From Flavobacteriia bacterium (GTDB lineage: Bacteria > Bacteroidota > Bacteroidia > Flavobacteriales_D > Crocinitomicaceae): a DNA stretch of 57,585 bases. The translations under genes were made by a program, and so were the position numbers. This document shows positions 1-57,585 of the stretch, piece by piece. The notes under the pieces were generated by a model. It was not told the origin of the DNA. It saw only the letters and a list, made by a program, of their open reading frames with translations, and ran no database searches. The stretch is taken from positions 1-57,585 of the forward strand of contig CANGOA010000004.1 of NCBI GenBank assembly GCA_947455255.1. The letters run 5' to 3'. Each line of letters opens with the position of its first letter. Position 1 is the first letter of the stretch.

Positions 1-399
1 CAAGTAAAATCTCCTAAGTTGTTTATTCGTGATACAGGGTTGTTGCATACCCTGTTGGGTCTTAATGAAAAACAATTAGTTACTCATCCAAAGATAGGTG
101 CTTCATGGGAAGGTTTCGTGATCGAACAATTGAAAAGCCAATTCAAAGAAGATGAAATTTATTTTTGGAATTCACACGGAGGCGCTGAATTAGATGTTCT
201 TTTATTTAGAGGAGGGAAGCGAATTGGTTTTGAAATTAAATATAGCGACTCACCTAATTTGTCTAGGGGATCGTATTCAGCTATGGAAGACTTGAAATTA
301 GATCATCTGTATGTAATTGTTCCTACTTCTAGAACGTATCCTTTGAAAGATAAAATTACAGTAACATCGTTAAAAGAGTTGATTTACCTTGATATATAG
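1..399 (+). CDS. C-terminal part of a DUF4143-type AAA ATPase (5' truncated)
   Basis: The reading frame is open from base 1, so the gene begins outside the window and only the last 132 or so residues are present. The visible part starts within a segment reading LFIRDTGLLHTLLGL, followed by WEGFVIEQL and a nuclease-like stretch (FWNSHGGAELDVLLF, then GFEIKYS). This order is typical of the DUF4143 C-terminal half of AAA_14 family ATPases, which have a P-loop N-terminal half that cannot be seen here. Members are often called 'ATP-binding protein' and their role is poorly defined. It converges on gyrB, with a shared hairpin terminator between them. Family assignment is fairly secure from the C-terminal motifs; function is not known. 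Confidence 0.75.
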   Translation, partial: QVKSPKLFIRDTGLLHTLLGLNEKQLVTHPKIGASWEGFVIEQLKSQFKEDEIYFWNSHGGAELDVLLFRGGKRIGFEIKYSDSPNLSRGSYSAMEDLKLDHLYVIVPTSRTYPLKDKITVTSLKELIYLDI

Positions 400-402
400 C
401 AC

Positions 403-441
403 AAAAAAAACGTTCTTGAAATCAATCAAGAACGTTTAGTA
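403..441. terminator. Bidirectional hairpin terminator between the ATPase and gyrB
   Basis: Perfect 12-bp inverted repeat: left arm AAACGTTCTTGA at 408-419, loop of 6 nt, right arm TCAAGAACGTTT at 426-437. An A-tract precedes the left arm, so it gives a U-tract on the minus strand for gyrB, and T-rich sequence follows the right arm. It sits exactly between two convergent genes. Confidence 0.85.
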
Positions 442-462
442 TTTTCTTTTAACTAAAAAAGA

Positions 463-2475
<2,013 letters not shown>

Positions 2476-2544
2476 TTAGAAGGGAGAAAAGGAGGTGTGA
2501 GAAAGGGTATTTATCAACAAAAATGTAAGATAAATGTTGAAAAA

Positions 2545-3081
2545 TTACTTGGTTCGGATCCAGTCTACAATGCTCTCATCCATCGGTTTAACACGAGGAC
2601 TTACCACTCGTATAAGCTTACCTTGCTCATTAATTAAATATTTCTGGAAATTCCATTTTACATTATTGTCCTCTAAACCATTTTTAGATTTTAATGTCAG
2701 GAAACTATATAATGGTTCGATATTGTCGCCTTTAACAGTTATCTTGCTCATCATAGGGAAGGTAACTCCGTAATTTTTTACGCAAAATGACTTAATCTCA
2801 TCGTTTGTACCAGGATCTTGTTCGTAAAAGTCATTTGTTGGGAAGCCAATAATCACAAAATTACTATCCTTAAACTGTGTGTATAGTTTTTGTAATTCCT
2901 CAAATTGAGGTGTCAATCCACATTTAGATGCAGTATTTACAATCATCACTTTTTTACCTTTCAAAGTAGCCATGTCAAATACTTTTCCTTCAATATCTGT
3001 TACTTTAAAATCGTAAATGGTTTGAGAATATAAATTTCCTATAATGAAAATACTTGTTATAAAAAGTATCAATTTTTTCAT
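2545..3081 (-). CDS. Exported glutathione peroxidase-like thiol peroxidase
   Basis: Thioredoxin-fold peroxidase of the GPx family, reducing peroxides with electrons from thiols. The catalytic motif NTASKCGLTPQ (near residue 50) has Cys rather than selenocysteine, and the family motif WNFQKYL (Trp-Asn) is present near the C-terminus. A signal peptide precedes it (MKKLILFITSIFIIG, then NLYSQ), so it should act outside the cytoplasm. I start it at the ATG ending at 3081, giving 178 residues. A longer frame reaches 3138 but would begin upstream of the promoter box at 3105-3112. It is divergent from the OmpA-domain gene at 3159. Confidence 0.92.
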   Translation of the reverse strand: MKKLILFITSIFIIGNLYSQTIYDFKVTDIEGKVFDMATLKGKKVMIVNTASKCGLTPQFEELQKLYTQFKDSNFVIIGFPTNDFYEQDPGTNDEIKSFCVKNYGVTFPMMSKITVKGDNIEPLYSFLTLKSKNGLEDNNVKWNFQKYLINEQGKLIRVVSPRVKPMDESIVDWIRTK

Positions 3082-3104
3082 ATTATTTAGTTTTAGTATA
3101 GTAA

Positions 3105-3112
3105 CAAATATA
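3105..3112 (-). promoter_or_regulatory. Promoter -7 box for the GPx-like gene
   Basis: Minus-strand TATATTTG (TAnnTTTG consensus) lies 23 nt upstream of the ATG at 3081. A TTG occurs upstream but with a shorter than usual spacer (15 nt). The box decides the choice of the internal start for the GPx gene. Confidence 0.6.
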
Positions 3113-3158
3113 CTAGATTTATTGAAACAATTTTTCATACTAAGCGTTAAATAAAAAT

Positions 3159-4022
3159 ATGAAATCTGTATTACTTTTTATTTGTAGTTTTTTTTATTTC
3201 TGTTCTTTTTCTCAAGTTAAAATGGACGGTATCTGGCAAGGACTAATGGTAAGAGATGGCGCAAAATGGAATGAAGCTACAGTTTTGTTTTTAGAGGTTG
3301 TTACAGTAGATAATAATTTGACTGGTCGCACGCGAGAGGAGGTTACTAAATCGGATTGCTACATGATTCAGAAAATCAAAGGGAGCATCGTTGATAGTGT
3401 GACATTCAAATTCAAACAATATGTCACGGAAAAGAAAAAAGCAACACCGAAAAATTCCTGGATTCCTTTTGAAGCAAAACTTTCTTTTGATACAATCACT
3501 GGTTATTTATCAGGAACTTATACGCAATTGGCAGGTAGAAAAATAGGGGGAAAGATAACTATGTACCGATCTACAGCTGAATTTTCGAATACAGACATGA
3601 TAATGCTACATCAAAGTTGGCGTGATGTGTTTATTCAAGACTTAAATCAACATCGAAAAGCACCTGCAATTCGCGAATGGGAACGTAAAAACTTTGTGTT
3701 TGAACCAATCTATTTCGATTATGATAAAGATAGTTTAAAAGTAGAGTACCAAGGCTATCTGAAAGAAATGGTAAGGGTAGTGCTTGACCATACCGACCTT
3801 AGGATTAAAATTACAGGACATACCGATGCGGATGGTTCGGATGAGTATAACAAAGACCTGTCTGCGCGTCGTGCAAAGTCAATCCAAGATTTTTTTATGA
3901 AATGTGGTTTGCCTCCGCACAAGGTGGTGACCGACTTCAAAGGGGAAGAAGAACCCGTGGATAATAACAAAACCGATAATGGAAAACAACGAAATCGAAG
4001 GGTAGATTTTACGTTTATATAG
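3159..4022 (+). CDS. OmpA-family protein with a novel N-terminal domain
   Basis: Secreted or outer-membrane-associated protein of 287 residues. A signal peptide (MKSVLLFICSFFYFCSFSQ) is followed by a roughly 130-residue beta-rich region starting WQGLMVRDGAKW that I do not recognise. The C-terminal 100 residues form an OmpA-like peptidoglycan-binding domain: FDYDKDSLK, then ITGHTDADGSDEYNKDLSARRA and the terminal NRRVDF. This domain normally anchors the protein non-covalently to the cell wall. There is no beta-barrel region, so it is probably periplasmic or lipid-free surface-associated. It is a single gene convergent with the toxin-antitoxin pair and ends at a 15-bp hairpin. Confidence 0.85.
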   Translation: MKSVLLFICSFFYFCSFSQVKMDGIWQGLMVRDGAKWNEATVLFLEVVTVDNNLTGRTREEVTKSDCYMIQKIKGSIVDSVTFKFKQYVTEKKKATPKNSWIPFEAKLSFDTITGYLSGTYTQLAGRKIGGKITMYRSTAEFSNTDMIMLHQSWRDVFIQDLNQHRKAPAIREWERKNFVFEPIYFDYDKDSLKVEYQGYLKEMVRVVLDHTDLRIKITGHTDADGSDEYNKDLSARRAKSIQDFFMKCGLPPHKVVTDFKGEEEPVDNNKTDNGKQRNRRVDFTFI

Positions 4023-4045
4023 GATTAGACAAAAGACTTTATTTC

Positions 4046-4089
4046 CTTATTGACGAAAAAGTGTGAAAATGTGATTTTTCGTCAATAAG
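4046..4089. terminator. Bidirectional hairpin terminator
   Basis: Perfect 15-bp inverted repeat with arms at 4046-4060 and 4075-4089 (core TTGACGAAAAA / TTTTTCGTCAA) and a 14-nt loop. It separates the OmpA-domain gene from the convergent toxin gene. The A and T runs lie inside the arms, so it can serve both strands. Confidence 0.75.
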
Positions 4090-4095
4090 AGAGAA

Positions 4096-4395
4096 TTATC
4101 TTTTCGAATACCAAATATCAGGGCTTTGTTTTGTACTTAAAACAGCAGTAATTGTTACGGTTTTTAATTCTTCATCAACTAAGTAATGAATCATATAGGG
4201 ATATTTTTTCATGACGCAAGTATGATGCTTGTCATAACGAATTACAAATGCGAATGGATTTTTAGTGATTTTTTTAATTTCTGATCGAACAGCACTAGTA
4301 AATTTTAGTCCTAAACCTCTTTTTTGAGTAGAGTACCAATTAGCATTTGATTTAATATCTTCAAAAGCAATAGGAAGAATATTCAATGTGTACAT
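4096..4395 (-). CDS. ParE/RelE-superfamily toxin
   Basis: A 99-residue basic protein with the ParE-type layout: an N-terminal beta strand and helix (AFEDIKSNANWY), a second helix ending EIKKITKNPFAF, and C-terminal strands with YPYMIHYLVDEE and VTITAVLSTKQSPDIWY. RelE-superfamily toxins either cleave ribosome-bound mRNA or, for ParE, inhibit gyrase; the sequence alone does not tell which. Its ATG overlaps the antitoxin stop by one base (TAATG), indicating translational coupling in a two-gene operon with antitoxin first. Confidence 0.85.
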   Translation of the reverse strand: MYTLNILPIAFEDIKSNANWYSTQKRGLGLKFTSAVRSEIKKITKNPFAFVIRYDKHHTCVMKKYPYMIHYLVDEELKTVTITAVLSTKQSPDIWYSKR

Positions 4396-4643
4396 TACAA
4401 TTCTTTTTCTAATTCATCCATTGCATTGTTAAAGTTTAACACTTGTGTAGGATTTGCATAGAATTCTTGAGATCTTTTGTCGAGTTCAGATTTATGCCAA
4501 TATGGTATATCTTGACTTTCAGAAACAACATTTTTATTGGAATTAAGTAAATTCCAAATTTGATTAATTAAGGATGTATCATTTGAAGAAGTAATCTGTT
4601 GTATAATATCTAACTTAACAGTTTGAAGAGAAGAATTTTTCAT
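4395..4643 (-). CDS. Antitoxin of the addiction-module family
   Basis: An 82-residue acidic protein directly upstream of the ParE-type toxin. The C-terminal half contains IPYWHKSELDKRSQEFYANP, which fits the PF09720-type 'addiction module protein' pattern (I/L-P-x-W-H followed by LxxR and ANP). Such antitoxins bind and block their toxin and often repress the operon. The ATG lies 17 nt downstream of a TAACTTTG promoter box, which is itself adjacent to a 19-bp direct repeat that may be the operator. Confidence 0.8.
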   Translation of the reverse strand: MKNSSLQTVKLDIIQQITSSNDTSLINQIWNLLNSNKNVVSESQDIPYWHKSELDKRSQEFYANPTQVLNFNNAMDELEKEL

Positions 4644-4660
4644 TTTGATTGGTGTTTACT

Positions 4661-4668
4661 CAAAGTTA
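4661..4668 (-). promoter_or_regulatory. Promoter -7 box of the toxin-antitoxin operon
   Basis: Minus-strand TAACTTTG matches TAnnTTTG, 17 nt upstream of the antitoxin ATG. No TTG at the -33 position is apparent. Confidence 0.6.
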
Positions 4669-4707
4669 AAACATTTCTTTTGAATTAGAAAACATTTCTT
4701 TTGAATT
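4668..4707. repeat. 19-bp direct repeat, candidate antitoxin operator
   Basis: The 19-mer AAAACATTTCTTTTGAATT occurs at 4668-4686 and 4689-4707, spaced 21 bp centre to centre (two helical turns). It abuts the promoter box of the toxin-antitoxin operon and fills the gap to the Fic gene. Paired sites on one helix face are what an autorepressing antitoxin would use; that role is inferred. Confidence 0.6.
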
Positions 4708-4714
4708 TCTTAGC

Positions 4715-5497
4715 CTATTCAAATACCAATGAACTCGGTAACATCAGTAAAAAAGGAATGGATTTATTATAGTCAAGTGAATCGTAAAAAATGCCAAGTC
4801 GCGCTAAGTTTTTATAATAATCATTTACCTGTTGGTAATAGTATTTTTCAGATTTAATATACCAAGCATTACTTCCTAATTTTTCTGCTAAGAACCATTT
4901 TTCAAGTAAGCGTGAAATTCTGCCATTGCCATCTCCAAAAGGATGCATGTTGACACATGCTAAATGTAGGAAGGATGCATAATAAAAAACTTCATCAATC
5001 GTCCATTCTTTTGTCAATAATGTATCAATTTCTATCCAAAGTTGATTATATAAATCTTCCACTTTTGAAAGTGAAGCAGCTTCGTATTGAATTCGACCTG
5101 TTTTGTGTTCCATTACAAGCATTTCTGTGTTACGAAGAACGCCTTGTTGACTTTTAGGTAATAAATGAGTCGTTATTAGTTGGTGAACTTTTGAGAAGTT
5201 TGATTTTGTTAAACGATTGTCTTTAGCAAATAAATACGCTTCGTACAAATCATTTGGTTTTTGTGTAAGTTCTGGAAGGTATTCTATGTTCAGAATTTTG
5301 TGCTTCACATAACTATCCACTTCCAATTGCTCTCCTTCAATTTTTGAGGAAGACATCACAGATACAGAAGTATAAAAGGTAAAACTATTCGGTTCTAGGG
5401 TATTTTCCTGTAACGAAGAAAAAGCAGTTTGAAGATCTATGTCTAACATTGATTTCCATTGGGTGAAGTAGGTGTTTGATAGGAGGGGGGAAGACAT
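4715..5497 (-). CDS. Fic family protein with N-terminal inhibitory motif
   Basis: A 260-residue Fic-domain protein. The active-site motif HPFGDGNGRISR (near residue 180) matches HPFxDGNGRxxR, so all residues for nucleotide transfer, usually AMPylation, are present. Near residue 50 the sequence SSKIEG fits the (S/T)xxxE(G/N) autoinhibitory helix, placed N-terminal to the Fic domain as in class II Fic proteins, so the enzyme should be self-restrained. The target is unknown. It lies 71 nt upstream of the toxin-antitoxin operon on the same strand and 14 nt downstream of hemF. Confidence 0.92.
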   Translation of the reverse strand: MSSPLLSNTYFTQWKSMLDIDLQTAFSSLQENTLEPNSFTFYTSVSVMSSSKIEGEQLEVDSYVKHKILNIEYLPELTQKPNDLYEAYLFAKDNRLTKSNFSKVHQLITTHLLPKSQQGVLRNTEMLVMEHKTGRIQYEAASLSKVEDLYNQLWIEIDTLLTKEWTIDEVFYYASFLHLACVNMHPFGDGNGRISRLLEKWFLAEKLGSNAWYIKSEKYYYQQVNDYYKNLARLGIFYDSLDYNKSIPFLLMLPSSLVFE

Positions 5498-5511
5498 AAT
5501 ATAATTTGAAA

Positions 5512-6408
5512 TTAATTAACCCAATCCCAATTCTTACCTAATACTTTCAACGTCTCCGCTTCCTCACTACCTTCTTTCGCCTCATACTGATACTCCCAAT
5601 TTGCCATTGGAGGCAAGGACATCAAAATAGATTCTGTTCTGCCGCCTGAGAATAATCCGAATTTCGTTCCTCGGTCGTGCACTAAGTTAAATTCTACATA
5701 CCTACCACGACGTAAATTTCTCCAAGCAAGGTGATGAGGTTCTATGTGTTTTGTGCGGCCTAATTCTGCTTGTTCCGCATAGATGGATACAAACGAACTT
5801 GCTAATTCCGAACAATAGGCAAAAAGTTGTTCTTTAGTAAGTTTTGTGTTGTTTTCAGATAGATGATCGAAAAATATTCCTCCTATACCACGTGATTCAT
5901 TACGGTGTGGTATGTGGAAATACGTGTCCGCCCAGGGTTTATGTTTCGCATAGAAATCAGCATCGTATTTGTCACAAATCGTCTTTAAACGCTGATGAAA
6001 TAGTTTAGCTTGTGCAGGAATTACATAGTGAGGAGTAAGGTCGATTCCTCCTCCAAACCAATAAGTACCATTATCTAATTCAAAATAACGGACGTTCATG
6101 TGAATGATCGGAACATGTGGATTATGTGGGTGTAGTACGATAGAAATTCCTGTTGCGAAAAACGATTCTCCTTCTAAGTTAAGTTGGGATTTCATTGCAG
6201 GACTCACAGGTCCGTGTACAGCTGAAAATGCAACACCACCTTTTTCTAACAAGTCGCCTTCTTTGATGACACGAGTCAATCCTCCGCCACCTTCTGTTCT
6301 ATCCCAATGATCAGATGAAAAAGTAGCTTTTCCATCTAATTTTTCTAATCCAGCACAGATTTCAGCTTGTAAAGCTTTGTATGCACTCGCAATTTGTTCT
6401 TTAGTCAT
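5512..6408 (-). CDS. hemF: Oxygen-dependent coproporphyrinogen III oxidase
   Basis: Converts coproporphyrinogen III to protoporphyrinogen IX with O2 in haem synthesis, in the cytoplasm. Family motifs include YFGG-type YWFGGGIDLTPHY in the middle and the C-terminal block HHLAWRNLRRGRYVEFNLVHD. I choose the ATG at 6408 (298 residues); the four-codon longer frame would use TTG at 6420. The start overlaps the stop of the preceding LysM gene by 8 nt, so translation is likely coupled. A GGAG lies 8 nt upstream of the ATG, unusual in a phylum that rarely uses Shine-Dalgarno sites. The presence of HemF indicates aerobic growth. Confidence 0.95.
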   Translation of the reverse strand: MTKEQIASAYKALQAEICAGLEKLDGKATFSSDHWDRTEGGGGLTRVIKEGDLLEKGGVAFSAVHGPVSPAMKSQLNLEGESFFATGISIVLHPHNPHVPIIHMNVRYFELDNGTYWFGGGIDLTPHYVIPAQAKLFHQRLKTICDKYDADFYAKHKPWADTYFHIPHRNESRGIGGIFFDHLSENNTKLTKEQLFAYCSELASSFVSIYAEQAELGRTKHIEPHHLAWRNLRRGRYVEFNLVHDRGTKFGLFSGGRTESILMSLPPMANWEYQYEAKEGSEEAETLKVLGKNWDWVN

Positions 6409-8128
6409 TGATTTCTCCAACTTTTACGATTTTGTAATCGTCTTGTTTTAAGATAAAGGAAGCTCTGTTTTCAAATCCGTTTCCTTCTTTCACTTGCGCA
6501 GGACTGATGATGTTCATAACCCCGTCGCCAGGCTTTTGTTCCAACAACATTTTTTGCGCGAAATACATGGTTACATCAAAACCTTGTACCGCATATTTTG
6601 TTAACGCGGTATTGTATTTTTTACGGTATAATTTCTTTAATTTTCCAGTCTCTTCACTGGTGATATCGAAATCCACAGAAGAAGCATAATGGAAGTTTAA
6701 TCTGTTTTTTGCTTCTGCAGAGATATCATCAAAATTTACCCAGTCTTTTGTTCCCACTAACGTAATAATCTGGGATTTAGGTTTTGTACTCCAAGCAGAT
6801 AATTGATCGGTAATGCTAGTTGCTAATGCTCTATCACGTGTAGGAACAACAAATACACAGTTTTTTGCTTTTTTCAAATGCGTAGGAATGTCTTTTTCTT
6901 GAATCTCCACCAATTTTTTGATGCCTAAGGATAAGAAAGAGGAACGAAACGCTTGGTATAAGTCCTCGTCTTTTGGTCCAACTTTAACAATATAGATTTG
7001 TTCTGCAACGTAATTTTTTTGCACAAACTTTGCCATGTTTTTAATAAGCGTAATCTCAGATGCAACCGCATTGGTTACTGCAGGGTTTTCTTTTAAAACT
7101 GTTGTTGTAGCTACAATTGGACTAATTAAGTGAATGTTATTTGCTTTACAAAGTTTTGCTGTAAGTTCTAAGTTCTCTCCGTTAAATGGTCCGATGATTA
7201 ATTCTGAATTAAGAACATCATTCTGACGAAGTAGGGGAGCGACCGTACTCGTATCACTACCAGCATCTAGTACAACCACCTTCCCTTTGTAGCCCATCGC
7301 CATCAAAGAATCGATAGCAATTTGAGCACCCATGTAGAATTCAGTAGCAATTGCGGAAGTAGGGTCGTTCGTTTTATCTGTATTAAAAGGCAATAAGAAG
7401 GTTAACGCGTGTGTTCGTTCTTTGGTAACTGGTACAACGGGTGTCGTATTACTTGGTGTTGTAGTTGTTGGAATAGTTTCCACTTGTCTTACAGCTACAT
7501 CTTCTACTTTTTTAGGGTAAATTGGAACACGCAAGGTCATTCCAGGTTTTAATTGACTGGAAGATATGTTGTTGTTCATGCGAGATAATTCATCGACCGT
7601 AACCATAAAACGCTTGGAAATGTTGTACAGTGTTTCATGATCCAATACTTTGTGAACAATAACAGTATCTGGTTTTTTGATTGGTTTTTGAGCTTCAGAA
7701 ATGTCAGCAGGTTTTACGCCAGGTATTAAAATGTTTTGACCAGCAATGAAGTCTTTAGTCAATCCCGGATTAATCGCTACTAATTGTTGTTCGGTAAGAT
7801 TGAATTTTTTGATAACGTGATAAAAAGTTTCCCCTTCGTGTATGGTATAAGCAAATGATTTCTCCCCATTTTCTAAAGGTTTTTTCGCAGTAATCGGAAC
7901 CAGTAACTTTTGTCCTTCTCTAACTCCTTTTGCTGTGTCTGGATTTATGAGTGCAACTTCATCTACAGGAACTCCAATTTCTTTACAAACAGAAAATAAG
8001 GTAGCTCCTTTTTTTACAGTATAGATGAAATATTTCTTACCTTCTTTGGTAATTACATCTTTATCATTTAGTTGCCCGAAAACAGGAATGGATAATAACA
8101 ATACGATAATGGTAAAAATGTTTTTCAT
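6401..8128 (-). CDS. Triple-LysM protein with periplasmic-binding-protein fold
   Basis: Exported 575-residue protein: signal peptide (MKNIFTIIVLLLSIPVFGQ), then three LysM domains in roughly the first 190 residues (around FIYTVKKGATLFSVC, FAYTIHEGETFYHVI and VIVHKVLDHETLYNI). A low-complexity Thr/Pro linker follows, then a type I periplasmic-binding (PBP1) domain of about 340 residues beginning HALTFLLPFN. LysM domains bind peptidoglycan. The PBP1 half resembles amino-acid ABC binding proteins, but no transporter genes are nearby, so a cell-wall sensor or scaffold is as likely. The start follows the signal peptide; six extra upstream codons are possible. It precedes hemF with overlap and follows guaA. 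Confidence 0.88.
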   Translation of the reverse strand: MKNIFTIIVLLLSIPVFGQLNDKDVITKEGKKYFIYTVKKGATLFSVCKEIGVPVDEVALINPDTAKGVREGQKLLVPITAKKPLENGEKSFAYTIHEGETFYHVIKKFNLTEQQLVAINPGLTKDFIAGQNILIPGVKPADISEAQKPIKKPDTVIVHKVLDHETLYNISKRFMVTVDELSRMNNNISSSQLKPGMTLRVPIYPKKVEDVAVRQVETIPTTTTPSNTTPVVPVTKERTHALTFLLPFNTDKTNDPTSAIATEFYMGAQIAIDSLMAMGYKGKVVVLDAGSDTSTVAPLLRQNDVLNSELIIGPFNGENLELTAKLCKANNIHLISPIVATTTVLKENPAVTNAVASEITLIKNMAKFVQKNYVAEQIYIVKVGPKDEDLYQAFRSSFLSLGIKKLVEIQEKDIPTHLKKAKNCVFVVPTRDRALATSITDQLSAWSTKPKSQIITLVGTKDWVNFDDISAEAKNRLNFHYASSVDFDITSEETGKLKKLYRKKYNTALTKYAVQGFDVTMYFAQKMLLEQKPGDGVMNIISPAQVKEGNGFENRASFILKQDDYKIVKVGEIND

Positions 8129-8161
8129 AATACTACTGTTTATCATTCATTTTATTCATTG

Positions 8162-8182
8162 CGATGTTGTAATACAACATCG
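8162..8182. repeat. REP-like palindrome, copy 1
   Basis: Perfect 10-bp arms CGATGTTGTA / TACAACATCG around a single central base. It shares the GATGTTG core with the larger palindrome at 8236-8278. Confidence 0.7.
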
Positions 8183-8215
8183 TTACAATCTAATAACGAA
8201 ATTAACCATTCTTTC

Positions 8216-8236
8216 CGTCACTCGTCACTCGTCACT
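8216..8236. repeat. Heptamer tandem repeat (CGTCACT x3)
   Basis: Three exact head-to-tail copies of CGTCACT lie between the two palindromes. Short heptamer tandems of this type occur in intergenic regions of cyanobacteria and Bacteroidota. Confidence 0.75.
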
Positions 8237-8278
8237 TTTTTTGTGGGGATGTTGCATAACAACATCCCTACAAAAAAA
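8236..8278. repeat. REP-like palindrome, copy 2, at the guaA 3' end
   Basis: A 19-bp stem (8236-8254 with 8260-8278, one G-T wobble) with a 5-nt loop. The inner part is GGGATGTTG / CAACATCCC and the outer part TTTTTTTGTG / TACAAAAAAA. It begins immediately after the guaA stop codon, so its transcript could stabilise or end the guaA mRNA. It resembles the GTAGGGATGTTG-type mobile palindromes. Confidence 0.75.
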
Positions 8279-9811
8279 TTACTCCCATTCAATCGTTGCT
8301 GGTGGTTTAGAACTAATGTCGTAGGTTACACGATTAATTCCTTTCACCTGATTGATGATACGGTTTGATATTTTTGCTAAAAACTCGTATGGTAAATGAC
8401 ACCAATCTGCCGTCATTCCATCGGTAGAAGAAACGGCGCGCAATGCTACAGCATTTTCGTATGTTCTTTCGTCACCCATTACGCCAACGGATTGAACAGG
8501 TAAGAAAATTGCTCCTGCTTGCCAAACTTGGTCGTACAAACCATCTTCTTTCAATCCATTGATGAACAAGGAATCTACTTCTTGTAAAATGCGAACTTTT
8601 TCAGAAGTCACTTCACCTAAAATACGGATTCCTAATCCTGGTCCTGGGAATGGATGTCTGCCTAAAATTGCTGGTGCGATATCTAAAGATTTACCTACAC
8701 GTCTCACTTCGTCTTTGAATAATAAACGTAATGGTTCAACCACTTGAAGTTTCATGTAATCTGGTAAACCTCCAACGTTGTGGTGAGATTTAATGGTTTG
8801 AGAAGGACCTCCATTTACAGAAACAGATTCGATCACGTCTGGGTAAATAGTACCTTGACCTAACCATTTTGCATCCGTAACTAATTTAGATTCTTCATCA
8901 AATACATCGATGAAAACTTTTCCAATCGCCTTACGTTTTAATTCTGGGTCTGTTAATCCTTTCAAAGCAGCATAGAATTTCTCGGAAGCATCTACTCCTT
9001 TTACATTCAATCCCATTCCTTTGTAGGAATCTAAAACTGAATTAAATTCGTCTTTACGTAATAAACCGTTATCAACGAAAATACAATGAAGGTTTGCACC
9101 AATTGCTTTGTGTAATAATACAGCTGCAACTGAAGAGTCTACACCACCTGACAAACCTAAAATAACTTTATCCGTTCCAATTTTATCTTGTAAATCTTTT
9201 ACAGTAGATTCTACAAATGAATCTGGAGTCCAAGATTGGTCGCAATGACAAATATCTACGATGAAGTTTTTTAATAAAACAGCACCTTCCAAGGAGTGAT
9301 AAACTTCTGGATGGAACTGGATTCCATAAGTTTGTTCGCCTTCTACATAGTATCCAGCAACTGCTACATCTTCAGTACTTGCAATGATTTTGTAATTGGA
9401 TGGAATTGTTTTGATAGTATCTCCATGCGACATCCATACCTGAGAACCATCAGTCATCCCTTTGGTTAATTCATGTACTTTATCGACATACGATAAATTT
9501 GCTCTACCGTATTCACGAATGGTTGACGGAAGAACTTCTCCGCCATAACTTCCTGCTAAATATTGTGCACCAAAACAAACACCTAATAAAGGAAATTTTC
9601 CTTTGATTGCAGATAAATCTGGTTTTGGTGCTTGAGGGTCACGTGTGGAAAAAGGACTTCCAGAAAGAATTACTCCTTTAATGTTAGTATCTAAAGATGG
9701 AATTTTATTCCAAGGATGAATCTCACAATATACGTTCAATTCTCTTACTCGTCTCGCAATCAGCTGTGTATATTGCGATCCGAAATCAATAATTAATATC
9801 ATTTCTTGCAT
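8279..9811 (-). CDS. guaA: GMP synthase (glutamine-hydrolysing)
   Basis: Converts XMP to GMP with glutamine and ATP. The 510-residue protein has the class I glutamine amidotransferase domain first ([21 protein letters not shown], nucleophile Cys in [13 protein letters not shown], catalytic pair in [11 protein letters not shown]). The ATP pyrophosphatase domain follows ([21 protein letters not shown]), then the dimerisation domain ending [18 protein letters not shown]. Start at 9811 (MQEM) matches family members beginning MQ; Met4 at 9802 is an alternative. A TATATTTG box ends only 4 nt before this ATG, which suggests a leaderless or nearly leaderless message. Confidence 0.97.
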
Positions 9812-9815
9812 GATG

Positions 9816-9823
9816 CAAATATA
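9816..9823 (-). promoter_or_regulatory. guaA promoter -7 box, very close to the start codon
   Basis: Minus-strand TATATTTG (TAnnTTTG) lies in the 18-nt gap between the thioredoxin-fold gene and guaA, with only CATC between it and the ATG. No TTG at normal -33 spacing was found, so the match could be fortuitous. Confidence 0.45.
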
Positions 9824-9829
9824 AGGGAT

Positions 9830-10282
9830 TTATCTAACATAAGGTTTTGCAAAGGTGATCAATTCCTCTGCTTTTTGATAACCTACTGTTCTACCAATAA
9901 TTTCTCCTTTGTGGTTTAAGATTAATAAAGTTGGGTATGCAGAAACATTAAATGCAGGGGCTAATGCTGCTCCTTCTCCTTTTTCCATGTCCATAGCGAC
10001 ATTGATGAAGTTTTTGTTGAAGAAATCGCCAGCTGTTTTGGTTGTAAATACATCTCTTTTTAGCAATTTACAAGGTCCACACCAGCTTGCGTAAGCATCT
10101 AAAAATATGTTTTTCTTTTCTTTTTTTGCTTTTGCACAAATTTCCGCAAAGGTTCCTTCCGTGAAAATCATTCCTTCGGTGGTAGCTTGATCCGTTTTGT
10201 TTTCGCTTTTGTTGGTTGTGAAACTTACCATCGCTAGTGTTACCATAACACCAAAACCTAAAATCATTAATTTATTTTTCAT
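9830..10282 (-). CDS. Exported thioredoxin-fold protein
   Basis: A 150-residue protein with a hydrophobic N-terminal signal segment (LMILGFGVMVTLAMVSF) and a thioredoxin domain with the redox motif YASWCGPCK near residue 68 and the cis-proline segment NVSAYPTLLIL. It probably acts as a disulfide reductase or protector in the periplasm. A Cys-free signal region argues against a lipoprotein. It precedes guaA by 18 nt on the same strand. Its specific substrate cannot be told from sequence. Confidence 0.88.
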   Translation of the reverse strand: MKNKLMILGFGVMVTLAMVSFTTNKSENKTDQATTEGMIFTEGTFAEICAKAKKEKKNIFLDAYASWCGPCKLLKRDVFTTKTAGDFFNKNFINVAMDMEKGEGAALAPAFNVSAYPTLLILNHKGEIIGRTVGYQKAEELITFAKPYVR

Positions 10283-10390
10283 TCTTACTCTTATTTATAG
10301 TTCGTTTTAACTTATAATTCCCACTAAAATAATCAACCTACCTGAATAAAAACTATTTTTAACATTAATTATTTGTACAAATTAGCTTCT

Positions 10391-11134
10391 ATGACACACT
10401 TAAAACAACAAGCATTTTTTAATTGGAGTACAGGGAAAGATTCTGCCTTAGCTTTATATAAAGCAATTCAATCAAATCAGTTTGAACTTTCGGGGTTGTT
10501 AACTACAATCAATGACGGTTATGGTCGTGTGTCTATGCATGGTATTCGGAAAGAATTGTTGTACAAACAAGTAGAAAGCATTGGTTTGCCTTTGTTTGAA
10601 GTTTTACTTCCTGAAGTTCCAACAATGGAAAGCTACGAAAATGCTTTTCAACAGGTGTTGCAAAAACGTGTCGAGTCTGGAGATAAGATTTCTCTATTTG
10701 GCGATATTTTTCTAGAAGATTTACGCAAATACAGAGAGAATAAATTAGCTGAAATTAATCTGAAAGCTAGCTTTCCTTTATGGGGAAGAAATACACGAGA
10801 ATTGGTTGAAGAATTAATAGAACTCGGATTTAAAGCAATTGTAGTATGTGTGGATGCTCGTGTATTAGGAGAAGAATTTTTGGGTAGAGTTATTGATTAT
10901 GATTTTATGAATTCCCTACCTGATAATGTAGATCCTTGTGGTGAAAATGGAGAATTTCACACTTTTGTTTTTGATGGTCCAATTTTTAAACATCCAATTG
11001 CATTTGAATTAGGGGAGAAGGTGTTTAGAACCTATCAAAATCCTGTTAAAAAAGAAGGGGATAATGAGTATGATTGTTTGTCAGATACGGAACAAAAAAG
11101 TGGTTTTTGGTATTTGGATTTATTAATGAAATGA
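10391..11134 (+). CDS. Dph6-related ATP pyrophosphatase
   Basis: Adenine nucleotide alpha-hydrolase-fold enzyme related to diphthine-ammonia ligase (MJ0570 domain family). The PP-loop is FNWSTGKDSALALYKA near residue 12, followed by SGLLTTIND and a conserved HGIRKELL block. The C-terminal part has DVDPCGENGEFHTFVFDGP, a strongly conserved family signature. In eukaryotes and archaea the family amidates diphthine on elongation factor 2; bacteria lack diphthamide, so the bacterial substrate is unknown. Start is the ATG at 10391 (247 residues), preferred over an upstream TTG at 10373. It is monocistronic and divergent from the thioredoxin-fold gene. Confidence 0.85.
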   Translation: MTHLKQQAFFNWSTGKDSALALYKAIQSNQFELSGLLTTINDGYGRVSMHGIRKELLYKQVESIGLPLFEVLLPEVPTMESYENAFQQVLQKRVESGDKISLFGDIFLEDLRKYRENKLAEINLKASFPLWGRNTRELVEELIELGFKAIVVCVDARVLGEEFLGRVIDYDFMNSLPDNVDPCGENGEFHTFVFDGPIFKHPIAFELGEKVFRTYQNPVKKEGDNEYDCLSDTEQKSGFWYLDLLMK

Positions 11135-11271
11135 AATTTTAGTAAATTAAATTCAATGTGTAATGTTATCTAAATTTTAAATTTACAATATAATAAAATG
11201 TATTTAATTTGATTTTATGTTATATAACTATTAGCATTCATTCATATTGTATTTTCAGTATTTTTTTGAAA

Positions 11272-11279
11272 TAGTTTTG
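11272..11279 (+). promoter_or_regulatory. Promoter of the DUF47/sensor operon
   Basis: TAGTTTTG (TAnnTTTG) preceded by TTG at 11247-11249 with a 22-nt spacer, inside the 17-23 nt range usual for Bacteroidota. It lies 17 nt upstream of the first DUF47 ATG. Confidence 0.6.
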
Positions 11280-11296
11280 AATAAAATAGTTGTAGT

Positions 11297-11941
11297 ATGA
11301 CTTTTATTTTATTTAAATTATTTAAACCCAATAATAAAACTTTTTATAAATTATTTGAAGAGGCAAGCGTTAAGCTTAACGCGATGTCTAATCTTTTAAA
11401 TGTATTAGTTCACGAAAATGATTACAATAAACGATTAGTAATTGGGAGAGAAATAATACAGGCTGAAAAAAATTATGAAATTTTAGTTCATCATATTTTT
11501 GTAGAGTTAAGCAAAAATTATGTTACTCCTTTTGATCGGGAAGATATCTATGGTTTGGCAAAGACTATGGAAACTATTGGAGATTATTTAACAATAACAG
11601 CTAAAAAAATTAATTTCTATAAACTTAATACTAATGAACAAGGTTTACGGATAATGGTTACTTCTGTGTTAGATACTATTCATTCAGTTTGTAATGCAGT
11701 TCTTGAACTTAGAAATTTTAAAAAAGGGAAAATTATTGTTGATTCTATCATTGAAATCAATGAAATTCATTCTTTAGCAATTGAAAGCTTTTATCAATGC
11801 ATTGATACATTGTTTGAAGAGGAAGATAATTTAAAAGAAGTAATTAAACGCCGAGAAATCTATCATAATTTGGAAGTGATTACAGAGAAATGTAAAGATG
11901 CAGGTACATTTTTAGAGGCAATTGTTATAAAATATTCATAA
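11297..11941 (+). CDS. DUF47 (PhoU-like) protein, copy 1
   Basis: A 214-residue all-helical protein of the DUF47/PhoU_div family, which usually sits next to PiT phosphate transporters and is thought to modulate them. Recognisable pieces are FVELSKNYVTPFDREDIYGLA near residue 72 and AKKINFYKL near 105. It is clearly paralogous to the protein at 13957-14601: the VEL-KN-TPFDREDI and AKKINFYK segments are nearly identical, and the whole is perhaps 40-45 percent identical by eye. It is the first gene of a putative operon, 18 nt ahead of the HAMP-GAF sensor. Copy 1 is the more diverged neighbour, being separated from the transporter by the sensor. Confidence 0.88.
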   Translation: MTFILFKLFKPNNKTFYKLFEEASVKLNAMSNLLNVLVHENDYNKRLVIGREIIQAEKNYEILVHHIFVELSKNYVTPFDREDIYGLAKTMETIGDYLTITAKKINFYKLNTNEQGLRIMVTSVLDTIHSVCNAVLELRNFKKGKIIVDSIIEINEIHSLAIESFYQCIDTLFEEEDNLKEVIKRREIYHNLEVITEKCKDAGTFLEAIVIKYS

Positions 11942-11959
11942 TTTTTCACATAAATTTTT

Positions 11960-13858
11960 ATGTCAACTTTTTTTACTAAAATCAAACATTTAAAAGTAAA
12001 ACTGTTAATTCAGTATGGTGTATTAATTCTTTTAACAACATGCCTTATTGGAGCAATGTTTTTTTCATTAAGAAAAATTTCAAATTTTTCGGATACTAAA
12101 TCTGTATCACAAGATTTGAATATTGAACTTCTTCAAATGAGAAGGGCCGAAAAGAATTTTGTTTTGGAAGATCTTTTAAACGAAGAATTTTACACGAACA
12201 ATACGAGTACAAATATTTCCGATTTTGATAGACTTTTTCTCGAATCATCTAAAAAGATGAGTGTATTATTAGAGAGTGATGTAGTAAATCAGTTAGAATG
12301 TAAAGATTCAATACTTGATGCGAATAATTTCATTCATAATTATTATCAATATTTTCATTTGCTAGTAGGAGAATATAAAAAGAAAGGATATAAAAATTGG
12401 GGCTATGAAGGTAGGTTGAGAGATGCAATTCATAAAATTGAAAAAGGTTCATTACCTTTTGATAAAGTGCAGATGTTAACTTTAAGACGCTATGAAAAGG
12501 ATTTTTTATTAAGAAAAGACAATGAATATGTTCAAAAATTTGATAATGCTTTTAAAGAATTTAAATTTTCATTATTAAAAGAGAATAATAACCAACTTAT
12601 TTCTGCTTTAAATGATTACAAAAAAGAATTTCATAATGTTGTTAACTCAGAACAGAATATAGGACTAACTAAAGATCAAGGGATAAAAAAAGAATTATAT
12701 GTTTCTTTAACACAAGCCGAAAGTCTCTTGGGTAGTGTGAATTCTCAAATAAAAGATTATGTTAACCAAACAATAGTAAATACTTATTTTTTACTTGCAG
12801 TTTTATTCATAATACAACTTATTTTAGCGGTCTATTTAGCGATTTCATTTGCAAACGCTACTACAAAATCTATTGTAGTAATAAAAGATGCAATTTCTAA
12901 ACTCTCTAATGGAGAGTTTCCCGAGAAAATTGACACGAATCAAAAAGATGAAGTAGGTCAAGCATCAGTTTCTTTTAATAATTTGATAGATAGAATTACG
13001 ATTGCTTCTGATTTTGCTCAAAAAATAGGAGAGGGTGAGCTTAATATTTCCTATGATACCGCATATACTAATGATGTGTTAGCAAAGTCACTCCAGTCGA
13101 TGCATTTTCAACTTCAAAAAGTAAATGAAGAGAATGAGAAGCGAAACTGGATCAATGAAGGCTTAGCGAAATTTGTCGATTTAACAAGAGACACTTCTGA
13201 TATTAAGCGTTTTTACAATGTGATTTTGTCAAATATTGTTAGATATATAGGAGCGAATCAAGGTTATTTATATGTGTTAAATGATGAGGAAAGTAAGGTA
13301 GAATTTCAATTTATGGAATTGAAAGCAGTATATGCCTATGGAAAAGAAAAATATATTGTTGAAAGAACGAATATAAAATATCAAGAAGGATTAATTGGTC
13401 AGGCTTGGTTTGATATGGAAAGTTTGTTCTTTACAGAATTTCCTCAAGAATACGTTACAATCACCTCTGGTATGGGGGAAGCAACTCCAACATGTGTGTT
13501 TATTTGTCCTTTAATTGTAAATGAAACGATCGTTGGAATGCTTGAAGTTGCAACTTTTGAAACATTAGAAAAACATAAAATTGAATTTGTAAATAAAATT
13601 TCTGAATCGATTGCTGGTACAATAGCTACAGTTAAAACAAACGAAAAAACAATTAAATTGTTAGAACAATCACAATTACTTACAGCTGACTTACGTGAAC
13701 AAGAGGAAGAAATTCGTCAAAATATGGAAGAAATGAATGCTACAAATGAAGAGATGAATCGTAAAGAACGAGCTATGAATCATCGTATTAAAGAATTAGA
13801 GATTGAAATCGAAAGTCTTAGAGCTAGCAACCACGAGTATAAAATTGTTAATCAATAG
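11960..13858 (+). CDS. Membrane HBM-HAMP-GAF sensor with coiled-coil tail and no output domain
   Basis: A 632-residue inner-membrane sensor. Transmembrane segment 1 is near residues 13-35. The periplasmic helical domain of about 235 residues carries two RRxEKxFxL motifs (MRRAEKNFVL near 57, LRRYEKDFLLR near 174), the hallmark of helical bimodular (HBM) ligand domains. Transmembrane segment 2 is near 275-297. A HAMP domain follows (to about 350), then a second HAMP-like helix pair, a GAF domain (about 410-556) and a C-terminal coiled coil (EEMNATNEEMNRKE) to the end. There is no histidine kinase, methyl-accepting or cyclase domain. Its position between two DUF47 genes and upstream of PiT suggests it signals by direct contact with those proteins; this is inference. 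Confidence 0.85.
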   Translation: MSTFFTKIKHLKVKLLIQYGVLILLTTCLIGAMFFSLRKISNFSDTKSVSQDLNIELLQMRRAEKNFVLEDLLNEEFYTNNTSTNISDFDRLFLESSKKMSVLLESDVVNQLECKDSILDANNFIHNYYQYFHLLVGEYKKKGYKNWGYEGRLRDAIHKIEKGSLPFDKVQMLTLRRYEKDFLLRKDNEYVQKFDNAFKEFKFSLLKENNNQLISALNDYKKEFHNVVNSEQNIGLTKDQGIKKELYVSLTQAESLLGSVNSQIKDYVNQTIVNTYFLLAVLFIIQLILAVYLAISFANATTKSIVVIKDAISKLSNGEFPEKIDTNQKDEVGQASVSFNNLIDRITIASDFAQKIGEGELNISYDTAYTNDVLAKSLQSMHFQLQKVNEENEKRNWINEGLAKFVDLTRDTSDIKRFYNVILSNIVRYIGANQGYLYVLNDEESKVEFQFMELKAVYAYGKEKYIVERTNIKYQEGLIGQAWFDMESLFFTEFPQEYVTITSGMGEATPTCVFICPLIVNETIVGMLEVATFETLEKHKIEFVNKISESIAGTIATVKTNEKTIKLLEQSQLLTADLREQEEEIRQNMEEMNATNEEMNRKERAMNHRIKELEIEIESLRASNHEYKIVNQ

Positions 13859-13928
13859 TACGCGGTTATTTTTTTGTTAAGTTATTGTTACCCTTTTTTA
13901 AAAGTGTGTTAATAGTAGTAAAATAAAG

Positions 13929-13936
13929 TATTTTTG
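13929..13936 (+). promoter_or_regulatory. Internal promoter -7 box ahead of DUF47 copy 2 and PiT
   Basis: TATTTTTG (TAnnTTTG) in the 98-nt gap after the sensor gene, 20 nt upstream of the next ATG. No convincing TTG -33 element. It may allow the DUF47-PiT pair to be expressed without the sensor. Confidence 0.45.
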
Positions 13937-13956
13937 TAAGATAAAATGAAATAATT

Positions 13957-14601
13957 ATGATGTCAGGAATCTTAAAATTCTTTTTACCAAAGGATAAAAT
14001 TTTTTATACTTTATTTGAAAATGCAAGTGCTAATTTAGAATCGTTAGCTGAAAAATTAGTATTAGTTGTTAATGAATCTGATTTTAATAAGAGAGGTATA
14101 ATTATTAAAGAGATGGAAGATTTGGAACATCAAAATGATGTGTTAACGCATACAATTTTTGTAGAGTTAGGTAAAAATTTCATAACTCCTTTTGATAGAG
14201 AAGATATTCATAGCTTAGCAACCGCGTTAGATGATATTGCAGATTATATGTATGCGTCTGCTAAAAAAATTAATTTCTATAAAATTGATCCAGATGATCA
14301 AGGTGTTCAAAAAATGGCTGTAGTTATTAAAGATGCTGTCTTGGCGGTAAATAGTGCTGTTATTGAATTGAGAAATTTAAAAAATACACAAAAAATTATT
14401 GATTGTGTAGTGAGAATAAATAGCGCTGAAAATCAAGGAGACGACATTTTTGATCTAAGTATTGATCGGTTATTTGAACACGAATCGGATATTAAATTGT
14501 TAATCAAAAAAAGAGAATTATATCAATCACTAGAAATTGTTACCGACAAGTGCGAAGATGCTGGTAATGTGATTGAATCAATAGTAGTTAAATACGCATA
14601 A
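13957..14601 (+). CDS. DUF47 (PhoU-like) protein, copy 2, PiT partner
   Basis: A 214-residue DUF47/PhoU_div family protein 15 nt upstream of the PiT gene, the standard arrangement for a PiT accessory protein. Motifs: FVELGKNFITPFDREDIHSLA near residue 68 and SAKKINFYKID near 104, with predicted alpha-helical structure throughout. It is a paralogue of the equally long protein at 11297. ATG codons at 13957 and 13960 are both possible starts. It probably binds the cytoplasmic face of the transporter and gates or tunes phosphate flux. Confidence 0.9.
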   Translation: MMSGILKFFLPKDKIFYTLFENASANLESLAEKLVLVVNESDFNKRGIIIKEMEDLEHQNDVLTHTIFVELGKNFITPFDREDIHSLATALDDIADYMYASAKKINFYKIDPDDQGVQKMAVVIKDAVLAVNSAVIELRNLKNTQKIIDCVVRINSAENQGDDIFDLSIDRLFEHESDIKLLIKKRELYQSLEIVTDKCEDAGNVIESIVVKYA

Positions 14602-14616
14602 TACTAATTAACGGAT

Positions 14617-16206
14617 ATGTTTACTTTATTAATTGTTGTTATTGTTATTGCATTATTATTTGACCTTGTAAATGGATTTCATGATGCAGCAAATTCAATT
14701 GCAACTGTAGTTTCTACTAAGGTGTTAACTCCTTTACAAGCTGTTATTTGGGCTGCTGGATTTAATGTTTTAGCTTTTTGGGTGTTTGACATGAGTGTAG
14801 GTAATACTGTCGCTAAAACAGTAAATAATAACGCAATAGATCTATGGGTAATATTGTCAGGTTTATTGGCAGCTACTTTCTGGAATTTATTAACATGGAG
14901 ATTAGGTATTCCTTCTTCTTCTTCTCATACATTAATTGGAGGATTTGCAGGGGCAGCAGTTGCTCATGCTGGGTTTGGAGTAATTGATTCTAGTGGTATA
15001 TTGGTAATTATTGCTTTTATTTTTTTAGCTCCTATTATTGGTGGAATATTAGCTTTCGGGATTGCCTTAATTACCATGAGTCGTAGGTTTTTATTAAAAT
15101 TTATTGTCGTAGTTGCTTGTTCTTTAGGTATCTATTTCCTTATGAATTACATGGTTGAATATATGGATATGAAAAAAGAAATGATGTGGATAGTGGTTGC
15201 TATGCTCATTATTTTTATTCTCTCATATATATACTATATGTTGGTTCATGGGAAAAGACAGACTGCTTTGAAAGAATCTAATATGTATAAAAGATTGCAA
15301 TTACTTTCATCTGCAGCTTTTTCACTCGGTCATGGTGGCGCAGATTCTCAAAAAGTAATGGGCATAATTTGTGCAGCTTTATTAGTCTATGGAAATTTAG
15401 AAAGAGAAGGAAAGGTAAAAGAACCAATTCCTTCTGATTTTAAAATTTCTGAAATACTACAAATTTCTTATGAAAACGAAGAAGGTAAACACCATAAATT
15501 TAAGCCAATGTTTGGAGAATTTAATGGGGTACTTTTTTATGTAAATGATAATGAAATTTTAGATGTACATAACCAAGAAGTAATTGTGAAAAACGAGAAA
15601 TTGAATCACAATTATTCAAAATCACATAAACTTGCTTCTATTGCTTCTGAAAAGGAAATTAATGATAAATTAGAGAAATTGACGGTGTATTCAAAAGGCC
15701 ACAATATTTATGATGCAGAATCTAATGAATTAATTTTCAATAAAAAAATGATTGATACAAGCTATTCAAAAGCGGGTATGTTCAGTGATTTTATTTCTGA
15801 AGGGAAACTTAGAGAAGATTGTAAAATAATTACAAAAGTTAATTCAGAAACTATGCCTTTTTGGATATCTTTTGGATGTTATTTTATGATTGCAATAGGT
15901 ACATTATTTGGTGGTTGGAAAATCGTTAAAACGATGGGGTCTAAAATTACTAAAGTTTCCCCTTTAGAAGGTGTTTGCGCGGAAACTGCAGGAGCTTTAA
16001 CTTTGTTTGTTGTGAGTAATCTTGGTATTCCAGTTTCAACAACCCATACAATAACTGGCTCAATCATTGGTGTTGGAGCAACCAAACGTTTAAGTGCGGT
16101 TCGTTGGGGTGTAACGATTAACTTACTTTGGGCTTGGATTTTAACAATTCCAGTAAGTGCTTTATTTGCTGCTGGTTTCTATTATTTAATCTGCATGTTT
16201 AAATAA
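14617..16206 (+). CDS. PiT-family inorganic phosphate transporter with large soluble insert
   Basis: Cation-coupled phosphate permease (PHO4/PiT family), 529 residues. The duplicated family signature is present: GFHDAANSIATVVSTK near residue 21 with the PSSSSHTLIGG segment near 100, and the second half AETAGALTLFVVSNLGIPVSTTHTITGS near 450-485. Between the two membrane halves lies a hydrophilic stretch of about 145 residues (about 263-410, beginning LEREGKVKEP and ending before MPFWISF). That part is not recognisable and is presumably cytoplasmic. Such a loop is a natural docking site for the DUF47 proteins encoded just upstream. The gene ends the locus at a strong terminator. Confidence 0.93.
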   Translation: MFTLLIVVIVIALLFDLVNGFHDAANSIATVVSTKVLTPLQAVIWAAGFNVLAFWVFDMSVGNTVAKTVNNNAIDLWVILSGLLAATFWNLLTWRLGIPSSSSHTLIGGFAGAAVAHAGFGVIDSSGILVIIAFIFLAPIIGGILAFGIALITMSRRFLLKFIVVVACSLGIYFLMNYMVEYMDMKKEMMWIVVAMLIIFILSYIYYMLVHGKRQTALKESNMYKRLQLLSSAAFSLGHGGADSQKVMGIICAALLVYGNLEREGKVKEPIPSDFKISEILQISYENEEGKHHKFKPMFGEFNGVLFYVNDNEILDVHNQEVIVKNEKLNHNYSKSHKLASIASEKEINDKLEKLTVYSKGHNIYDAESNELIFNKKMIDTSYSKAGMFSDFISEGKLREDCKIITKVNSETMPFWISFGCYFMIAIGTLFGGWKIVKTMGSKITKVSPLEGVCAETAGALTLFVVSNLGIPVSTTHTITGSIIGVGATKRLSAVRWGVTINLLWAWILTIPVSALFAAGFYYLICMFK

Positions 16207-16230
16207 ATTATTTCAATCTGAATTATATTT

Positions 16231-16258
16231 AAGGGTGTTCGTTTCGGACACCCTTTTT
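16231..16258 (+). terminator. Intrinsic terminator after the PiT gene
   Basis: Ten-bp stem AAGGGTGTTC / GGACACCCTT (one G-T wobble) with a 5-nt loop, followed by a T run, 24 nt past the PiT stop. Confidence 0.85.
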
Positions 16259-16300
16259 ATGTTTTAGAGGAACTTATTATGTTTTAGAGGAACTTATTAT
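16259..16300. repeat. Tandem duplication of a 20-bp unit
   Basis: GTTTTAGAGGAACTTATTAT occurs twice head to tail (16261-16280 and 16281-16300), with two matching bases before the first copy. It directly follows the PiT terminator and looks like a recent slippage duplication. Confidence 0.9.
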
Positions 16301-16535
16301 ACAGTTCTTAATACCATTTATCCAAATAACTCTCTAAGTTATTCTTAAATACTTTATTTGGTTCGTTCGTCAGTAAGCTTTATTATTTCAACATTTTTAC
16401 CTCCTAAAAAAGACGGCACTTCTCTAATAGATCTCAAACACACAAATCTTTAAATCCTCTACTGAATCACTTAAAGGTTTATATTATTCATCAAACATTT
16501 TTTTATATGCCTTATATATATGGTTCTAATCTACA
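16301..16535. other. Non-coding AT-rich spacer downstream of gldD
   Basis: Together with the terminator and duplication this makes a 329-nt gap between the PiT stop and the gldD stop. I see no open frame with a protein-like sequence, no tRNA and no strong hairpin. A stretch near 16433 (TCTCAAACACACAAATCTTTAA) loosely resembles one near 19027 in the ssb-mutY gap. Confidence 0.6.
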
Positions 16536-17111
16536 TTACTTCCATTTAAACGTCTCCAAAAAACGTTTTAAATCAACTTTAAGATAATCTAACGTAGGTT
16601 TAATGGAATCATAATTTGGTCGTGCATTAAAATAGATTACACCACTTACAAAACGTTTTGTAGAATCTGTTATATAAAATTGAAATGGTGACGCTACATC
16701 ACCTTGTAATTCAAAAAAAGTACCATATACTTTATCTTTTGGTCTTATAATATTTTCGTCTTCGATAGCAGTAGCTTTAATCTTGTGGTCATCCACTTTA
16801 CTGATAGAAAAATTAACGTATTCCGCTAAAGGTTTAGACATTTCTATATAAGAAAAATGTAATGTGCCATTCAATGGACCTAGTTCAATATCCCTATGAC
16901 AGGTACTTTCTTTGCCGTAATCAACCTGCTTTATTTTAAACATGGATGGAATGTCAAAGCTATAAGGACAATCCGGAGAGTAATTAATGTATTTATGCTC
17001 AGGTAAATTTACATCAAGATATGTTGGTGGTTTTGGAATAGCTAATTCGTCTGATCCACAGGATGAAATTACGCCAGTAAGGAATAGAATTCCAAATAAT
17101 AAGTTTTTCAT
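16536..17111 (-). CDS. gldD: Gliding motility lipoprotein GldD
   Basis: A 191-residue lipoprotein: the signal sequence MKNLLFGILFLTGVISSC ends in a lipobox Cys, and the mature part begins GSDELAIPKPP. The segments YINYSPDCPYSFDIP and FEL-GDVASPFQFYITDS look typical of GldD, which in Flavobacterium johnsoniae is required for gliding and is encoded beside gldE. Here it follows gldE by only 4 nt, with ssb and mutY upstream in the same order as known from flavobacteria. I start at the ATG at 17111; a longer frame to 17138 would overlap gldE and disrupt the signal peptide. Identification rests on sequence and synteny together. Confidence 0.9.
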   Translation of the reverse strand: MKNLLFGILFLTGVISSCGSDELAIPKPPTYLDVNLPEHKYINYSPDCPYSFDIPSMFKIKQVDYGKESTCHRDIELGPLNGTLHFSYIEMSKPLAEYVNFSISKVDDHKIKATAIEDENIIRPKDKVYGTFFELQGDVASPFQFYITDSTKRFVSGVIYFNARPNYDSIKPTLDYLKVDLKRFLETFKWK

Positions 17112-17115
17112 GTGA

Positions 17116-18462
17116 TTAATTTTCAGTAGTTGTTTCATTTAGCTTTTCATTTAATAATACGCGAACTGTTTTAATCCGTTTTTTATCTGCTTTTTCTACA
17201 ATTAACTTATAAATTTCAAAATCAATATGTTCTTTGTTTCTTAAAATACGCCCAGCTTGTTCTACCATAAAACCTCCTAACGTATCTGCCTCTCCTTTAT
17301 TTGCTTCAAATTCTTTTCCGTCAATTTCTAATACTTTATAAAAATCAACCAAAGCAGTGCGTGCTTCAAACTGGTAATTTGAATCGGATATTTTAGTAAA
17401 ATTAATTTCTTTTTCATCATATTCATCAGTAATATCCCCAACGATTTCTTCTAGGACATCTTCTAATGTAGCTAATCCACTAGCTCCTCCGTATTCATCC
17501 ACAACTATACTCATGTGCATTTTCTTACTCTGAAATTCTTTTAATAAATCATCTAATTTTTTGTTTTCAGGAACAAAAAATGGTTTGTGAATCAAGTTTA
17601 ACCAATTAAAATTTTCCTTTTCTTCTAAATAAGGAAGTAAATCTTTAATGTATAATATTCCAATCACATTATCAAAAGTAGTTTGATAAACTGGAATACG
17701 AGAATAACCAGCATGTAATATGATTTGAAGCACCTCAGTATAATTTGAATTGTTTTCAATCGCTACAACTTCCATACGTGGTCGCATGATTTGTTTGACA
17801 TCCGTATTTCCAAACTTGATTATACCCTCTAATAATTTGTGTTCTTCTTCCGATGTAGTTTCTTCTTTTGTTAATGCTAATATTTGTTCAAGATCATCTG
17901 AAGAAATTTTCACCCCTCTTTTCTTTGCATATTTATGAATCAAGCTTGTTCCGTTAACTAAAAATCTTTTTAGCCAAGAGAATGGTGGTAAATTCCCAAT
18001 AAATAAAAGAACGGGAGACATGAATTTTGCGATTGATAATCCATTTTTGGTAGCATAAACTTTTGGGATAACTTCACCAACCAACAGTATTATTGTTGTG
18101 ATTAAAAATACATCAATTACAAATCTGAACAATTCATTGTCTGCTGAGTTGCCAAAAACTGCATCTAATAAAAAGCTTGAAATAATAACAACTCCAACAT
18201 TGACAAAATTATTAGCAATTAATATTGTTGCTAATAAATCTTGAGGTGATTTTAATAATTTTCGTGCTGTCTCAGCTTGTTTACCTTCTTCATTTTTTAA
18301 CGCTTCTTTTTCAATAGGTCCCATTGAAAAATAAGCAACTTCAGAGGCTGAAATTAACGCAGAACAAATCAATAAAATTAAAATGGTTAATACACTAAAA
18401 ATAACAGTCCCACTGATCGAAGAACTAGCTGTTTGTGTTAATAATATAGAGAGTGTGTGCAT
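17116..18462 (-). CDS. gldE: Gliding motility-associated membrane protein GldE (CBS/CorC_HlyC family)
   Basis: A 448-residue membrane protein. The N-terminal DUF21 (CNNM) region has about four hydrophobic segments (residues 20-160). Two CBS domains follow (from MRPRMEVVAIE to HMSIVVDEYGGASGLATLEDVLEEIVGDI), then a C-terminal CorC_HlyC domain. General members are metal-ion efflux or haemolysin-like proteins; the flavobacterial form encoded next to gldD is called GldE and extra copies can suppress certain gldD defects. It is 4 nt downstream of ssb and 4 nt upstream of gldD, so the three genes are probably one transcript. Confidence 0.9.
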   Translation of the reverse strand: MHTLSILLTQTASSSISGTVIFSVLTILILLICSALISASEVAYFSMGPIEKEALKNEEGKQAETARKLLKSPQDLLATILIANNFVNVGVVIISSFLLDAVFGNSADNELFRFVIDVFLITTIILLVGEVIPKVYATKNGLSIAKFMSPVLLFIGNLPPFSWLKRFLVNGTSLIHKYAKKRGVKISSDDLEQILALTKEETTSEEEHKLLEGIIKFGNTDVKQIMRPRMEVVAIENNSNYTEVLQIILHAGYSRIPVYQTTFDNVIGILYIKDLLPYLEEKENFNWLNLIHKPFFVPENKKLDDLLKEFQSKKMHMSIVVDEYGGASGLATLEDVLEEIVGDITDEYDEKEINFTKISDSNYQFEARTALVDFYKVLEIDGKEFEANKGEADTLGGFMVEQAGRILRNKEHIDFEIYKLIVEKADKKRIKTVRVLLNEKLNETTTEN

Positions 18463-18466
18463 AAAT

Positions 18467-18910
18467 TTAAAATGGAAGTTCGTCTAGGTCGCTCAACTCA
18501 AAACCTGGAAGTGGGGTAGGAGTGGATGGGATTCCTTCTGTTGGATAATGTAGTTTTTTCTGATTTTCAGTGTTCGATGTAAATAAAGATAAATAAGAAT
18601 CTAAAAATAATTCGTACCCACGATGCGTTACCCCTTCCTTGGATTGCCAAGTACGTGATTTTAATTTAGCCTCAAGATATAATTGTTGACCTTTTTTGAT
18701 GTTTTTATATACTTCCTTGGCCTGATCTCCCCACGAAGTGACAGTATGATAATCTGTTACATTTTTTTTTTGGCCAGTAGATTTATCAATAAAGCTATCT
18801 TGTGTTAAAAGCGTAAATCGACAAATCGCACCACCCTTATCAAGATGTCTCAATTCTATCTTGTCACCTACAGTTCCAATTAACACAACTTTATTTACCG
18901 AAGTTAGCAT
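18467..18910 (-). CDS. ssb: Single-stranded DNA-binding protein
   Basis: OB-fold single-stranded DNA-binding protein of 147 residues used in replication, recombination and repair. N-terminal NKVVLIGTVGDKIELRHLD and central WGDQAKEVYKNIKKGQQLYLEAKLKSRTW are diagnostic. The acidic C-terminus ends DLDELPF, matching the conserved protein-interaction tip (DDDIPF type). It lies between mutY and gldE on the minus strand. A TATATTTG box ends 6 nt before the ATG, so the message may be leaderless. Confidence 0.95.
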   Translation of the reverse strand: MLTSVNKVVLIGTVGDKIELRHLDKGGAICRFTLLTQDSFIDKSTGQKKNVTDYHTVTSWGDQAKEVYKNIKKGQQLYLEAKLKSRTWQSKEGVTHRGYELFLDSYLSLFTSNTENQKKLHYPTEGIPSTPTPLPGFELSDLDELPF

Positions 18911-18916
18911 ATACTA

Positions 18917-18924
18917 CAAATATA
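18917..18924 (-). promoter_or_regulatory. ssb promoter -7 box, close to the start codon
   Basis: Minus-strand TATATTTG (TAnnTTTG) with only 6 nt to the ssb ATG. A TTG exists upstream but at a short spacing (12 nt), so the -33 element is unclear. Confidence 0.45.
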
Positions 18925-19143
18925 GAAAAATACCATCAAAGACTGAACTCCCATAAAGTAAAATTACACAAAGCCTCTAAATCCCCTCCAAATTCTCTCA
19001 TAAAGACCAAAGGTCTCTTAATATACTCTCAAACACAAATACTTAACTTCTTAATTTCTCAATGGTTAAAAAAACAAACTTCTACCATCCACTTTCTACT
19101 TCAAAAAAAACTCAATTGACTTATATAATTAACCATAATTTCA

Positions 19144-20187
19144 TCAATCGTCATTCATCTCCTCCAAATACCTCTCTATCACTCTCGGTATCGGAAATCT
19201 CCCCAACTCCTTTTTATCCACCCATTCATACTCACTATTTTCTTTCAATATCTCTGGTAATTCCTTCATTCTCCAAAAGGTAGTGAATAAATGTTGGTGG
19301 GAAAGTATATGTTTCACACCTGACTTCTCAAGTTCTGCATTAACACCATATTTATCTGTAATTTCCTTTTCTACTTGTCTCAAATCTTCGACCGTATCTT
19401 TTTCAATCAAAGGAAATTGATACAAGTTTTGCCAAATATCCTTTTCACTACGTTTTTGTAATAAGATATGTGTTTTATCCTCAATGTGTAAAAAATGGAA
19501 AAAACGATTTCGTACTTTTGTTTTTGATTTTTTGACAGGTCTGATCTTAATAGTTTTGTTTTTTTGAGAAAGACATGATTGAATAAAAGGACAAATTTCA
19601 CAATTCGGGCTAGACGGGATGCATTGTAAAGCACCAAATTCCATAATTGCTTGATTGTGTTCTGCTGGAAAATCTTTGTTTAACAACTCTTGTGCTAATG
19701 AATTAAATATATGTTGTCCTTCTTTACTGTCGATTGGATTTGATATGTCAAATATTCTAGATAACACTCTATATACATTGCCATCAACGACAGCGTGTGG
19801 TAGGTTAAATGCAAAAGACGCAATTGCAGAAGCGGTATAATTTCCTACCCCTTTTAACTTCAGTATATCTTTGTAGTTGTTTGGGAATTTACCATTAAAC
19901 TCATTCATAATCATTTTTGCTGAAGCATGAAGATTTCTAGCGCGACTATAGTATCCAAGTCCTTGCCAATCAGATAAAACTGTTTGTTCTTTTGCGTTTG
20001 ATAAATCAGAAATAGTTGGGTAATTAGTACTGAATTTTATGTAGTATTTAAGTCCTTGATCAACCTTAGTTTGTTGTAAAATGATCTCTGATAACCAAAT
20101 TTTATATGGGTCTTTAGTTATTCTCCACGGTAAATTTCTCTTGTTTTGTCTATACCAATTGATAATTAATAGGTTAAAATCACTCAT
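19144..20187 (-). CDS. mutY: A/G-specific adenine DNA glycosylase
   Basis: Base-excision repair enzyme that removes adenine mispaired with 8-oxoguanine. The 347-residue protein has the HhH-GPD fold: LPWRITKDPYKIWLSEIILQQTKV near residue 20, hairpin GVGNYTASAIASFAF with the catalytic Asp in HAVVDGNVYRVLSR, and the Fe4S4 loop C-x6-C-x2-C-x5-C (CIPSSPNCEICPFIQSC). A C-terminal NUDIX-like 8-oxoG recognition domain starts near FHFLHIEDKTHILLQKR. It is separated from ssb by 233 nt and is divergent from HU. Confidence 0.95.
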   Translation of the reverse strand: MSDFNLLIINWYRQNKRNLPWRITKDPYKIWLSEIILQQTKVDQGLKYYIKFSTNYPTISDLSNAKEQTVLSDWQGLGYYSRARNLHASAKMIMNEFNGKFPNNYKDILKLKGVGNYTASAIASFAFNLPHAVVDGNVYRVLSRIFDISNPIDSKEGQHIFNSLAQELLNKDFPAEHNQAIMEFGALQCIPSSPNCEICPFIQSCLSQKNKTIKIRPVKKSKTKVRNRFFHFLHIEDKTHILLQKRSEKDIWQNLYQFPLIEKDTVEDLRQVEKEITDKYGVNAELEKSGVKHILSHQHLFTTFWRMKELPEILKENSEYEWVDKKELGRFPIPRVIERYLEEMNDD

Positions 20188-20244
20188 TCGTAGATTTTTT
20201 AAAAAATAATTTTGAATTTGTAAAGATATATTATTTAGTTGACT

Positions 20245-20252
20245 TAAATTTG
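20245..20252 (+). promoter_or_regulatory. HU gene promoter -7 box
   Basis: TAAATTTG matches TAnnTTTG, 27 nt upstream of the HU ATG. The nearest TTG (20218-20220) is at a slightly long 24-nt spacing. Confidence 0.5.
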
Positions 20253-20279
20253 CTACTGAAAATCAAAACATTAAAGATT

Positions 20280-20573
20280 ATGACAAAGGCTGATATTATC
20301 GCAAAAATCTCTGACGAAACTGGATTAGAGAGATTAGAAGTACAAAAAACTGTTGAGGCGTTTATGACGACTTTGAAAGATTCAATGTCGACAGGAGAAA
20401 ATGTATACCTACGTGGATTTGGAAGTTTCGTAGTTAAACAAAGAGCTGAAAAAACTGGTCGTAACATTTCTAAAAATGAGACAATCATTATTCCTGCTCA
20501 CAACATTCCTTCATTTAAACCTGCTAAAGTTTTTGTTGAAGAAGTGAAAAACAAAGTTAAAGTAAAAAAATAA
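20280..20573 (+). CDS. HU-family DNA-binding protein
   Basis: Histone-like protein of 97 residues that bends and compacts DNA as a dimer. The sequence begins MTKADIIAKISDETGLE, has the conserved arm region VYLRGFGSFVVKQRAEKTGRN and the proline intercalation segment IIIPAHNIPSFKPAK. The start is the ATG at 20280; the longer frame upstream overlaps its own promoter box. It is divergent from mutY. A T-rich hairpin at 20626-20649 may terminate it. Confidence 0.94.
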   Translation: MTKADIIAKISDETGLERLEVQKTVEAFMTTLKDSMSTGENVYLRGFGSFVVKQRAEKTGRNISKNETIIIPAHNIPSFKPAKVFVEEVKNKVKVKK

Positions 20574-20617
20574 TTTTTTTTCTTTTTGCATCTTGCGTGC
20601 AATTAAAAGTAAAATTG

Positions 20618-20625
20618 TATCTTTG
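20618..20625 (+). promoter_or_regulatory. Promoter for the AURKAIP1/COX24-type peptide and RNase E/G gene
   Basis: TATCTTTG (TAnnTTTG) with TTG at 20593-20595 and a 22-nt spacer. It predicts a start of transcription near 20631 and a leader of about 75 nt. Confidence 0.55.
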
Positions 20626-20658
20626 CACTCCTGTTTAACGACAGGAGTGTATTTTTTT
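20626..20658 (+). terminator. Hairpin with T run: HU terminator or operator dyad
   Basis: Perfect 9-bp arms CACTCCTGT (20626-20634) and ACAGGAGTG (20641-20649), loop TTAACG, then a run of seven T. Placed 50 nt after HU it resembles an intrinsic terminator, yet it also straddles the predicted transcription start of the next gene. Either or both roles are possible. Confidence 0.5.
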
Positions 20659-20705
20659 AATACAGTACCAAAGAAAAGATTGTTTAATATTTAATATATA
20701 TTGTT

Positions 20706-20798
20706 ATGCCAAGCGGAAAAAAAAGAAAAAGACATAAGATGGCTACGCACAAGCGTAAAAAAAGACTTAGAAAAAATCGTCATAAAAAGAAAAAATAA
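20706..20798 (+). CDS. AURKAIP1/COX24-domain mini-protein (30 residues)
   Basis: A tiny highly basic protein starting MPSGKKRKRHKMATHKRKK and ending in a run of lysines. I recognise it as the conserved Bacteroidota peptide annotated as AURKAIP1/COX24 domain-containing (DUF1713). It is related to the C-terminus of the mitochondrial ribosomal small-subunit protein mS38. A ribosome-associated role is therefore likely. It is shorter than usual gene-calling limits. It lies between HU and the RNase E/G gene with a good promoter box upstream. Twenty of the thirty residues are Lys or Arg. Confidence 0.85.
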   Translation: MPSGKKRKRHKMATHKRKKRLRKNRHKKKK

Positions 20799-20879
20799 TT
20801 TTCTTTTGAAATTCGTTGGATAACTTAGTAGGTTCGCTTGCTAAGTTATTCTATTTTTAAATCTTTAATATAAGCTTTC

Positions 20880-22427
20880 GTGAGTTTAGAATTAGTAGTC
20901 GATTCTCGGTCAACCGGGATATGGCTTGCGTTGTTGCGTGATGGAAAGCTTATTGAATTGCATGAAGAACAAGGGAATACTGAATTTGCTGTAGGTGATG
21001 TTTACTTAGGTAAAGTTCGAAAAACAGTTCCAAGTTTGAATGCAGCTTTTGTGGATGTAGGATATGAAAAAGATGCATTTTTACATTATCTTGACCTTGG
21101 ACCACAGTTCAATTCGCTGAATAAATTCACCAAAGACACGTTACACGGCAAGCAAAATGTAGCCGACCTACAATACTTTAAGTTAGAATCTGACATTCCT
21201 AAAGAAGGTCAAATGGAAGAGGTACTTTCTTCCTCTCAATCTATTTTAGTACAAGTTGCTAAAGAACCAATCTCCTCAAAAGGACCTCGATTAAGTGCTG
21301 AGATTACTTTAGCAGGCAGGTATATTGTTCTTGTTCCTTTCTCTGATAAAATTTCTATCTCTCAAAAAATCAGAGATGCAAAAGAGAGAGACAGGCTTAA
21401 AAAAATATTGAACGAAATTAAACCTAAAAACTTTGGGGTAATAATTCGTACTGTTGCTGAAGATAAAAAAGTTGAACAAATCCACCAAGATCTTAACAAT
21501 TTGTTAGAAAAGTGGAAAACAATGTTCACTGCGCTTAAAACAGCAACTCCCCCTAAAAAGGTGCTTGGAGAAATCGATAAAACAGCATCGATTTTACGCG
21601 ATTTGTTAAATGGAGATTTTTCTAATATTCATGTCAATAATGAAACGCTTTCTGAAGAAATACGAGGATATGTTGCAGGAATAGCGCCAGGTAGAGAAAA
21701 AATTGTAAAACACTACGATGGTAAAATTGATATCTTCGAGCGTTTTGGAATTTCCAAACAAATTAAAACACTTTTCGGTAAAAAAGTTCCGCTTCCAAGT
21801 GGTGGGTACTTAATTATCGAACATACGGAAGCTATGCACGTGATAGACGTGAATAGTGGTAATCGTAAAGGTTCTGAAGGACAAGAGTTAAATGCTTTAG
21901 CTACTAATGTTGAGGCCGCAGAAGAAATTGCACGAGTATTACAATTGCGTGATATGGGCGGAATTGTTGCAGTTGATTTTATCGATATGCATGAACGTGA
22001 AAATAACAAAATTCTTTTTGAAAAATTAAAAGAATTTATGAAAAATGACCGTGCAAAACACAACCTAATTCCTCCTTCAAAATTTGGTGTAATCGAAATT
22101 ACAAGACAACGAGTACGTCCAGAAACAGAAATTAAAACAAATGAAACTTGTCCAACTTGTAACGGAACAGGTGAAGTTCAGGCAAGTATTTTACTTGCAG
22201 AAGAAATTGAGAACAACTTAAATTATTTAGTAGTTGATAAAAAAGAACCTAAGGTAACTTTAATTGTTCACCCATATCTTGAAGCTTATTTCAAATGCGG
22301 AATCATTTCAAGACAAATTAAATGGTTCTTCAAATATAAAAAATGGATAAGTATTCGCGGAGTTGTTGCAAATCACTTAATGCAATACTCTTTCGTAGAT
22401 TCTAAGAACGATACTTTAGCACTCTGA
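20880..22427 (+). CDS. rng: Ribonuclease E/G family protein
   Basis: Endoribonuclease that processes rRNA and decays mRNA. The 515-residue protein has an S1 RNA-binding domain near the N-terminus (GDVYLGKVRKTVPSLNAAFVDVGYEKDAFLH, residues about 38-70) and the catalytic core with SGGYLIIEHTEAMHVIDVNSG near 303. The metal-binding Asp pair lies in that segment and in MGGIVAVDFIDM. A Zn-link motif CPTCNGTG follows near 424. The length and lack of a long scaffold tail fit RNase G. GTG at 20880 is the first possible start because an in-frame stop lies at 20871. Its stop codon forms one arm of a hairpin holding the recX start. Confidence 0.93.
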   Translation: MSLELVVDSRSTGIWLALLRDGKLIELHEEQGNTEFAVGDVYLGKVRKTVPSLNAAFVDVGYEKDAFLHYLDLGPQFNSLNKFTKDTLHGKQNVADLQYFKLESDIPKEGQMEEVLSSSQSILVQVAKEPISSKGPRLSAEITLAGRYIVLVPFSDKISISQKIRDAKERDRLKKILNEIKPKNFGVIIRTVAEDKKVEQIHQDLNNLLEKWKTMFTALKTATPPKKVLGEIDKTASILRDLLNGDFSNIHVNNETLSEEIRGYVAGIAPGREKIVKHYDGKIDIFERFGISKQIKTLFGKKVPLPSGGYLIIEHTEAMHVIDVNSGNRKGSEGQELNALATNVEAAEEIARVLQLRDMGGIVAVDFIDMHERENNKILFEKLKEFMKNDRAKHNLIPPSKFGVIEITRQRVRPETEIKTNETCPTCNGTGEVQASILLAEEIENNLNYLVVDKKEPKVTLIVHPYLEAYFKCGIISRQIKWFFKYKKWISIRGVVANHLMQYSFVDSKNDTLAL

Positions 22428-22443
22428 TTTCATGTCAGAGTGC
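22419..22443 (+). promoter_or_regulatory. Hairpin joining the rng stop and the recX start
   Basis: Perfect 9-bp arms GCACTCTGA (22419-22427, ending with the rng TGA) and TCAGAGTGC (22435-22443), with the 7-nt loop TTTCATG containing the recX ATG. The stem would hinder recX initiation unless ribosomes finishing rng melt it. No T run follows, so it is not a terminator. Confidence 0.75.
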
Positions 22444-22908
22444 AAGTACTCGCTTTCCGAAGCAATACCGAAAATGGAATCTTGGTGTACCTACCAAGAC
22501 CGTTGCACTTACGAAGTAGAACAAAAACTTGCTACTTGGAATACTCCAATTGAACATCAGATTGAAATTATCAATCACCTTCAGAAAAATAGATTTCTAG
22601 ACGATAATAGATTTGTTGAATCATATATTTCTGGAAAATTCAAAATTAAACGTTGGGGTAAAATAAAAATCAAACACCACCTTATCCAAAAACGAATTGA
22701 TAAAAAAACAATTGACATTGCTTTGAAATCAATTGATCAGGATGCTTATTTTGAAGTAATGAAGCTTCTAGCAGAACGTAAATTAGCTGATAGGAAAACA
22801 AAAGATGATTATTGGACAATAAAACGTCGTGTAAGCGCTTTTCTCGCTTCTAAAGGCTACGAATCTGATTTAATACATGAAGTTGTCTCAGAAGTTGTTA
22901 AAATGTAG
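22432..22908 (+). CDS. recX: RecX-family regulatory protein
   Basis: A 158-residue helical protein of the RecX family, which modulates RecA filaments. Recognisable features are the three-helix repeats (MESWCTYQDRCTYEVEQKL, FLDDNRFVESYISGKFKIKRWGKIKIKHHL, and the C-terminal RRVSAFLASKGYESDLIHEV). It begins 4 nt after the rng stop, with its ATG inside the loop of a hairpin, so its translation is probably coupled to rng. recA is not in the window. Confidence 0.9.
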   Translation: MSECKYSLSEAIPKMESWCTYQDRCTYEVEQKLATWNTPIEHQIEIINHLQKNRFLDDNRFVESYISGKFKIKRWGKIKIKHHLIQKRIDKKTIDIALKSIDQDAYFEVMKLLAERKLADRKTKDDYWTIKRRVSAFLASKGYESDLIHEVVSEVVKM

Positions 22909-22929
22909 TTTTGTCAATTGAAATTCATC

Positions 22930-24390
22930 TTATTTTTCAATAATTATTTTCTTTATTTCGGTGTCGATTTTGATAAAATATACCCCACTTTCAAATTTCG
23001 AAACATCTATCTTTATGTTATTTGATATTTTTTGCTCTAGTAATACACCACCATTAATATTCATTAATTTCATTTCTAAAGTGTTTGGTGAATTAGTGTT
23101 GATGATTAATTCGTAACTTGCAGGATTTGGAAATAGTTGAATGAAAGGGGATTCTTTAATTTCTTTTATTCCAACCAATGTATTTTCGATAGGTGCTTCC
23201 GAACCACTCGGAAATTGATCATAAGGTCCTATTTTTAACAAGGTGATATTCGACCCTCCTTTTCCTCCATATACATTATAACCGACAGACATTGCTCCTA
23301 AATCGTTTGTTGCGATTAATTGATTGCAATGATCATCTCCATGATTGGAAGGGTTAACACATTTTGGATGCCATGTTAAATCATTTTTGTATCTACAGAT
23401 AATTAAATCTTCACCACTTGAATAGGTAGGGATGATTGGATTGTTTGTGGGTTGCATTGAGATATAATTATAATTAAAAACACCATATTTTACAATTTGT
23501 GAAAAATAATTATTTCCACTTTGAATTATGTAGCTTTCAAAATAATTATTTCCAAGAGAATCGACGGTCATATTGTAATATACTTTGTCGCTAGTAGAAT
23601 TTAATTGTGAATAACCAACTCCTCTTATAAATGCCGAGTCAGCATAAATATCTTTGATATAATAATTAGAATTTTTGTTTCCATAAGTCTTTAACCAGTT
23701 AATATCTCCTTCTTTATTAATAGAAAGAAGTAATGCTTTTTGTTTAGATGAATCTGAATCAAAATATTCCCCTCCAATAATGATGCGATTTGTATCTATC
23801 ATACTTATTGTGGTAGCAATATCAACACCTGGACTACCAAAAGATTTTTTCCAGATTATTTCACCATTTTTTGAAATACGAAGTAAGAATAAATCTTCAA
23901 TTTCAGTTTCATTAGAAGTTGTTTGACCTATCAAAATAAAACTGGTATCAGATAACTGTAGTGCATCATGTAATATTTCATTGCTAGTTCCTCCGTAAGT
24001 TTTTTCCCATTCTAATTTCCCTAAGGTGTCTGTTTTAAAAAAATAAAAATCAAATAGTCCATTACTAAATGAACTTGAAAAGCCTGCAACAAAATTCCCA
24101 TAATGGGGTATATGGAAAATTCGTTTTCCAATATCGCTTGCTGAACCTCCATACGATTTTGACCACAAGTAGGTTCCTCCTGTATCGACATGTAAAATAA
24201 AAGCTTGACTTGGTGCATTTTCAAAACTGCTTGAACTTCCTGTTACATAATAACTACTATCACTCTTAGATTGAGAAACACCTTCGCCATAATCATATCC
24301 ATTACCTGTATATATTTTATAAAAATGATTTTGAGCATAAATCTGATTTGTAAACAGACTTAATAAGATGATGAGTAGAAATTTGATCAT
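22930..24390 (-). CDS. T9SS type A-sorted surface protein with repeated strands
   Basis: A 486-residue exported protein: signal peptide (MIKFLLIILLSLFTNQIYAQ), a repetitive beta-propeller-like body with recurring W-KSYGGS / WEKTYGGTSNE / WKKSFGSPGVD units about 50 residues apart, and a type A T9SS sorting domain (LFPNPASYELIINT through GVYFIKIDTEIKKIIIEK). It is expected to be secreted across the outer membrane and anchored or released. I start at the ATG at 24390, which overlaps the previous stop in an ATGA arrangement; 24399 is the alternative. It is the last gene of an overlapping three-gene unit. Confidence 0.87.
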   Translation of the reverse strand: MIKFLLIILLSLFTNQIYAQNHFYKIYTGNGYDYGEGVSQSKSDSSYYVTGSSSSFENAPSQAFILHVDTGGTYLWSKSYGGSASDIGKRIFHIPHYGNFVAGFSSSFSNGLFDFYFFKTDTLGKLEWEKTYGGTSNEILHDALQLSDTSFILIGQTTSNETEIEDLFLLRISKNGEIIWKKSFGSPGVDIATTISMIDTNRIIIGGEYFDSDSSKQKALLLSINKEGDINWLKTYGNKNSNYYIKDIYADSAFIRGVGYSQLNSTSDKVYYNMTVDSLGNNYFESYIIQSGNNYFSQIVKYGVFNYNYISMQPTNNPIIPTYSSGEDLIICRYKNDLTWHPKCVNPSNHGDDHCNQLIATNDLGAMSVGYNVYGGKGGSNITLLKIGPYDQFPSGSEAPIENTLVGIKEIKESPFIQLFPNPASYELIINTNSPNTLEMKLMNINGGVLLEQKISNNIKIDVSKFESGVYFIKIDTEIKKIIIEK

Positions 24391-25607
24391 ATGTACCATT
24401 GTAATCTACATTGTAATGAGCGACCTTTACCTGTTTGTCTAAAGGAATCAAATAAATTTTCTGTTCCTATGTGAACTCCTATTTTTTTGCCAATTATTTT
24501 TATGTATAAACCAGTTCTTAGACTGTTTGTAATTCCATAATTTTCATGTAGACCAATCCATAAAGTTTGAAAACATCTAACCTGAATACCAGTATATAAA
24601 TATGGGATGTAGGATAAGCTAGGGTACATTCGTATCCCAAATATTGATTGGTAACGTGAATGTGTTTGAAAAGTATTCATTTTTTCAATTTGAATAAAAC
24701 CTAATAAGGGAGTAAATCGAATTTTATTACTTGAATGTATCGTAAGCTGCTTTAATTGTTCATCAGTATTTTGTTTCCCCCCAACTAAAGTACCTAATTG
24801 ATTTAGTGTTAATCCTTGAAATATATAATTTGTATCTATAGAATAATAATGAACATCATTTGTTAAAAAGCCTATACCAAAATTTTTAGCTAATATGTTT
24901 AGTTGTATTTGTTTATTAGAAAAACTTGTAATTGGTATTCTTAAATCTAAATCAATTCCAATTCCATAATTTGTTTGTGTTGAAGATGGTAGGTAACTTG
25001 TACTCGTACCTTTGAAATCTAATAGCGCAAGATTACTAATGTCATTAACATAAATTGCTCCAAAGTCAATTGAGCTACTTATATAATTTACAATCTTAAA
25101 CAGATTGATTGAATAATTTGATTTTGTTTTTTTATGTATAAAACCAATACCGAATTTAAAATAGCTAATTGATTGTAATGAACTTGTGTTAAGTTGTAAT
25201 GGTTTACCTAAATAGTTCTCGTTCCCTTCAAAAATCAAACCAAACAAGTCTTTTGTATAATGACATGAATTAATTGTATTCATGGATGTTTTTACTAAAA
25301 CACCCCATTTTTTTTTAGGGAAAATGGTGTGATTTCTGTATTCTAGTTCTACATTTCCTTCGATGCCTAAAGTATTATTATTTTGTTGTTGTGATAAACT
25401 ATTTGATATTTGATTAGTTGAGATTGCTCCTCCAAAAAGAAGCTTATTTATGAAAATATTTTGTATTGAGGAACTGTATATATCTCCTTTACTTTGAAAT
25501 ATTAATTCATGATGATAGGTGTTTGTATCGACAATTTGAGGAAGAGTAGTTTGACCAAAAAGGATGGTTTTGCCAAATATGATAAGTAACAATGTAATTC
25601 TTCTCAT
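24387..25607 (-). CDS. Predicted outer-membrane beta-barrel protein (DUF5723-like)
   Basis: A 406-residue protein with a short signal peptide (MRRITLLLIIFGKTILFGQ) and a body of alternating polar and aromatic strands with frequent GI-F, YFKFGIGFIHKK and GIGIDLDLRIP patterns, typical of an outer-membrane barrel. It resembles the DUF5723 family often found next to a lipoprotein gene in Bacteroidota, but this label is tentative. Its start overlaps the upstream lipoprotein stop by one base (TAATG) and its stop overlaps the downstream T9SS cargo start by four (ATGA). Such tight coupling suggests a stoichiometric surface complex. Confidence 0.7.
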   Translation of the reverse strand: MRRITLLLIIFGKTILFGQTTLPQIVDTNTYHHELIFQSKGDIYSSSIQNIFINKLLFGGAISTNQISNSLSQQQNNNTLGIEGNVELEYRNHTIFPKKKWGVLVKTSMNTINSCHYTKDLFGLIFEGNENYLGKPLQLNTSSLQSISYFKFGIGFIHKKTKSNYSINLFKIVNYISSSIDFGAIYVNDISNLALLDFKGTSTSYLPSSTQTNYGIGIDLDLRIPITSFSNKQIQLNILAKNFGIGFLTNDVHYYSIDTNYIFQGLTLNQLGTLVGGKQNTDEQLKQLTIHSSNKIRFTPLLGFIQIEKMNTFQTHSRYQSIFGIRMYPSLSYIPYLYTGIQVRCFQTLWIGLHENYGITNSLRTGLYIKIIGKKIGVHIGTENLFDSFRQTGKGRSLQCRLQWYI

Positions 25608-27154
25608 TAATAGCTGGTATTAGTTTGAAAATCACCACTTAACTGAAAATTCAATGTACCGTTGTACGGAAATTCATAATTTGAATCTACCGAATTTAAA
25701 ATAGTTTTTATTACTACATATTTGATTAAATTGCTATTGTTATAAAATGTTGATTTTGGAGAGAAATAAACAATAGAAATTTGATTTTCTTTAGATGATG
25801 TTGGCTTACCTAAAATTTCGTTAGATCCTATTAAAGTTTCTATAATTTTTCTATTCGAATTAAGAAAGTATAAATATACCTTCGAGTTAATTGGTATATT
25901 TGTTTCGCAATGTAATTTTAAACTTCCTGATTCCAATTTTTTGTTAATAGTATTCAAATCAATTGATAATGTGTCTTGAAAAGTTAATTGTTGTGCATTG
26001 AATTTTAATGGAATTACAGATTTTATTTTTAATTCAATTCCACTTGTTGGGAAAATTTCATCCCAACCACCATTCAAATTACCATAAGGATTTAACTCGA
26101 AAGAATAATCAATTTTATACCTATCACCAAAATTCTCTAGAAAAGGTAATAAATTACTGTTTTTTTCGTTTAAAATGAATTTTTTTTGTGAAGAAGTGAT
26201 TGTATTCCCAGTTGTTTGGGCAGGAGCGATAAAAAAAGGATTGTTTAATTGTATGTTTTGAAACGGGATTAATGTTGTTGTACTTGTTCGAAAAGATGTT
26301 AATGAATTTATTTTACCCCTAGCCATAATTTTACAACTATTATTAATTGTAAGTTCTACAGTAGCTTGATTGAAATTTAAAGTACCATTAGTAATTTTTT
26401 TTATACCATCAAATGGTACTTCGTAATTGGAATTTATATGTAAGTTGCCAAAATAACCCTGTGCATATTCAATTTTAATATCCGAAATTTTAATATCCAT
26501 CATGGTAATGTCTTTATTTGATACTTTAGTAACACTTCCATCAGGATCTAATTGCATATCGAAATTTGTTAAGATGGTATTAAAAGTATTGTTATCCAAT
26601 CCACTTAAATCTATTGAATACCCACTCAGGTCTAGCGTACTAGATATAGTGGATGGTGAAGAAGTAGTTCCTTTTTGTGCAATTAAAGTCTGTTTGACTG
26701 AAACTCCATTCTTTGTAAAACTTGGGATTTCAATCGTGTAAATTGTTTTTGTTGTTAAAGGATTCTTTAAAACGATTTCTATACTTCCTTTTCTTACAAC
26801 TATTCTTTTGAGTTGAGCATCTCCAATTGATATTTCATTCTCTACGTTTTTTTGAGAAAGTATTGTCCCAGGATTTAAGTTTAAAGAAGGGAAATTTATA
26901 GATAATTCTGAACTTATTGTTGTATCTGGAATTTTTATATATTCAGACAAATTTAGATTATATAAAGATTTCTCGTAAACAATACTACAACCACTAGAAT
27001 CATTTTTAAGTAGAGTATCTCCAAACAAATGCTGTAGGTTTAACTGGTCCTTTATTATCGGGAAGCTCCATTTAGTTGACCAACTTGTATTTTCTTTTCT
27101 GCAAGACAATAATCCTACAAAAATTATAAAAAAATACATATGTTTTCTAAACAT
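25607..27154 (-). CDS. Large surface lipoprotein of unknown function
   Basis: A 515-residue lipoprotein: MFRKHMYFFIIFVGLLSC ends in a lipobox Cys, followed by RKENTSWSTKWSFPI. The body is Ser/Thr/Asn-rich with many short beta strands and no motif I recognise. A segment near residue 140-250 (SGYSIDLSGLDNNTF, then MQLDPDGSV and ISDIKIEY) recalls all-beta adhesin-like repeats. It is the first gene of the overlapping trio with the barrel and the T9SS cargo. Met6 (27139) is a possible alternative start. Function unknown; a surface-exposed partner of the barrel is the best guess. Confidence 0.75.
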   Translation of the reverse strand: MFRKHMYFFIIFVGLLSCRKENTSWSTKWSFPIIKDQLNLQHLFGDTLLKNDSSGCSIVYEKSLYNLNLSEYIKIPDTTISSELSINFPSLNLNPGTILSQKNVENEISIGDAQLKRIVVRKGSIEIVLKNPLTTKTIYTIEIPSFTKNGVSVKQTLIAQKGTTSSPSTISSTLDLSGYSIDLSGLDNNTFNTILTNFDMQLDPDGSVTKVSNKDITMMDIKISDIKIEYAQGYFGNLHINSNYEVPFDGIKKITNGTLNFNQATVELTINNSCKIMARGKINSLTSFRTSTTTLIPFQNIQLNNPFFIAPAQTTGNTITSSQKKFILNEKNSNLLPFLENFGDRYKIDYSFELNPYGNLNGGWDEIFPTSGIELKIKSVIPLKFNAQQLTFQDTLSIDLNTINKKLESGSLKLHCETNIPINSKVYLYFLNSNRKIIETLIGSNEILGKPTSSKENQISIVYFSPKSTFYNNSNLIKYVVIKTILNSVDSNYEFPYNGTLNFQLSGDFQTNTSY

Positions 27155-27189
27155 AAGAAGTAGAAGAAATTAATTAAATCTGAAATCTA

Positions 27190-28398
27190 TTATACTCTTT
27201 CTAAAATTACGGCATAACCTTGACCAACGCCAATACACATTGTAGCTAAAGCATATTTTTTATTGGATCTAACTAGTTCATTTGCAGCTGATAATATTAT
27301 TCTAGACCCCGACATTCCAAGTGGGTGTCCTAAAGCAATAGCTCCTCCGTTTGGATTAATTCTAGGGTCATTATCCGCTAATCCTAATGCGCGTGAACAG
27401 GATAATACTTGTGCTGCAAATGCTTCATTCATTTCAATTACATCGATTTGATCTAGCGTTAATCCTGATCGTTTTAAAAGTTTTTGAGTCGCATATACAG
27501 GACCAATTCCCATGATTCGTGGCTCAACACCTGCTACCGCACCACCAACAATACGAACTTTAGGTGTTAAATTATTATTTTTTAATCCCGACTCTGATGC
27601 CAATAGTAAAGCTGCAGCCCCGTCATTTAATCCAGATGCATTACCAGCCGTTACGGTTCCATCTTTTGTAAATGCAGGTTTTAATTTACCAAGGGTTTCA
27701 ATCGTCGTATCATGTCTGATAAATTCATCCGTATTGAAAATGATAGGATCTTTTCTCTTTTGTGGAATTGAAATGGGAATAATTTCTTCTGCAAAAATAC
27801 CTTTTGATTGAGCAATGGAAGCTTTTTGTTGCGACCAAGCAGCAAACTGATCTTGATCATCTCTTGAAATACCATATTTTACAGCTAAATTTTCAGCTGT
27901 CATTCCCATGCTATCTACTCCATACAACTCCTCCATCTTTGGATTAATAAATCTCCATCCAAAAGATGAATCAAACATTTGAGCATCTCGACCAAATGCT
28001 GTAGATGTCTTGGATATAACCCATGGACCTCTAGTCATATGTTCAACACCACCTGAAATATAGATGTCTCCAGCGTTGTCTTTTATCGCACGTGCTGCAT
28101 TAATAGTAGCTGCCATTCCTGATGCACAAAGTCTATTTACAGTTTCTCCTCCAGCTTCTAATGGGATTCCTGCTAATAAAGATGACATACGAGCTACATT
28201 ACGATTGTCTTCACCAGCCTGATTAGCACATCCTAAAATTACATCTTCAATCTGTAAAGGATCTAAACTCGGATTAATAGCAATCAATGCTTTAAGTACA
28301 TCAGCCCCCAAATCATCTGCTCTATAATTTGATAATGTTCCTCCAAAATTTCCAATGGCTGTTCTAACACCATTTACTAAAAAGACATCTTTTGACAT
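27190..28398 (-). CDS. Acetyl-CoA C-acyltransferase (thiolase)
   Basis: Thiolase of 402 residues that cleaves 3-ketoacyl-CoA or condenses acyl-CoA units. The nucleophile Cys is in [11 protein letters not shown] near residue 92, the His in [17 protein letters not shown] near 358, and the second Cys in [16 protein letters not shown] at the C-terminus. The 402-residue length and [12 protein letters not shown] segment fit the FadA/PcaF-type degradative class, but the exact chain length or aromatic-pathway role cannot be set because it stands alone. A TATCTTTG box lies 19 nt upstream. Confidence 0.92.
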
Positions 28399-28417
28399 AT
28401 ATTTCTATTTTATTTCT

Positions 28418-28425
28418 CAAAGATA
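28418..28425 (-). promoter_or_regulatory. Thiolase promoter -7 box
   Basis: Minus-strand TATCTTTG (TAnnTTTG), 19 nt upstream of the thiolase ATG. No TTG at the -33 position. Confidence 0.55.
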
Positions 28426-28536
28426 ATAAAGACTTTGAGAATGAAATAATCACTGAAAAATATAAAAGAATTAGCAAGCTGTAAACCTAGATTCTTAAAT
28501 TATTTATAACTTCATACCATTACAAATATTATTTCA

Positions 28537-29631
28537 ATGAAAAAAATCTCTTTTATTTTTCTATTTACTTTATGTATAGGAAATTACTTCTCTCAAGTGG
28601 AAATTCTTTCGGCCAAAGAAAAAGCGTTTAAAGATTCAATAGCACAAATAAATGAAGCTGCAAATGCAAGTGCAGAAGGTAAAGAAGCTTACAATAGAGG
28701 AATCAATTTATTTAGTGAAAAGAAAACAATTGAAGCTGTTAAAGAATTTGAAAAAGCAATTCAATCTGATCCGAAATTTTTAGCAGCTTATTATAATAAA
28801 GGTGTTGCTGAAAATGAATTGGAAATGTTTTCTGCTGCTGCGTCAACATTTAATAAATTAATATCAATTGATTCTTCATATTCAAAAGCTTATTTTCAAC
28901 GCGCCAAAGCTTTTTTTGGATTGAAAGAATATGATGGTGCAGAAAAAAATTATGAAAAAGCGTTGAAATTTGATCCAAATAATGTAAAAATAATTTACAA
29001 TTATGGCGTTTTGAGATTTATGCAACAAGACTATAAAGATGCTATTACCAAATTTACACGTTGTATTCAAATTGAGCCAAATACTGCTTTTTATTACAAT
29101 GACCGCGGAAGTTGCTATCGTATGATGGGTGATTTACCAAAAGCTATATTAGAATACGAAGAGGCTACAAAACGAAATTCTAATTTAGCATTTGTATACA
29201 ACAACATTGGAACTTCAAAGAAAAAAATGAAAGATTTTCCTGGAGCAATGATTGCTTTTAATAAAGCAATTGCAGTTGATCCAAAATTTTATATGGCGTA
29301 TGTCAACAGAGGTGCAACATATTTTACTCAAGGCAAACAAAACGAAGCTGAAAAAGACTTTTTACAAGCTAAACAAATAAATGAAAATTGTGCTCAAGCA
29401 TATGCAAATTTAGCTTCCATTTTAATTCTTAAAAAAGAATATCAATTAGCATTTGATAATGCTCAAACAGCGATAGATATTGATAAATTTAATGGAGCTG
29501 CTTATTTAAATCGTGGGATTGCAAGAGAAATGCTTCGTGATATGAAGGGCGCTTGTGAAGATTGGTATAAAGCTAAAGAATTAGGGGTTGAATTAGGTAA
29601 GTCTTACCATTCTACAAACTGTAATAATTAA
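28537..29631 (+). CDS. Exported TPR-repeat protein
   Basis: A 364-residue protein with a signal peptide (MKKISFIFLFTLCIGNYFSQ) followed by about eight tetratricopeptide repeats from residue 50 to the end, for example AVKEFEKAIQSDPKFLAAYYNKGVAE and AEKNYEKALKFDPNNVKIIYNYG. TPR arrays bind protein partners; this one should do so in the periplasm. It is 11 nt upstream of the PorE-like OmpA gene on the same strand, so the two products probably work together in cell-envelope or secretion assembly. No enzymatic domain is visible. Confidence 0.88.
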   Translation: MKKISFIFLFTLCIGNYFSQVEILSAKEKAFKDSIAQINEAANASAEGKEAYNRGINLFSEKKTIEAVKEFEKAIQSDPKFLAAYYNKGVAENELEMFSAAASTFNKLISIDSSYSKAYFQRAKAFFGLKEYDGAEKNYEKALKFDPNNVKIIYNYGVLRFMQQDYKDAITKFTRCIQIEPNTAFYYNDRGSCYRMMGDLPKAILEYEEATKRNSNLAFVYNNIGTSKKKMKDFPGAMIAFNKAIAVDPKFYMAYVNRGATYFTQGKQNEAEKDFLQAKQINENCAQAYANLASILILKKEYQLAFDNAQTAIDIDKFNGAAYLNRGIAREMLRDMKGACEDWYKAKELGVELGKSYHSTNCNN

Positions 29632-29642
29632 TCAATTTAGAG

Positions 29643-31715
29643 ATGAAAAATATTTTACTTATCGTATGTACATTTAGTTTTGGATTAGTTACATTTTCTC
29701 AAAATGTAGAATTTAAATCTTCAAATTTTAAAAGTGATAAAGAAGGTTTCAAAAAGGCAGAAGCTGCAATTGAACTTGGAGATACTTATTTTAATAAAGC
29801 AAATACACTATTGTTTGGTGTGAAGGATTATAAAGGAAATTTTATTTATGCAAAAAAACAATATGAACTAGCTCAAAGTTTTAATCCTTCAAATGCCTTG
29901 TTAAATTTTAAAATAGGGGTGTGTTTATTTAATTCAAGTAACCCGTTATCATCTTCTGAATACTTCTTTAAAGCAAAAGAATTAGATACAAATTGTGACC
30001 CTTTTTTAAATTATTATTTAGGTAGATTAGCTCAATTAGATTCCAAATTTGATGAGGCAATTGCTTTTTATGTAAAATTTTCAACGGAATACAAAAAGGC
30101 AAATGAATTTACTAAATTCATAGACCAACGTAAAAAAGAATGTGAAAATGCAAAAAAACTAATTACAAATCCTTTAAGAGTATGGGTAGATAATGTGACA
30201 GAACTAAATTCTGACCGAGACGATATTACCCCGACTATCTCTGTAGATGGTGGAGAAATGCTTTTTTCTTCTAAAAGAAAAAATGATAATACGCCAGATT
30301 CAATTGGTGAATACGATTTTGAGATCTATACTACTACTTTAGAAAAAGGTAATTGGTTGGAACCGAAAAAATTAATTGGAGATATAAATACAAAAGTAGA
30401 TGATGTAGTAAATACAATGAGTTATGATGGAACAACACTTTTAATGCATCGATCTATAAATAACCAATCAGATATCTTTGAGTCTAAATTAGTTGGAGCA
30501 AATTGGACAACTCCTGAAAAGATGAATTCTAATATTTCTAATCCAAAATATAATGATCGTTTCGCGTGTTATAATCATACAGGTTATAAAATTTACTTTA
30601 TTAGAGATAATGAAGAAGCAGAAAATGGTTTTCAAGCTGTTTATTCAGGGATGGAAAGTAAATTACGTAGAGATTATGCTACAACAACATTTTTAGATGT
30701 GCTGAATTCTAAATTTAATGAAGGTCCTATGTACATTACGATTAAAGGTGACGTGTTATATCTAGCATCACAAGGTCATGGATCTATGGGGGGATATGAT
30801 ATTTTTGTTTCAAAATTTGTCCAAGGACAATGGACAGCACCTGTTAATATGGGGTATCCAGTTAATTCTGTATATGATGATTTCTTTTATTCTCCTACTG
30901 TGAATGGTAAGTTTGCATATATTACTTCAAATAGACCTGGAGGAAAAGGTGGTTATGACATTTATAAGGTCACTTATTGGGGGCCAGATAAAACTCCAAT
31001 TGTTTCTACGGAAGAACTTTTAATTTCTTCGATTATTCAACCTGTAAATGATAATGCAATTGAGTCTAAAGTAGATGTAACTCGTAAATTTTTAACTGTA
31101 TTTAAAGGAAATACAATTGATTTATTAAATTCTCAACCAGTTGCTGCTACAATTGATATTACGGATAACGCATCTGGTAAAATTACTGAGACTGTGAATA
31201 CAAATAGTGCTACGGGTAAATTTTTAATCACTTTACCTTCAGGTAAAAATTATGGAATTGCAGTAAAAGCAAATAATTATCTCTTTCATTCTGAAAATTT
31301 TGATTTGCCGGATGGGGGAGATGATAATATTGTTTCTAAAACAATTCAATTAAAAAATGTAGCGGTTGGTAATACCATAACACTTACAAATATTTTCTTT
31401 GACTTAGGTAAAGCAACCTTAAGAATAGAATCTAATGCAGAGCTAGATCGTTTAGTTAAATTAATGAATGACGCTCCTAAATTGAAAATTGAAATTAGTG
31501 GTCATACTGATAATACAGGGTCTGCATCCACAAATGAAAGTTTATCCCAACAACGTGCTAACGCTGTAGTTGCTTATCTCCTTTCTAAAGGTATAGACAC
31601 ATCTAGATTATCAGCTAAAGGATATGGATCAAAAAAACCAATTTCCACAAATGATACAGAGTCTGGTCGCCAACAAAATAGACGTACAGAATTTAAAATC
31701 ACATCCAATTCATAA
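29643..31715 (+). CDS. PorE-like OmpA protein with TPR and beta-propeller repeats
   Basis: A 690-residue exported protein: signal peptide (MKNILLIVCTFSFGLVTFSQ), an N-terminal TPR-like region (about 40-170), then PD40/WD40-type propeller motifs (ITPTISVDGGEMLFSSKRK near 195, LYLASQGHGSMGGYDIFVSK and AYITSNRPGGKGGYDIYK near 375-445). A carboxypeptidase-regulatory-like beta domain (about 485-570) and a C-terminal OmpA peptidoglycan-binding domain (IFFDLGKATL, ISGHTDNTGSASTNESLSQQRA, NRRTEF) follow. This order is that of PorE, a T9SS component that ties the machinery to peptidoglycan. It is paralogous to the protein at 45767 and probably a PorE relative. No lipobox Cys is seen. Confidence 0.85.
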   Translation: MKNILLIVCTFSFGLVTFSQNVEFKSSNFKSDKEGFKKAEAAIELGDTYFNKANTLLFGVKDYKGNFIYAKKQYELAQSFNPSNALLNFKIGVCLFNSSNPLSSSEYFFKAKELDTNCDPFLNYYLGRLAQLDSKFDEAIAFYVKFSTEYKKANEFTKFIDQRKKECENAKKLITNPLRVWVDNVTELNSDRDDITPTISVDGGEMLFSSKRKNDNTPDSIGEYDFEIYTTTLEKGNWLEPKKLIGDINTKVDDVVNTMSYDGTTLLMHRSINNQSDIFESKLVGANWTTPEKMNSNISNPKYNDRFACYNHTGYKIYFIRDNEEAENGFQAVYSGMESKLRRDYATTTFLDVLNSKFNEGPMYITIKGDVLYLASQGHGSMGGYDIFVSKFVQGQWTAPVNMGYPVNSVYDDFFYSPTVNGKFAYITSNRPGGKGGYDIYKVTYWGPDKTPIVSTEELLISSIIQPVNDNAIESKVDVTRKFLTVFKGNTIDLLNSQPVAATIDITDNASGKITETVNTNSATGKFLITLPSGKNYGIAVKANNYLFHSENFDLPDGGDDNIVSKTIQLKNVAVGNTITLTNIFFDLGKATLRIESNAELDRLVKLMNDAPKLKIEISGHTDNTGSASTNESLSQQRANAVVAYLLSKGIDTSRLSAKGYGSKKPISTNDTESGRQQNRRTEFKITSNS

Positions 31716-31721
31716 TGGTAC

Positions 31722-31741
31722 AGACGCGATGCTTCGCGTCT
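31722..31741. repeat. REP-like palindrome of the GACGCGA type
   Basis: Perfect 8-bp arms AGACGCGA / TCGCGTCT with loop TGCT, 6 nt after the OmpA stop. It matches half of the widespread GTAGAGACGCGAT-type palindrome of Bacteroidota and cyanobacteria, with degenerate repeats of GATGCTTC just downstream. Confidence 0.65.
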
Positions 31742-31781
31742 CTTATAACGATGCTTCACTTATCCTATAGCGTGCTTCGCA

Positions 31782-31816
31782 AAAAAAAATCCTGAGCTTT
31801 GCTCAGGATTTTTTTT
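31782..31816. terminator. Strong bidirectional terminator
   Basis: Sixteen-bp stem from 31782-31797 and 31801-31816 (core TCCTGAGC / GCTCAGGA), A8 on one side and T8 on the other, serving the plus-strand OmpA gene and the convergent trigger factor gene. Confidence 0.9.
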
Positions 31817-31822
31817 CATCTA

Positions 31823-31837
31823 CTGAGCAAAGCTCAG
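31823..31837. repeat. Second dyad complementary to the terminator stem
   Basis: CTGAGC AAA GCTCAG just 6 nt past the terminator repeats its GAGC/GCTC core, so alternative pairing between the two elements is possible. Confidence 0.55.
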
Positions 31838-31863
31838 CTCCTATCATCCAATTTTCAAATTAA

Positions 31864-33222
31864 TTATTTCTTCCCATTTGCGATTTCAATAAATTCGTCG
31901 TAAGAAACAACTTTGTCAGATAATTTTACAGTTGATTTGAAATATTCAGTCAATTTGGTCTCAGCCAACATATCATAAACTCGTGCAGATTCCTCTTTGT
32001 TAGTTAATACTTGTATTGCAGAAGTTGTTAATTCTTTATCTTCTGGAGCAGGAATTCCATATTGTGCATATTGACTTATCAATAATCCTTTCGTAAATTC
32101 TAATGCCTCTTTTTGATCAACTTTGATGTCATTAGCTTTGAAAATATGCCCTTGAATTAATTGCCATTTCATACTTTTTTCATACCCATCAAATTGAGCT
32201 TCAATTTCTTCTATTGTAATAGGTTTCTCATTAGAAACTTGAATCCATTTTTTTAAAAAGTCAGATGGTAAATCAATAGTTGTTTTTTCTACTAAACGCT
32301 CATATACTTCACGAGTCAATAAACGGTCAGAATCTTGAGCAAACATTTTAACTAAATCTTCTTTTACACGATCTTTTAATTCTTTCTCAGAAGTTACTAC
32401 GTTTTCACCAAATAATTTATCAAACAATTCTTGGTTCAACTCAGACAACTCCATATGTCTAATTTCGTTGATTTTCATCTCGAATTTATCAGATATTGTA
32501 GCTAAATCATCTTCTTTTAATCCTAACATTGCGGCAGTATCTTTTCCTCCTTTGGAAATATCAGATGGATTAACAGTCAAAACATCACCAACTTTTTTAC
32601 CTATAAGTTCTTTTTTTGCTTTAGCATTTTCTACAAACTCCATTGAAATTGTCGAAGAATGTAAAACGCCATTTTCTTTAATAGAACCATCAGCATTTAA
32701 CTCTGTAAATTGTGCTAATATCATATCTGTTGTTCCAACTTTATCAGATGCAACCAATTTACCGTAACGTCTACGTAAATCGTCAACTTGTTGATCTATT
32801 AATTTTGCATCAACATTTACTTTGACATAATTAAACGTATCTTTTAATGCAGCGTCAATTTTAATTGTAGGAGCCAATCCAATTTCGAATGCAAATTCAA
32901 AATTAGATGGTGCATTAAAATCACCTTTAACTTCTTCTTTTTCGTATGGAATTGGATTTCCTAAAATTTCAACTTTATTATTTGTGAAATAAGTTGTTAA
33001 TGCGTTACTAACAGCTTTATTTACTTCTTCAATAAGAATCCCTTTACCATATTGTTTTTTAATTAATGCTAAAGGTACATGTCCTGGTCTAAAACCTGGA
33101 TTTTTTGCTTGCTTTCTAGCTTTTTCTAATGCATTTGAAACCTGTGTTTCATAATCTAACGGAGCAATACTAACACGTAAAATTGCACTTGTTGAATTTA
33201 AATCTTCGCGAACTACATTCAT
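31864..33222 (-). CDS. tig: Trigger factor chaperone and peptidyl-prolyl isomerase
   Basis: Ribosome-associated chaperone of 452 residues. The N-terminal ribosome-binding domain begins MNVVREDLNSTSAILRVSI and has the docking loop GFRPGHVPLALIKKQYG near residue 38. A degenerate FKBP-like middle domain and a helical C-terminal domain follow. I use the ATG at 33222; the longer frame runs into the intergenic terminator and tRNA and is not credible. It lies downstream of tRNA-Leu on the same strand with a hairpin between, so it may depend on readthrough or on a promoter I did not find. Confidence 0.9.
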   Translation of the reverse strand: MNVVREDLNSTSAILRVSIAPLDYETQVSNALEKARKQAKNPGFRPGHVPLALIKKQYGKGILIEEVNKAVSNALTTYFTNNKVEILGNPIPYEKEEVKGDFNAPSNFEFAFEIGLAPTIKIDAALKDTFNYVKVNVDAKLIDQQVDDLRRRYGKLVASDKVGTTDMILAQFTELNADGSIKENGVLHSSTISMEFVENAKAKKELIGKKVGDVLTVNPSDISKGGKDTAAMLGLKEDDLATISDKFEMKINEIRHMELSELNQELFDKLFGENVVTSEKELKDRVKEDLVKMFAQDSDRLLTREVYERLVEKTTIDLPSDFLKKWIQVSNEKPITIEEIEAQFDGYEKSMKWQLIQGHIFKANDIKVDQKEALEFTKGLLISQYAQYGIPAPEDKELTTSAIQVLTNKEESARVYDMLAETKLTEYFKSTVKLSDKVVSYDEFIEIANGKK

Positions 33223-33245
33223 CTTTCTAACTTTTTTAGTTATAA

Positions 33246-33279
33246 ACAAAAAAATGGCATAAGAACACTTATACCATTT
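33246..33279 (-). terminator. Terminator after tRNA-Leu
   Basis: On the minus strand AAATGGTATAAG, a 4-nt loop, CTTATGCCATTT (one mismatch) followed by a T run, 15 nt after the tRNA 3' end. It stands between the tRNA and tig. Confidence 0.7.
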
Positions 33280-33294
33280 CATTTAATTTTTCAG

Positions 33295-33376
33295 TGCGGA
33301 TAGAGGGACTCGAACCCACACGCCTCGCGGCACCAGATCCTAAGTCTGGCATGTCTACCAATTTCACCATATCCGC
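33295..33376 (-). tRNA. tRNA-Leu (anticodon UAG)
   Basis: An 82-nt class II tRNA on the minus strand. The acceptor stem is GCGGATA / TATCCGC with discriminator A, the anticodon stem is CCAGA / TCTGG around loop CTTAGGA (anticodon TAG), a long variable arm (GTGCCGCGAGGCGT) is present and the T arm is GTGGGTTCGAGTCCCTC. CCA is not encoded, as is common in this phylum. Confidence 0.95.
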
Positions 33377-33426
33377 ATACTTCTTTTGACTACTCGAATG
33401 TGTCAAACCAAATTGATTTTGGAGTA

Positions 33427-33454
33427 CAAATGTACATCTTTTTTTATTATTCAA
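33427..33454 (-). promoter_or_regulatory. tRNA-Leu promoter
   Basis: Minus-strand TTG (33454-33452), a 17-nt spacer and TACATTTG (33434-33427), a good match to the Bacteroidota -33/-7 pattern, about 50 nt upstream of the tRNA. Confidence 0.65.
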
Positions 33455-33604
33455 AAACTTTTTATGTTATTTCTTTGTATAATACTTTAGTTTGATTTCA
33501 TTTTTCTTCATTATTACATTAATTTTATTGTTTTATTTTTTCGTCTAAGGCAACTATTTGTAGTTAGTTACGTCGTAAATTGTATATACATTTATTAACA
33601 CATT

Positions 33605-36600
33605 ATGAAAGTCAATTCCTTTTTTAAAACTTTTTTACTAACATCGATATCATTTATTACTTTTAATTCTTTTGCTGGAGATATCTATGTAAACAATTCT
33701 GGTGCAATGGATGGAACTGAAATTTATTGTTCAAATCCTGGAAATGATGTTGGAGTAACTTCATCTAAGACCACTCCATTTGCAACATTAAAATATGCAC
33801 TTTCTAAAGCTAATTCAGGAGATAAAATTTATATTGATGCTGGAGATTATAAAGAAAAAACGTTAACAATTTCAAAGTCAAATATTACAATTATAGGTGC
33901 TGGACCTTTAGTCACAAGCTTTCATCCTTCTTCTCCTGGAATATCTGGAATTTATTTTATGAAAATAATTGGAGCAAGTCCTGGTTCTACAATTGATAAT
34001 ATAGTTATTAAAAATCTAAATATCTACGGCTACAATAATGTAACTTCTGGTGAGGGTGAAGCTTTGACTATTGGAAATGTGAAAAATGTTCTATTTGATT
34101 ATTGTACGTTTGGTAAAAGTGCTGGAGGATCAGGTGAAGCTGTAATTAATGTTCAATCAAATTCTATGAATGTCGTTTTTAAACACATGGGTTTTCTTTG
34201 TCAAACTCAAGGTTCTGCTGGTGGAGGGATTGATATCGGAAGTGTAAACGTAGATGTCTTGATAGATAGTTCTGTTGTTGGTTCAAATGATAGATCAAGT
34301 GGAGTTAGTTGGACTAGAGGAGCTGGTGTTTATATCCATGGAGATGCTACCGTTTCCGTGAGAATTAATAATTCATCAATTACAATGAATACTGCTCAAA
34401 TAGGAGGGGGTATATATGTTAGTGGAGGGATTCTTACAATGAATAGAACGTGTGTGTCAAATAACTCTTCTTTGACTAACTCTGCTGATTATGGAGGTGG
34501 TGTTACTCTTACTGGTACTTCAGGTTTATGTACTTTCACGGATTGCGAATTTTCAAACAACAACATATCTTCCTCTAAAGGAGGAGGGATTGCAGCATAT
34601 TCTTTAAATGCTAAAATTGATTTAGCTTTAGTATCCTGTTCTTTTATAGCAAATAAATCTTCAGGGAATTCTGGCTCAGATTTGTACACAAAACAAGTAT
34701 TTGGTAAAGTGGTAAACGTCACAGCAACCGACTGCTCTTTTGGAAGTGGTGGTACTGCAATTTATAATGCTTCAGGAAACATTACAATAAACAAGTCAGG
34801 TAATCCGACAATTTTCGGCACTATAGGTGGAGATTTGCTAGCTAAAACAACAATAACCAATACGAATTGTCCTATTGTAAATACATGTGAAATACCATGT
34901 GATCCAATAGATTCAATTGTAGGAAAAAAAACAATTTGTAATGCTAAAACAACACTAACAGTTTATGGAAATCCATTAGCTACTTTTTATTGGTATTCAA
35001 CTTCAAATGGTAAAATACCTTTTCATATTGGAAAATCATATACGACTTCATTGCTAACTAAAGACACAACTTTTTATGTGAACTCTTCATTAAGTGGGCC
35101 ATCCTGTTTTACAGTTGTAACTATAAAGCAGGATTGTAAATGTAATACCGTAATTTCTAAGGATACTACAATATGTATAGGCTCTGTTATACAATTAAAA
35201 GCATGGACAGACAGTACACAGACCGTAGCTTCTACTCCAAACCCAATTAATCCTTGGGTATCTTCCCAACCTATAGTTGCAACTATTACAAACGCAGGAG
35301 TGTTAACTGGTTTAAAAGCTGGGAAAACTGTTGTCTCTTATACGGATAACAATAATTGTTTGAAGACTGATACTATTACTGTACTAGCAAAACCGATAGG
35401 AGGAACTGCAACTCCTGATGAGGATACTATTTGTGAAAATACAACTGCTACAATTCGTTTAAACGGTTACTCTGGTAAAATTCAATGGCAGGAATCAAAT
35501 GATGGTGTAACAAATTGGAAAGATATATTGAATGCAACTTTAACACCATGTATAACGAAACCTTTAGCTAAAGGAACCTATTATTTTAGAGCTAAATTAT
35601 CAAATACTACATGTAATCAATTTGATACGAGCAATGTAGTAACTATTTTTGTAACACCTACCTCGGTTGCTGGTACACCAATAGCAACCCCTGATACCTT
35701 ATGTGCAGGTAATACTGCATTATTAACACTTTCAGGTTATACAGGTAAAATTCAATGGCAAGAATCTGCTGATGGAACAAATGGTTGGAAAAAAGTTGTT
35801 GGTGCAACCGGTGATACTACTAAGAGTTGTAAGACAGCCAAATTATTTGTTACAACTTATTATAAAGCTCTTGTAAAAAGTGGTCCTTGTCCAGCTGTTG
35901 AATCTGCTATTATTAAAGTTGTTGTTAATCCAATTTTGAGAGATAGTATTGATATTAAATCAGACCATCCTAGTGAAACAAAAATTTCAACAACCAAATC
36001 TGAAATTACAGTTTGTCCTGATACAAAGGTAAAATATACTGCAACAACCTTTAATACTTCATGTGGTCAAATTACTTACCAATGGAAAAACGGAAAAGAC
36101 ACCATTGTTGGTGCAACAAAAAGTACATATTCAACAATTACAAAAGAGTTTGATTCAATTTATTGTGTGATGACTGTTTCTGGAAATTGTTGTTATATGT
36201 TCCCTAAATTTTCTTCTGATACTATTATAACAAAAGAAGTGAAGAATGATTTTGTTGCAAAAGAATGTAAGTCACCTTCTGCTTGTGGAATTTGTGATGG
36301 TGAAATTTGCGTGGAAGGAACAGGGACTGGAGATGTTACTTGGAGTGGTCCATCGAATGGAACGAAACCAAATATTACTTTAACAATTCCAAGCACTACT
36401 AAGTTAACAGGTTTATGTAAAGGTACGTACATTGTTTCTTTTACCAATAATACCTGTGTCTTCTCGAAAGCAGTTACACTTGCAGATCCAAATGCTCCAA
36501 ATACTCCTGTTATAACATATGCGAACGATTCTATTTGTGAAGGAACTTCGGAAACATTAACTGCAACTGGGGTTGCTCCTTCAGGTACGTTAACTTATAC

Positions 36601-38809
36601 TTGGTACAAAGACGGAATTGTAATTGTTGGACAAAATTCAAATACATTATTAGTAAATGCTGTTCTTTCAGTACCTGGCAAAAATGAGTTACATAAATAT
36701 GCGGTGAAAGCAAACGATAATGGATGCTCTTCAAACATAGATTCAGTATTAATTACGTTTGTTGCTACGCCTTCAATTCCTTTGATTTCTTCTTCAACAC
36801 AAATCTTCTGTAAATCAGACAAGAAGTTAGTTTCGGATTTAACAATGTTAATTACAAATACAACTGGTACTATCGATTGGTTTGATCAAGCAGTTGGTGG
36901 TAATTTATCAAATCAAACGGTTATACTTACTTCACGTTCGTATTATGCAGAACAAACAGTTGGTTTATGTAAAAGTAGTTCGAGATTAAAAGTAGATGTA
37001 ACAATAATAGATGTTGCCGCTCCGTTATTGCCTGAAGCACCTAAAGATCCATCGTGTAATGAAACAACAGGTTCTGTAAGGTTGGATTTACCTAACGCAG
37101 GTATTTGGGATATTACAGCAATACCTTTAATTGGGAATCAAACAACTGTCAAATCTGGGAATTTACTAACACCTCCATTTACATTTACATTTACAGGGTT
37201 ACTTCCTGGAACTTATACCTTTATTTGTAAAGATCAAAATGGATGTTCTTCGCCAAAATCGTTAACCGTTACAATTAAAAATCCACCTATACTTCCAGTT
37301 ACTCCAAAGGTTAGTCCTGATTCTATTTATTGTAGTTCTAAAAAGTATCAATTAGTGGATGTTGTTTTTAAACCAAAAGCAGTTGGTACTGTGAGATATT
37401 ATGATGTTTCAGGTACTTCAATACCTGGAACAGCTACTGTATTACCGAATGTTCATTATCAATTTTCATACTTTGATGGTACCTGTGAAAGTAAAAAATT
37501 GGATACAGTGATTTTGTTTAATAATGGACCTACAATTGTTCCAATTGACCTAACATCAAAAGTGTTTTGCGCAAGTGATAAACCAACATTTAATGCATTC
37601 GTTCAAAATATACCAGTACAACCTAAAGGGTATACTATCTACTTCTCACCAAATAAAAATGGTAATCCAATTATTCCAAACGGAACTGAAATAGGTGCTG
37701 TAGATGGATTAAATCATACTATTTATTATGCAATCAAAGATACAAATGGGTGTTATAACACATCGTTTGAGCCTTTGGTTTATAAAATAAATTTAGGACC
37801 AGCAAATTTTAAATTAAAATCAGGAGTTGTTTATTTCTGTGCAAAAGATAAACCTACAGTAGCAAATTTAGATGTAACGAAAGTAAGTGGTATAGGAAAG
37901 TTAACTTGGTATATAAGTCAAAACTCAATAGATAGTTTACCTAAAAACACCTTATTAACCAATGGAGTATATTACGCAAGTTTAACGGATACAATAACTG
38001 GTTGTACCACGGTTGAACGCCAATCTGTTATTGTGTCTATTGAAACATTTGGGCAAACAACACTTGACCCTAAAAATGTTTATACTTTTTGTTTGGGTGA
38101 TAATTTAACAATTGCGGATTTACCAACTGCTCCATATAATAATTTAAACTTGGTATGGTTAAATCAAAATAAAAATCAATTAAATTCCAATACACCATTA
38201 ATCCCAGGTACCTATTATGCAGCTGAATTTAAAAATGGTTGTGTAAGTGATAAAGTACAAGAAATAGAAGTTGTTTTTAATCAACCGTTAATATCCTTGA
38301 GTCCTGATAAATTACCTACTTGCGAATTGGGGTTTGGTATATTTAAAGTTGTAGGAGCAAATCCGACATACACATATCAATGGTATAAAGATGGTGTATT
38401 AATGAATGAATCAGGTTCTTCGATTATGGGGTTACCAGATAACAAAAACACTAAGTACACAGTAAAAGTTACAGATGTGAATGGATGTACAAATTCTAAA
38501 ACAGAATCTATTGATGATTGTGAACCAGCTAAACCACCACATATTTTCACTCCTGACGGTAATGGAAAAAATGACAAGTTCATTTTAAATTATGCTTCTA
38601 AATATCCTAATTGCAAACTGTATATTTATAACAGGTGGGGTTCTTTAGTGTATGAGAGTTTAATACCATATACCGATTCTTGGGATGGAAAATCAAATAT
38701 TGGTAACGCATTGGGGGATGGTTTATTACCTGCTGCAACCTATTTTTATTTGATCGATAAAGGTGATGGGTCCCAATCAGAATCAGGATTTGTCGAATTA
38801 GTTAAATAA
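33605..38809 (+). CDS. Giant T9SS type B-sorted cell-surface protein, paralogue 1
   Basis: A 1734-residue secreted protein. A signal peptide (FLLTSISFITFNSFAG) is followed by a right-handed parallel beta-helix of about 400 residues starting PFATLKYALSKANSGDKIYIDAGDY, with Pec-lyase-type rungs. A Big_2-like domain (VATITNAGVLTGLKAGKTVVSYTD) and many Ig-like repeats follow, including the pair GKIQWQESNDGVTNWKDI / GKIQWQESADGTNGWKKV about 100 residues apart. The C-terminal 90 residues are the gliding motility-associated type B sorting domain (PPHIFTPDGNGKNDKFIL, YNRWGSLVYES, W-DGKSN). No catalytic motif is seen; an adhesin or surface layer role is likely. It shares its whole architecture with the protein at 38997. 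Confidence 0.9.
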   Translation: MKVNSFFKTFLLTSISFITFNSFAGDIYVNNSGAMDGTEIYCSNPGNDVGVTSSKTTPFATLKYALSKANSGDKIYIDAGDYKEKTLTISKSNITIIGAGPLVTSFHPSSPGISGIYFMKIIGASPGSTIDNIVIKNLNIYGYNNVTSGEGEALTIGNVKNVLFDYCTFGKSAGGSGEAVINVQSNSMNVVFKHMGFLCQTQGSAGGGIDIGSVNVDVLIDSSVVGSNDRSSGVSWTRGAGVYIHGDATVSVRINNSSITMNTAQIGGGIYVSGGILTMNRTCVSNNSSLTNSADYGGGVTLTGTSGLCTFTDCEFSNNNISSSKGGGIAAYSLNAKIDLALVSCSFIANKSSGNSGSDLYTKQVFGKVVNVTATDCSFGSGGTAIYNASGNITINKSGNPTIFGTIGGDLLAKTTITNTNCPIVNTCEIPCDPIDSIVGKKTICNAKTTLTVYGNPLATFYWYSTSNGKIPFHIGKSYTTSLLTKDTTFYVNSSLSGPSCFTVVTIKQDCKCNTVISKDTTICIGSVIQLKAWTDSTQTVASTPNPINPWVSSQPIVATITNAGVLTGLKAGKTVVSYTDNNNCLKTDTITVLAKPIGGTATPDEDTICENTTATIRLNGYSGKIQWQESNDGVTNWKDILNATLTPCITKPLAKGTYYFRAKLSNTTCNQFDTSNVVTIFVTPTSVAGTPIATPDTLCAGNTALLTLSGYTGKIQWQESADGTNGWKKVVGATGDTTKSCKTAKLFVTTYYKALVKSGPCPAVESAIIKVVVNPILRDSIDIKSDHPSETKISTTKSEITVCPDTKVKYTATTFNTSCGQITYQWKNGKDTIVGATKSTYSTITKEFDSIYCVMTVSGNCCYMFPKFSSDTIITKEVKNDFVAKECKSPSACGICDGEICVEGTGTGDVTWSGPSNGTKPNITLTIPSTTKLTGLCKGTYIVSFTNNTCVFSKAVTLADPNAPNTPVITYANDSICEGTSETLTATGVAPSGTLTYTWYKDGIVIVGQNSNTLLVNAVLSVPGKNELHKYAVKANDNGCSSNIDSVLITFVATPSIPLISSSTQIFCKSDKKLVSDLTMLITNTTGTIDWFDQAVGGNLSNQTVILTSRSYYAEQTVGLCKSSSRLKVDVTIIDVAAPLLPEAPKDPSCNETTGSVRLDLPNAGIWDITAIPLIGNQTTVKSGNLLTPPFTFTFTGLLPGTYTFICKDQNGCSSPKSLTVTIKNPPILPVTPKVSPDSIYCSSKKYQLVDVVFKPKAVGTVRYYDVSGTSIPGTATVLPNVHYQFSYFDGTCESKKLDTVILFNNGPTIVPIDLTSKVFCASDKPTFNAFVQNIPVQPKGYTIYFSPNKNGNPIIPNGTEIGAVDGLNHTIYYAIKDTNGCYNTSFEPLVYKINLGPANFKLKSGVVYFCAKDKPTVANLDVTKVSGIGKLTWYISQNSIDSLPKNTLLTNGVYYASLTDTITGCTTVERQSVIVSIETFGQTTLDPKNVYTFCLGDNLTIADLPTAPYNNLNLVWLNQNKNQLNSNTPLIPGTYYAAEFKNGCVSDKVQEIEVVFNQPLISLSPDKLPTCELGFGIFKVVGANPTYTYQWYKDGVLMNESGSSIMGLPDNKNTKYTVKVTDVNGCTNSKTESIDDCEPAKPPHIFTPDGNGKNDKFILNYASKYPNCKLYIYNRWGSLVYESLIPYTDSWDGKSNIGNALGDGLLPAATYFYLIDKGDGSQSESGFVELVK

Positions 38810-38876
38810 TCATTTTAAACTTTCTGATTGGTTAGGTGTTAAATGTCATTAGTCATGTAATTACAGATTAAAAATT

Positions 38877-38905
38877 TTGTAATTCTGTAAATTATGTTAT
38901 TTTTG
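38877..38905 (+). promoter_or_regulatory. Promoter of the type B adhesin-PorP-OmpA operon
   Basis: TTG at 38877-38879 (within TTTTG), an 18-nt spacer and TATTTTTG at 38898-38905: the best -33/-7 match in the window. It places the transcription start near 38912 and supports the ATG at 38997 rather than a TTG at 38934. Confidence 0.75.
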
Positions 38906-38996
38906 TCACACTTTATATTCGGTGTAGAATGTATTGGGCAACCCTTTACATATTTCTACGTCATTAAAGTTATTTATACGTATTAAACTTTTTTTT

Positions 38997-41900
38997 ATGA
39001 AAGCGCAGATATTTTCTAGGTTTGTTGTTGTATTGGTTGTTTTTATTTCTTCTTTTGCTAATGCAAAAGATATTTGGATTAATGATAATTCACTTTTAGG
39101 AGATGTAAATTGTACTGCTATAGGAAATGACGGAAATTCAGGTACTACAAATTCACCTTATTTATCTATAAAAAAAGCTTTAGCTGTTGCTGTTTCTGGT
39201 GATGTAATTCATGTCGAGGTGGGAACATACACAGGTACTTCTAATCGAGATCAATCGATTTCCGTTGATAATTTAACTATAACAGGTTCTGGATTAAGTA
39301 CTTCTATTTTTGAAGGAGGGAGCGTTACGGGTGGTTTGTTTGATATTGTTGCTTCAAATGTATTAATTGAAAAAATAAAAGTTCAAAACTATTGGTACAA
39401 AGGTGCTATTAATATCGCTTCTAAATCTGCATTAGATTCAACATACATAAATTTTAATTACTGTTATTTTGAAAAAAATAACGTAAGTTCAATCATAGGG
39501 GGGCACGGTGGAGGTGCTATTTATACGAAAAAGGGTGCTGTATCACATAAACCTGTTTCGTTGAAGTTGTTAGGATGTATTTTTAATACTAACGAAGCAA
39601 CAGAATCAATGAAAGGTGGTGCTGTGTATGTAACTAATGATACTTATCTTAAAGTGACAAAATCTCAAGTTGTTTGTAATGTAAATAATTCTCAATCTAC
39701 ATCAGATGGTGGTATTTATTACATTGAAGATTCAAATGCAGATTTTATTGATTGTTTAATTTCTGGAGGTGGTGCAGGAAGAAGAGGTGGAGCTATATGT
39801 ATGTCAAGTTCGACTTTGAAAACCGTTAATATTGTTAGATCGACATTCTATAATAATCAAGGACAAAAAGGCTCTATACTTTATGTTGGTAATGAATTTA
39901 ATCTAAATATCTCGAACTCTCTTTTTTACAAAAACACTCTGATAGGAGGATTTGAAGAGGGGGGGATACTTGTTGAAGGTGGTAATTCATCCGTTGCAAT
40001 TACAAACTGTACATTTGCAGATAACTTTTGTGCATCTTCATCTAAAACTACAGGATTAAAAGTAAATTCAGCAAAAAAAGTAGATGTATATAACACAATT
40101 TTTTGGGGAAATACAGGACCTGATGTAACTGCGGCATCAGCTAATTTTTCAAATTGTATTGTTGATCCTACAGGAGGTCCAACGTATACAAATGTTACTG
40201 GTAACTTAACTTCAAATCCACTTTTTACAAACTCGGTAACTTTTGATTACACGATTCAGAATTCTTCTCCTGCTATCAATAAAGGATTGTCTGTAACATC
40301 ATTTACAAATGATATAACAAGTACTAATCGTACAGGAGTAAATGATATAGGTGCATATGAATCAGGGTCAGCCTTAATTGTTTTACCTACTAGTTGTAAC
40401 ATACTTTGTGGTTCTGCTACTTTTTCAGGAACTACAGAAGTTTGTAAATCATCAACAACTATTACTGGTATTGGGACAGGAAATGCAGTATTTCAATGGT
40501 GGACTAAATCAGTCGGAGGGACATTATTTCATATTGGAGATACTTATACAACTTCGGTGTTGAATGCTGACACTACTTTTTACATTAAATCTTCCAATGA
40601 TGGTTGTTCAACTTTAGTTCCTGTTACAATTACTCAAAAATGTACACCTTGTATAACAACCATCTCTTACTCTCCGGCAGTAGTATGCTCAGGTAATACT
40701 GTGATGCATATTACTAAAACAAATTCATCTAATGCTTCAGCAACATTTTCCGTATCTCCTGTAAATGCGGGTAGTACAGCAGCATTAAATACTGCTAATG
40801 GAGATTTTGATTTATCTAAAATTACTGTTGCAGCAAAATATACGATTACAATGGCTGAGAGTGTGTCTTGTAATCCAACATTTGACATTACTGTATCTTT
40901 AAAACCTTTACAACCAACCATTGGTGTAGTAACTGACCCTACGTGTACAACAAGTGGAACTGTTCAAGTGACGAATTATGATAATACACAAACCTATGGC
41001 TTCACACCATCAACTGGAATATCTATTTCAGGAACTGGATTAATTACTGCAACTTCAGGAACCTTTAAATTTGCAGCTTCTAAAGGGGGATGTACTTCTG
41101 ATTCTACTTCAGTAACTTTTGGTGCTGTTCCAGGTAAACCAACAATTTCTGGTGCTCAATCTATTTGTGTTGGTCAATCAATTACCTTAACTGGTTCTGG
41201 AACTGCTTTAAGTTGGGCAACAAGTTCACCTGCTATTGCTTCTGTAATCAATGCAGCTTCAAATACTACAACAGTTAAAGGTATTGGATCGGGTACTGCT
41301 ACTATAACATATACTGATAACAGTAACTGTACTCAAACAGCTTCAATTCAAGTGGATCCTACAGCTGTTGGAGGTGTTGCAACTGCAACTTCATCAAGTA
41401 TTTGTACAAACACAACCACTTCTATTAACCTTGTTGGTAATGTAGGTAGTATTCAATGGCAATCTTCACCTGATGGTTCTACTAATTGGACAAATATTGG
41501 AAATGCGACATCTTCTCCGTATACAACTCCTACTTTAACAACAGGAACCTATTATTATAGAGCAGTTATTACTAGTGGAGTTTGTGCAGCAACTGCATTC
41601 AGTAATATTGTTACTATTACCGTTAGCCCAACACCAGTTGTCGGAGTTGCTAGTGCAACTCCAGATACAATATGTGCAGGTAATACAGCGCTATTAACAC
41701 TTACCGGTAGTACAGGAAATATTCAATGGCAACAATCTGCAAATGGAACAACTGGTTGGGTTAATATTATTGGAGCAACAGGTGGTACGACAGCTAATTG
41801 TACAACTGCATCTTTAAATACTACAACTTTTTATAAAACTATATTATCTAGTGGTGCTTGTACAGATATAGAAAGTACTGTATTAAAAGTTGTAGTTAAT

Positions 41901-44771
41901 CCTAATATCGCGGCATCAGTAACTATTGTTTCTGACAAAACCGAAACAGCTGGCCAAATAACAATTTGCGATGATATAGTAACTTTTACTGCCACACCTT
42001 CTTTAGGTTTAGGCATAGTAGCATATCAATGGAAAAATAGAGGTAAAACTATACCTTTAGCTAACAAATCTACTTATAAAACGAGTTTAGCTGATGGAGA
42101 TTCAATTACTTGTGAAATTACTTCTACAGGAACGAAATGTATTACAGGTTCACCAGCACTTTCAAATTTAATTAAAGTTAAAAAATATAACAATGATTTA
42201 TCTGTTGTTAGTCACAATACAACTGCTTGTAATGCGCTTGATGGGTATTTTGAAGTAAAAGGGTCAGGAACTGGTACAGTTACTTGGGTGTTAAAAAACA
42301 ATACTTCTGTTATATTAGGAACTCATAATGGTGTAACTTTAACCAAAAATGCACCACCTTTTGAAACTATTTCTAATTTAGGTCAAGGAAACTATACAGT
42401 TAATTTTAACAATGGGACATGTACATTTTCTAAAGATGGTTCAATATCTGACCCAAATGCACCACAAGATGCATTATTGTCTGTAAGTACTAATTTACCA
42501 ATTTGTCAAGGTCAATCAGTTACAATTACTGCAAGTGTTTTAGATCCATTAGCAATAACAGGATCAACAAGATACTACTGGAAAAAAGATGGTTTAGATT
42601 ATTCAGGTTCTGTACAACCTCAATTGGGTAATAGTATTACTGTTAATGTTGCTGGAACTTATTCTGTATCTTTAGTAGATGGAGGCTGTAGTTCAATTGA
42701 TAATGATACTATTGTTGCAATTACTGCTACTCCTAACGTACCTACAATTGCTACTTCTACTTTAACTTATTGTAAATCTGACAATAAAAAAGTATCTGAT
42801 TTATCTGCATTATTGACGAATGCAACTCAAACAATTACTTGGTATAATTTACTTGTTGGAGGTATAGCTTACAATAGTACAGATGTATTGACTACAGGTT
42901 CTTATTTTGCTGAACAATCAGAAGGAACTTGTATAAGTACAAGTCGCCTTAAAGTGGATGTAACAGTTGTGGACGTATCAGCTCCAACTTTACCGGGAGC
43001 AATTATTCAGCCTTCATGTTTGGTGCCTACAGGTACAGTAGATATTAATTTACCAAGTTCAGGTGTATGGGATATTACTGCGACACCTGTTGTTGGTGCT
43101 CCTGTATTAGTGACAACTGCTAATTTAACAACAAGTCCTTTTACATATCAGTTTGCTGGATTGAATCCAGGAACATATACATTTAAAGTGAAAGATTTAA
43201 ATGGTTGTACTTCTCCAATCTCAAGTTCTGCAATTGTACAAAACCAACCAACATCACCTTTAACACCTGTATTAGATGCATCAAAAATATATTGTGCTTC
43301 AAGTACATATACGTTAGATCAAATAACATTTAATCCTACTGGTTCTGTTAAATATTACGATGCTAATGATGTTGCAATTTCACCGAAAACGGTTGTTGTA
43401 GCAGGTACCACTTATAAGTTTACATTTGATAATGGAACTTGTGAAAGTAAAGTAAAATTGTCAACTGTAATTCCGATGGATAATGGACCTGCAATTGCTC
43501 CTGTAGATATTAGTAATGCAGCGATTATATGTGCTATTGATAAACCAACATTTAATTCTTTGATTGCAACATTGCCAATTACTGTTCCAGCTGGATATAC
43601 TTTGTTGATTTCTCCTAGTCCAACAGGCAATCCTGTAATACCAAATTCTTCAGTAATTGGATCATTAGGTGGTGCTTCACAAACTATCTATTACAATATT
43701 GTAAATGATAAAGGTTGTCAAAACAAGAATTTTTCAACCTTAAAATTTGCGATTAATGAAGGTCCAAAAGATTTAGTATTGAAAAATGGTATTCAAACTT
43801 TTTGTGCAAGTGATAATCCTACCGTTCTTGATTTAGATAAAACGAAAATTAGTGGTACAGGAAGCTTGAAATGGTATACTTCAGATGTTTCGACTACAGT
43901 TTTACCTTCTAATACACCTTTATCTAACGGAACTTATTATGCATCAGTAACTGCTAATCCTGGATGTGAAAGTATAAATCGTAAATCAGTAATTGTGGAA
44001 GTACAATCGTTTGGTCAAACTACGCTTGATGGTTCTAATGATTATACTTTCTGTAAAGACATAGATAAAAAAGTGTCAGATTTACAAACAACACCTTATC
44101 CATCGAATGCGATTGTTTGGTTAAACGCTAATAAAATAGTTCAGGCACCAAATACATTGTTAATACCTGGTACCTATTATGCTGCTGAAACAAAAAATGG
44201 GTGTGTTTCAGATAATCCTCAGGCAATAGTTGTTAAATTTACGTCACCAACAATTTCAATTAGCCCTAAAAAATTACCGACTTGTTCTGTAGGAAATGGT
44301 TCTTTTGTAATAACTGGAGCAAATGATACTTATACTTATAAATGGTCAAAGAATGGTGTTCCTATGTCAGAAACTGGATCTCAAATTATTAATTTAGAAG
44401 ATGATAAGTCTATAAAGTATTCTGTGATTGTAACTGATTCAAAAGGGTGTATCTCAAAAGATACTACCTCATTTACGGATTGTGATCCTGCATTACCGCC
44501 ACACATTATTACACCGAATAGTGATGGTAAGAACGATAATTTCATTTTACATTATGATCAAAAGTATCCAAAATGTCAATTGTACATTTATAATCGATGG
44601 GGCGCTTTAGTTTATAAAAGTGAAATTCCATATAAAGATGAATGGGATGGTAAATCAAATGCATCAGATGCACTTGGTAAGGATGTATTACCTGCATCAA
44701 CATACTTTTACATGGTTGATAAAGGAGATGGAACAGATCCGGAGTCAGGATATATTGAATTAGTTAAATAA
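38997..44771 (+). CDS. Giant T9SS type B-sorted cell-surface protein, paralogue 2
   Basis: A 1924-residue secreted protein with the same plan as its upstream neighbour. A signal peptide (MKAQIFSRFVVVLVVFISSFANA) leads into a parallel beta-helix (PYLSIKKALAVAVSGDVIHVEVGTY). Big_2-like and Ig-like repeats follow (GSIQWQSSPDGSTNWTNI, GNIQWQQSANGTTGWVNI), and the type B sorting domain ends the protein (PPHIITPNSDGKNDNFIL, YNRWGALVYKS, EWDGKSNASDALGKDVLPASTYF). It has about 190 more residues than paralogue 1. It starts a run of genes with PorP/SprF 21 nt downstream and an OmpA protein after that, a common setting for T9SS type B cargo. Repeats and C-terminal parts are close to those of paralogue 1, indicating tandem duplication. 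Confidence 0.9.
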   Translation: MKAQIFSRFVVVLVVFISSFANAKDIWINDNSLLGDVNCTAIGNDGNSGTTNSPYLSIKKALAVAVSGDVIHVEVGTYTGTSNRDQSISVDNLTITGSGLSTSIFEGGSVTGGLFDIVASNVLIEKIKVQNYWYKGAINIASKSALDSTYINFNYCYFEKNNVSSIIGGHGGGAIYTKKGAVSHKPVSLKLLGCIFNTNEATESMKGGAVYVTNDTYLKVTKSQVVCNVNNSQSTSDGGIYYIEDSNADFIDCLISGGGAGRRGGAICMSSSTLKTVNIVRSTFYNNQGQKGSILYVGNEFNLNISNSLFYKNTLIGGFEEGGILVEGGNSSVAITNCTFADNFCASSSKTTGLKVNSAKKVDVYNTIFWGNTGPDVTAASANFSNCIVDPTGGPTYTNVTGNLTSNPLFTNSVTFDYTIQNSSPAINKGLSVTSFTNDITSTNRTGVNDIGAYESGSALIVLPTSCNILCGSATFSGTTEVCKSSTTITGIGTGNAVFQWWTKSVGGTLFHIGDTYTTSVLNADTTFYIKSSNDGCSTLVPVTITQKCTPCITTISYSPAVVCSGNTVMHITKTNSSNASATFSVSPVNAGSTAALNTANGDFDLSKITVAAKYTITMAESVSCNPTFDITVSLKPLQPTIGVVTDPTCTTSGTVQVTNYDNTQTYGFTPSTGISISGTGLITATSGTFKFAASKGGCTSDSTSVTFGAVPGKPTISGAQSICVGQSITLTGSGTALSWATSSPAIASVINAASNTTTVKGIGSGTATITYTDNSNCTQTASIQVDPTAVGGVATATSSSICTNTTTSINLVGNVGSIQWQSSPDGSTNWTNIGNATSSPYTTPTLTTGTYYYRAVITSGVCAATAFSNIVTITVSPTPVVGVASATPDTICAGNTALLTLTGSTGNIQWQQSANGTTGWVNIIGATGGTTANCTTASLNTTTFYKTILSSGACTDIESTVLKVVVNPNIAASVTIVSDKTETAGQITICDDIVTFTATPSLGLGIVAYQWKNRGKTIPLANKSTYKTSLADGDSITCEITSTGTKCITGSPALSNLIKVKKYNNDLSVVSHNTTACNALDGYFEVKGSGTGTVTWVLKNNTSVILGTHNGVTLTKNAPPFETISNLGQGNYTVNFNNGTCTFSKDGSISDPNAPQDALLSVSTNLPICQGQSVTITASVLDPLAITGSTRYYWKKDGLDYSGSVQPQLGNSITVNVAGTYSVSLVDGGCSSIDNDTIVAITATPNVPTIATSTLTYCKSDNKKVSDLSALLTNATQTITWYNLLVGGIAYNSTDVLTTGSYFAEQSEGTCISTSRLKVDVTVVDVSAPTLPGAIIQPSCLVPTGTVDINLPSSGVWDITATPVVGAPVLVTTANLTTSPFTYQFAGLNPGTYTFKVKDLNGCTSPISSSAIVQNQPTSPLTPVLDASKIYCASSTYTLDQITFNPTGSVKYYDANDVAISPKTVVVAGTTYKFTFDNGTCESKVKLSTVIPMDNGPAIAPVDISNAAIICAIDKPTFNSLIATLPITVPAGYTLLISPSPTGNPVIPNSSVIGSLGGASQTIYYNIVNDKGCQNKNFSTLKFAINEGPKDLVLKNGIQTFCASDNPTVLDLDKTKISGTGSLKWYTSDVSTTVLPSNTPLSNGTYYASVTANPGCESINRKSVIVEVQSFGQTTLDGSNDYTFCKDIDKKVSDLQTTPYPSNAIVWLNANKIVQAPNTLLIPGTYYAAETKNGCVSDNPQAIVVKFTSPTISISPKKLPTCSVGNGSFVITGANDTYTYKWSKNGVPMSETGSQIINLEDDKSIKYSVIVTDSKGCISKDTTSFTDCDPALPPHIITPNSDGKNDNFILHYDQKYPKCQLYIYNRWGALVYKSEIPYKDEWDGKSNASDALGKDVLPASTYFYMVDKGDGTDPESGYIELVK

Positions 44772-44792
44772 TTAAGTCGAAAGTTAGAATAA

Positions 44793-45710
44793 ATGATAGT
44801 CTCAAAATTAAGGTTTCAGCTTAGCGCACTTTTATTAGTTTTTATAGCTAGTAATGAAGTGTTTGCACAACAAGACGCTCAAGCAAGTATGTATATGTTT
44901 AATCCCTTGCAATATAATCCAGCTTATACTGGTAGTAGAGGTGCATTAAATGCTACTTTGGTTAATCGCGCGCAATGGATTGGAGTTCAAGGAGCACCTG
45001 TAACACAATTTTTATCTTTACATGCTCCAATCGCTCGTAAGGCATTTGGATTAGGAGGGCATATTTCAAATGATAAAATTGGTGCAAAATACAATACAGC
45101 CATATTTGCTGATTTTGCTTATTCGCAACCTTTGACTCGAAAATTGAGATTGAATATAGGATTAAGTGCAGGTTTGGATATGTATAATTTTGATTTTACT
45201 AACTTGAATCCAAATGATCCAACAGATAATAATTATTTGGTAAAGTCTGGTAAAGTGGCTTTTAATACTGGAGCAGGATTATATTTACATTCTAGTCGTT
45301 TTTATGCAGGAGCTAGTATTCCGAGATTAATGAATGCAAGTTGGAATAATGTTGATTTAGCTGTTCAACATTTCTTTCTAACGGCAGGTTATGTATTTAA
45401 AATTAATTCTGTTACAGATTTAAAAACTAGTACTTTAATTAAGATTGTTAAAAATGCACCTATTACTGCTGATTTAAATGCGAATCTTTTCTTTTATAAA
45501 AAATTCTGGATTGGTGCTATGTATCGTTATAACGAATCATTTGGTGTAAATTTAGCAATTCAACTTCAAGAAAAATGGATGTTTGGTTATTCTTATGATT
45601 TTGTCTATAATCAACTTAGATCAACTAAGAATATTGGAACACATGAGGTCATGCTAACCTATGACATGAATGGACGTAGGTCTATTTATGCTTCCCCAAG
45701 ATATTTTTAA
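44793..45710 (+). CDS. PorP/SprF-family T9SS outer-membrane protein
   Basis: A 305-residue outer-membrane beta-barrel. Signal peptide (LRFQLSALLLVFIASNEVFAQ), then the family signature QASMYMFNPLQYNPAYTGSRGALNATLVNRAQWIGVQGAP, with later segments FGLGGHISNDKIG and WMFGYSYDFVYNQLR. PorP/SprF proteins help attach particular type B cargo to the cell surface, with one member usually encoded beside each cargo gene, as here. The gene follows paralogue 2 by 21 nt and precedes the OmpA gene at 45767. Confidence 0.92.
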   Translation: MIVSKLRFQLSALLLVFIASNEVFAQQDAQASMYMFNPLQYNPAYTGSRGALNATLVNRAQWIGVQGAPVTQFLSLHAPIARKAFGLGGHISNDKIGAKYNTAIFADFAYSQPLTRKLRLNIGLSAGLDMYNFDFTNLNPNDPTDNNYLVKSGKVAFNTGAGLYLHSSRFYAGASIPRLMNASWNNVDLAVQHFFLTAGYVFKINSVTDLKTSTLIKIVKNAPITADLNANLFFYKKFWIGAMYRYNESFGVNLAIQLQEKWMFGYSYDFVYNQLRSTKNIGTHEVMLTYDMNGRRSIYASPRYF

Positions 45711-45766
45711 AATTCTGAATATTTATAAATCAAAAACAAAATTCCGTGAAATTAGTTTACCAACCA

Positions 45767-47902
45767 ATGAAATTAAGTTTAACTGTTCTACTGCTTGTCT
45801 TAGTTACAAGTTTTTCTTTCGCACAAGAAAAAAAGATTGCATTTGCTGAAAAGTATTTTAATGCTCATCGTTATGCTGAAGCAAGTGAAATATATTTAGA
45901 GCTAATAAACAAAAATAAATTAGATGCAGAAAGTCATCCAGATGTATATCGAAATGCAGCTGAAGCATGTATAAAATGCAAAAAGTACGATGATGCAAAT
46001 AATATTCTTTCTTATTTAAGTGGAACTACTCAATTTACTTTTGAAGATTCTTATAAATTAATAAAATTGTTACTTTATATGGATAAAGCTTTTGATGCTG
46101 AGGCTATTTATAAACTTCCAGCTTGTTCAACCAGCATTGATCCAAAGAAAGCTACCTTAGATATTTATTTCGATAGTACCAATTTTTTAGCTAATTTAAA
46201 AAGTGATACATCGTTATATTCTGTTTCATTAGCTTCATTTAATTCTAATAGAGGGGATTTTTCTCCTGCTTTTCATCCTAAAGGTATTGCTTTTACTTCT
46301 GCTCGTAATAACGCAATGGAAACACCTTGGGCTGTTGAAAATTCCGCATTTTTAGAACAATATCTTTTTGATAAATTCACAAACAAAGTAAAAAAAATTA
46401 AAGGTATAAAGGGGAAAAAACATGATGGTGTAGCTTATTATGATAGTATTGATGCTATATGGTATTATTCAAAAAACTTGAAAGCAAAAAAGAATGTTCC
46501 TTTAACTACAGTTGGCATTTATATTTATGATGCAACAACCAAAAAGGAAACTGCATTTGCGTATAACAATGAAAGTGTATTTGTTGGCCATCCTGTTTTA
46601 TCAAAAGATAGACAAGTATTATGGTTTGCATCTAACCGTGAAGGAGGTTTTGGTGGTATGGATATCTGGTATTCTACTAAATCTTCAGATGGTTGGGCTG
46701 AACCTGTGAATGCAGGAAGTCTTGTTAACACAACAGGAGATGAAATGTTTCCTTACGAAGCCAACGGAAAACTTTTCTTTGCTAGTAATGGACATCCAGG
46801 TTTAGGAGGTTTAGATATTTTTAAAGCTGAATTAGTTGGTCAGGATGCTCAAAAAGTAGTTAATGGTGGTTGTAATCTAAATAGTCATGCTGATGATTTT
46901 TCATTAATTGTTGATGCTTCAGATACGTTAGGATATTTTTCTAGTAATCGTGGTGATTTTATAGATCGCATTTATAACGTAACATTGTTGAAACCTAAAA
47001 ATGATTCTATTTTCGTGAAATTTGTTCAAGACTCTGTTGCTGATATCTTAGTGGAGGTTCTTGATTCTGCTGGTAATGTTATTTTCTCTGGTGTTACAAA
47101 TGAAGCTGGTGAATTAATGTTTAAAGCTTTACCGGATGTCGTTTATAAAGTAAGAACGAAACATCCTGATTTAGTTGATTCTGAATTTGATTTTAATGCA
47201 ATTGGAGTTATCGCTGGCGATACATTAACAAAAGAACTAGGATTACACAAAAAACAAGTTACATGGTCTGGTGTAGTTACGGAAAAAGAGACTCAAGATA
47301 AATTGGAAGGTGCTGAATTATCAATCAAAAACTTAGAAACAGGAGTAATCACTACTGCAATGTCGGGTAAAGATGGAGAAATCAATGTTGATTTACCTCC
47401 AGGAAATTATCAAATTACTGCTTCCATGTTTGGTCACGATCCAAAATCATTTAAGTTAACTGCAGAGAAAGGTCAGAAAGAAGTGAAACAAGATGTTGAA
47501 CTTTCTAAAACAGGTAAATATGTTGCAGTTAAATTAGATAACATACTTTACGAATACAATAAATATACTTTAAGTACAATTGGTAAAGCAGAACTTGATA
47601 CTTTAGTATTATTCTTAAAAGAAAATAAAGATGTAAATGTTGACGTAAGTTCACATACAGATAGTAGAGGTAAAGCTGAATACAACATGAACTTATCTAA
47701 ATTACGTAGTCAAAGTTGTGTGAATTATTTAGTTACTAAAGGAATCCCTCGAGCTAAATTAAATGTTAAAAATTACGGTGAAACTGAATTATTAAATAAG
47801 TGTGCTGATGGGGTTGAATGTTCTGAAGAATTACATCAGATTAACCGTCGTACAGAATTTGTTTTAATTTTCCCTGATGAAAGCAAAGATGTGAAAAAAT
47901 AA
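45767..47902 (+). CDS. PorE-like OmpA-family protein downstream of PorP/SprF
   Basis: A 711-residue exported protein: signal peptide (MKLSLTVLLLVLVTSFSFAQ), a TPR-like N-terminal region (AEKYFNAHRYAEASEIYLELI), propeller-type PD40 motifs (LWFASNREGGFGGMDIWYST near 293, FFASNGHPGLGGLDIFKAE near 340), a carboxypeptidase-regulatory-like domain (about 500-570) and a C-terminal OmpA domain (SSHTDSRGKAEYNMNLSKLRS, NRRTEFVLIFP). It has the PorE order of domains and likely links this secretion and attachment set to peptidoglycan. Start at the ATG 45767 gives a clean signal peptide; an upstream GTG at 45746 is less likely. The operon ends at a terminator. Confidence 0.87.
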   Translation: MKLSLTVLLLVLVTSFSFAQEKKIAFAEKYFNAHRYAEASEIYLELINKNKLDAESHPDVYRNAAEACIKCKKYDDANNILSYLSGTTQFTFEDSYKLIKLLLYMDKAFDAEAIYKLPACSTSIDPKKATLDIYFDSTNFLANLKSDTSLYSVSLASFNSNRGDFSPAFHPKGIAFTSARNNAMETPWAVENSAFLEQYLFDKFTNKVKKIKGIKGKKHDGVAYYDSIDAIWYYSKNLKAKKNVPLTTVGIYIYDATTKKETAFAYNNESVFVGHPVLSKDRQVLWFASNREGGFGGMDIWYSTKSSDGWAEPVNAGSLVNTTGDEMFPYEANGKLFFASNGHPGLGGLDIFKAELVGQDAQKVVNGGCNLNSHADDFSLIVDASDTLGYFSSNRGDFIDRIYNVTLLKPKNDSIFVKFVQDSVADILVEVLDSAGNVIFSGVTNEAGELMFKALPDVVYKVRTKHPDLVDSEFDFNAIGVIAGDTLTKELGLHKKQVTWSGVVTEKETQDKLEGAELSIKNLETGVITTAMSGKDGEINVDLPPGNYQITASMFGHDPKSFKLTAEKGQKEVKQDVELSKTGKYVAVKLDNILYEYNKYTLSTIGKAELDTLVLFLKENKDVNVDVSSHTDSRGKAEYNMNLSKLRSQSCVNYLVTKGIPRAKLNVKNYGETELLNKCADGVECSEELHQINRRTEFVLIFPDESKDVKK

Positions 47903-47920
47903 TTATTGCTTAATTTTATG

Positions 47921-47956
47921 AATAGCCTGTGGATTTTCTACAGGCTATTTTTTTTT
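47921..47956 (+). terminator. Intrinsic terminator ending the adhesin-PorP-OmpA operon
   Basis: Ten-bp stem AATAGCCTGT (47921-47930) / ACAGGCTATT (47940-47949), 9-nt loop, then a T run of 9. It lies 18 nt past the OmpA stop and ahead of the riboswitch promoter. Confidence 0.9.
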
Positions 47957-47970
47957 AATGATTTTACTCG

Positions 47971-47978
47971 TATCTTTG
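47971..47978 (+). promoter_or_regulatory. metH operon promoter -7 box
   Basis: TATCTTTG (TAnnTTTG), about 30 nt upstream of the riboswitch. The -33 region is T-rich without a clear TTG. Confidence 0.55.
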
Positions 47979-48007
47979 TTCGCATAATTAGTTCATTTTT
48001 TCGTAAT

Positions 48008-48103
48008 ACTTATAAAGAAAGGTGGAGGGACTGGCCCTAAGAAACCTTGGCAACCTACTCTAGTAAGGTGCCAAATCCTATTGCTCTGGCAAAAAAGATA
48101 AGT
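48008..48103 (+). promoter_or_regulatory. SAM-I (S-box) riboswitch
   Basis: The core matches the S-box aptamer: GGTGGAGGGACTGGCCC, then AAACCTTGGCAACC, AAGGTGCCAAATCC and the closing GATAAG. P1 pairs ACTTAT (48008-48013) with ATAAGT (48098-48103). It lies about 46 nt upstream of the first metH gene, so methionine synthesis should be shut off by S-adenosylmethionine. No separate terminator hairpin with a T run is evident downstream; the short distance to the ATG makes control of translation start as likely as attenuation. Confidence 0.93.
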
Positions 48104-48149
48104 GCTTCAACTTCTTTATTTGTATTTCGTCACAAAATAGTTTCAATAT

Positions 48150-49148
48150 ATGGATATTAGAGAAGTATTAAACACGAGAATATTAGTTTTAGATGGTGCA
48201 ATGGGTACCATGATTCAACGTCATAGTTTAACCGAGGAAGATTTTAGAAAAGGTTGGTTTGAAAATCATCCCTCACCATTAAAAGGCAATAATGATTTAT
48301 TGTCATTAACTAGACCTGATATTATTGAGGATATTCATCGTTTGTATTATGAAGCAGGTGCTGATATTGCTGAAACAAATACATTTTCTGGTACTACTAT
48401 AGCTCAAGCAGATTATGGATTAGAATCAGCAGTCTATGATATTAATTTTCATTCTGCTCAAATTGCACGTAAAGTAGCAGACGATTTTACAGCTAGAGAA
48501 CCAAATAAACCTCGTTTTGTTGCGGGTTCCATCGGTCCAACAAATCGAACTGCATCCATTTCACCTGATGTTAATGACCCAGGATATAGAGCTGTAACTT
48601 TTGATGATTTAGTGATTGCTTATACACAACAAGTTGAAGCTTTAATGGATGGAGGTGTTGATATTTTATTAGTTGAAACTGTTTTTGATACATTAAATGC
48701 TAAAGCTGCTTTATTTGCTATTGATGAAGTGTTTGAGAAACGTGGTGTAAAGATTCCTATTATGGTATCTGGTACAATAACTGATGCTAGTGGTAGAACT
48801 TTAACTGGTCAAACAGCCGAAGCATTTTTAATTTCAATATCTCATTTACCATTATTGAGTGTTGGATTCAATTGTGCGTTAGGTGCGTCTATGATGCGTC
48901 CATATTTACAAGTTTTGGCAAAAAATGCGCCATTTGCAGTTAGTGCTCATCCAAATGCAGGTTTACCGAATGAATTTGGAAAATACGACGAAACTGCCGA
49001 TATGATGGCAGCACAAATTAAGGAGTTTTTGGATGAAAACTTAATAAATATCATCGGTGGCTGTTGCGGAACGACACCTGACCATATACGTGCTATTGCC
49101 AATTTGGCTAAAAATTATAAACCACGTCAAATTGATTTAAACTATTAA
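48150..49148 (+). CDS. metH: Methionine synthase, homocysteine-binding domain subunit
   Basis: Homocysteine S-methyltransferase module of cobalamin-dependent methionine synthase, as a separate 332-residue protein. It begins with the N-terminal [16 protein letters not shown] segment and has the zinc ligands in GFNCALG (near residue 239) and [11 protein letters not shown] (near 304). It forms, with the gene that starts one base past its stop (TAATATG), the complete MetH reaction: methyl transfer from methyltetrahydrofolate to homocysteine. The split is clean, with a normal stop and start. The S-box riboswitch upstream controls both. Confidence 0.94.
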
Positions 49149-49149
49149 T

Positions 49150-51825
49150 ATGAATACAAATTTACCACCACTAAAACTGTCTGGTTTAGAACCATTAGTA
49201 GTTACCAAAGAATCTAATTTTATCAATATAGGAGAACGTACGAACGTAACCGGTTCACGCGCCTTTTTACGCATGATCAAAGAAGGTCGTTTTGAAGATG
49301 CATTGTCTGTGGCATTAGAACAAGTGCAAGGTGGAGCGCAGGTGATCGATGTGAATATGGACGAAGGGATGATTGATGGGAAAGCTGCAATGATTCAATT
49401 CCTGAATTTGATTGCTTCCGAACCAGATATTTCGCGTGTTCCAATCATGATTGATAGTTCTAAATGGGAAATTATTGAGGCAGGATTGAAATGTATTCAA
49501 GGCAAAGGAATCGTGAATTCTATTTCCTTGAAAGAGGGTGAGGCTAATTTTATTGAACAAGCGAAAAAAATAAAAAGATACGGAGCAGCAGTAATTGTGA
49601 TGGCATTTGATGAGAATGGTCAAGCAGATACTTACGAGAGAAGAATTGAAATTTGTGAAAGATCATATCGAATTTTAGTAGATAAAGTAAACTTTCCTGC
49701 GCAAGATATTATTTTTGATCCTAATATTTTCCCTGTAGCAACAGGGATGGAAGAACACAACAACAATGCAGTAGATTTTTTTAGAGCTACAAAATGGATA
49801 AGAACTAATTTACCTGGAGCACATGTGAGTGGTGGAGTTTCCAACGTTTCTTTTTCATTTCGAGGGAATGATAAAGTGCGAGAGGCAATGCATTCTGTTT
49901 TTCTGTATTATGCTATAAAAGAGGGAATGGATATGGGAATCGTAAATCCAACGATGATTGAGATTTACGACAATATTCCCAAAGATTTATTAGAACATGT
50001 AGAGGATGTAATCTTGAATAGAAGACCTGATTCTACTGAACGATTATTGGAATTTGCAGAAACAGTTAAAGGTGATGCTACCAAAAAAGAGGTAGACTTA
50101 TCGTGGAGAAATGCACCAGTGCAAGAGCGTTTATCGTATGCGTTAATCAAAGGAATTGTAGAATTTATCGATGAAGATACGGAAGAGTGTCGTAAATTAT
50201 ATCCACGTCCAATTCAAGTAATTGAAGGGCCATTAATGGATGGTATGAATGTAGTGGGTGATTTATTTGGTAGTGGTAAAATGTTTTTACCTCAGGTTGT
50301 AAAGTCTGCGCGAGTTATGAAAAAAGCGGTTGCAGTACTATTACCCTATATTGAACTTGAAAAAGCCGGTACTAGTAGTTCTGCAGGGAAAGTATTGATG
50401 GCAACGGTAAAAGGCGATGTACACGATATAGGAAAAAACATTGTTGGAGTAGTGTTGGGATGTAATAATTATGAGGTTGTTGACCTTGGCGTGATGGTGC
50501 CAGCTGAAAAAATAATTGAGGCTGCAATCAAAGAAAAAGTAGATGTTATTGGTTTGAGCGGTTTAATTACCCCTTCGTTGGATGAGATGGTTCACATGGC
50601 AAAAGAAATGCAACGAGCTGGTTTAACTATTCCATTAATGATAGGTGGCGCTACGACTTCGAAAGTTCATACAGCTGTAAAAATTGAAGAACATTATACC
50701 AATGGCCCAACGATTCATGTATTGGATGCTTCAAGGTCTGTGACAGTTGTAGAGAGTTTATTAGGCCAACGTAAAGCAGTGTTTGTTACTTCTGTAAAAG
50801 AAGAGTATCACACTTTACGTACACATCATGAGAAACATAGAGGTGCAAAACGTTTGCTTACACTCGAAGCAGCAAGAAAAAATAAATTTCAAATTGAATG
50901 GAAGCAAGAGGATTTGAAAACTCCAACTTTTATTGGAAATAAGACTTTATTGAATTATCCCCTTGAAAAATTAGTGGATTATATCGATTGGACACCTTTT
51001 TTCCAAACTTGGGAATTACATGGGAAATATCCACAAATATTATCAGATGAAGTTGTAGGTGAAGAGGCAACAAAATTGTTTGCAGATGCACAAAGTATGT
51101 TACAACAAATTGTAAATGAAAAGTGGTTAGAAGCTCGTGCAGTTGTAGGGTTGTATCCAGCAAACAGTATCGGTGATGATATCGAAATTTATTCCGATGA
51201 ATCTAGGAGCAGACTATTGAATGTACAACATGCATTACGTCAGCAAACTGAAAAAGTAGCAGGGGCACCTAGTTTGTCATTAGCTGACTTTGTTGCACCT
51301 AAAGAATCTGGTTTACAAGATTATGTAGGTGGTTTTGTTGTTACAACAGGGATTGGACTGGATAAAAAAGCAGCTGAATTTGAAGCACAACACGATGATT
51401 ATAATTCTATTTTATTAAAGGCTCTAGGGGATCGTTTAGCCGAGGCGTTTGCAGAACATTTACATGAAGTGGTAAGAACGGATTTTTGGGGATATGCATC
51501 AGATGAAACGCTTACTAATGAGGATTTAATTAAAGAAAAATACCAAGGAATTCGTCCCGCTCCGGGTTATCCTGCCTGTCCAGATCATACAGAGAAAATT
51601 GGTTTGTTTATGTTGTTAGATGCAACACAGGTTACAGGTGTTACGTTGACTGAGAGTTTAGCAATGTTACCGACATCTTCTGTAAGTGGTTGGTATTTTG
51701 CTCATCCGCAAGCGAAGTATTTTGGTTTAGGAAAAATTACAAACGAACAAGTGGAGGATATAGCAAAACGAAATGGTCGTTCATATAATGAAATGTCACG
51801 TTGGTTAGGAAGTGTTATTCACTAG
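49150..51825 (+). CDS. metH: Methionine synthase, folate-, cobalamin- and SAM-binding subunit
   Basis: The remaining 891 residues of methionine synthase: a pterin-binding domain ([18 protein letters not shown] near residue 26, [14 protein letters not shown] near 228), the cap and cobalamin-binding module ([20 protein letters not shown], the DxHxxG motif, near 421, and [13 protein letters not shown]), and the SAM-binding reactivation domain at the C-terminus ([15 protein letters not shown] near 804). All key motifs are intact. It needs vitamin B12; no cobalamin genes are in the window. No terminator is seen before the next gene, 42 nt on. Confidence 0.95.
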
Positions 51826-51867
51826 AATTTTGTATTTTTATTCTTCTATTTTATAGGATAAGCAAAC

Positions 51868-54800
51868 ATGTTTCGATGCATAGCTGTATTTTGGGTTGTT
51901 TTAGTTAGTTTTTTTGGACTGGCACAAGCTCCTACAGCTGATTTTTCAACTACAACAACAAAGGTATGTGTTGGAACTTCGATTAGTTTTTCTAATTCAT
52001 CTTCTTCTGGAAATTCACCGATACAAATATCTTCTTGGGATTTTGGTGATGGGAATACTCAATCTGTTTCAGGTACAGGGGGGACAGAACACACGTATAC
52101 AACTCCAGGGATTTATACCGTAGAGTTATTAGTCATTGCGAAAAGTAGTGTAACAGGTCAAAAGAAAAAAGCTAATTATATAGAAGTTTTAGCATTACCC
52201 AAAGCAGATTTTGATTTTTCAGGGGATAAATGTTCAGTTCCAGCGATGATTAACATAATTAACAAATCATCTTCTGGATCGGGTTATTCTTATAAGTGGG
52301 ATTTTGGTAATGGGCAAACAAGTACGTCTAATTCACCAAGTCCGGTTCTATTTTCAAATGCAGGTTCTTTTTCGGTTTCATTGACTCTATCAAACAATTA
52401 TCCTGGGTGTTCTGGTACATCAGGTTCATTAACAAAATCAATCACAATCTATGATTTTAAGGGGGCGGTTTTAGGACCTAATTCAATATGTGCTGAATCC
52501 TCAACCTCATTGATAGTTAAGCCAAATAGAAAGGTTGATACTTATTCTTGGGATTTTGGGAATCAAACGTATGGTGGAAATAATGACACCATGAGCGGCA
52601 CATTTAAGAAAGCAGGGAGCTATGTTGTAGAAGTTACTATGACAGATAATTCCATTGGGTGTTCTGCAAAATCTTATTATAAAGTTCAGGTAAAACCTTT
52701 ACCAACTCCTAGTTTTACAGTGGATAAATTTAAAGTTTGTCCTACTTTTCCTGTTCAATTTTCAAATACCTCTACTGAAGGAACAAATTTTGCATGGAAT
52801 TTTGGAGAAGAAAGTTTTTCAGGTAAAAATCCTCCAGCAATTGCATATAGTAAAGAAGGTGATTATACAGTGTCATTGGAATGTAAAGGTTCAAACGGAT
52901 GTGTTGGTATAACAAAAAAAGAAAAATATATTTTGGTTCATAGTCCACATCCAAAGATTTCAGCAGATAAAGTCAAAGGTTGCTCAATGCTCACTACTCA
53001 ATTTTCAGACTCATCAAAAATGGCAGATGAAAATAATCCAATAGTTAAATGGGAGTGGGACTTAGGTAATGGGCAGACTTTTGTAGGGAAAACACCACCG
53101 AAACAGATTTATGATGTTGATAATTACAATATTCGATTAAAAGTGACAACATCACTGAATTGTGTAAATGACACTTTATTTCCTTGGTTTATTAGAGTAG
53201 GTCATATAGATAAAGTAAATTTCACAGTACAACCGAAATCAGAGTGTATAAAAACTCCTGTTCAATTTACAGATGCTTCAATTATAGTAGCAAAGCATTT
53301 AAATAATGAAATTTTATATACTTGGGAGTATGGAGATGGTATTAAAGAAACTAAGAATAATCCAACGCATGCTTATAGTTTAGATACAGGTTATTTTGAT
53401 GTAAAACTAAAGATTGATTTTAGAGGATGTCTGGATTCAACTACTATTCAAAATTCAGTCTATATTAAACCTACTTTGGCTTCATTTGATGTCCAAAAAT
53501 TGTATTGTAATCCTGTTATGCCTATATCTGTTCAATTTAATGATCATTCCAAATCAAGAAATAATCATGATGTTACAGTCAATTGGGCGTTTGGTGATGG
53601 AAAGACAGGGGTTGTAAACAAAGTCAATATGGGAAATCCTTCTTTAGGGTCTTTGAGTTCTGTTTTTACTAATTATGGGACGTATACAGCAGTTCAAACA
53701 GTAACTAATCATACAACAGGGTGTATTGATACTGCGAAAAGAGAATTTCATATTTCTTGGGTAAAGCCTAAATTTTCTGTAGATAGAGATTCTGTATGTC
53801 AATTAACAGAAATAGGGTTTCACGATGCAAGTACTAGTTTTGATAAACATCCGTTAACTTCATGGGTATTTAATACAGGAGATGGAGGAAAAGTTTCTGG
53901 TATAAATCCAAAATATACCTATAAAAACGGAGGTGAATTTGAAATTGCTTTAACCCCTACTAATTCTGTTGGATGTTTTGATACGAAGACTTATGACAGT
54001 TTAATTGTTTTGACCTTACCTAAAGCAGATATTGTTTCAGATAAAAAAATAGGCTGTATTGGTTCAGTGGTTACTTATACAAATCAATCTTCAGTTCAGA
54101 AAAATGGTGTTGCGATGAAAACTTATTTATGGAAGTTTGATTACACAAAAAAACAAGACTCTACGTTTAAAATAGGAGATAATAAGGTGTTAACTTATCA
54201 AGCTGTTGGAGTGTTTAATACATACCTACAAGTTCGAGATAAGTTTGGGTGTAAATCGTTTTTAGACACAGTTAAAATTGAGATTACACAACCTAGTTCT
54301 GAGTATGTTTATAAGCCAATAGTATGTAATAACGAAGTATTTAAAACATATTGTAAAAATACTGCGTCTGGAACACAAAATTCTTGGTTGATAGATAATG
54401 TACAAGTAGCAATAAATAAGGATACTTTGAGTTATTCATTTCAAGATAAATCGAATGAAACATTTGTTTCTCATACTATCTCAATGGCTTCAGTGGATAT
54501 AAATGGTTGTCCAAATAAAAAAGAGAATATTGTAACTGTTTCTTTACCAAAAGCAAATATTTCATATCATTTAACTAGTCAATTAGAAAATAATATGACA
54601 GAAAAAGGAGAGTATAAATGTCCGCCAATTGAATCTAAATATCAAGATTTTACTGCTTCGATAGGTAAAATAGACTCTTCTTTTTGGAGTTTTGGAGTAG
54701 GGAAAAAAGCGGCTATTCATTCACCAACGATTAATTATCTTTTTCCAGGAACTTACTCTGTAACTCTGAAATCTAAAGATGAATATGGTTGTGTTAATGA

Positions 54801-55626
54801 TACCACGATGACAGATTTCCTAACAATTTTGGGACCTAAAGCTGTCTCTTCTTGGAGTAGTATGGGAGATATATGTGGACAGAATTATGAATTTCAGTTG
54901 AGTAAATTAGAAAATGTTACATCCATTTTTTGGGCATTGGATGATCAAACTTTTGTGTCAGATTCGTTACATTTTAAACATTCTTATCAAAACATACAAC
55001 AATATGGTCCAACAGTAACTCTAAAAGATCCAGAAGGATGTAAGGTTACGTATCCTTTAGACACTATTACTATTCCTGATAAAGGAATACATGCGCTCTT
55101 TGAAATTCAAAATTTCAAAATTAAAATCGGTGAATCAGCTGTAATGAAAGAATTTTCAACACCGAAAAATTCATTGGTTTCTTGGTTTTGGAATTTAGAT
55201 GACAATGATACGATGAAGAGTCTAAGTAGTATGAATGTAGTGCAAAAATATTTAATAGGAGGTGAGAAAAATATTACATTAACGATTAAAGATCAAAATG
55301 GATGTTCAGATCAAGACACACATTCACTTTTTGTAATTGATGATTATGATGTTCCAAATGTTATTACTCCAAATGGGGATGGGATAAATGACCAATTGGT
55401 ATTGTTTGATCAAATTTTCACAAAGTATACGATTACGATTTTTAACCGATGGGGAAATACGATTTATAATGCTAATGATCAAATCGGCAAGTATTTGTGG
55501 GATGGTACGAATGGAAAAAATAAACTTATGGAAGATGGTGTTTATTTTTATAAGTTAGAAGGTGAATTTTTAGACGGAAAATTTTATAATAAATCCGGTA
55601 GTGTCACATTATTGGGGGGGAATTAA
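51868..55626 (+). CDS. T9SS type B-sorted protein with about eleven PKD-like domains
   Basis: A 1252-residue secreted protein. A signal peptide (MFRCIAVFWVVLVSFFGLAQ) precedes roughly eleven PKD-like domains recognisable by W-x-FG-G patterns (ISSWDFGDGNTQ, YKWDFGNGQTS, TYSWDFGNQTY, LYTWEYGDGIKE, TVNWAFGDGKTG, SSFWSFGVGKK). It ends with a type B gliding-motility sorting domain (VPNVITPNGDGINDQLVLF, FNRWGNTIYN, LWDGTNGKNKLMEDGVYFYKLEG). It should be exported by T9SS and attached to the surface; the role of the PKD array is presumably spacing or binding. It follows the metH genes without an obvious terminator. Its stop codon overlaps the convergent M20 gene stop. Confidence 0.9.
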   Translation: MFRCIAVFWVVLVSFFGLAQAPTADFSTTTTKVCVGTSISFSNSSSSGNSPIQISSWDFGDGNTQSVSGTGGTEHTYTTPGIYTVELLVIAKSSVTGQKKKANYIEVLALPKADFDFSGDKCSVPAMINIINKSSSGSGYSYKWDFGNGQTSTSNSPSPVLFSNAGSFSVSLTLSNNYPGCSGTSGSLTKSITIYDFKGAVLGPNSICAESSTSLIVKPNRKVDTYSWDFGNQTYGGNNDTMSGTFKKAGSYVVEVTMTDNSIGCSAKSYYKVQVKPLPTPSFTVDKFKVCPTFPVQFSNTSTEGTNFAWNFGEESFSGKNPPAIAYSKEGDYTVSLECKGSNGCVGITKKEKYILVHSPHPKISADKVKGCSMLTTQFSDSSKMADENNPIVKWEWDLGNGQTFVGKTPPKQIYDVDNYNIRLKVTTSLNCVNDTLFPWFIRVGHIDKVNFTVQPKSECIKTPVQFTDASIIVAKHLNNEILYTWEYGDGIKETKNNPTHAYSLDTGYFDVKLKIDFRGCLDSTTIQNSVYIKPTLASFDVQKLYCNPVMPISVQFNDHSKSRNNHDVTVNWAFGDGKTGVVNKVNMGNPSLGSLSSVFTNYGTYTAVQTVTNHTTGCIDTAKREFHISWVKPKFSVDRDSVCQLTEIGFHDASTSFDKHPLTSWVFNTGDGGKVSGINPKYTYKNGGEFEIALTPTNSVGCFDTKTYDSLIVLTLPKADIVSDKKIGCIGSVVTYTNQSSVQKNGVAMKTYLWKFDYTKKQDSTFKIGDNKVLTYQAVGVFNTYLQVRDKFGCKSFLDTVKIEITQPSSEYVYKPIVCNNEVFKTYCKNTASGTQNSWLIDNVQVAINKDTLSYSFQDKSNETFVSHTISMASVDINGCPNKKENIVTVSLPKANISYHLTSQLENNMTEKGEYKCPPIESKYQDFTASIGKIDSSFWSFGVGKKAAIHSPTINYLFPGTYSVTLKSKDEYGCVNDTTMTDFLTILGPKAVSSWSSMGDICGQNYEFQLSKLENVTSIFWALDDQTFVSDSLHFKHSYQNIQQYGPTVTLKDPEGCKVTYPLDTITIPDKGIHALFEIQNFKIKIGESAVMKEFSTPKNSLVSWFWNLDDNDTMKSLSSMNVVQKYLIGGEKNITLTIKDQNGCSDQDTHSLFVIDDYDVPNVITPNGDGINDQLVLFDQIFTKYTITIFNRWGNTIYNANDQIGKYLWDGTNGKNKLMEDGVYFYKLEGEFLDGKFYNKSGSVTLLGGN

Positions 55627-56810
55627 TCTAGTACTGATATACACATTGTTTGCATTCCAATAATCAATGCATTTTTATCAATGTCAAAACGAGGGTGGTG
55701 CACACCAAATGTGATCCCTTTTTCTATATTTCCAACTCCTAAACGCACAAAACACACGGGTATTTCTTGCGAATAAAAAGCAAAATCTTCGGATGTTAAT
55801 CGAATTGGGAGTTCCTCTACTTGTTTACTTCCGAAAAACACTTCACTTTTTACTTTTAGTTTCTGCGTTAATTCTTCGTTATTGATTAAGCAAGGGTATC
55901 CACGACTAATTTCAACGTCCACAGTACCTCCAAAAGTTTTTGCAATGTCTGAGGCTTGTTGTTGAATGAGTGTTAATGCTTTTTCTCTCCATGTTTCATC
56001 CATGGTTCTAAATGTACCTTTTAGATGAACTGTTGAAGGGATAACATTAGTCGCTCCTAATCCTTCAAAATGACCAAACGAAAGTACACATGGTGTTTTT
56101 GGATCGCAAGAACGACTAACTATTGTTTGTAGTGAAGTTACAATGGTTGCTCCGATTAAAATTGGATCGATGCATTGGTGAGGCATAGCTCCATGACCTC
56201 CTTTTCCATGAATGGTCATGTAGATTTCATCACAAGATGCCATGTATAAACCTTCTTTGAATCCTAGTTTGCCAACTTCCATTTCAGGAAATACGTGTAA
56301 GGCAAACATTTTTGAAACATTTGGGTTTTTCAATACGCCTTCTTGGATAAGAATGGATGCACCTCCAGGATTTTTTTCTTCTCCTGGTTGAAAAATTAAT
56401 TTAATCGGATGTGTAAGTTCGTTTCTTTTCTCGAATAAAATTTCTGCTGCACCTAAAAGTATGCTTGTATGTACATCGTGACCACAGGCATGCATTTTAC
56501 CTGGGATACATGATTTGTAAGGCACTTCATTTTCTTCTTGGATTGGAAGTGCGTCTAGGTCTGCTCGAAGTCCAATAAACTTATCATCGATAGAATGATG
56601 CTCTCCCATGATTAATCCTATAACACCTGTAGTTCCTATTTTTTGATTTGAAATGCCTAGTTCAGTAAGTTTAGAACTTACATAATTAGATGTTTCATAT
56701 TCTTCAAACGATAATTCTGGATGAGTATGTAAATATTCACGGTATCCGTTAACTTTTTCTAAAAGTTTGACCGATTTATTTTTGATGAAATCTTGAATTG
56801 ATGTACTCAT
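55623..56810 (-). CDS. M20-family amidohydrolase (aminoacylase/carboxypeptidase type)
   Basis: Zinc or manganese-dependent amidohydrolase of 395 residues. Metal-binding motifs are HACGHDVHTS near residue 105 and PGEEKNPGG near 138 (with the catalytic Glu pair), followed by the MYASCDEIYMTIHGKGGHGAMPHQ dimerisation part and the C-terminal LTSEDFAFYSQEIP with a last ligand His (GVHHPRF). It resembles N-acyl-amino-acid and IAA-amino-acid hydrolases; the substrate is unknown. The ATG overlaps the stop of the TauE/SafE gene (ATGA), so both are probably translated together. Confidence 0.92.
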   Translation of the reverse strand: MSTSIQDFIKNKSVKLLEKVNGYREYLHTHPELSFEEYETSNYVSSKLTELGISNQKIGTTGVIGLIMGEHHSIDDKFIGLRADLDALPIQEENEVPYKSCIPGKMHACGHDVHTSILLGAAEILFEKRNELTHPIKLIFQPGEEKNPGGASILIQEGVLKNPNVSKMFALHVFPEMEVGKLGFKEGLYMASCDEIYMTIHGKGGHGAMPHQCIDPILIGATIVTSLQTIVSRSCDPKTPCVLSFGHFEGLGATNVIPSTVHLKGTFRTMDETWREKALTLIQQQASDIAKTFGGTVDVEISRGYPCLINNEELTQKLKVKSEVFFGSKQVEELPIRLTSEDFAFYSQEIPVCFVRLGVGNIEKGITFGVHHPRFDIDKNALIIGMQTMCISVLD

Positions 56811-57214
56811 TGTTTAATCGAATTATAACCTGAAAGTATCATTTTTATGGAAACGTAAATCATGATAATTCCAAATACAAGTTTCACTATCCCTGGATGT
56901 AGTTTTAATGAAATTTTTGAGCCAAAATACCCACCGACAATAAATGCGAGTGCAATTATACCACCATACCACCAATTGATGTTTCCTGCTTTATGATAAT
57001 TCATTACTGCTAATATCCCAATAGGAGGGAGCATGAGAAGTAAGCTCGTTCCCTGTGCTTGATGTTGTGTAAGGCCCATGAAATAAACCAATGCTGGTAC
57101 AATCACAATTCCACCACCGACACCGATGAATCCACTAATCATTCCTGCTAACACTCCAATAGCAAGGAGGATTAGGATTTCGTTAAGAGATAAATTCATT
57201 TTATTGAAATTCAT
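56807..57214 (-). CDS. Half-length TauE/SafE family permease
   Basis: A 135-residue membrane protein with about four transmembrane segments. It matches one repeat of the TauE/SafE (DUF81) family: GVLAGMISGFIGVGGGIVIVPALVYF near residue 20 and GGYFGSKISLKLHPGIVKLVFGIIMIYVSIKMIL near the end. Full members are about 250 residues with two such repeats, so this form should work as a dimer. The family exports sulfite or organic acids, but the cargo here is unknown. It overlaps the M20 amidohydrolase start by four bases. Start may instead be Met6 at 57199. Confidence 0.85.
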   Translation of the reverse strand: MNFNKMNLSLNEILILLAIGVLAGMISGFIGVGGGIVIVPALVYFMGLTQHQAQGTSLLLMLPPIGILAVMNYHKAGNINWWYGGIIALAFIVGGYFGSKISLKLHPGIVKLVFGIIMIYVSIKMILSGYNSIKQ

Positions 57215-57313
57215 TGTTTTTTAGTCGAAAGTATAAAGTTAAAAGTTTTTTTAGACAAAAGATGAAAAGATAAAAGAGCACAGATGAGTCTTTCATCTTT
57301 TGTCTAATAGTCT
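57215..57313. other. Intergenic region between the truncated gene and TauE/SafE gene
   Basis: A 99-nt gap that holds a strong inverted repeat and purine-rich degenerate repeats (AGTCGAAAGTATAAAGTTAAAAG). The same AGTCGAAAGT decamer occurs after the stop at 44775. No gene is visible. Confidence 0.6.
57251..57307. terminator. Long inverted repeat after the truncated gene
   Basis: Perfect 17-bp arms at 57251-57267 and 57291-57307 (core AGACAAAAGATGAAA / TTTCATCTTTTGTCT) with a 23-nt loop. It directly follows the stop of the minus-strand gene at 57314, and a T-rich tract lies on the left side for the plus strand, so a terminator or a REP-like element is possible. Confidence 0.55.
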
Positions 57314-57585
57314 TTATTCCATCAAAAGATTACATCCACGTATGTCCGCATTATCAAATCTACCTAACAATTGAAATGTATTTCCTTTTATTTTCCCTAA
57401 GTCTTGAGTAGCGATGAAAGAACAGGAATAGAGGTTAGCTAAATCTATCACATTAATCCCTCCTGATTTCCCCTCTTCTTCATAACTTAAAGCATCATTC
57501 ACATCTCTAATTAGAATTTTCATCCATGGTGGAGAACTAAAAACTCCATTATTATCACTATAAGCCTGAGAAAGCAATTCACTCA
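57314..57585 (-). CDS. C-terminal part of an unidentified protein, perhaps DUF2867 (5' truncated)
   Basis: The frame stays open to the right edge of the window, so the gene starts outside it and only the last 90 or so residues are present. The visible part includes AYSDNNGVFSSPPWMKILIRD, GGINVIDLANLYSCSFIATQD and a C-terminal ADIRGCNLLME. The PPWMKILIRDVNDAL segment recalls the DUF2867 family pattern of a conserved Pro-x-Trp followed by a basic helix. This is weak evidence, and I would not assign a function. It reads on the minus strand toward the TauE/SafE gene. Confidence 0.5.
   Translation of the reverse strand, partial: SELLSQAYSDNNGVFSSPPWMKILIRDVNDALSYEEEGKSGGINVIDLANLYSCSFIATQDLGKIKGNTFQLLGRFDNADIRGCNLLME

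Follow-up and report, generated by a model that had tools for sequence, protein, structure and literature searches.

The window, by which we mean the whole stretch of 57,585 nucleotides that was analysed, carries two giant type B adhesin genes in tandem, P1 and P2, followed by a gene for a PorP/SprF-family carrier and a gene for a PorE-like protein (Table 1). An earlier note on this DNA had described two giant paralogues of 1734 and about 1924 residues with Ig-like domains and type B tails, only the second of which is directly followed by a PorP/SprF gene and then an OmpA/propeller gene, and the gene coordinates and family scores agreed with this description. CHU_C scored 75.0 bits in P1 and 78.6 bits in P2 (cut-off 27), the type B sorting domain TIGR04131 42.5 and 45.5 bits (cut-off 35), and Ig_7 125.5 and 88.1 bits (cut-off 27.3). 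P1 consists of a signal peptide, a beta-helix-like head up to about residue 430, an Ig_7/Ig-like stalk, and a CHU_C sorting domain at 38537-38800. P2, which would have 1945 residues from an alternative TTG start, resembles P1 in its stalk and its C-terminal sorting domain (CTD; CHU_C at 44499-44762) but not in its head. The two proteins are 48% identical across 1236 C-terminal alignment columns, while their heads are about 19-38% identical.

Table 1. Features of the tandem adhesin locus (positions in the window)
Feature	Position	Strand	Basis or remark
P1, type B T9SS adhesin, 1734 aa	33605..38809	+	families; full-length orthologue in G009
P1-P2 gap, 187 nt	38810..38996	no strand	no room for a PorP gene
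P2, type B T9SS adhesin, 1924 aa from ATG	38997..44771	+	families; alignment to P1
PorP/SprF-family carrier, 305 aa	44793..45710	+	PorP_SprF, TIGR03519
PorE-like OmpA/propeller protein	45746..47902	+	weak TPR-type, PD40, CarboxypepD_reg, OmpA; probable Met start at 45767
Strong intrinsic-terminator-like hairpin, 14 pairs plus T run	47920..47950	+	closes the P1-P2-PorP-PorE unit

The carrier, hereafter the window PorP, belongs to PorP_SprF (PF11751; 239 bits against a cut-off of 22.3) and to TIGR03519 (242 against 90.6). It has no cysteine in the whole protein and ends in ...YASPRYF, with the SPRYF codons at 45693-45707. The PorE-like protein matched PD40, CarboxypepD_reg, and OmpA above their cut-offs and a TPR-type family weakly (16.6 of 27.2 bits); its scores against PorE (NF052230, 260 bits) and the CHU_0125 family (NF053607, 279 bits) fell below the respective cut-offs of 600 and 620 bits. 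A search of solved structures by sequence returned none for the window PorP, and the matches of the PorE-like protein fall in its OmpA region. A possible promoter for P2-PorP-PorE, TTTG-N18-TANNTTTG, lies at 38876-38905; it is weak, the window having eight matches to this pattern with 4.3 expected.

Several neighbouring features were also seen. A tRNA-Leu gene (33294-33376) sits between the trigger factor gene and P1; in the related genome G006 this interval holds genes for a GDSL esterase, an MMPL transporter, and a DEAD helicase, and in G001 it holds open reading frames of similar size. Across the trigger factor gene, at 28537-31715, lie a TPR protein and then a second PorE/CHU_0125-like OmpA protein of 690 residues, which scored below both cut-offs. 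Just downstream of MetH, at 51868-55626, is a PKD-repeat protein of 1252 residues with a CHU_C tail and no accompanying PorP; in other genomes of the genus, the contigs G009:C12, G006:C6, and G001:C13 hold both the adhesin locus and CHU_C proteins of about this size.

The tandem arrangement is a variant of the known type B adhesin/PorP/PorE arrangement. According to the excerpted text of PMC9143113, the type B CTD protein PG1035 of P. gingivalis is bound by PorP and PorP by PorE, and PorE-linked type B proteins were postulated to be non-mobile within a split of such systems into static and mobile ones. The corresponding partners are encoded at our locus, with a PorE-like protein in the place of PorE. 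In F. johnsoniae, Fjoh_3952, Fjoh_3951, and Fjoh_3950 show the gene order and families found here (type B adhesin, SprF-like shuttle, PorE-like protein), and the part of PMC12618676 that deals with them proposes a static complex, in line with microscopy of Fjoh_3952. Compared to that locus, the window has two adhesins before one carrier, and their CTD type is shared with PorP-less adhesin-PorE loci. The SprB-SprF pair likewise combines a type B adhesin with the PorP/SprF family. SprF, however, has a Cys-x-Cys tail, which the excerpts of PMC12635249 describe as disulfide-bonded to GldK, needed for normal movement on the track, and dispensable for export, whereas the window PorP has a PorE-like neighbour and lacks such a tail.

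To place the locus in its genus, we used a sample of 13 genomes. The region around the best carrier match was read in 11 of them, with the window genome (G000; an assembly 77% complete in 212 contigs) as the twelfth and G004 left out. Six relatives (G006, G009, G007, G001, G003, and G011) have a PorP 76-84% identical and a PorE-like protein 80-87% identical to those of the window, followed in each by a homocysteine methyltransferase gene. The number of adhesins was counted in the six genomes with a readable upstream side, this side being cut or near a contig end in the others: G000 and G009 have two, and G006, G007, G001, and G011 have one. An assembly artefact is unlikely as the source of the tandem, since the pair recurs in G009. 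Where the start was visible, the adhesins ranged from 1365 to 2188 residues, a range that compares different species and not strains. A search for related loci in named genomes gave one weak match, in a Flavobacterium MAG, which was left out of the analysis.

The P1 proteins of G000 and G009 are orthologous over their whole length (50-88% identity in blocks of 100 residues). The counterparts of P2 in G009, G006, and G007 resemble it in signal-peptide start and stalk, with head blocks only about 16-42% identical, and the first 300 residues of the G001 adhesin barely align with P2. Over the first five blocks, the G006 head is more like that of P1 (34-55%) than that of P2 (20-37%). The PorP/PorE-like anchor is constant and the adhesin head changes.

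The earlier note had assigned a beta-helix to both paralogues, and this assignment stood in part. In a domain profile search the P1 head had no family match above cut-off, but its predicted model, of low confidence (mean pLDDT 56), shows regularly spaced strands, and its top fold matches were tailspikes, with AlgE and the PfbA adhesin lower in the ranking. The P2 head gave a marginal choice-of-anchor Q match (25.7 against a cut-off of 25); its model was poorer (pLDDT 50), and the fold search with it gave no match at E<=0.001. On this evidence both heads look like beta-helices.

Changing heads on similar stalks would also be expected if similar repeats drove recombination or phase variation in the pair, making it a cassette. 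The heads do differ across species while the stalks stay alike, and the greater likeness of the G006 head to P1 than to P2 (43-55% versus 20-29% in blocks 2-4) suggests that heads may have moved in the past. The earlier note had further proposed that the repeat units within and between the paralogues are close enough to recombine. Homologous recombination requires longer identical stretches, with a minimum of about 20-30 nt, and the longest word common to the P1 and P2 genes, which are 56% identical as DNA, is 19 nt; the proposal is therefore unsupported. TRF found no tandem array in the window except an 18-nt unit repeated 2.3 times, and among the 20 of 32 DNA repeat families listed, identity was at most 78%. 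Identity at four-fold sites between P1 and P2 was 0.391, compared to 0.384 expected by chance from composition, so that these sites are saturated; the G009 pair gave 0.358, with a longest common word of 17 nt. Collectively, these four lines (TRF, repeat search, exact words, and four-fold sites) led us to reject recombination through repeats, and the lack of any recent exchange in either genome leaves a repeat-driven cassette with very little probability.

As only P2 adjoins a carrier gene, the question is which protein carries P1. The earlier note had suggested one attachment protein for both cargos, and the CTD comparisons support this suggestion. First, the CTDs of the two adhesins show 67% identity across their last 100 residues (67.8% over 90 residues). 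In F. johnsoniae, according to PMC12618676, the shuttle that belongs to a 68% identical CTD supported secretion of a given CTD, while the shuttles of CTDs with 43% and 26% identity did not, so that P1 and P2 stand at the level of published cross-talk. Second, CTD similarity predicts the adjacent PorP type within the genus: of 66 PorP-adjacent CTDs, 62 have their closest counterpart from another genome next to a PorP of the same cluster, and all four exceptions are singleton clusters. This test covers PorPs with an adjacent CTD gene, which include 10 of the 11 members of the window's PorP type but not the window-genome PorPs on contigs C55, C33, C14, and C1. Third, with its own G009 orthologue left out, the P1 CTD reaches 75.6% identity with its closest match among CTDs that adjoin PorPs of the window's type, and 43.8% with that of the next PorP type. 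Fourth, a CTD tree places P1, P2, the CTDs adjoining PorPs of the window's type, a CTD on contig C67, and the CTDs of nine PorP-less loci in a single 22-row clade (SH-aLRT 98); the tree and the placement of P1 in it come from 92 columns, with many forks left unresolved. Based on the CTD identity, the family clades, and the published cross-talk, it is well supported that P1 and P2 share one outer-membrane carrier, the window PorP. At the C67 locus itself, from about position 1768, a type B CTD 47% identical to that of P1 is followed by an open reading frame with a beta-helix-type start like the P2 head, perhaps a second tandem pair.

Alternatively, P1 could be carried by a different, unlinked PorP without a CTD neighbour and might then be mobile. 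Adhesins without a carrier gene of their own are common in the window genome, where 26 of 33 CHU_C matches lack an adjacent PorP (24 of 31 above cut-off), and the four PorPs without an adjacent CTD would be candidates for such a role. In F. johnsoniae, the excerpted text of PMC12618676 describes orphan CTDs, more than 44% identical, that have a common shuttle, Fjoh_1677; as here, one carrier serves several CTDs. Those orphans are assigned to the gliding machinery, and no type B gene immediately precedes their shuttle gene, whereas in the window one does, and the PorE-like gene comes next. The difference between 75.6% and 43.8% CTD identity argues against an unlinked carrier, as does the position of P1 directly upstream and in the same orientation in two genomes, and we consider such a carrier improbable. 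A PorP gene of its own next door to P1 was rejected for lack of room in the gap.

The shared carrier may extend beyond the tandem. On contig C38 of the window genome, the gene for a type B adhesin of 2109 residues has a PorE-like gene immediately after it and no intervening PorP. This CTD-PorE order without a PorP was found at 9 of the 11 loci examined (G000, G001, G003, G006, G007, G009, G010, G011, and G012), and all nine genomes also have the window's PorP type; at the other two, in G005 and G008, no CTD was seen. The 11 loci were taken from 26 candidates; most of the rest are PorE genes that adjoin a PorP and had been counted there, or are incomplete or weak matches. Since the CTDs of these PorP-less adhesins fall in the 22-row clade, the window PorP may serve them in trans.

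The existence of units that lack a PorP, with a CTD gene directly before the PorE-like gene at those nine loci, also lends some plausibility to a different history of the tandem, in which a whole adhesin-PorP-PorE unit was duplicated and the PorP and PorE of P1 were then lost. The earlier note had likewise allowed that the upstream gene lost its own carrier gene, a possibility that the locus does not favour: the gap is only 187 nt, the order in G009 is identical, four relatives have a single adhesin, and the P1 CTD is nested among P2-type CTDs, P1 and its orthologue standing beside G009 P2 (support 94, not starred). A duplicated unit with later loss thus appears highly improbable, and P1 would instead have arisen within the genus as an adhesin-only duplicate.

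Compared to PorE of P. gingivalis, which the excerpts of PMC7192894 describe as a lipoprotein, the PorE-like partners differ in their attachment. A lipobox was absent in 41 of the 42 surveyed, as judged by a simple pattern and with some starts uncertain, and the window PorE-like protein has neither a lipobox nor any cysteine in the first 40 residues from its probable start. Since these partners lack a lipobox, PorP may be their only outer-membrane contact.

These comparisons make it probable, in our judgment, that P1 and P2 are two static adhesins, alternative or co-displayed, on one carrier and one tether. P1 and P2 would be exported by Sec and then by the T9SS translocon, and their closely related type B CTDs would be captured by the single window PorP. 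PorP would remain bound as the outer-membrane anchor and would be held in place by the PorE-like protein, which is expected to bind peptidoglycan via its OmpA domain. From the PorE-like neighbour and a PorP tail free of the SprF-type twin cysteine, and from these only, P1 and P2 are predicted to be static and tethered to peptidoglycan rather than moved along the gliding track. The window PorP probably also serves the unlinked C38 adhesin with its own PorE-like gene. With the anchor pair kept while the heads change, the module would act as a constant mount for a varying set of binding heads. The locus is an ordinary but well-defined type B adhesin/PorP/PorE system. Its features are the tandem, a carrier that is probably shared, and satellite loci that lack a PorP, and it provides a clean natural instance in which a single carrier likely serves both tandem and unlinked cargo.

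The last step of this mechanism, contact of the PR-aromatic C-terminal tail of PorP with PorE, is a hypothesis that came from the tails of PorPs and their gene neighbours. The genus survey covered 118 of 119 PorP matches (one on contig C26 of G002 was left out at a contig end), with two loci classed as cut. All 28 PorPs with a PorE-like gene directly downstream end in PR-aromatic with no tail cysteine. With GldJ downstream, 13/13 end in CPxF, one in each genome; with GldK downstream, 11/11 end in HPRWL and so also fit the PR-aromatic pattern. This ending was found at none of the 77 other uncut loci, those adjacent to neither PorE nor GldK, and cysteine tails were seen in 13 PorPs whose neighbour is a divergent PorE-like gene. 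The identities of GldJ, GldK, and GldL in the window genome and of PorU in G001 come from NCBIfam, with one example each.

Similar patterns were seen outside the genus, where 15 of 17 PorE-adjacent PorPs are PR-aromatic without a tail cysteine. In a random sample of 60 loci from at least 146 PorP matches in genomes of the class, 12 of 14 PorE-adjacent PorPs end in PR-aromatic and the others in SSRNF and SFRFL, none of the 14 with a tail cysteine; at the other loci the ending occurred in 1 of 46, directly before a weaker PorE-like gene. GldJ-adjacent PorPs end in CPxF (8/8) and GldK-adjacent ones mostly in VRFL (9/11). A third sample of 16 loci left out the 11 matches of the window genome, one match without a locus, and six weak matches. 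Its three PorE-adjacent PorPs end in [ST]PRFF, and none of the other 13 is PR-aromatic without cysteine, although two CPRF tails fit the bare pattern, which admits cysteine. In this sample, the four PorPs of one genome carry two close tail cysteines, like the published SprF motif.

The tail classes could, however, reflect common descent only, with no role in docking, and we give this reading slightly less than an even chance. In a 177-row PorP tree the tail changes only 14 times and the neighbour only 15 times, and a phylogeny-corrected test found only 4-6 independent contrasts, the tail going the same way as the neighbour in 1-2 and showing no difference in the rest (3-4); the sign test was not significant, and a second PorP tree had the same outcome. 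Because each tail class is an old clade, the association does not amount to proof of docking. Descent alone fits less well with the last five residues being 93% identical in PorP cluster 4, compared to 76-78% for the preceding 35, with the same motif occurring beside PorE at two separate places in the tree and in three samples, or with the role in track attachment shown for the SprF tail (excerpts of PMC12635249). We treat the docking role as a hypothesis in view of the old clades, the cysteine-tailed PorPs beside divergent PorE-like genes, and the PR-aromatic GldK-linked PorPs that have no PorE neighbour.

A joint reading of the tails, which we offer tentatively and would rate as somewhat doubtful, is that a PorP is bonded to the moving gliding track by its cysteine tail (CxC, or CPxF where GldJ adjoins), that VRFL or HPRWL marks the PorP encoded with GldK, and that a single PR-tailed PorP can be the hub to which several adhesins and two or more PorE-like tethers connect. 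If this label held, the many adhesin systems of the PorP/SprF type in Bacteroidota could be divided by sequence alone into fixed and mobile classes, and the question of the PorP-PorE contact could be reduced to five C-terminal residues. In the open-access literature, as covered by titles and the openings of abstracts, nothing was found on a link between the PorP tail and PorE or on PorP-less adhesin-PorE loci. The CPxF-tailed PorP, which lies directly before GldJ and once also next to PorU, was present in all 13 genomes of the genus and at 8 of the 60 class loci.
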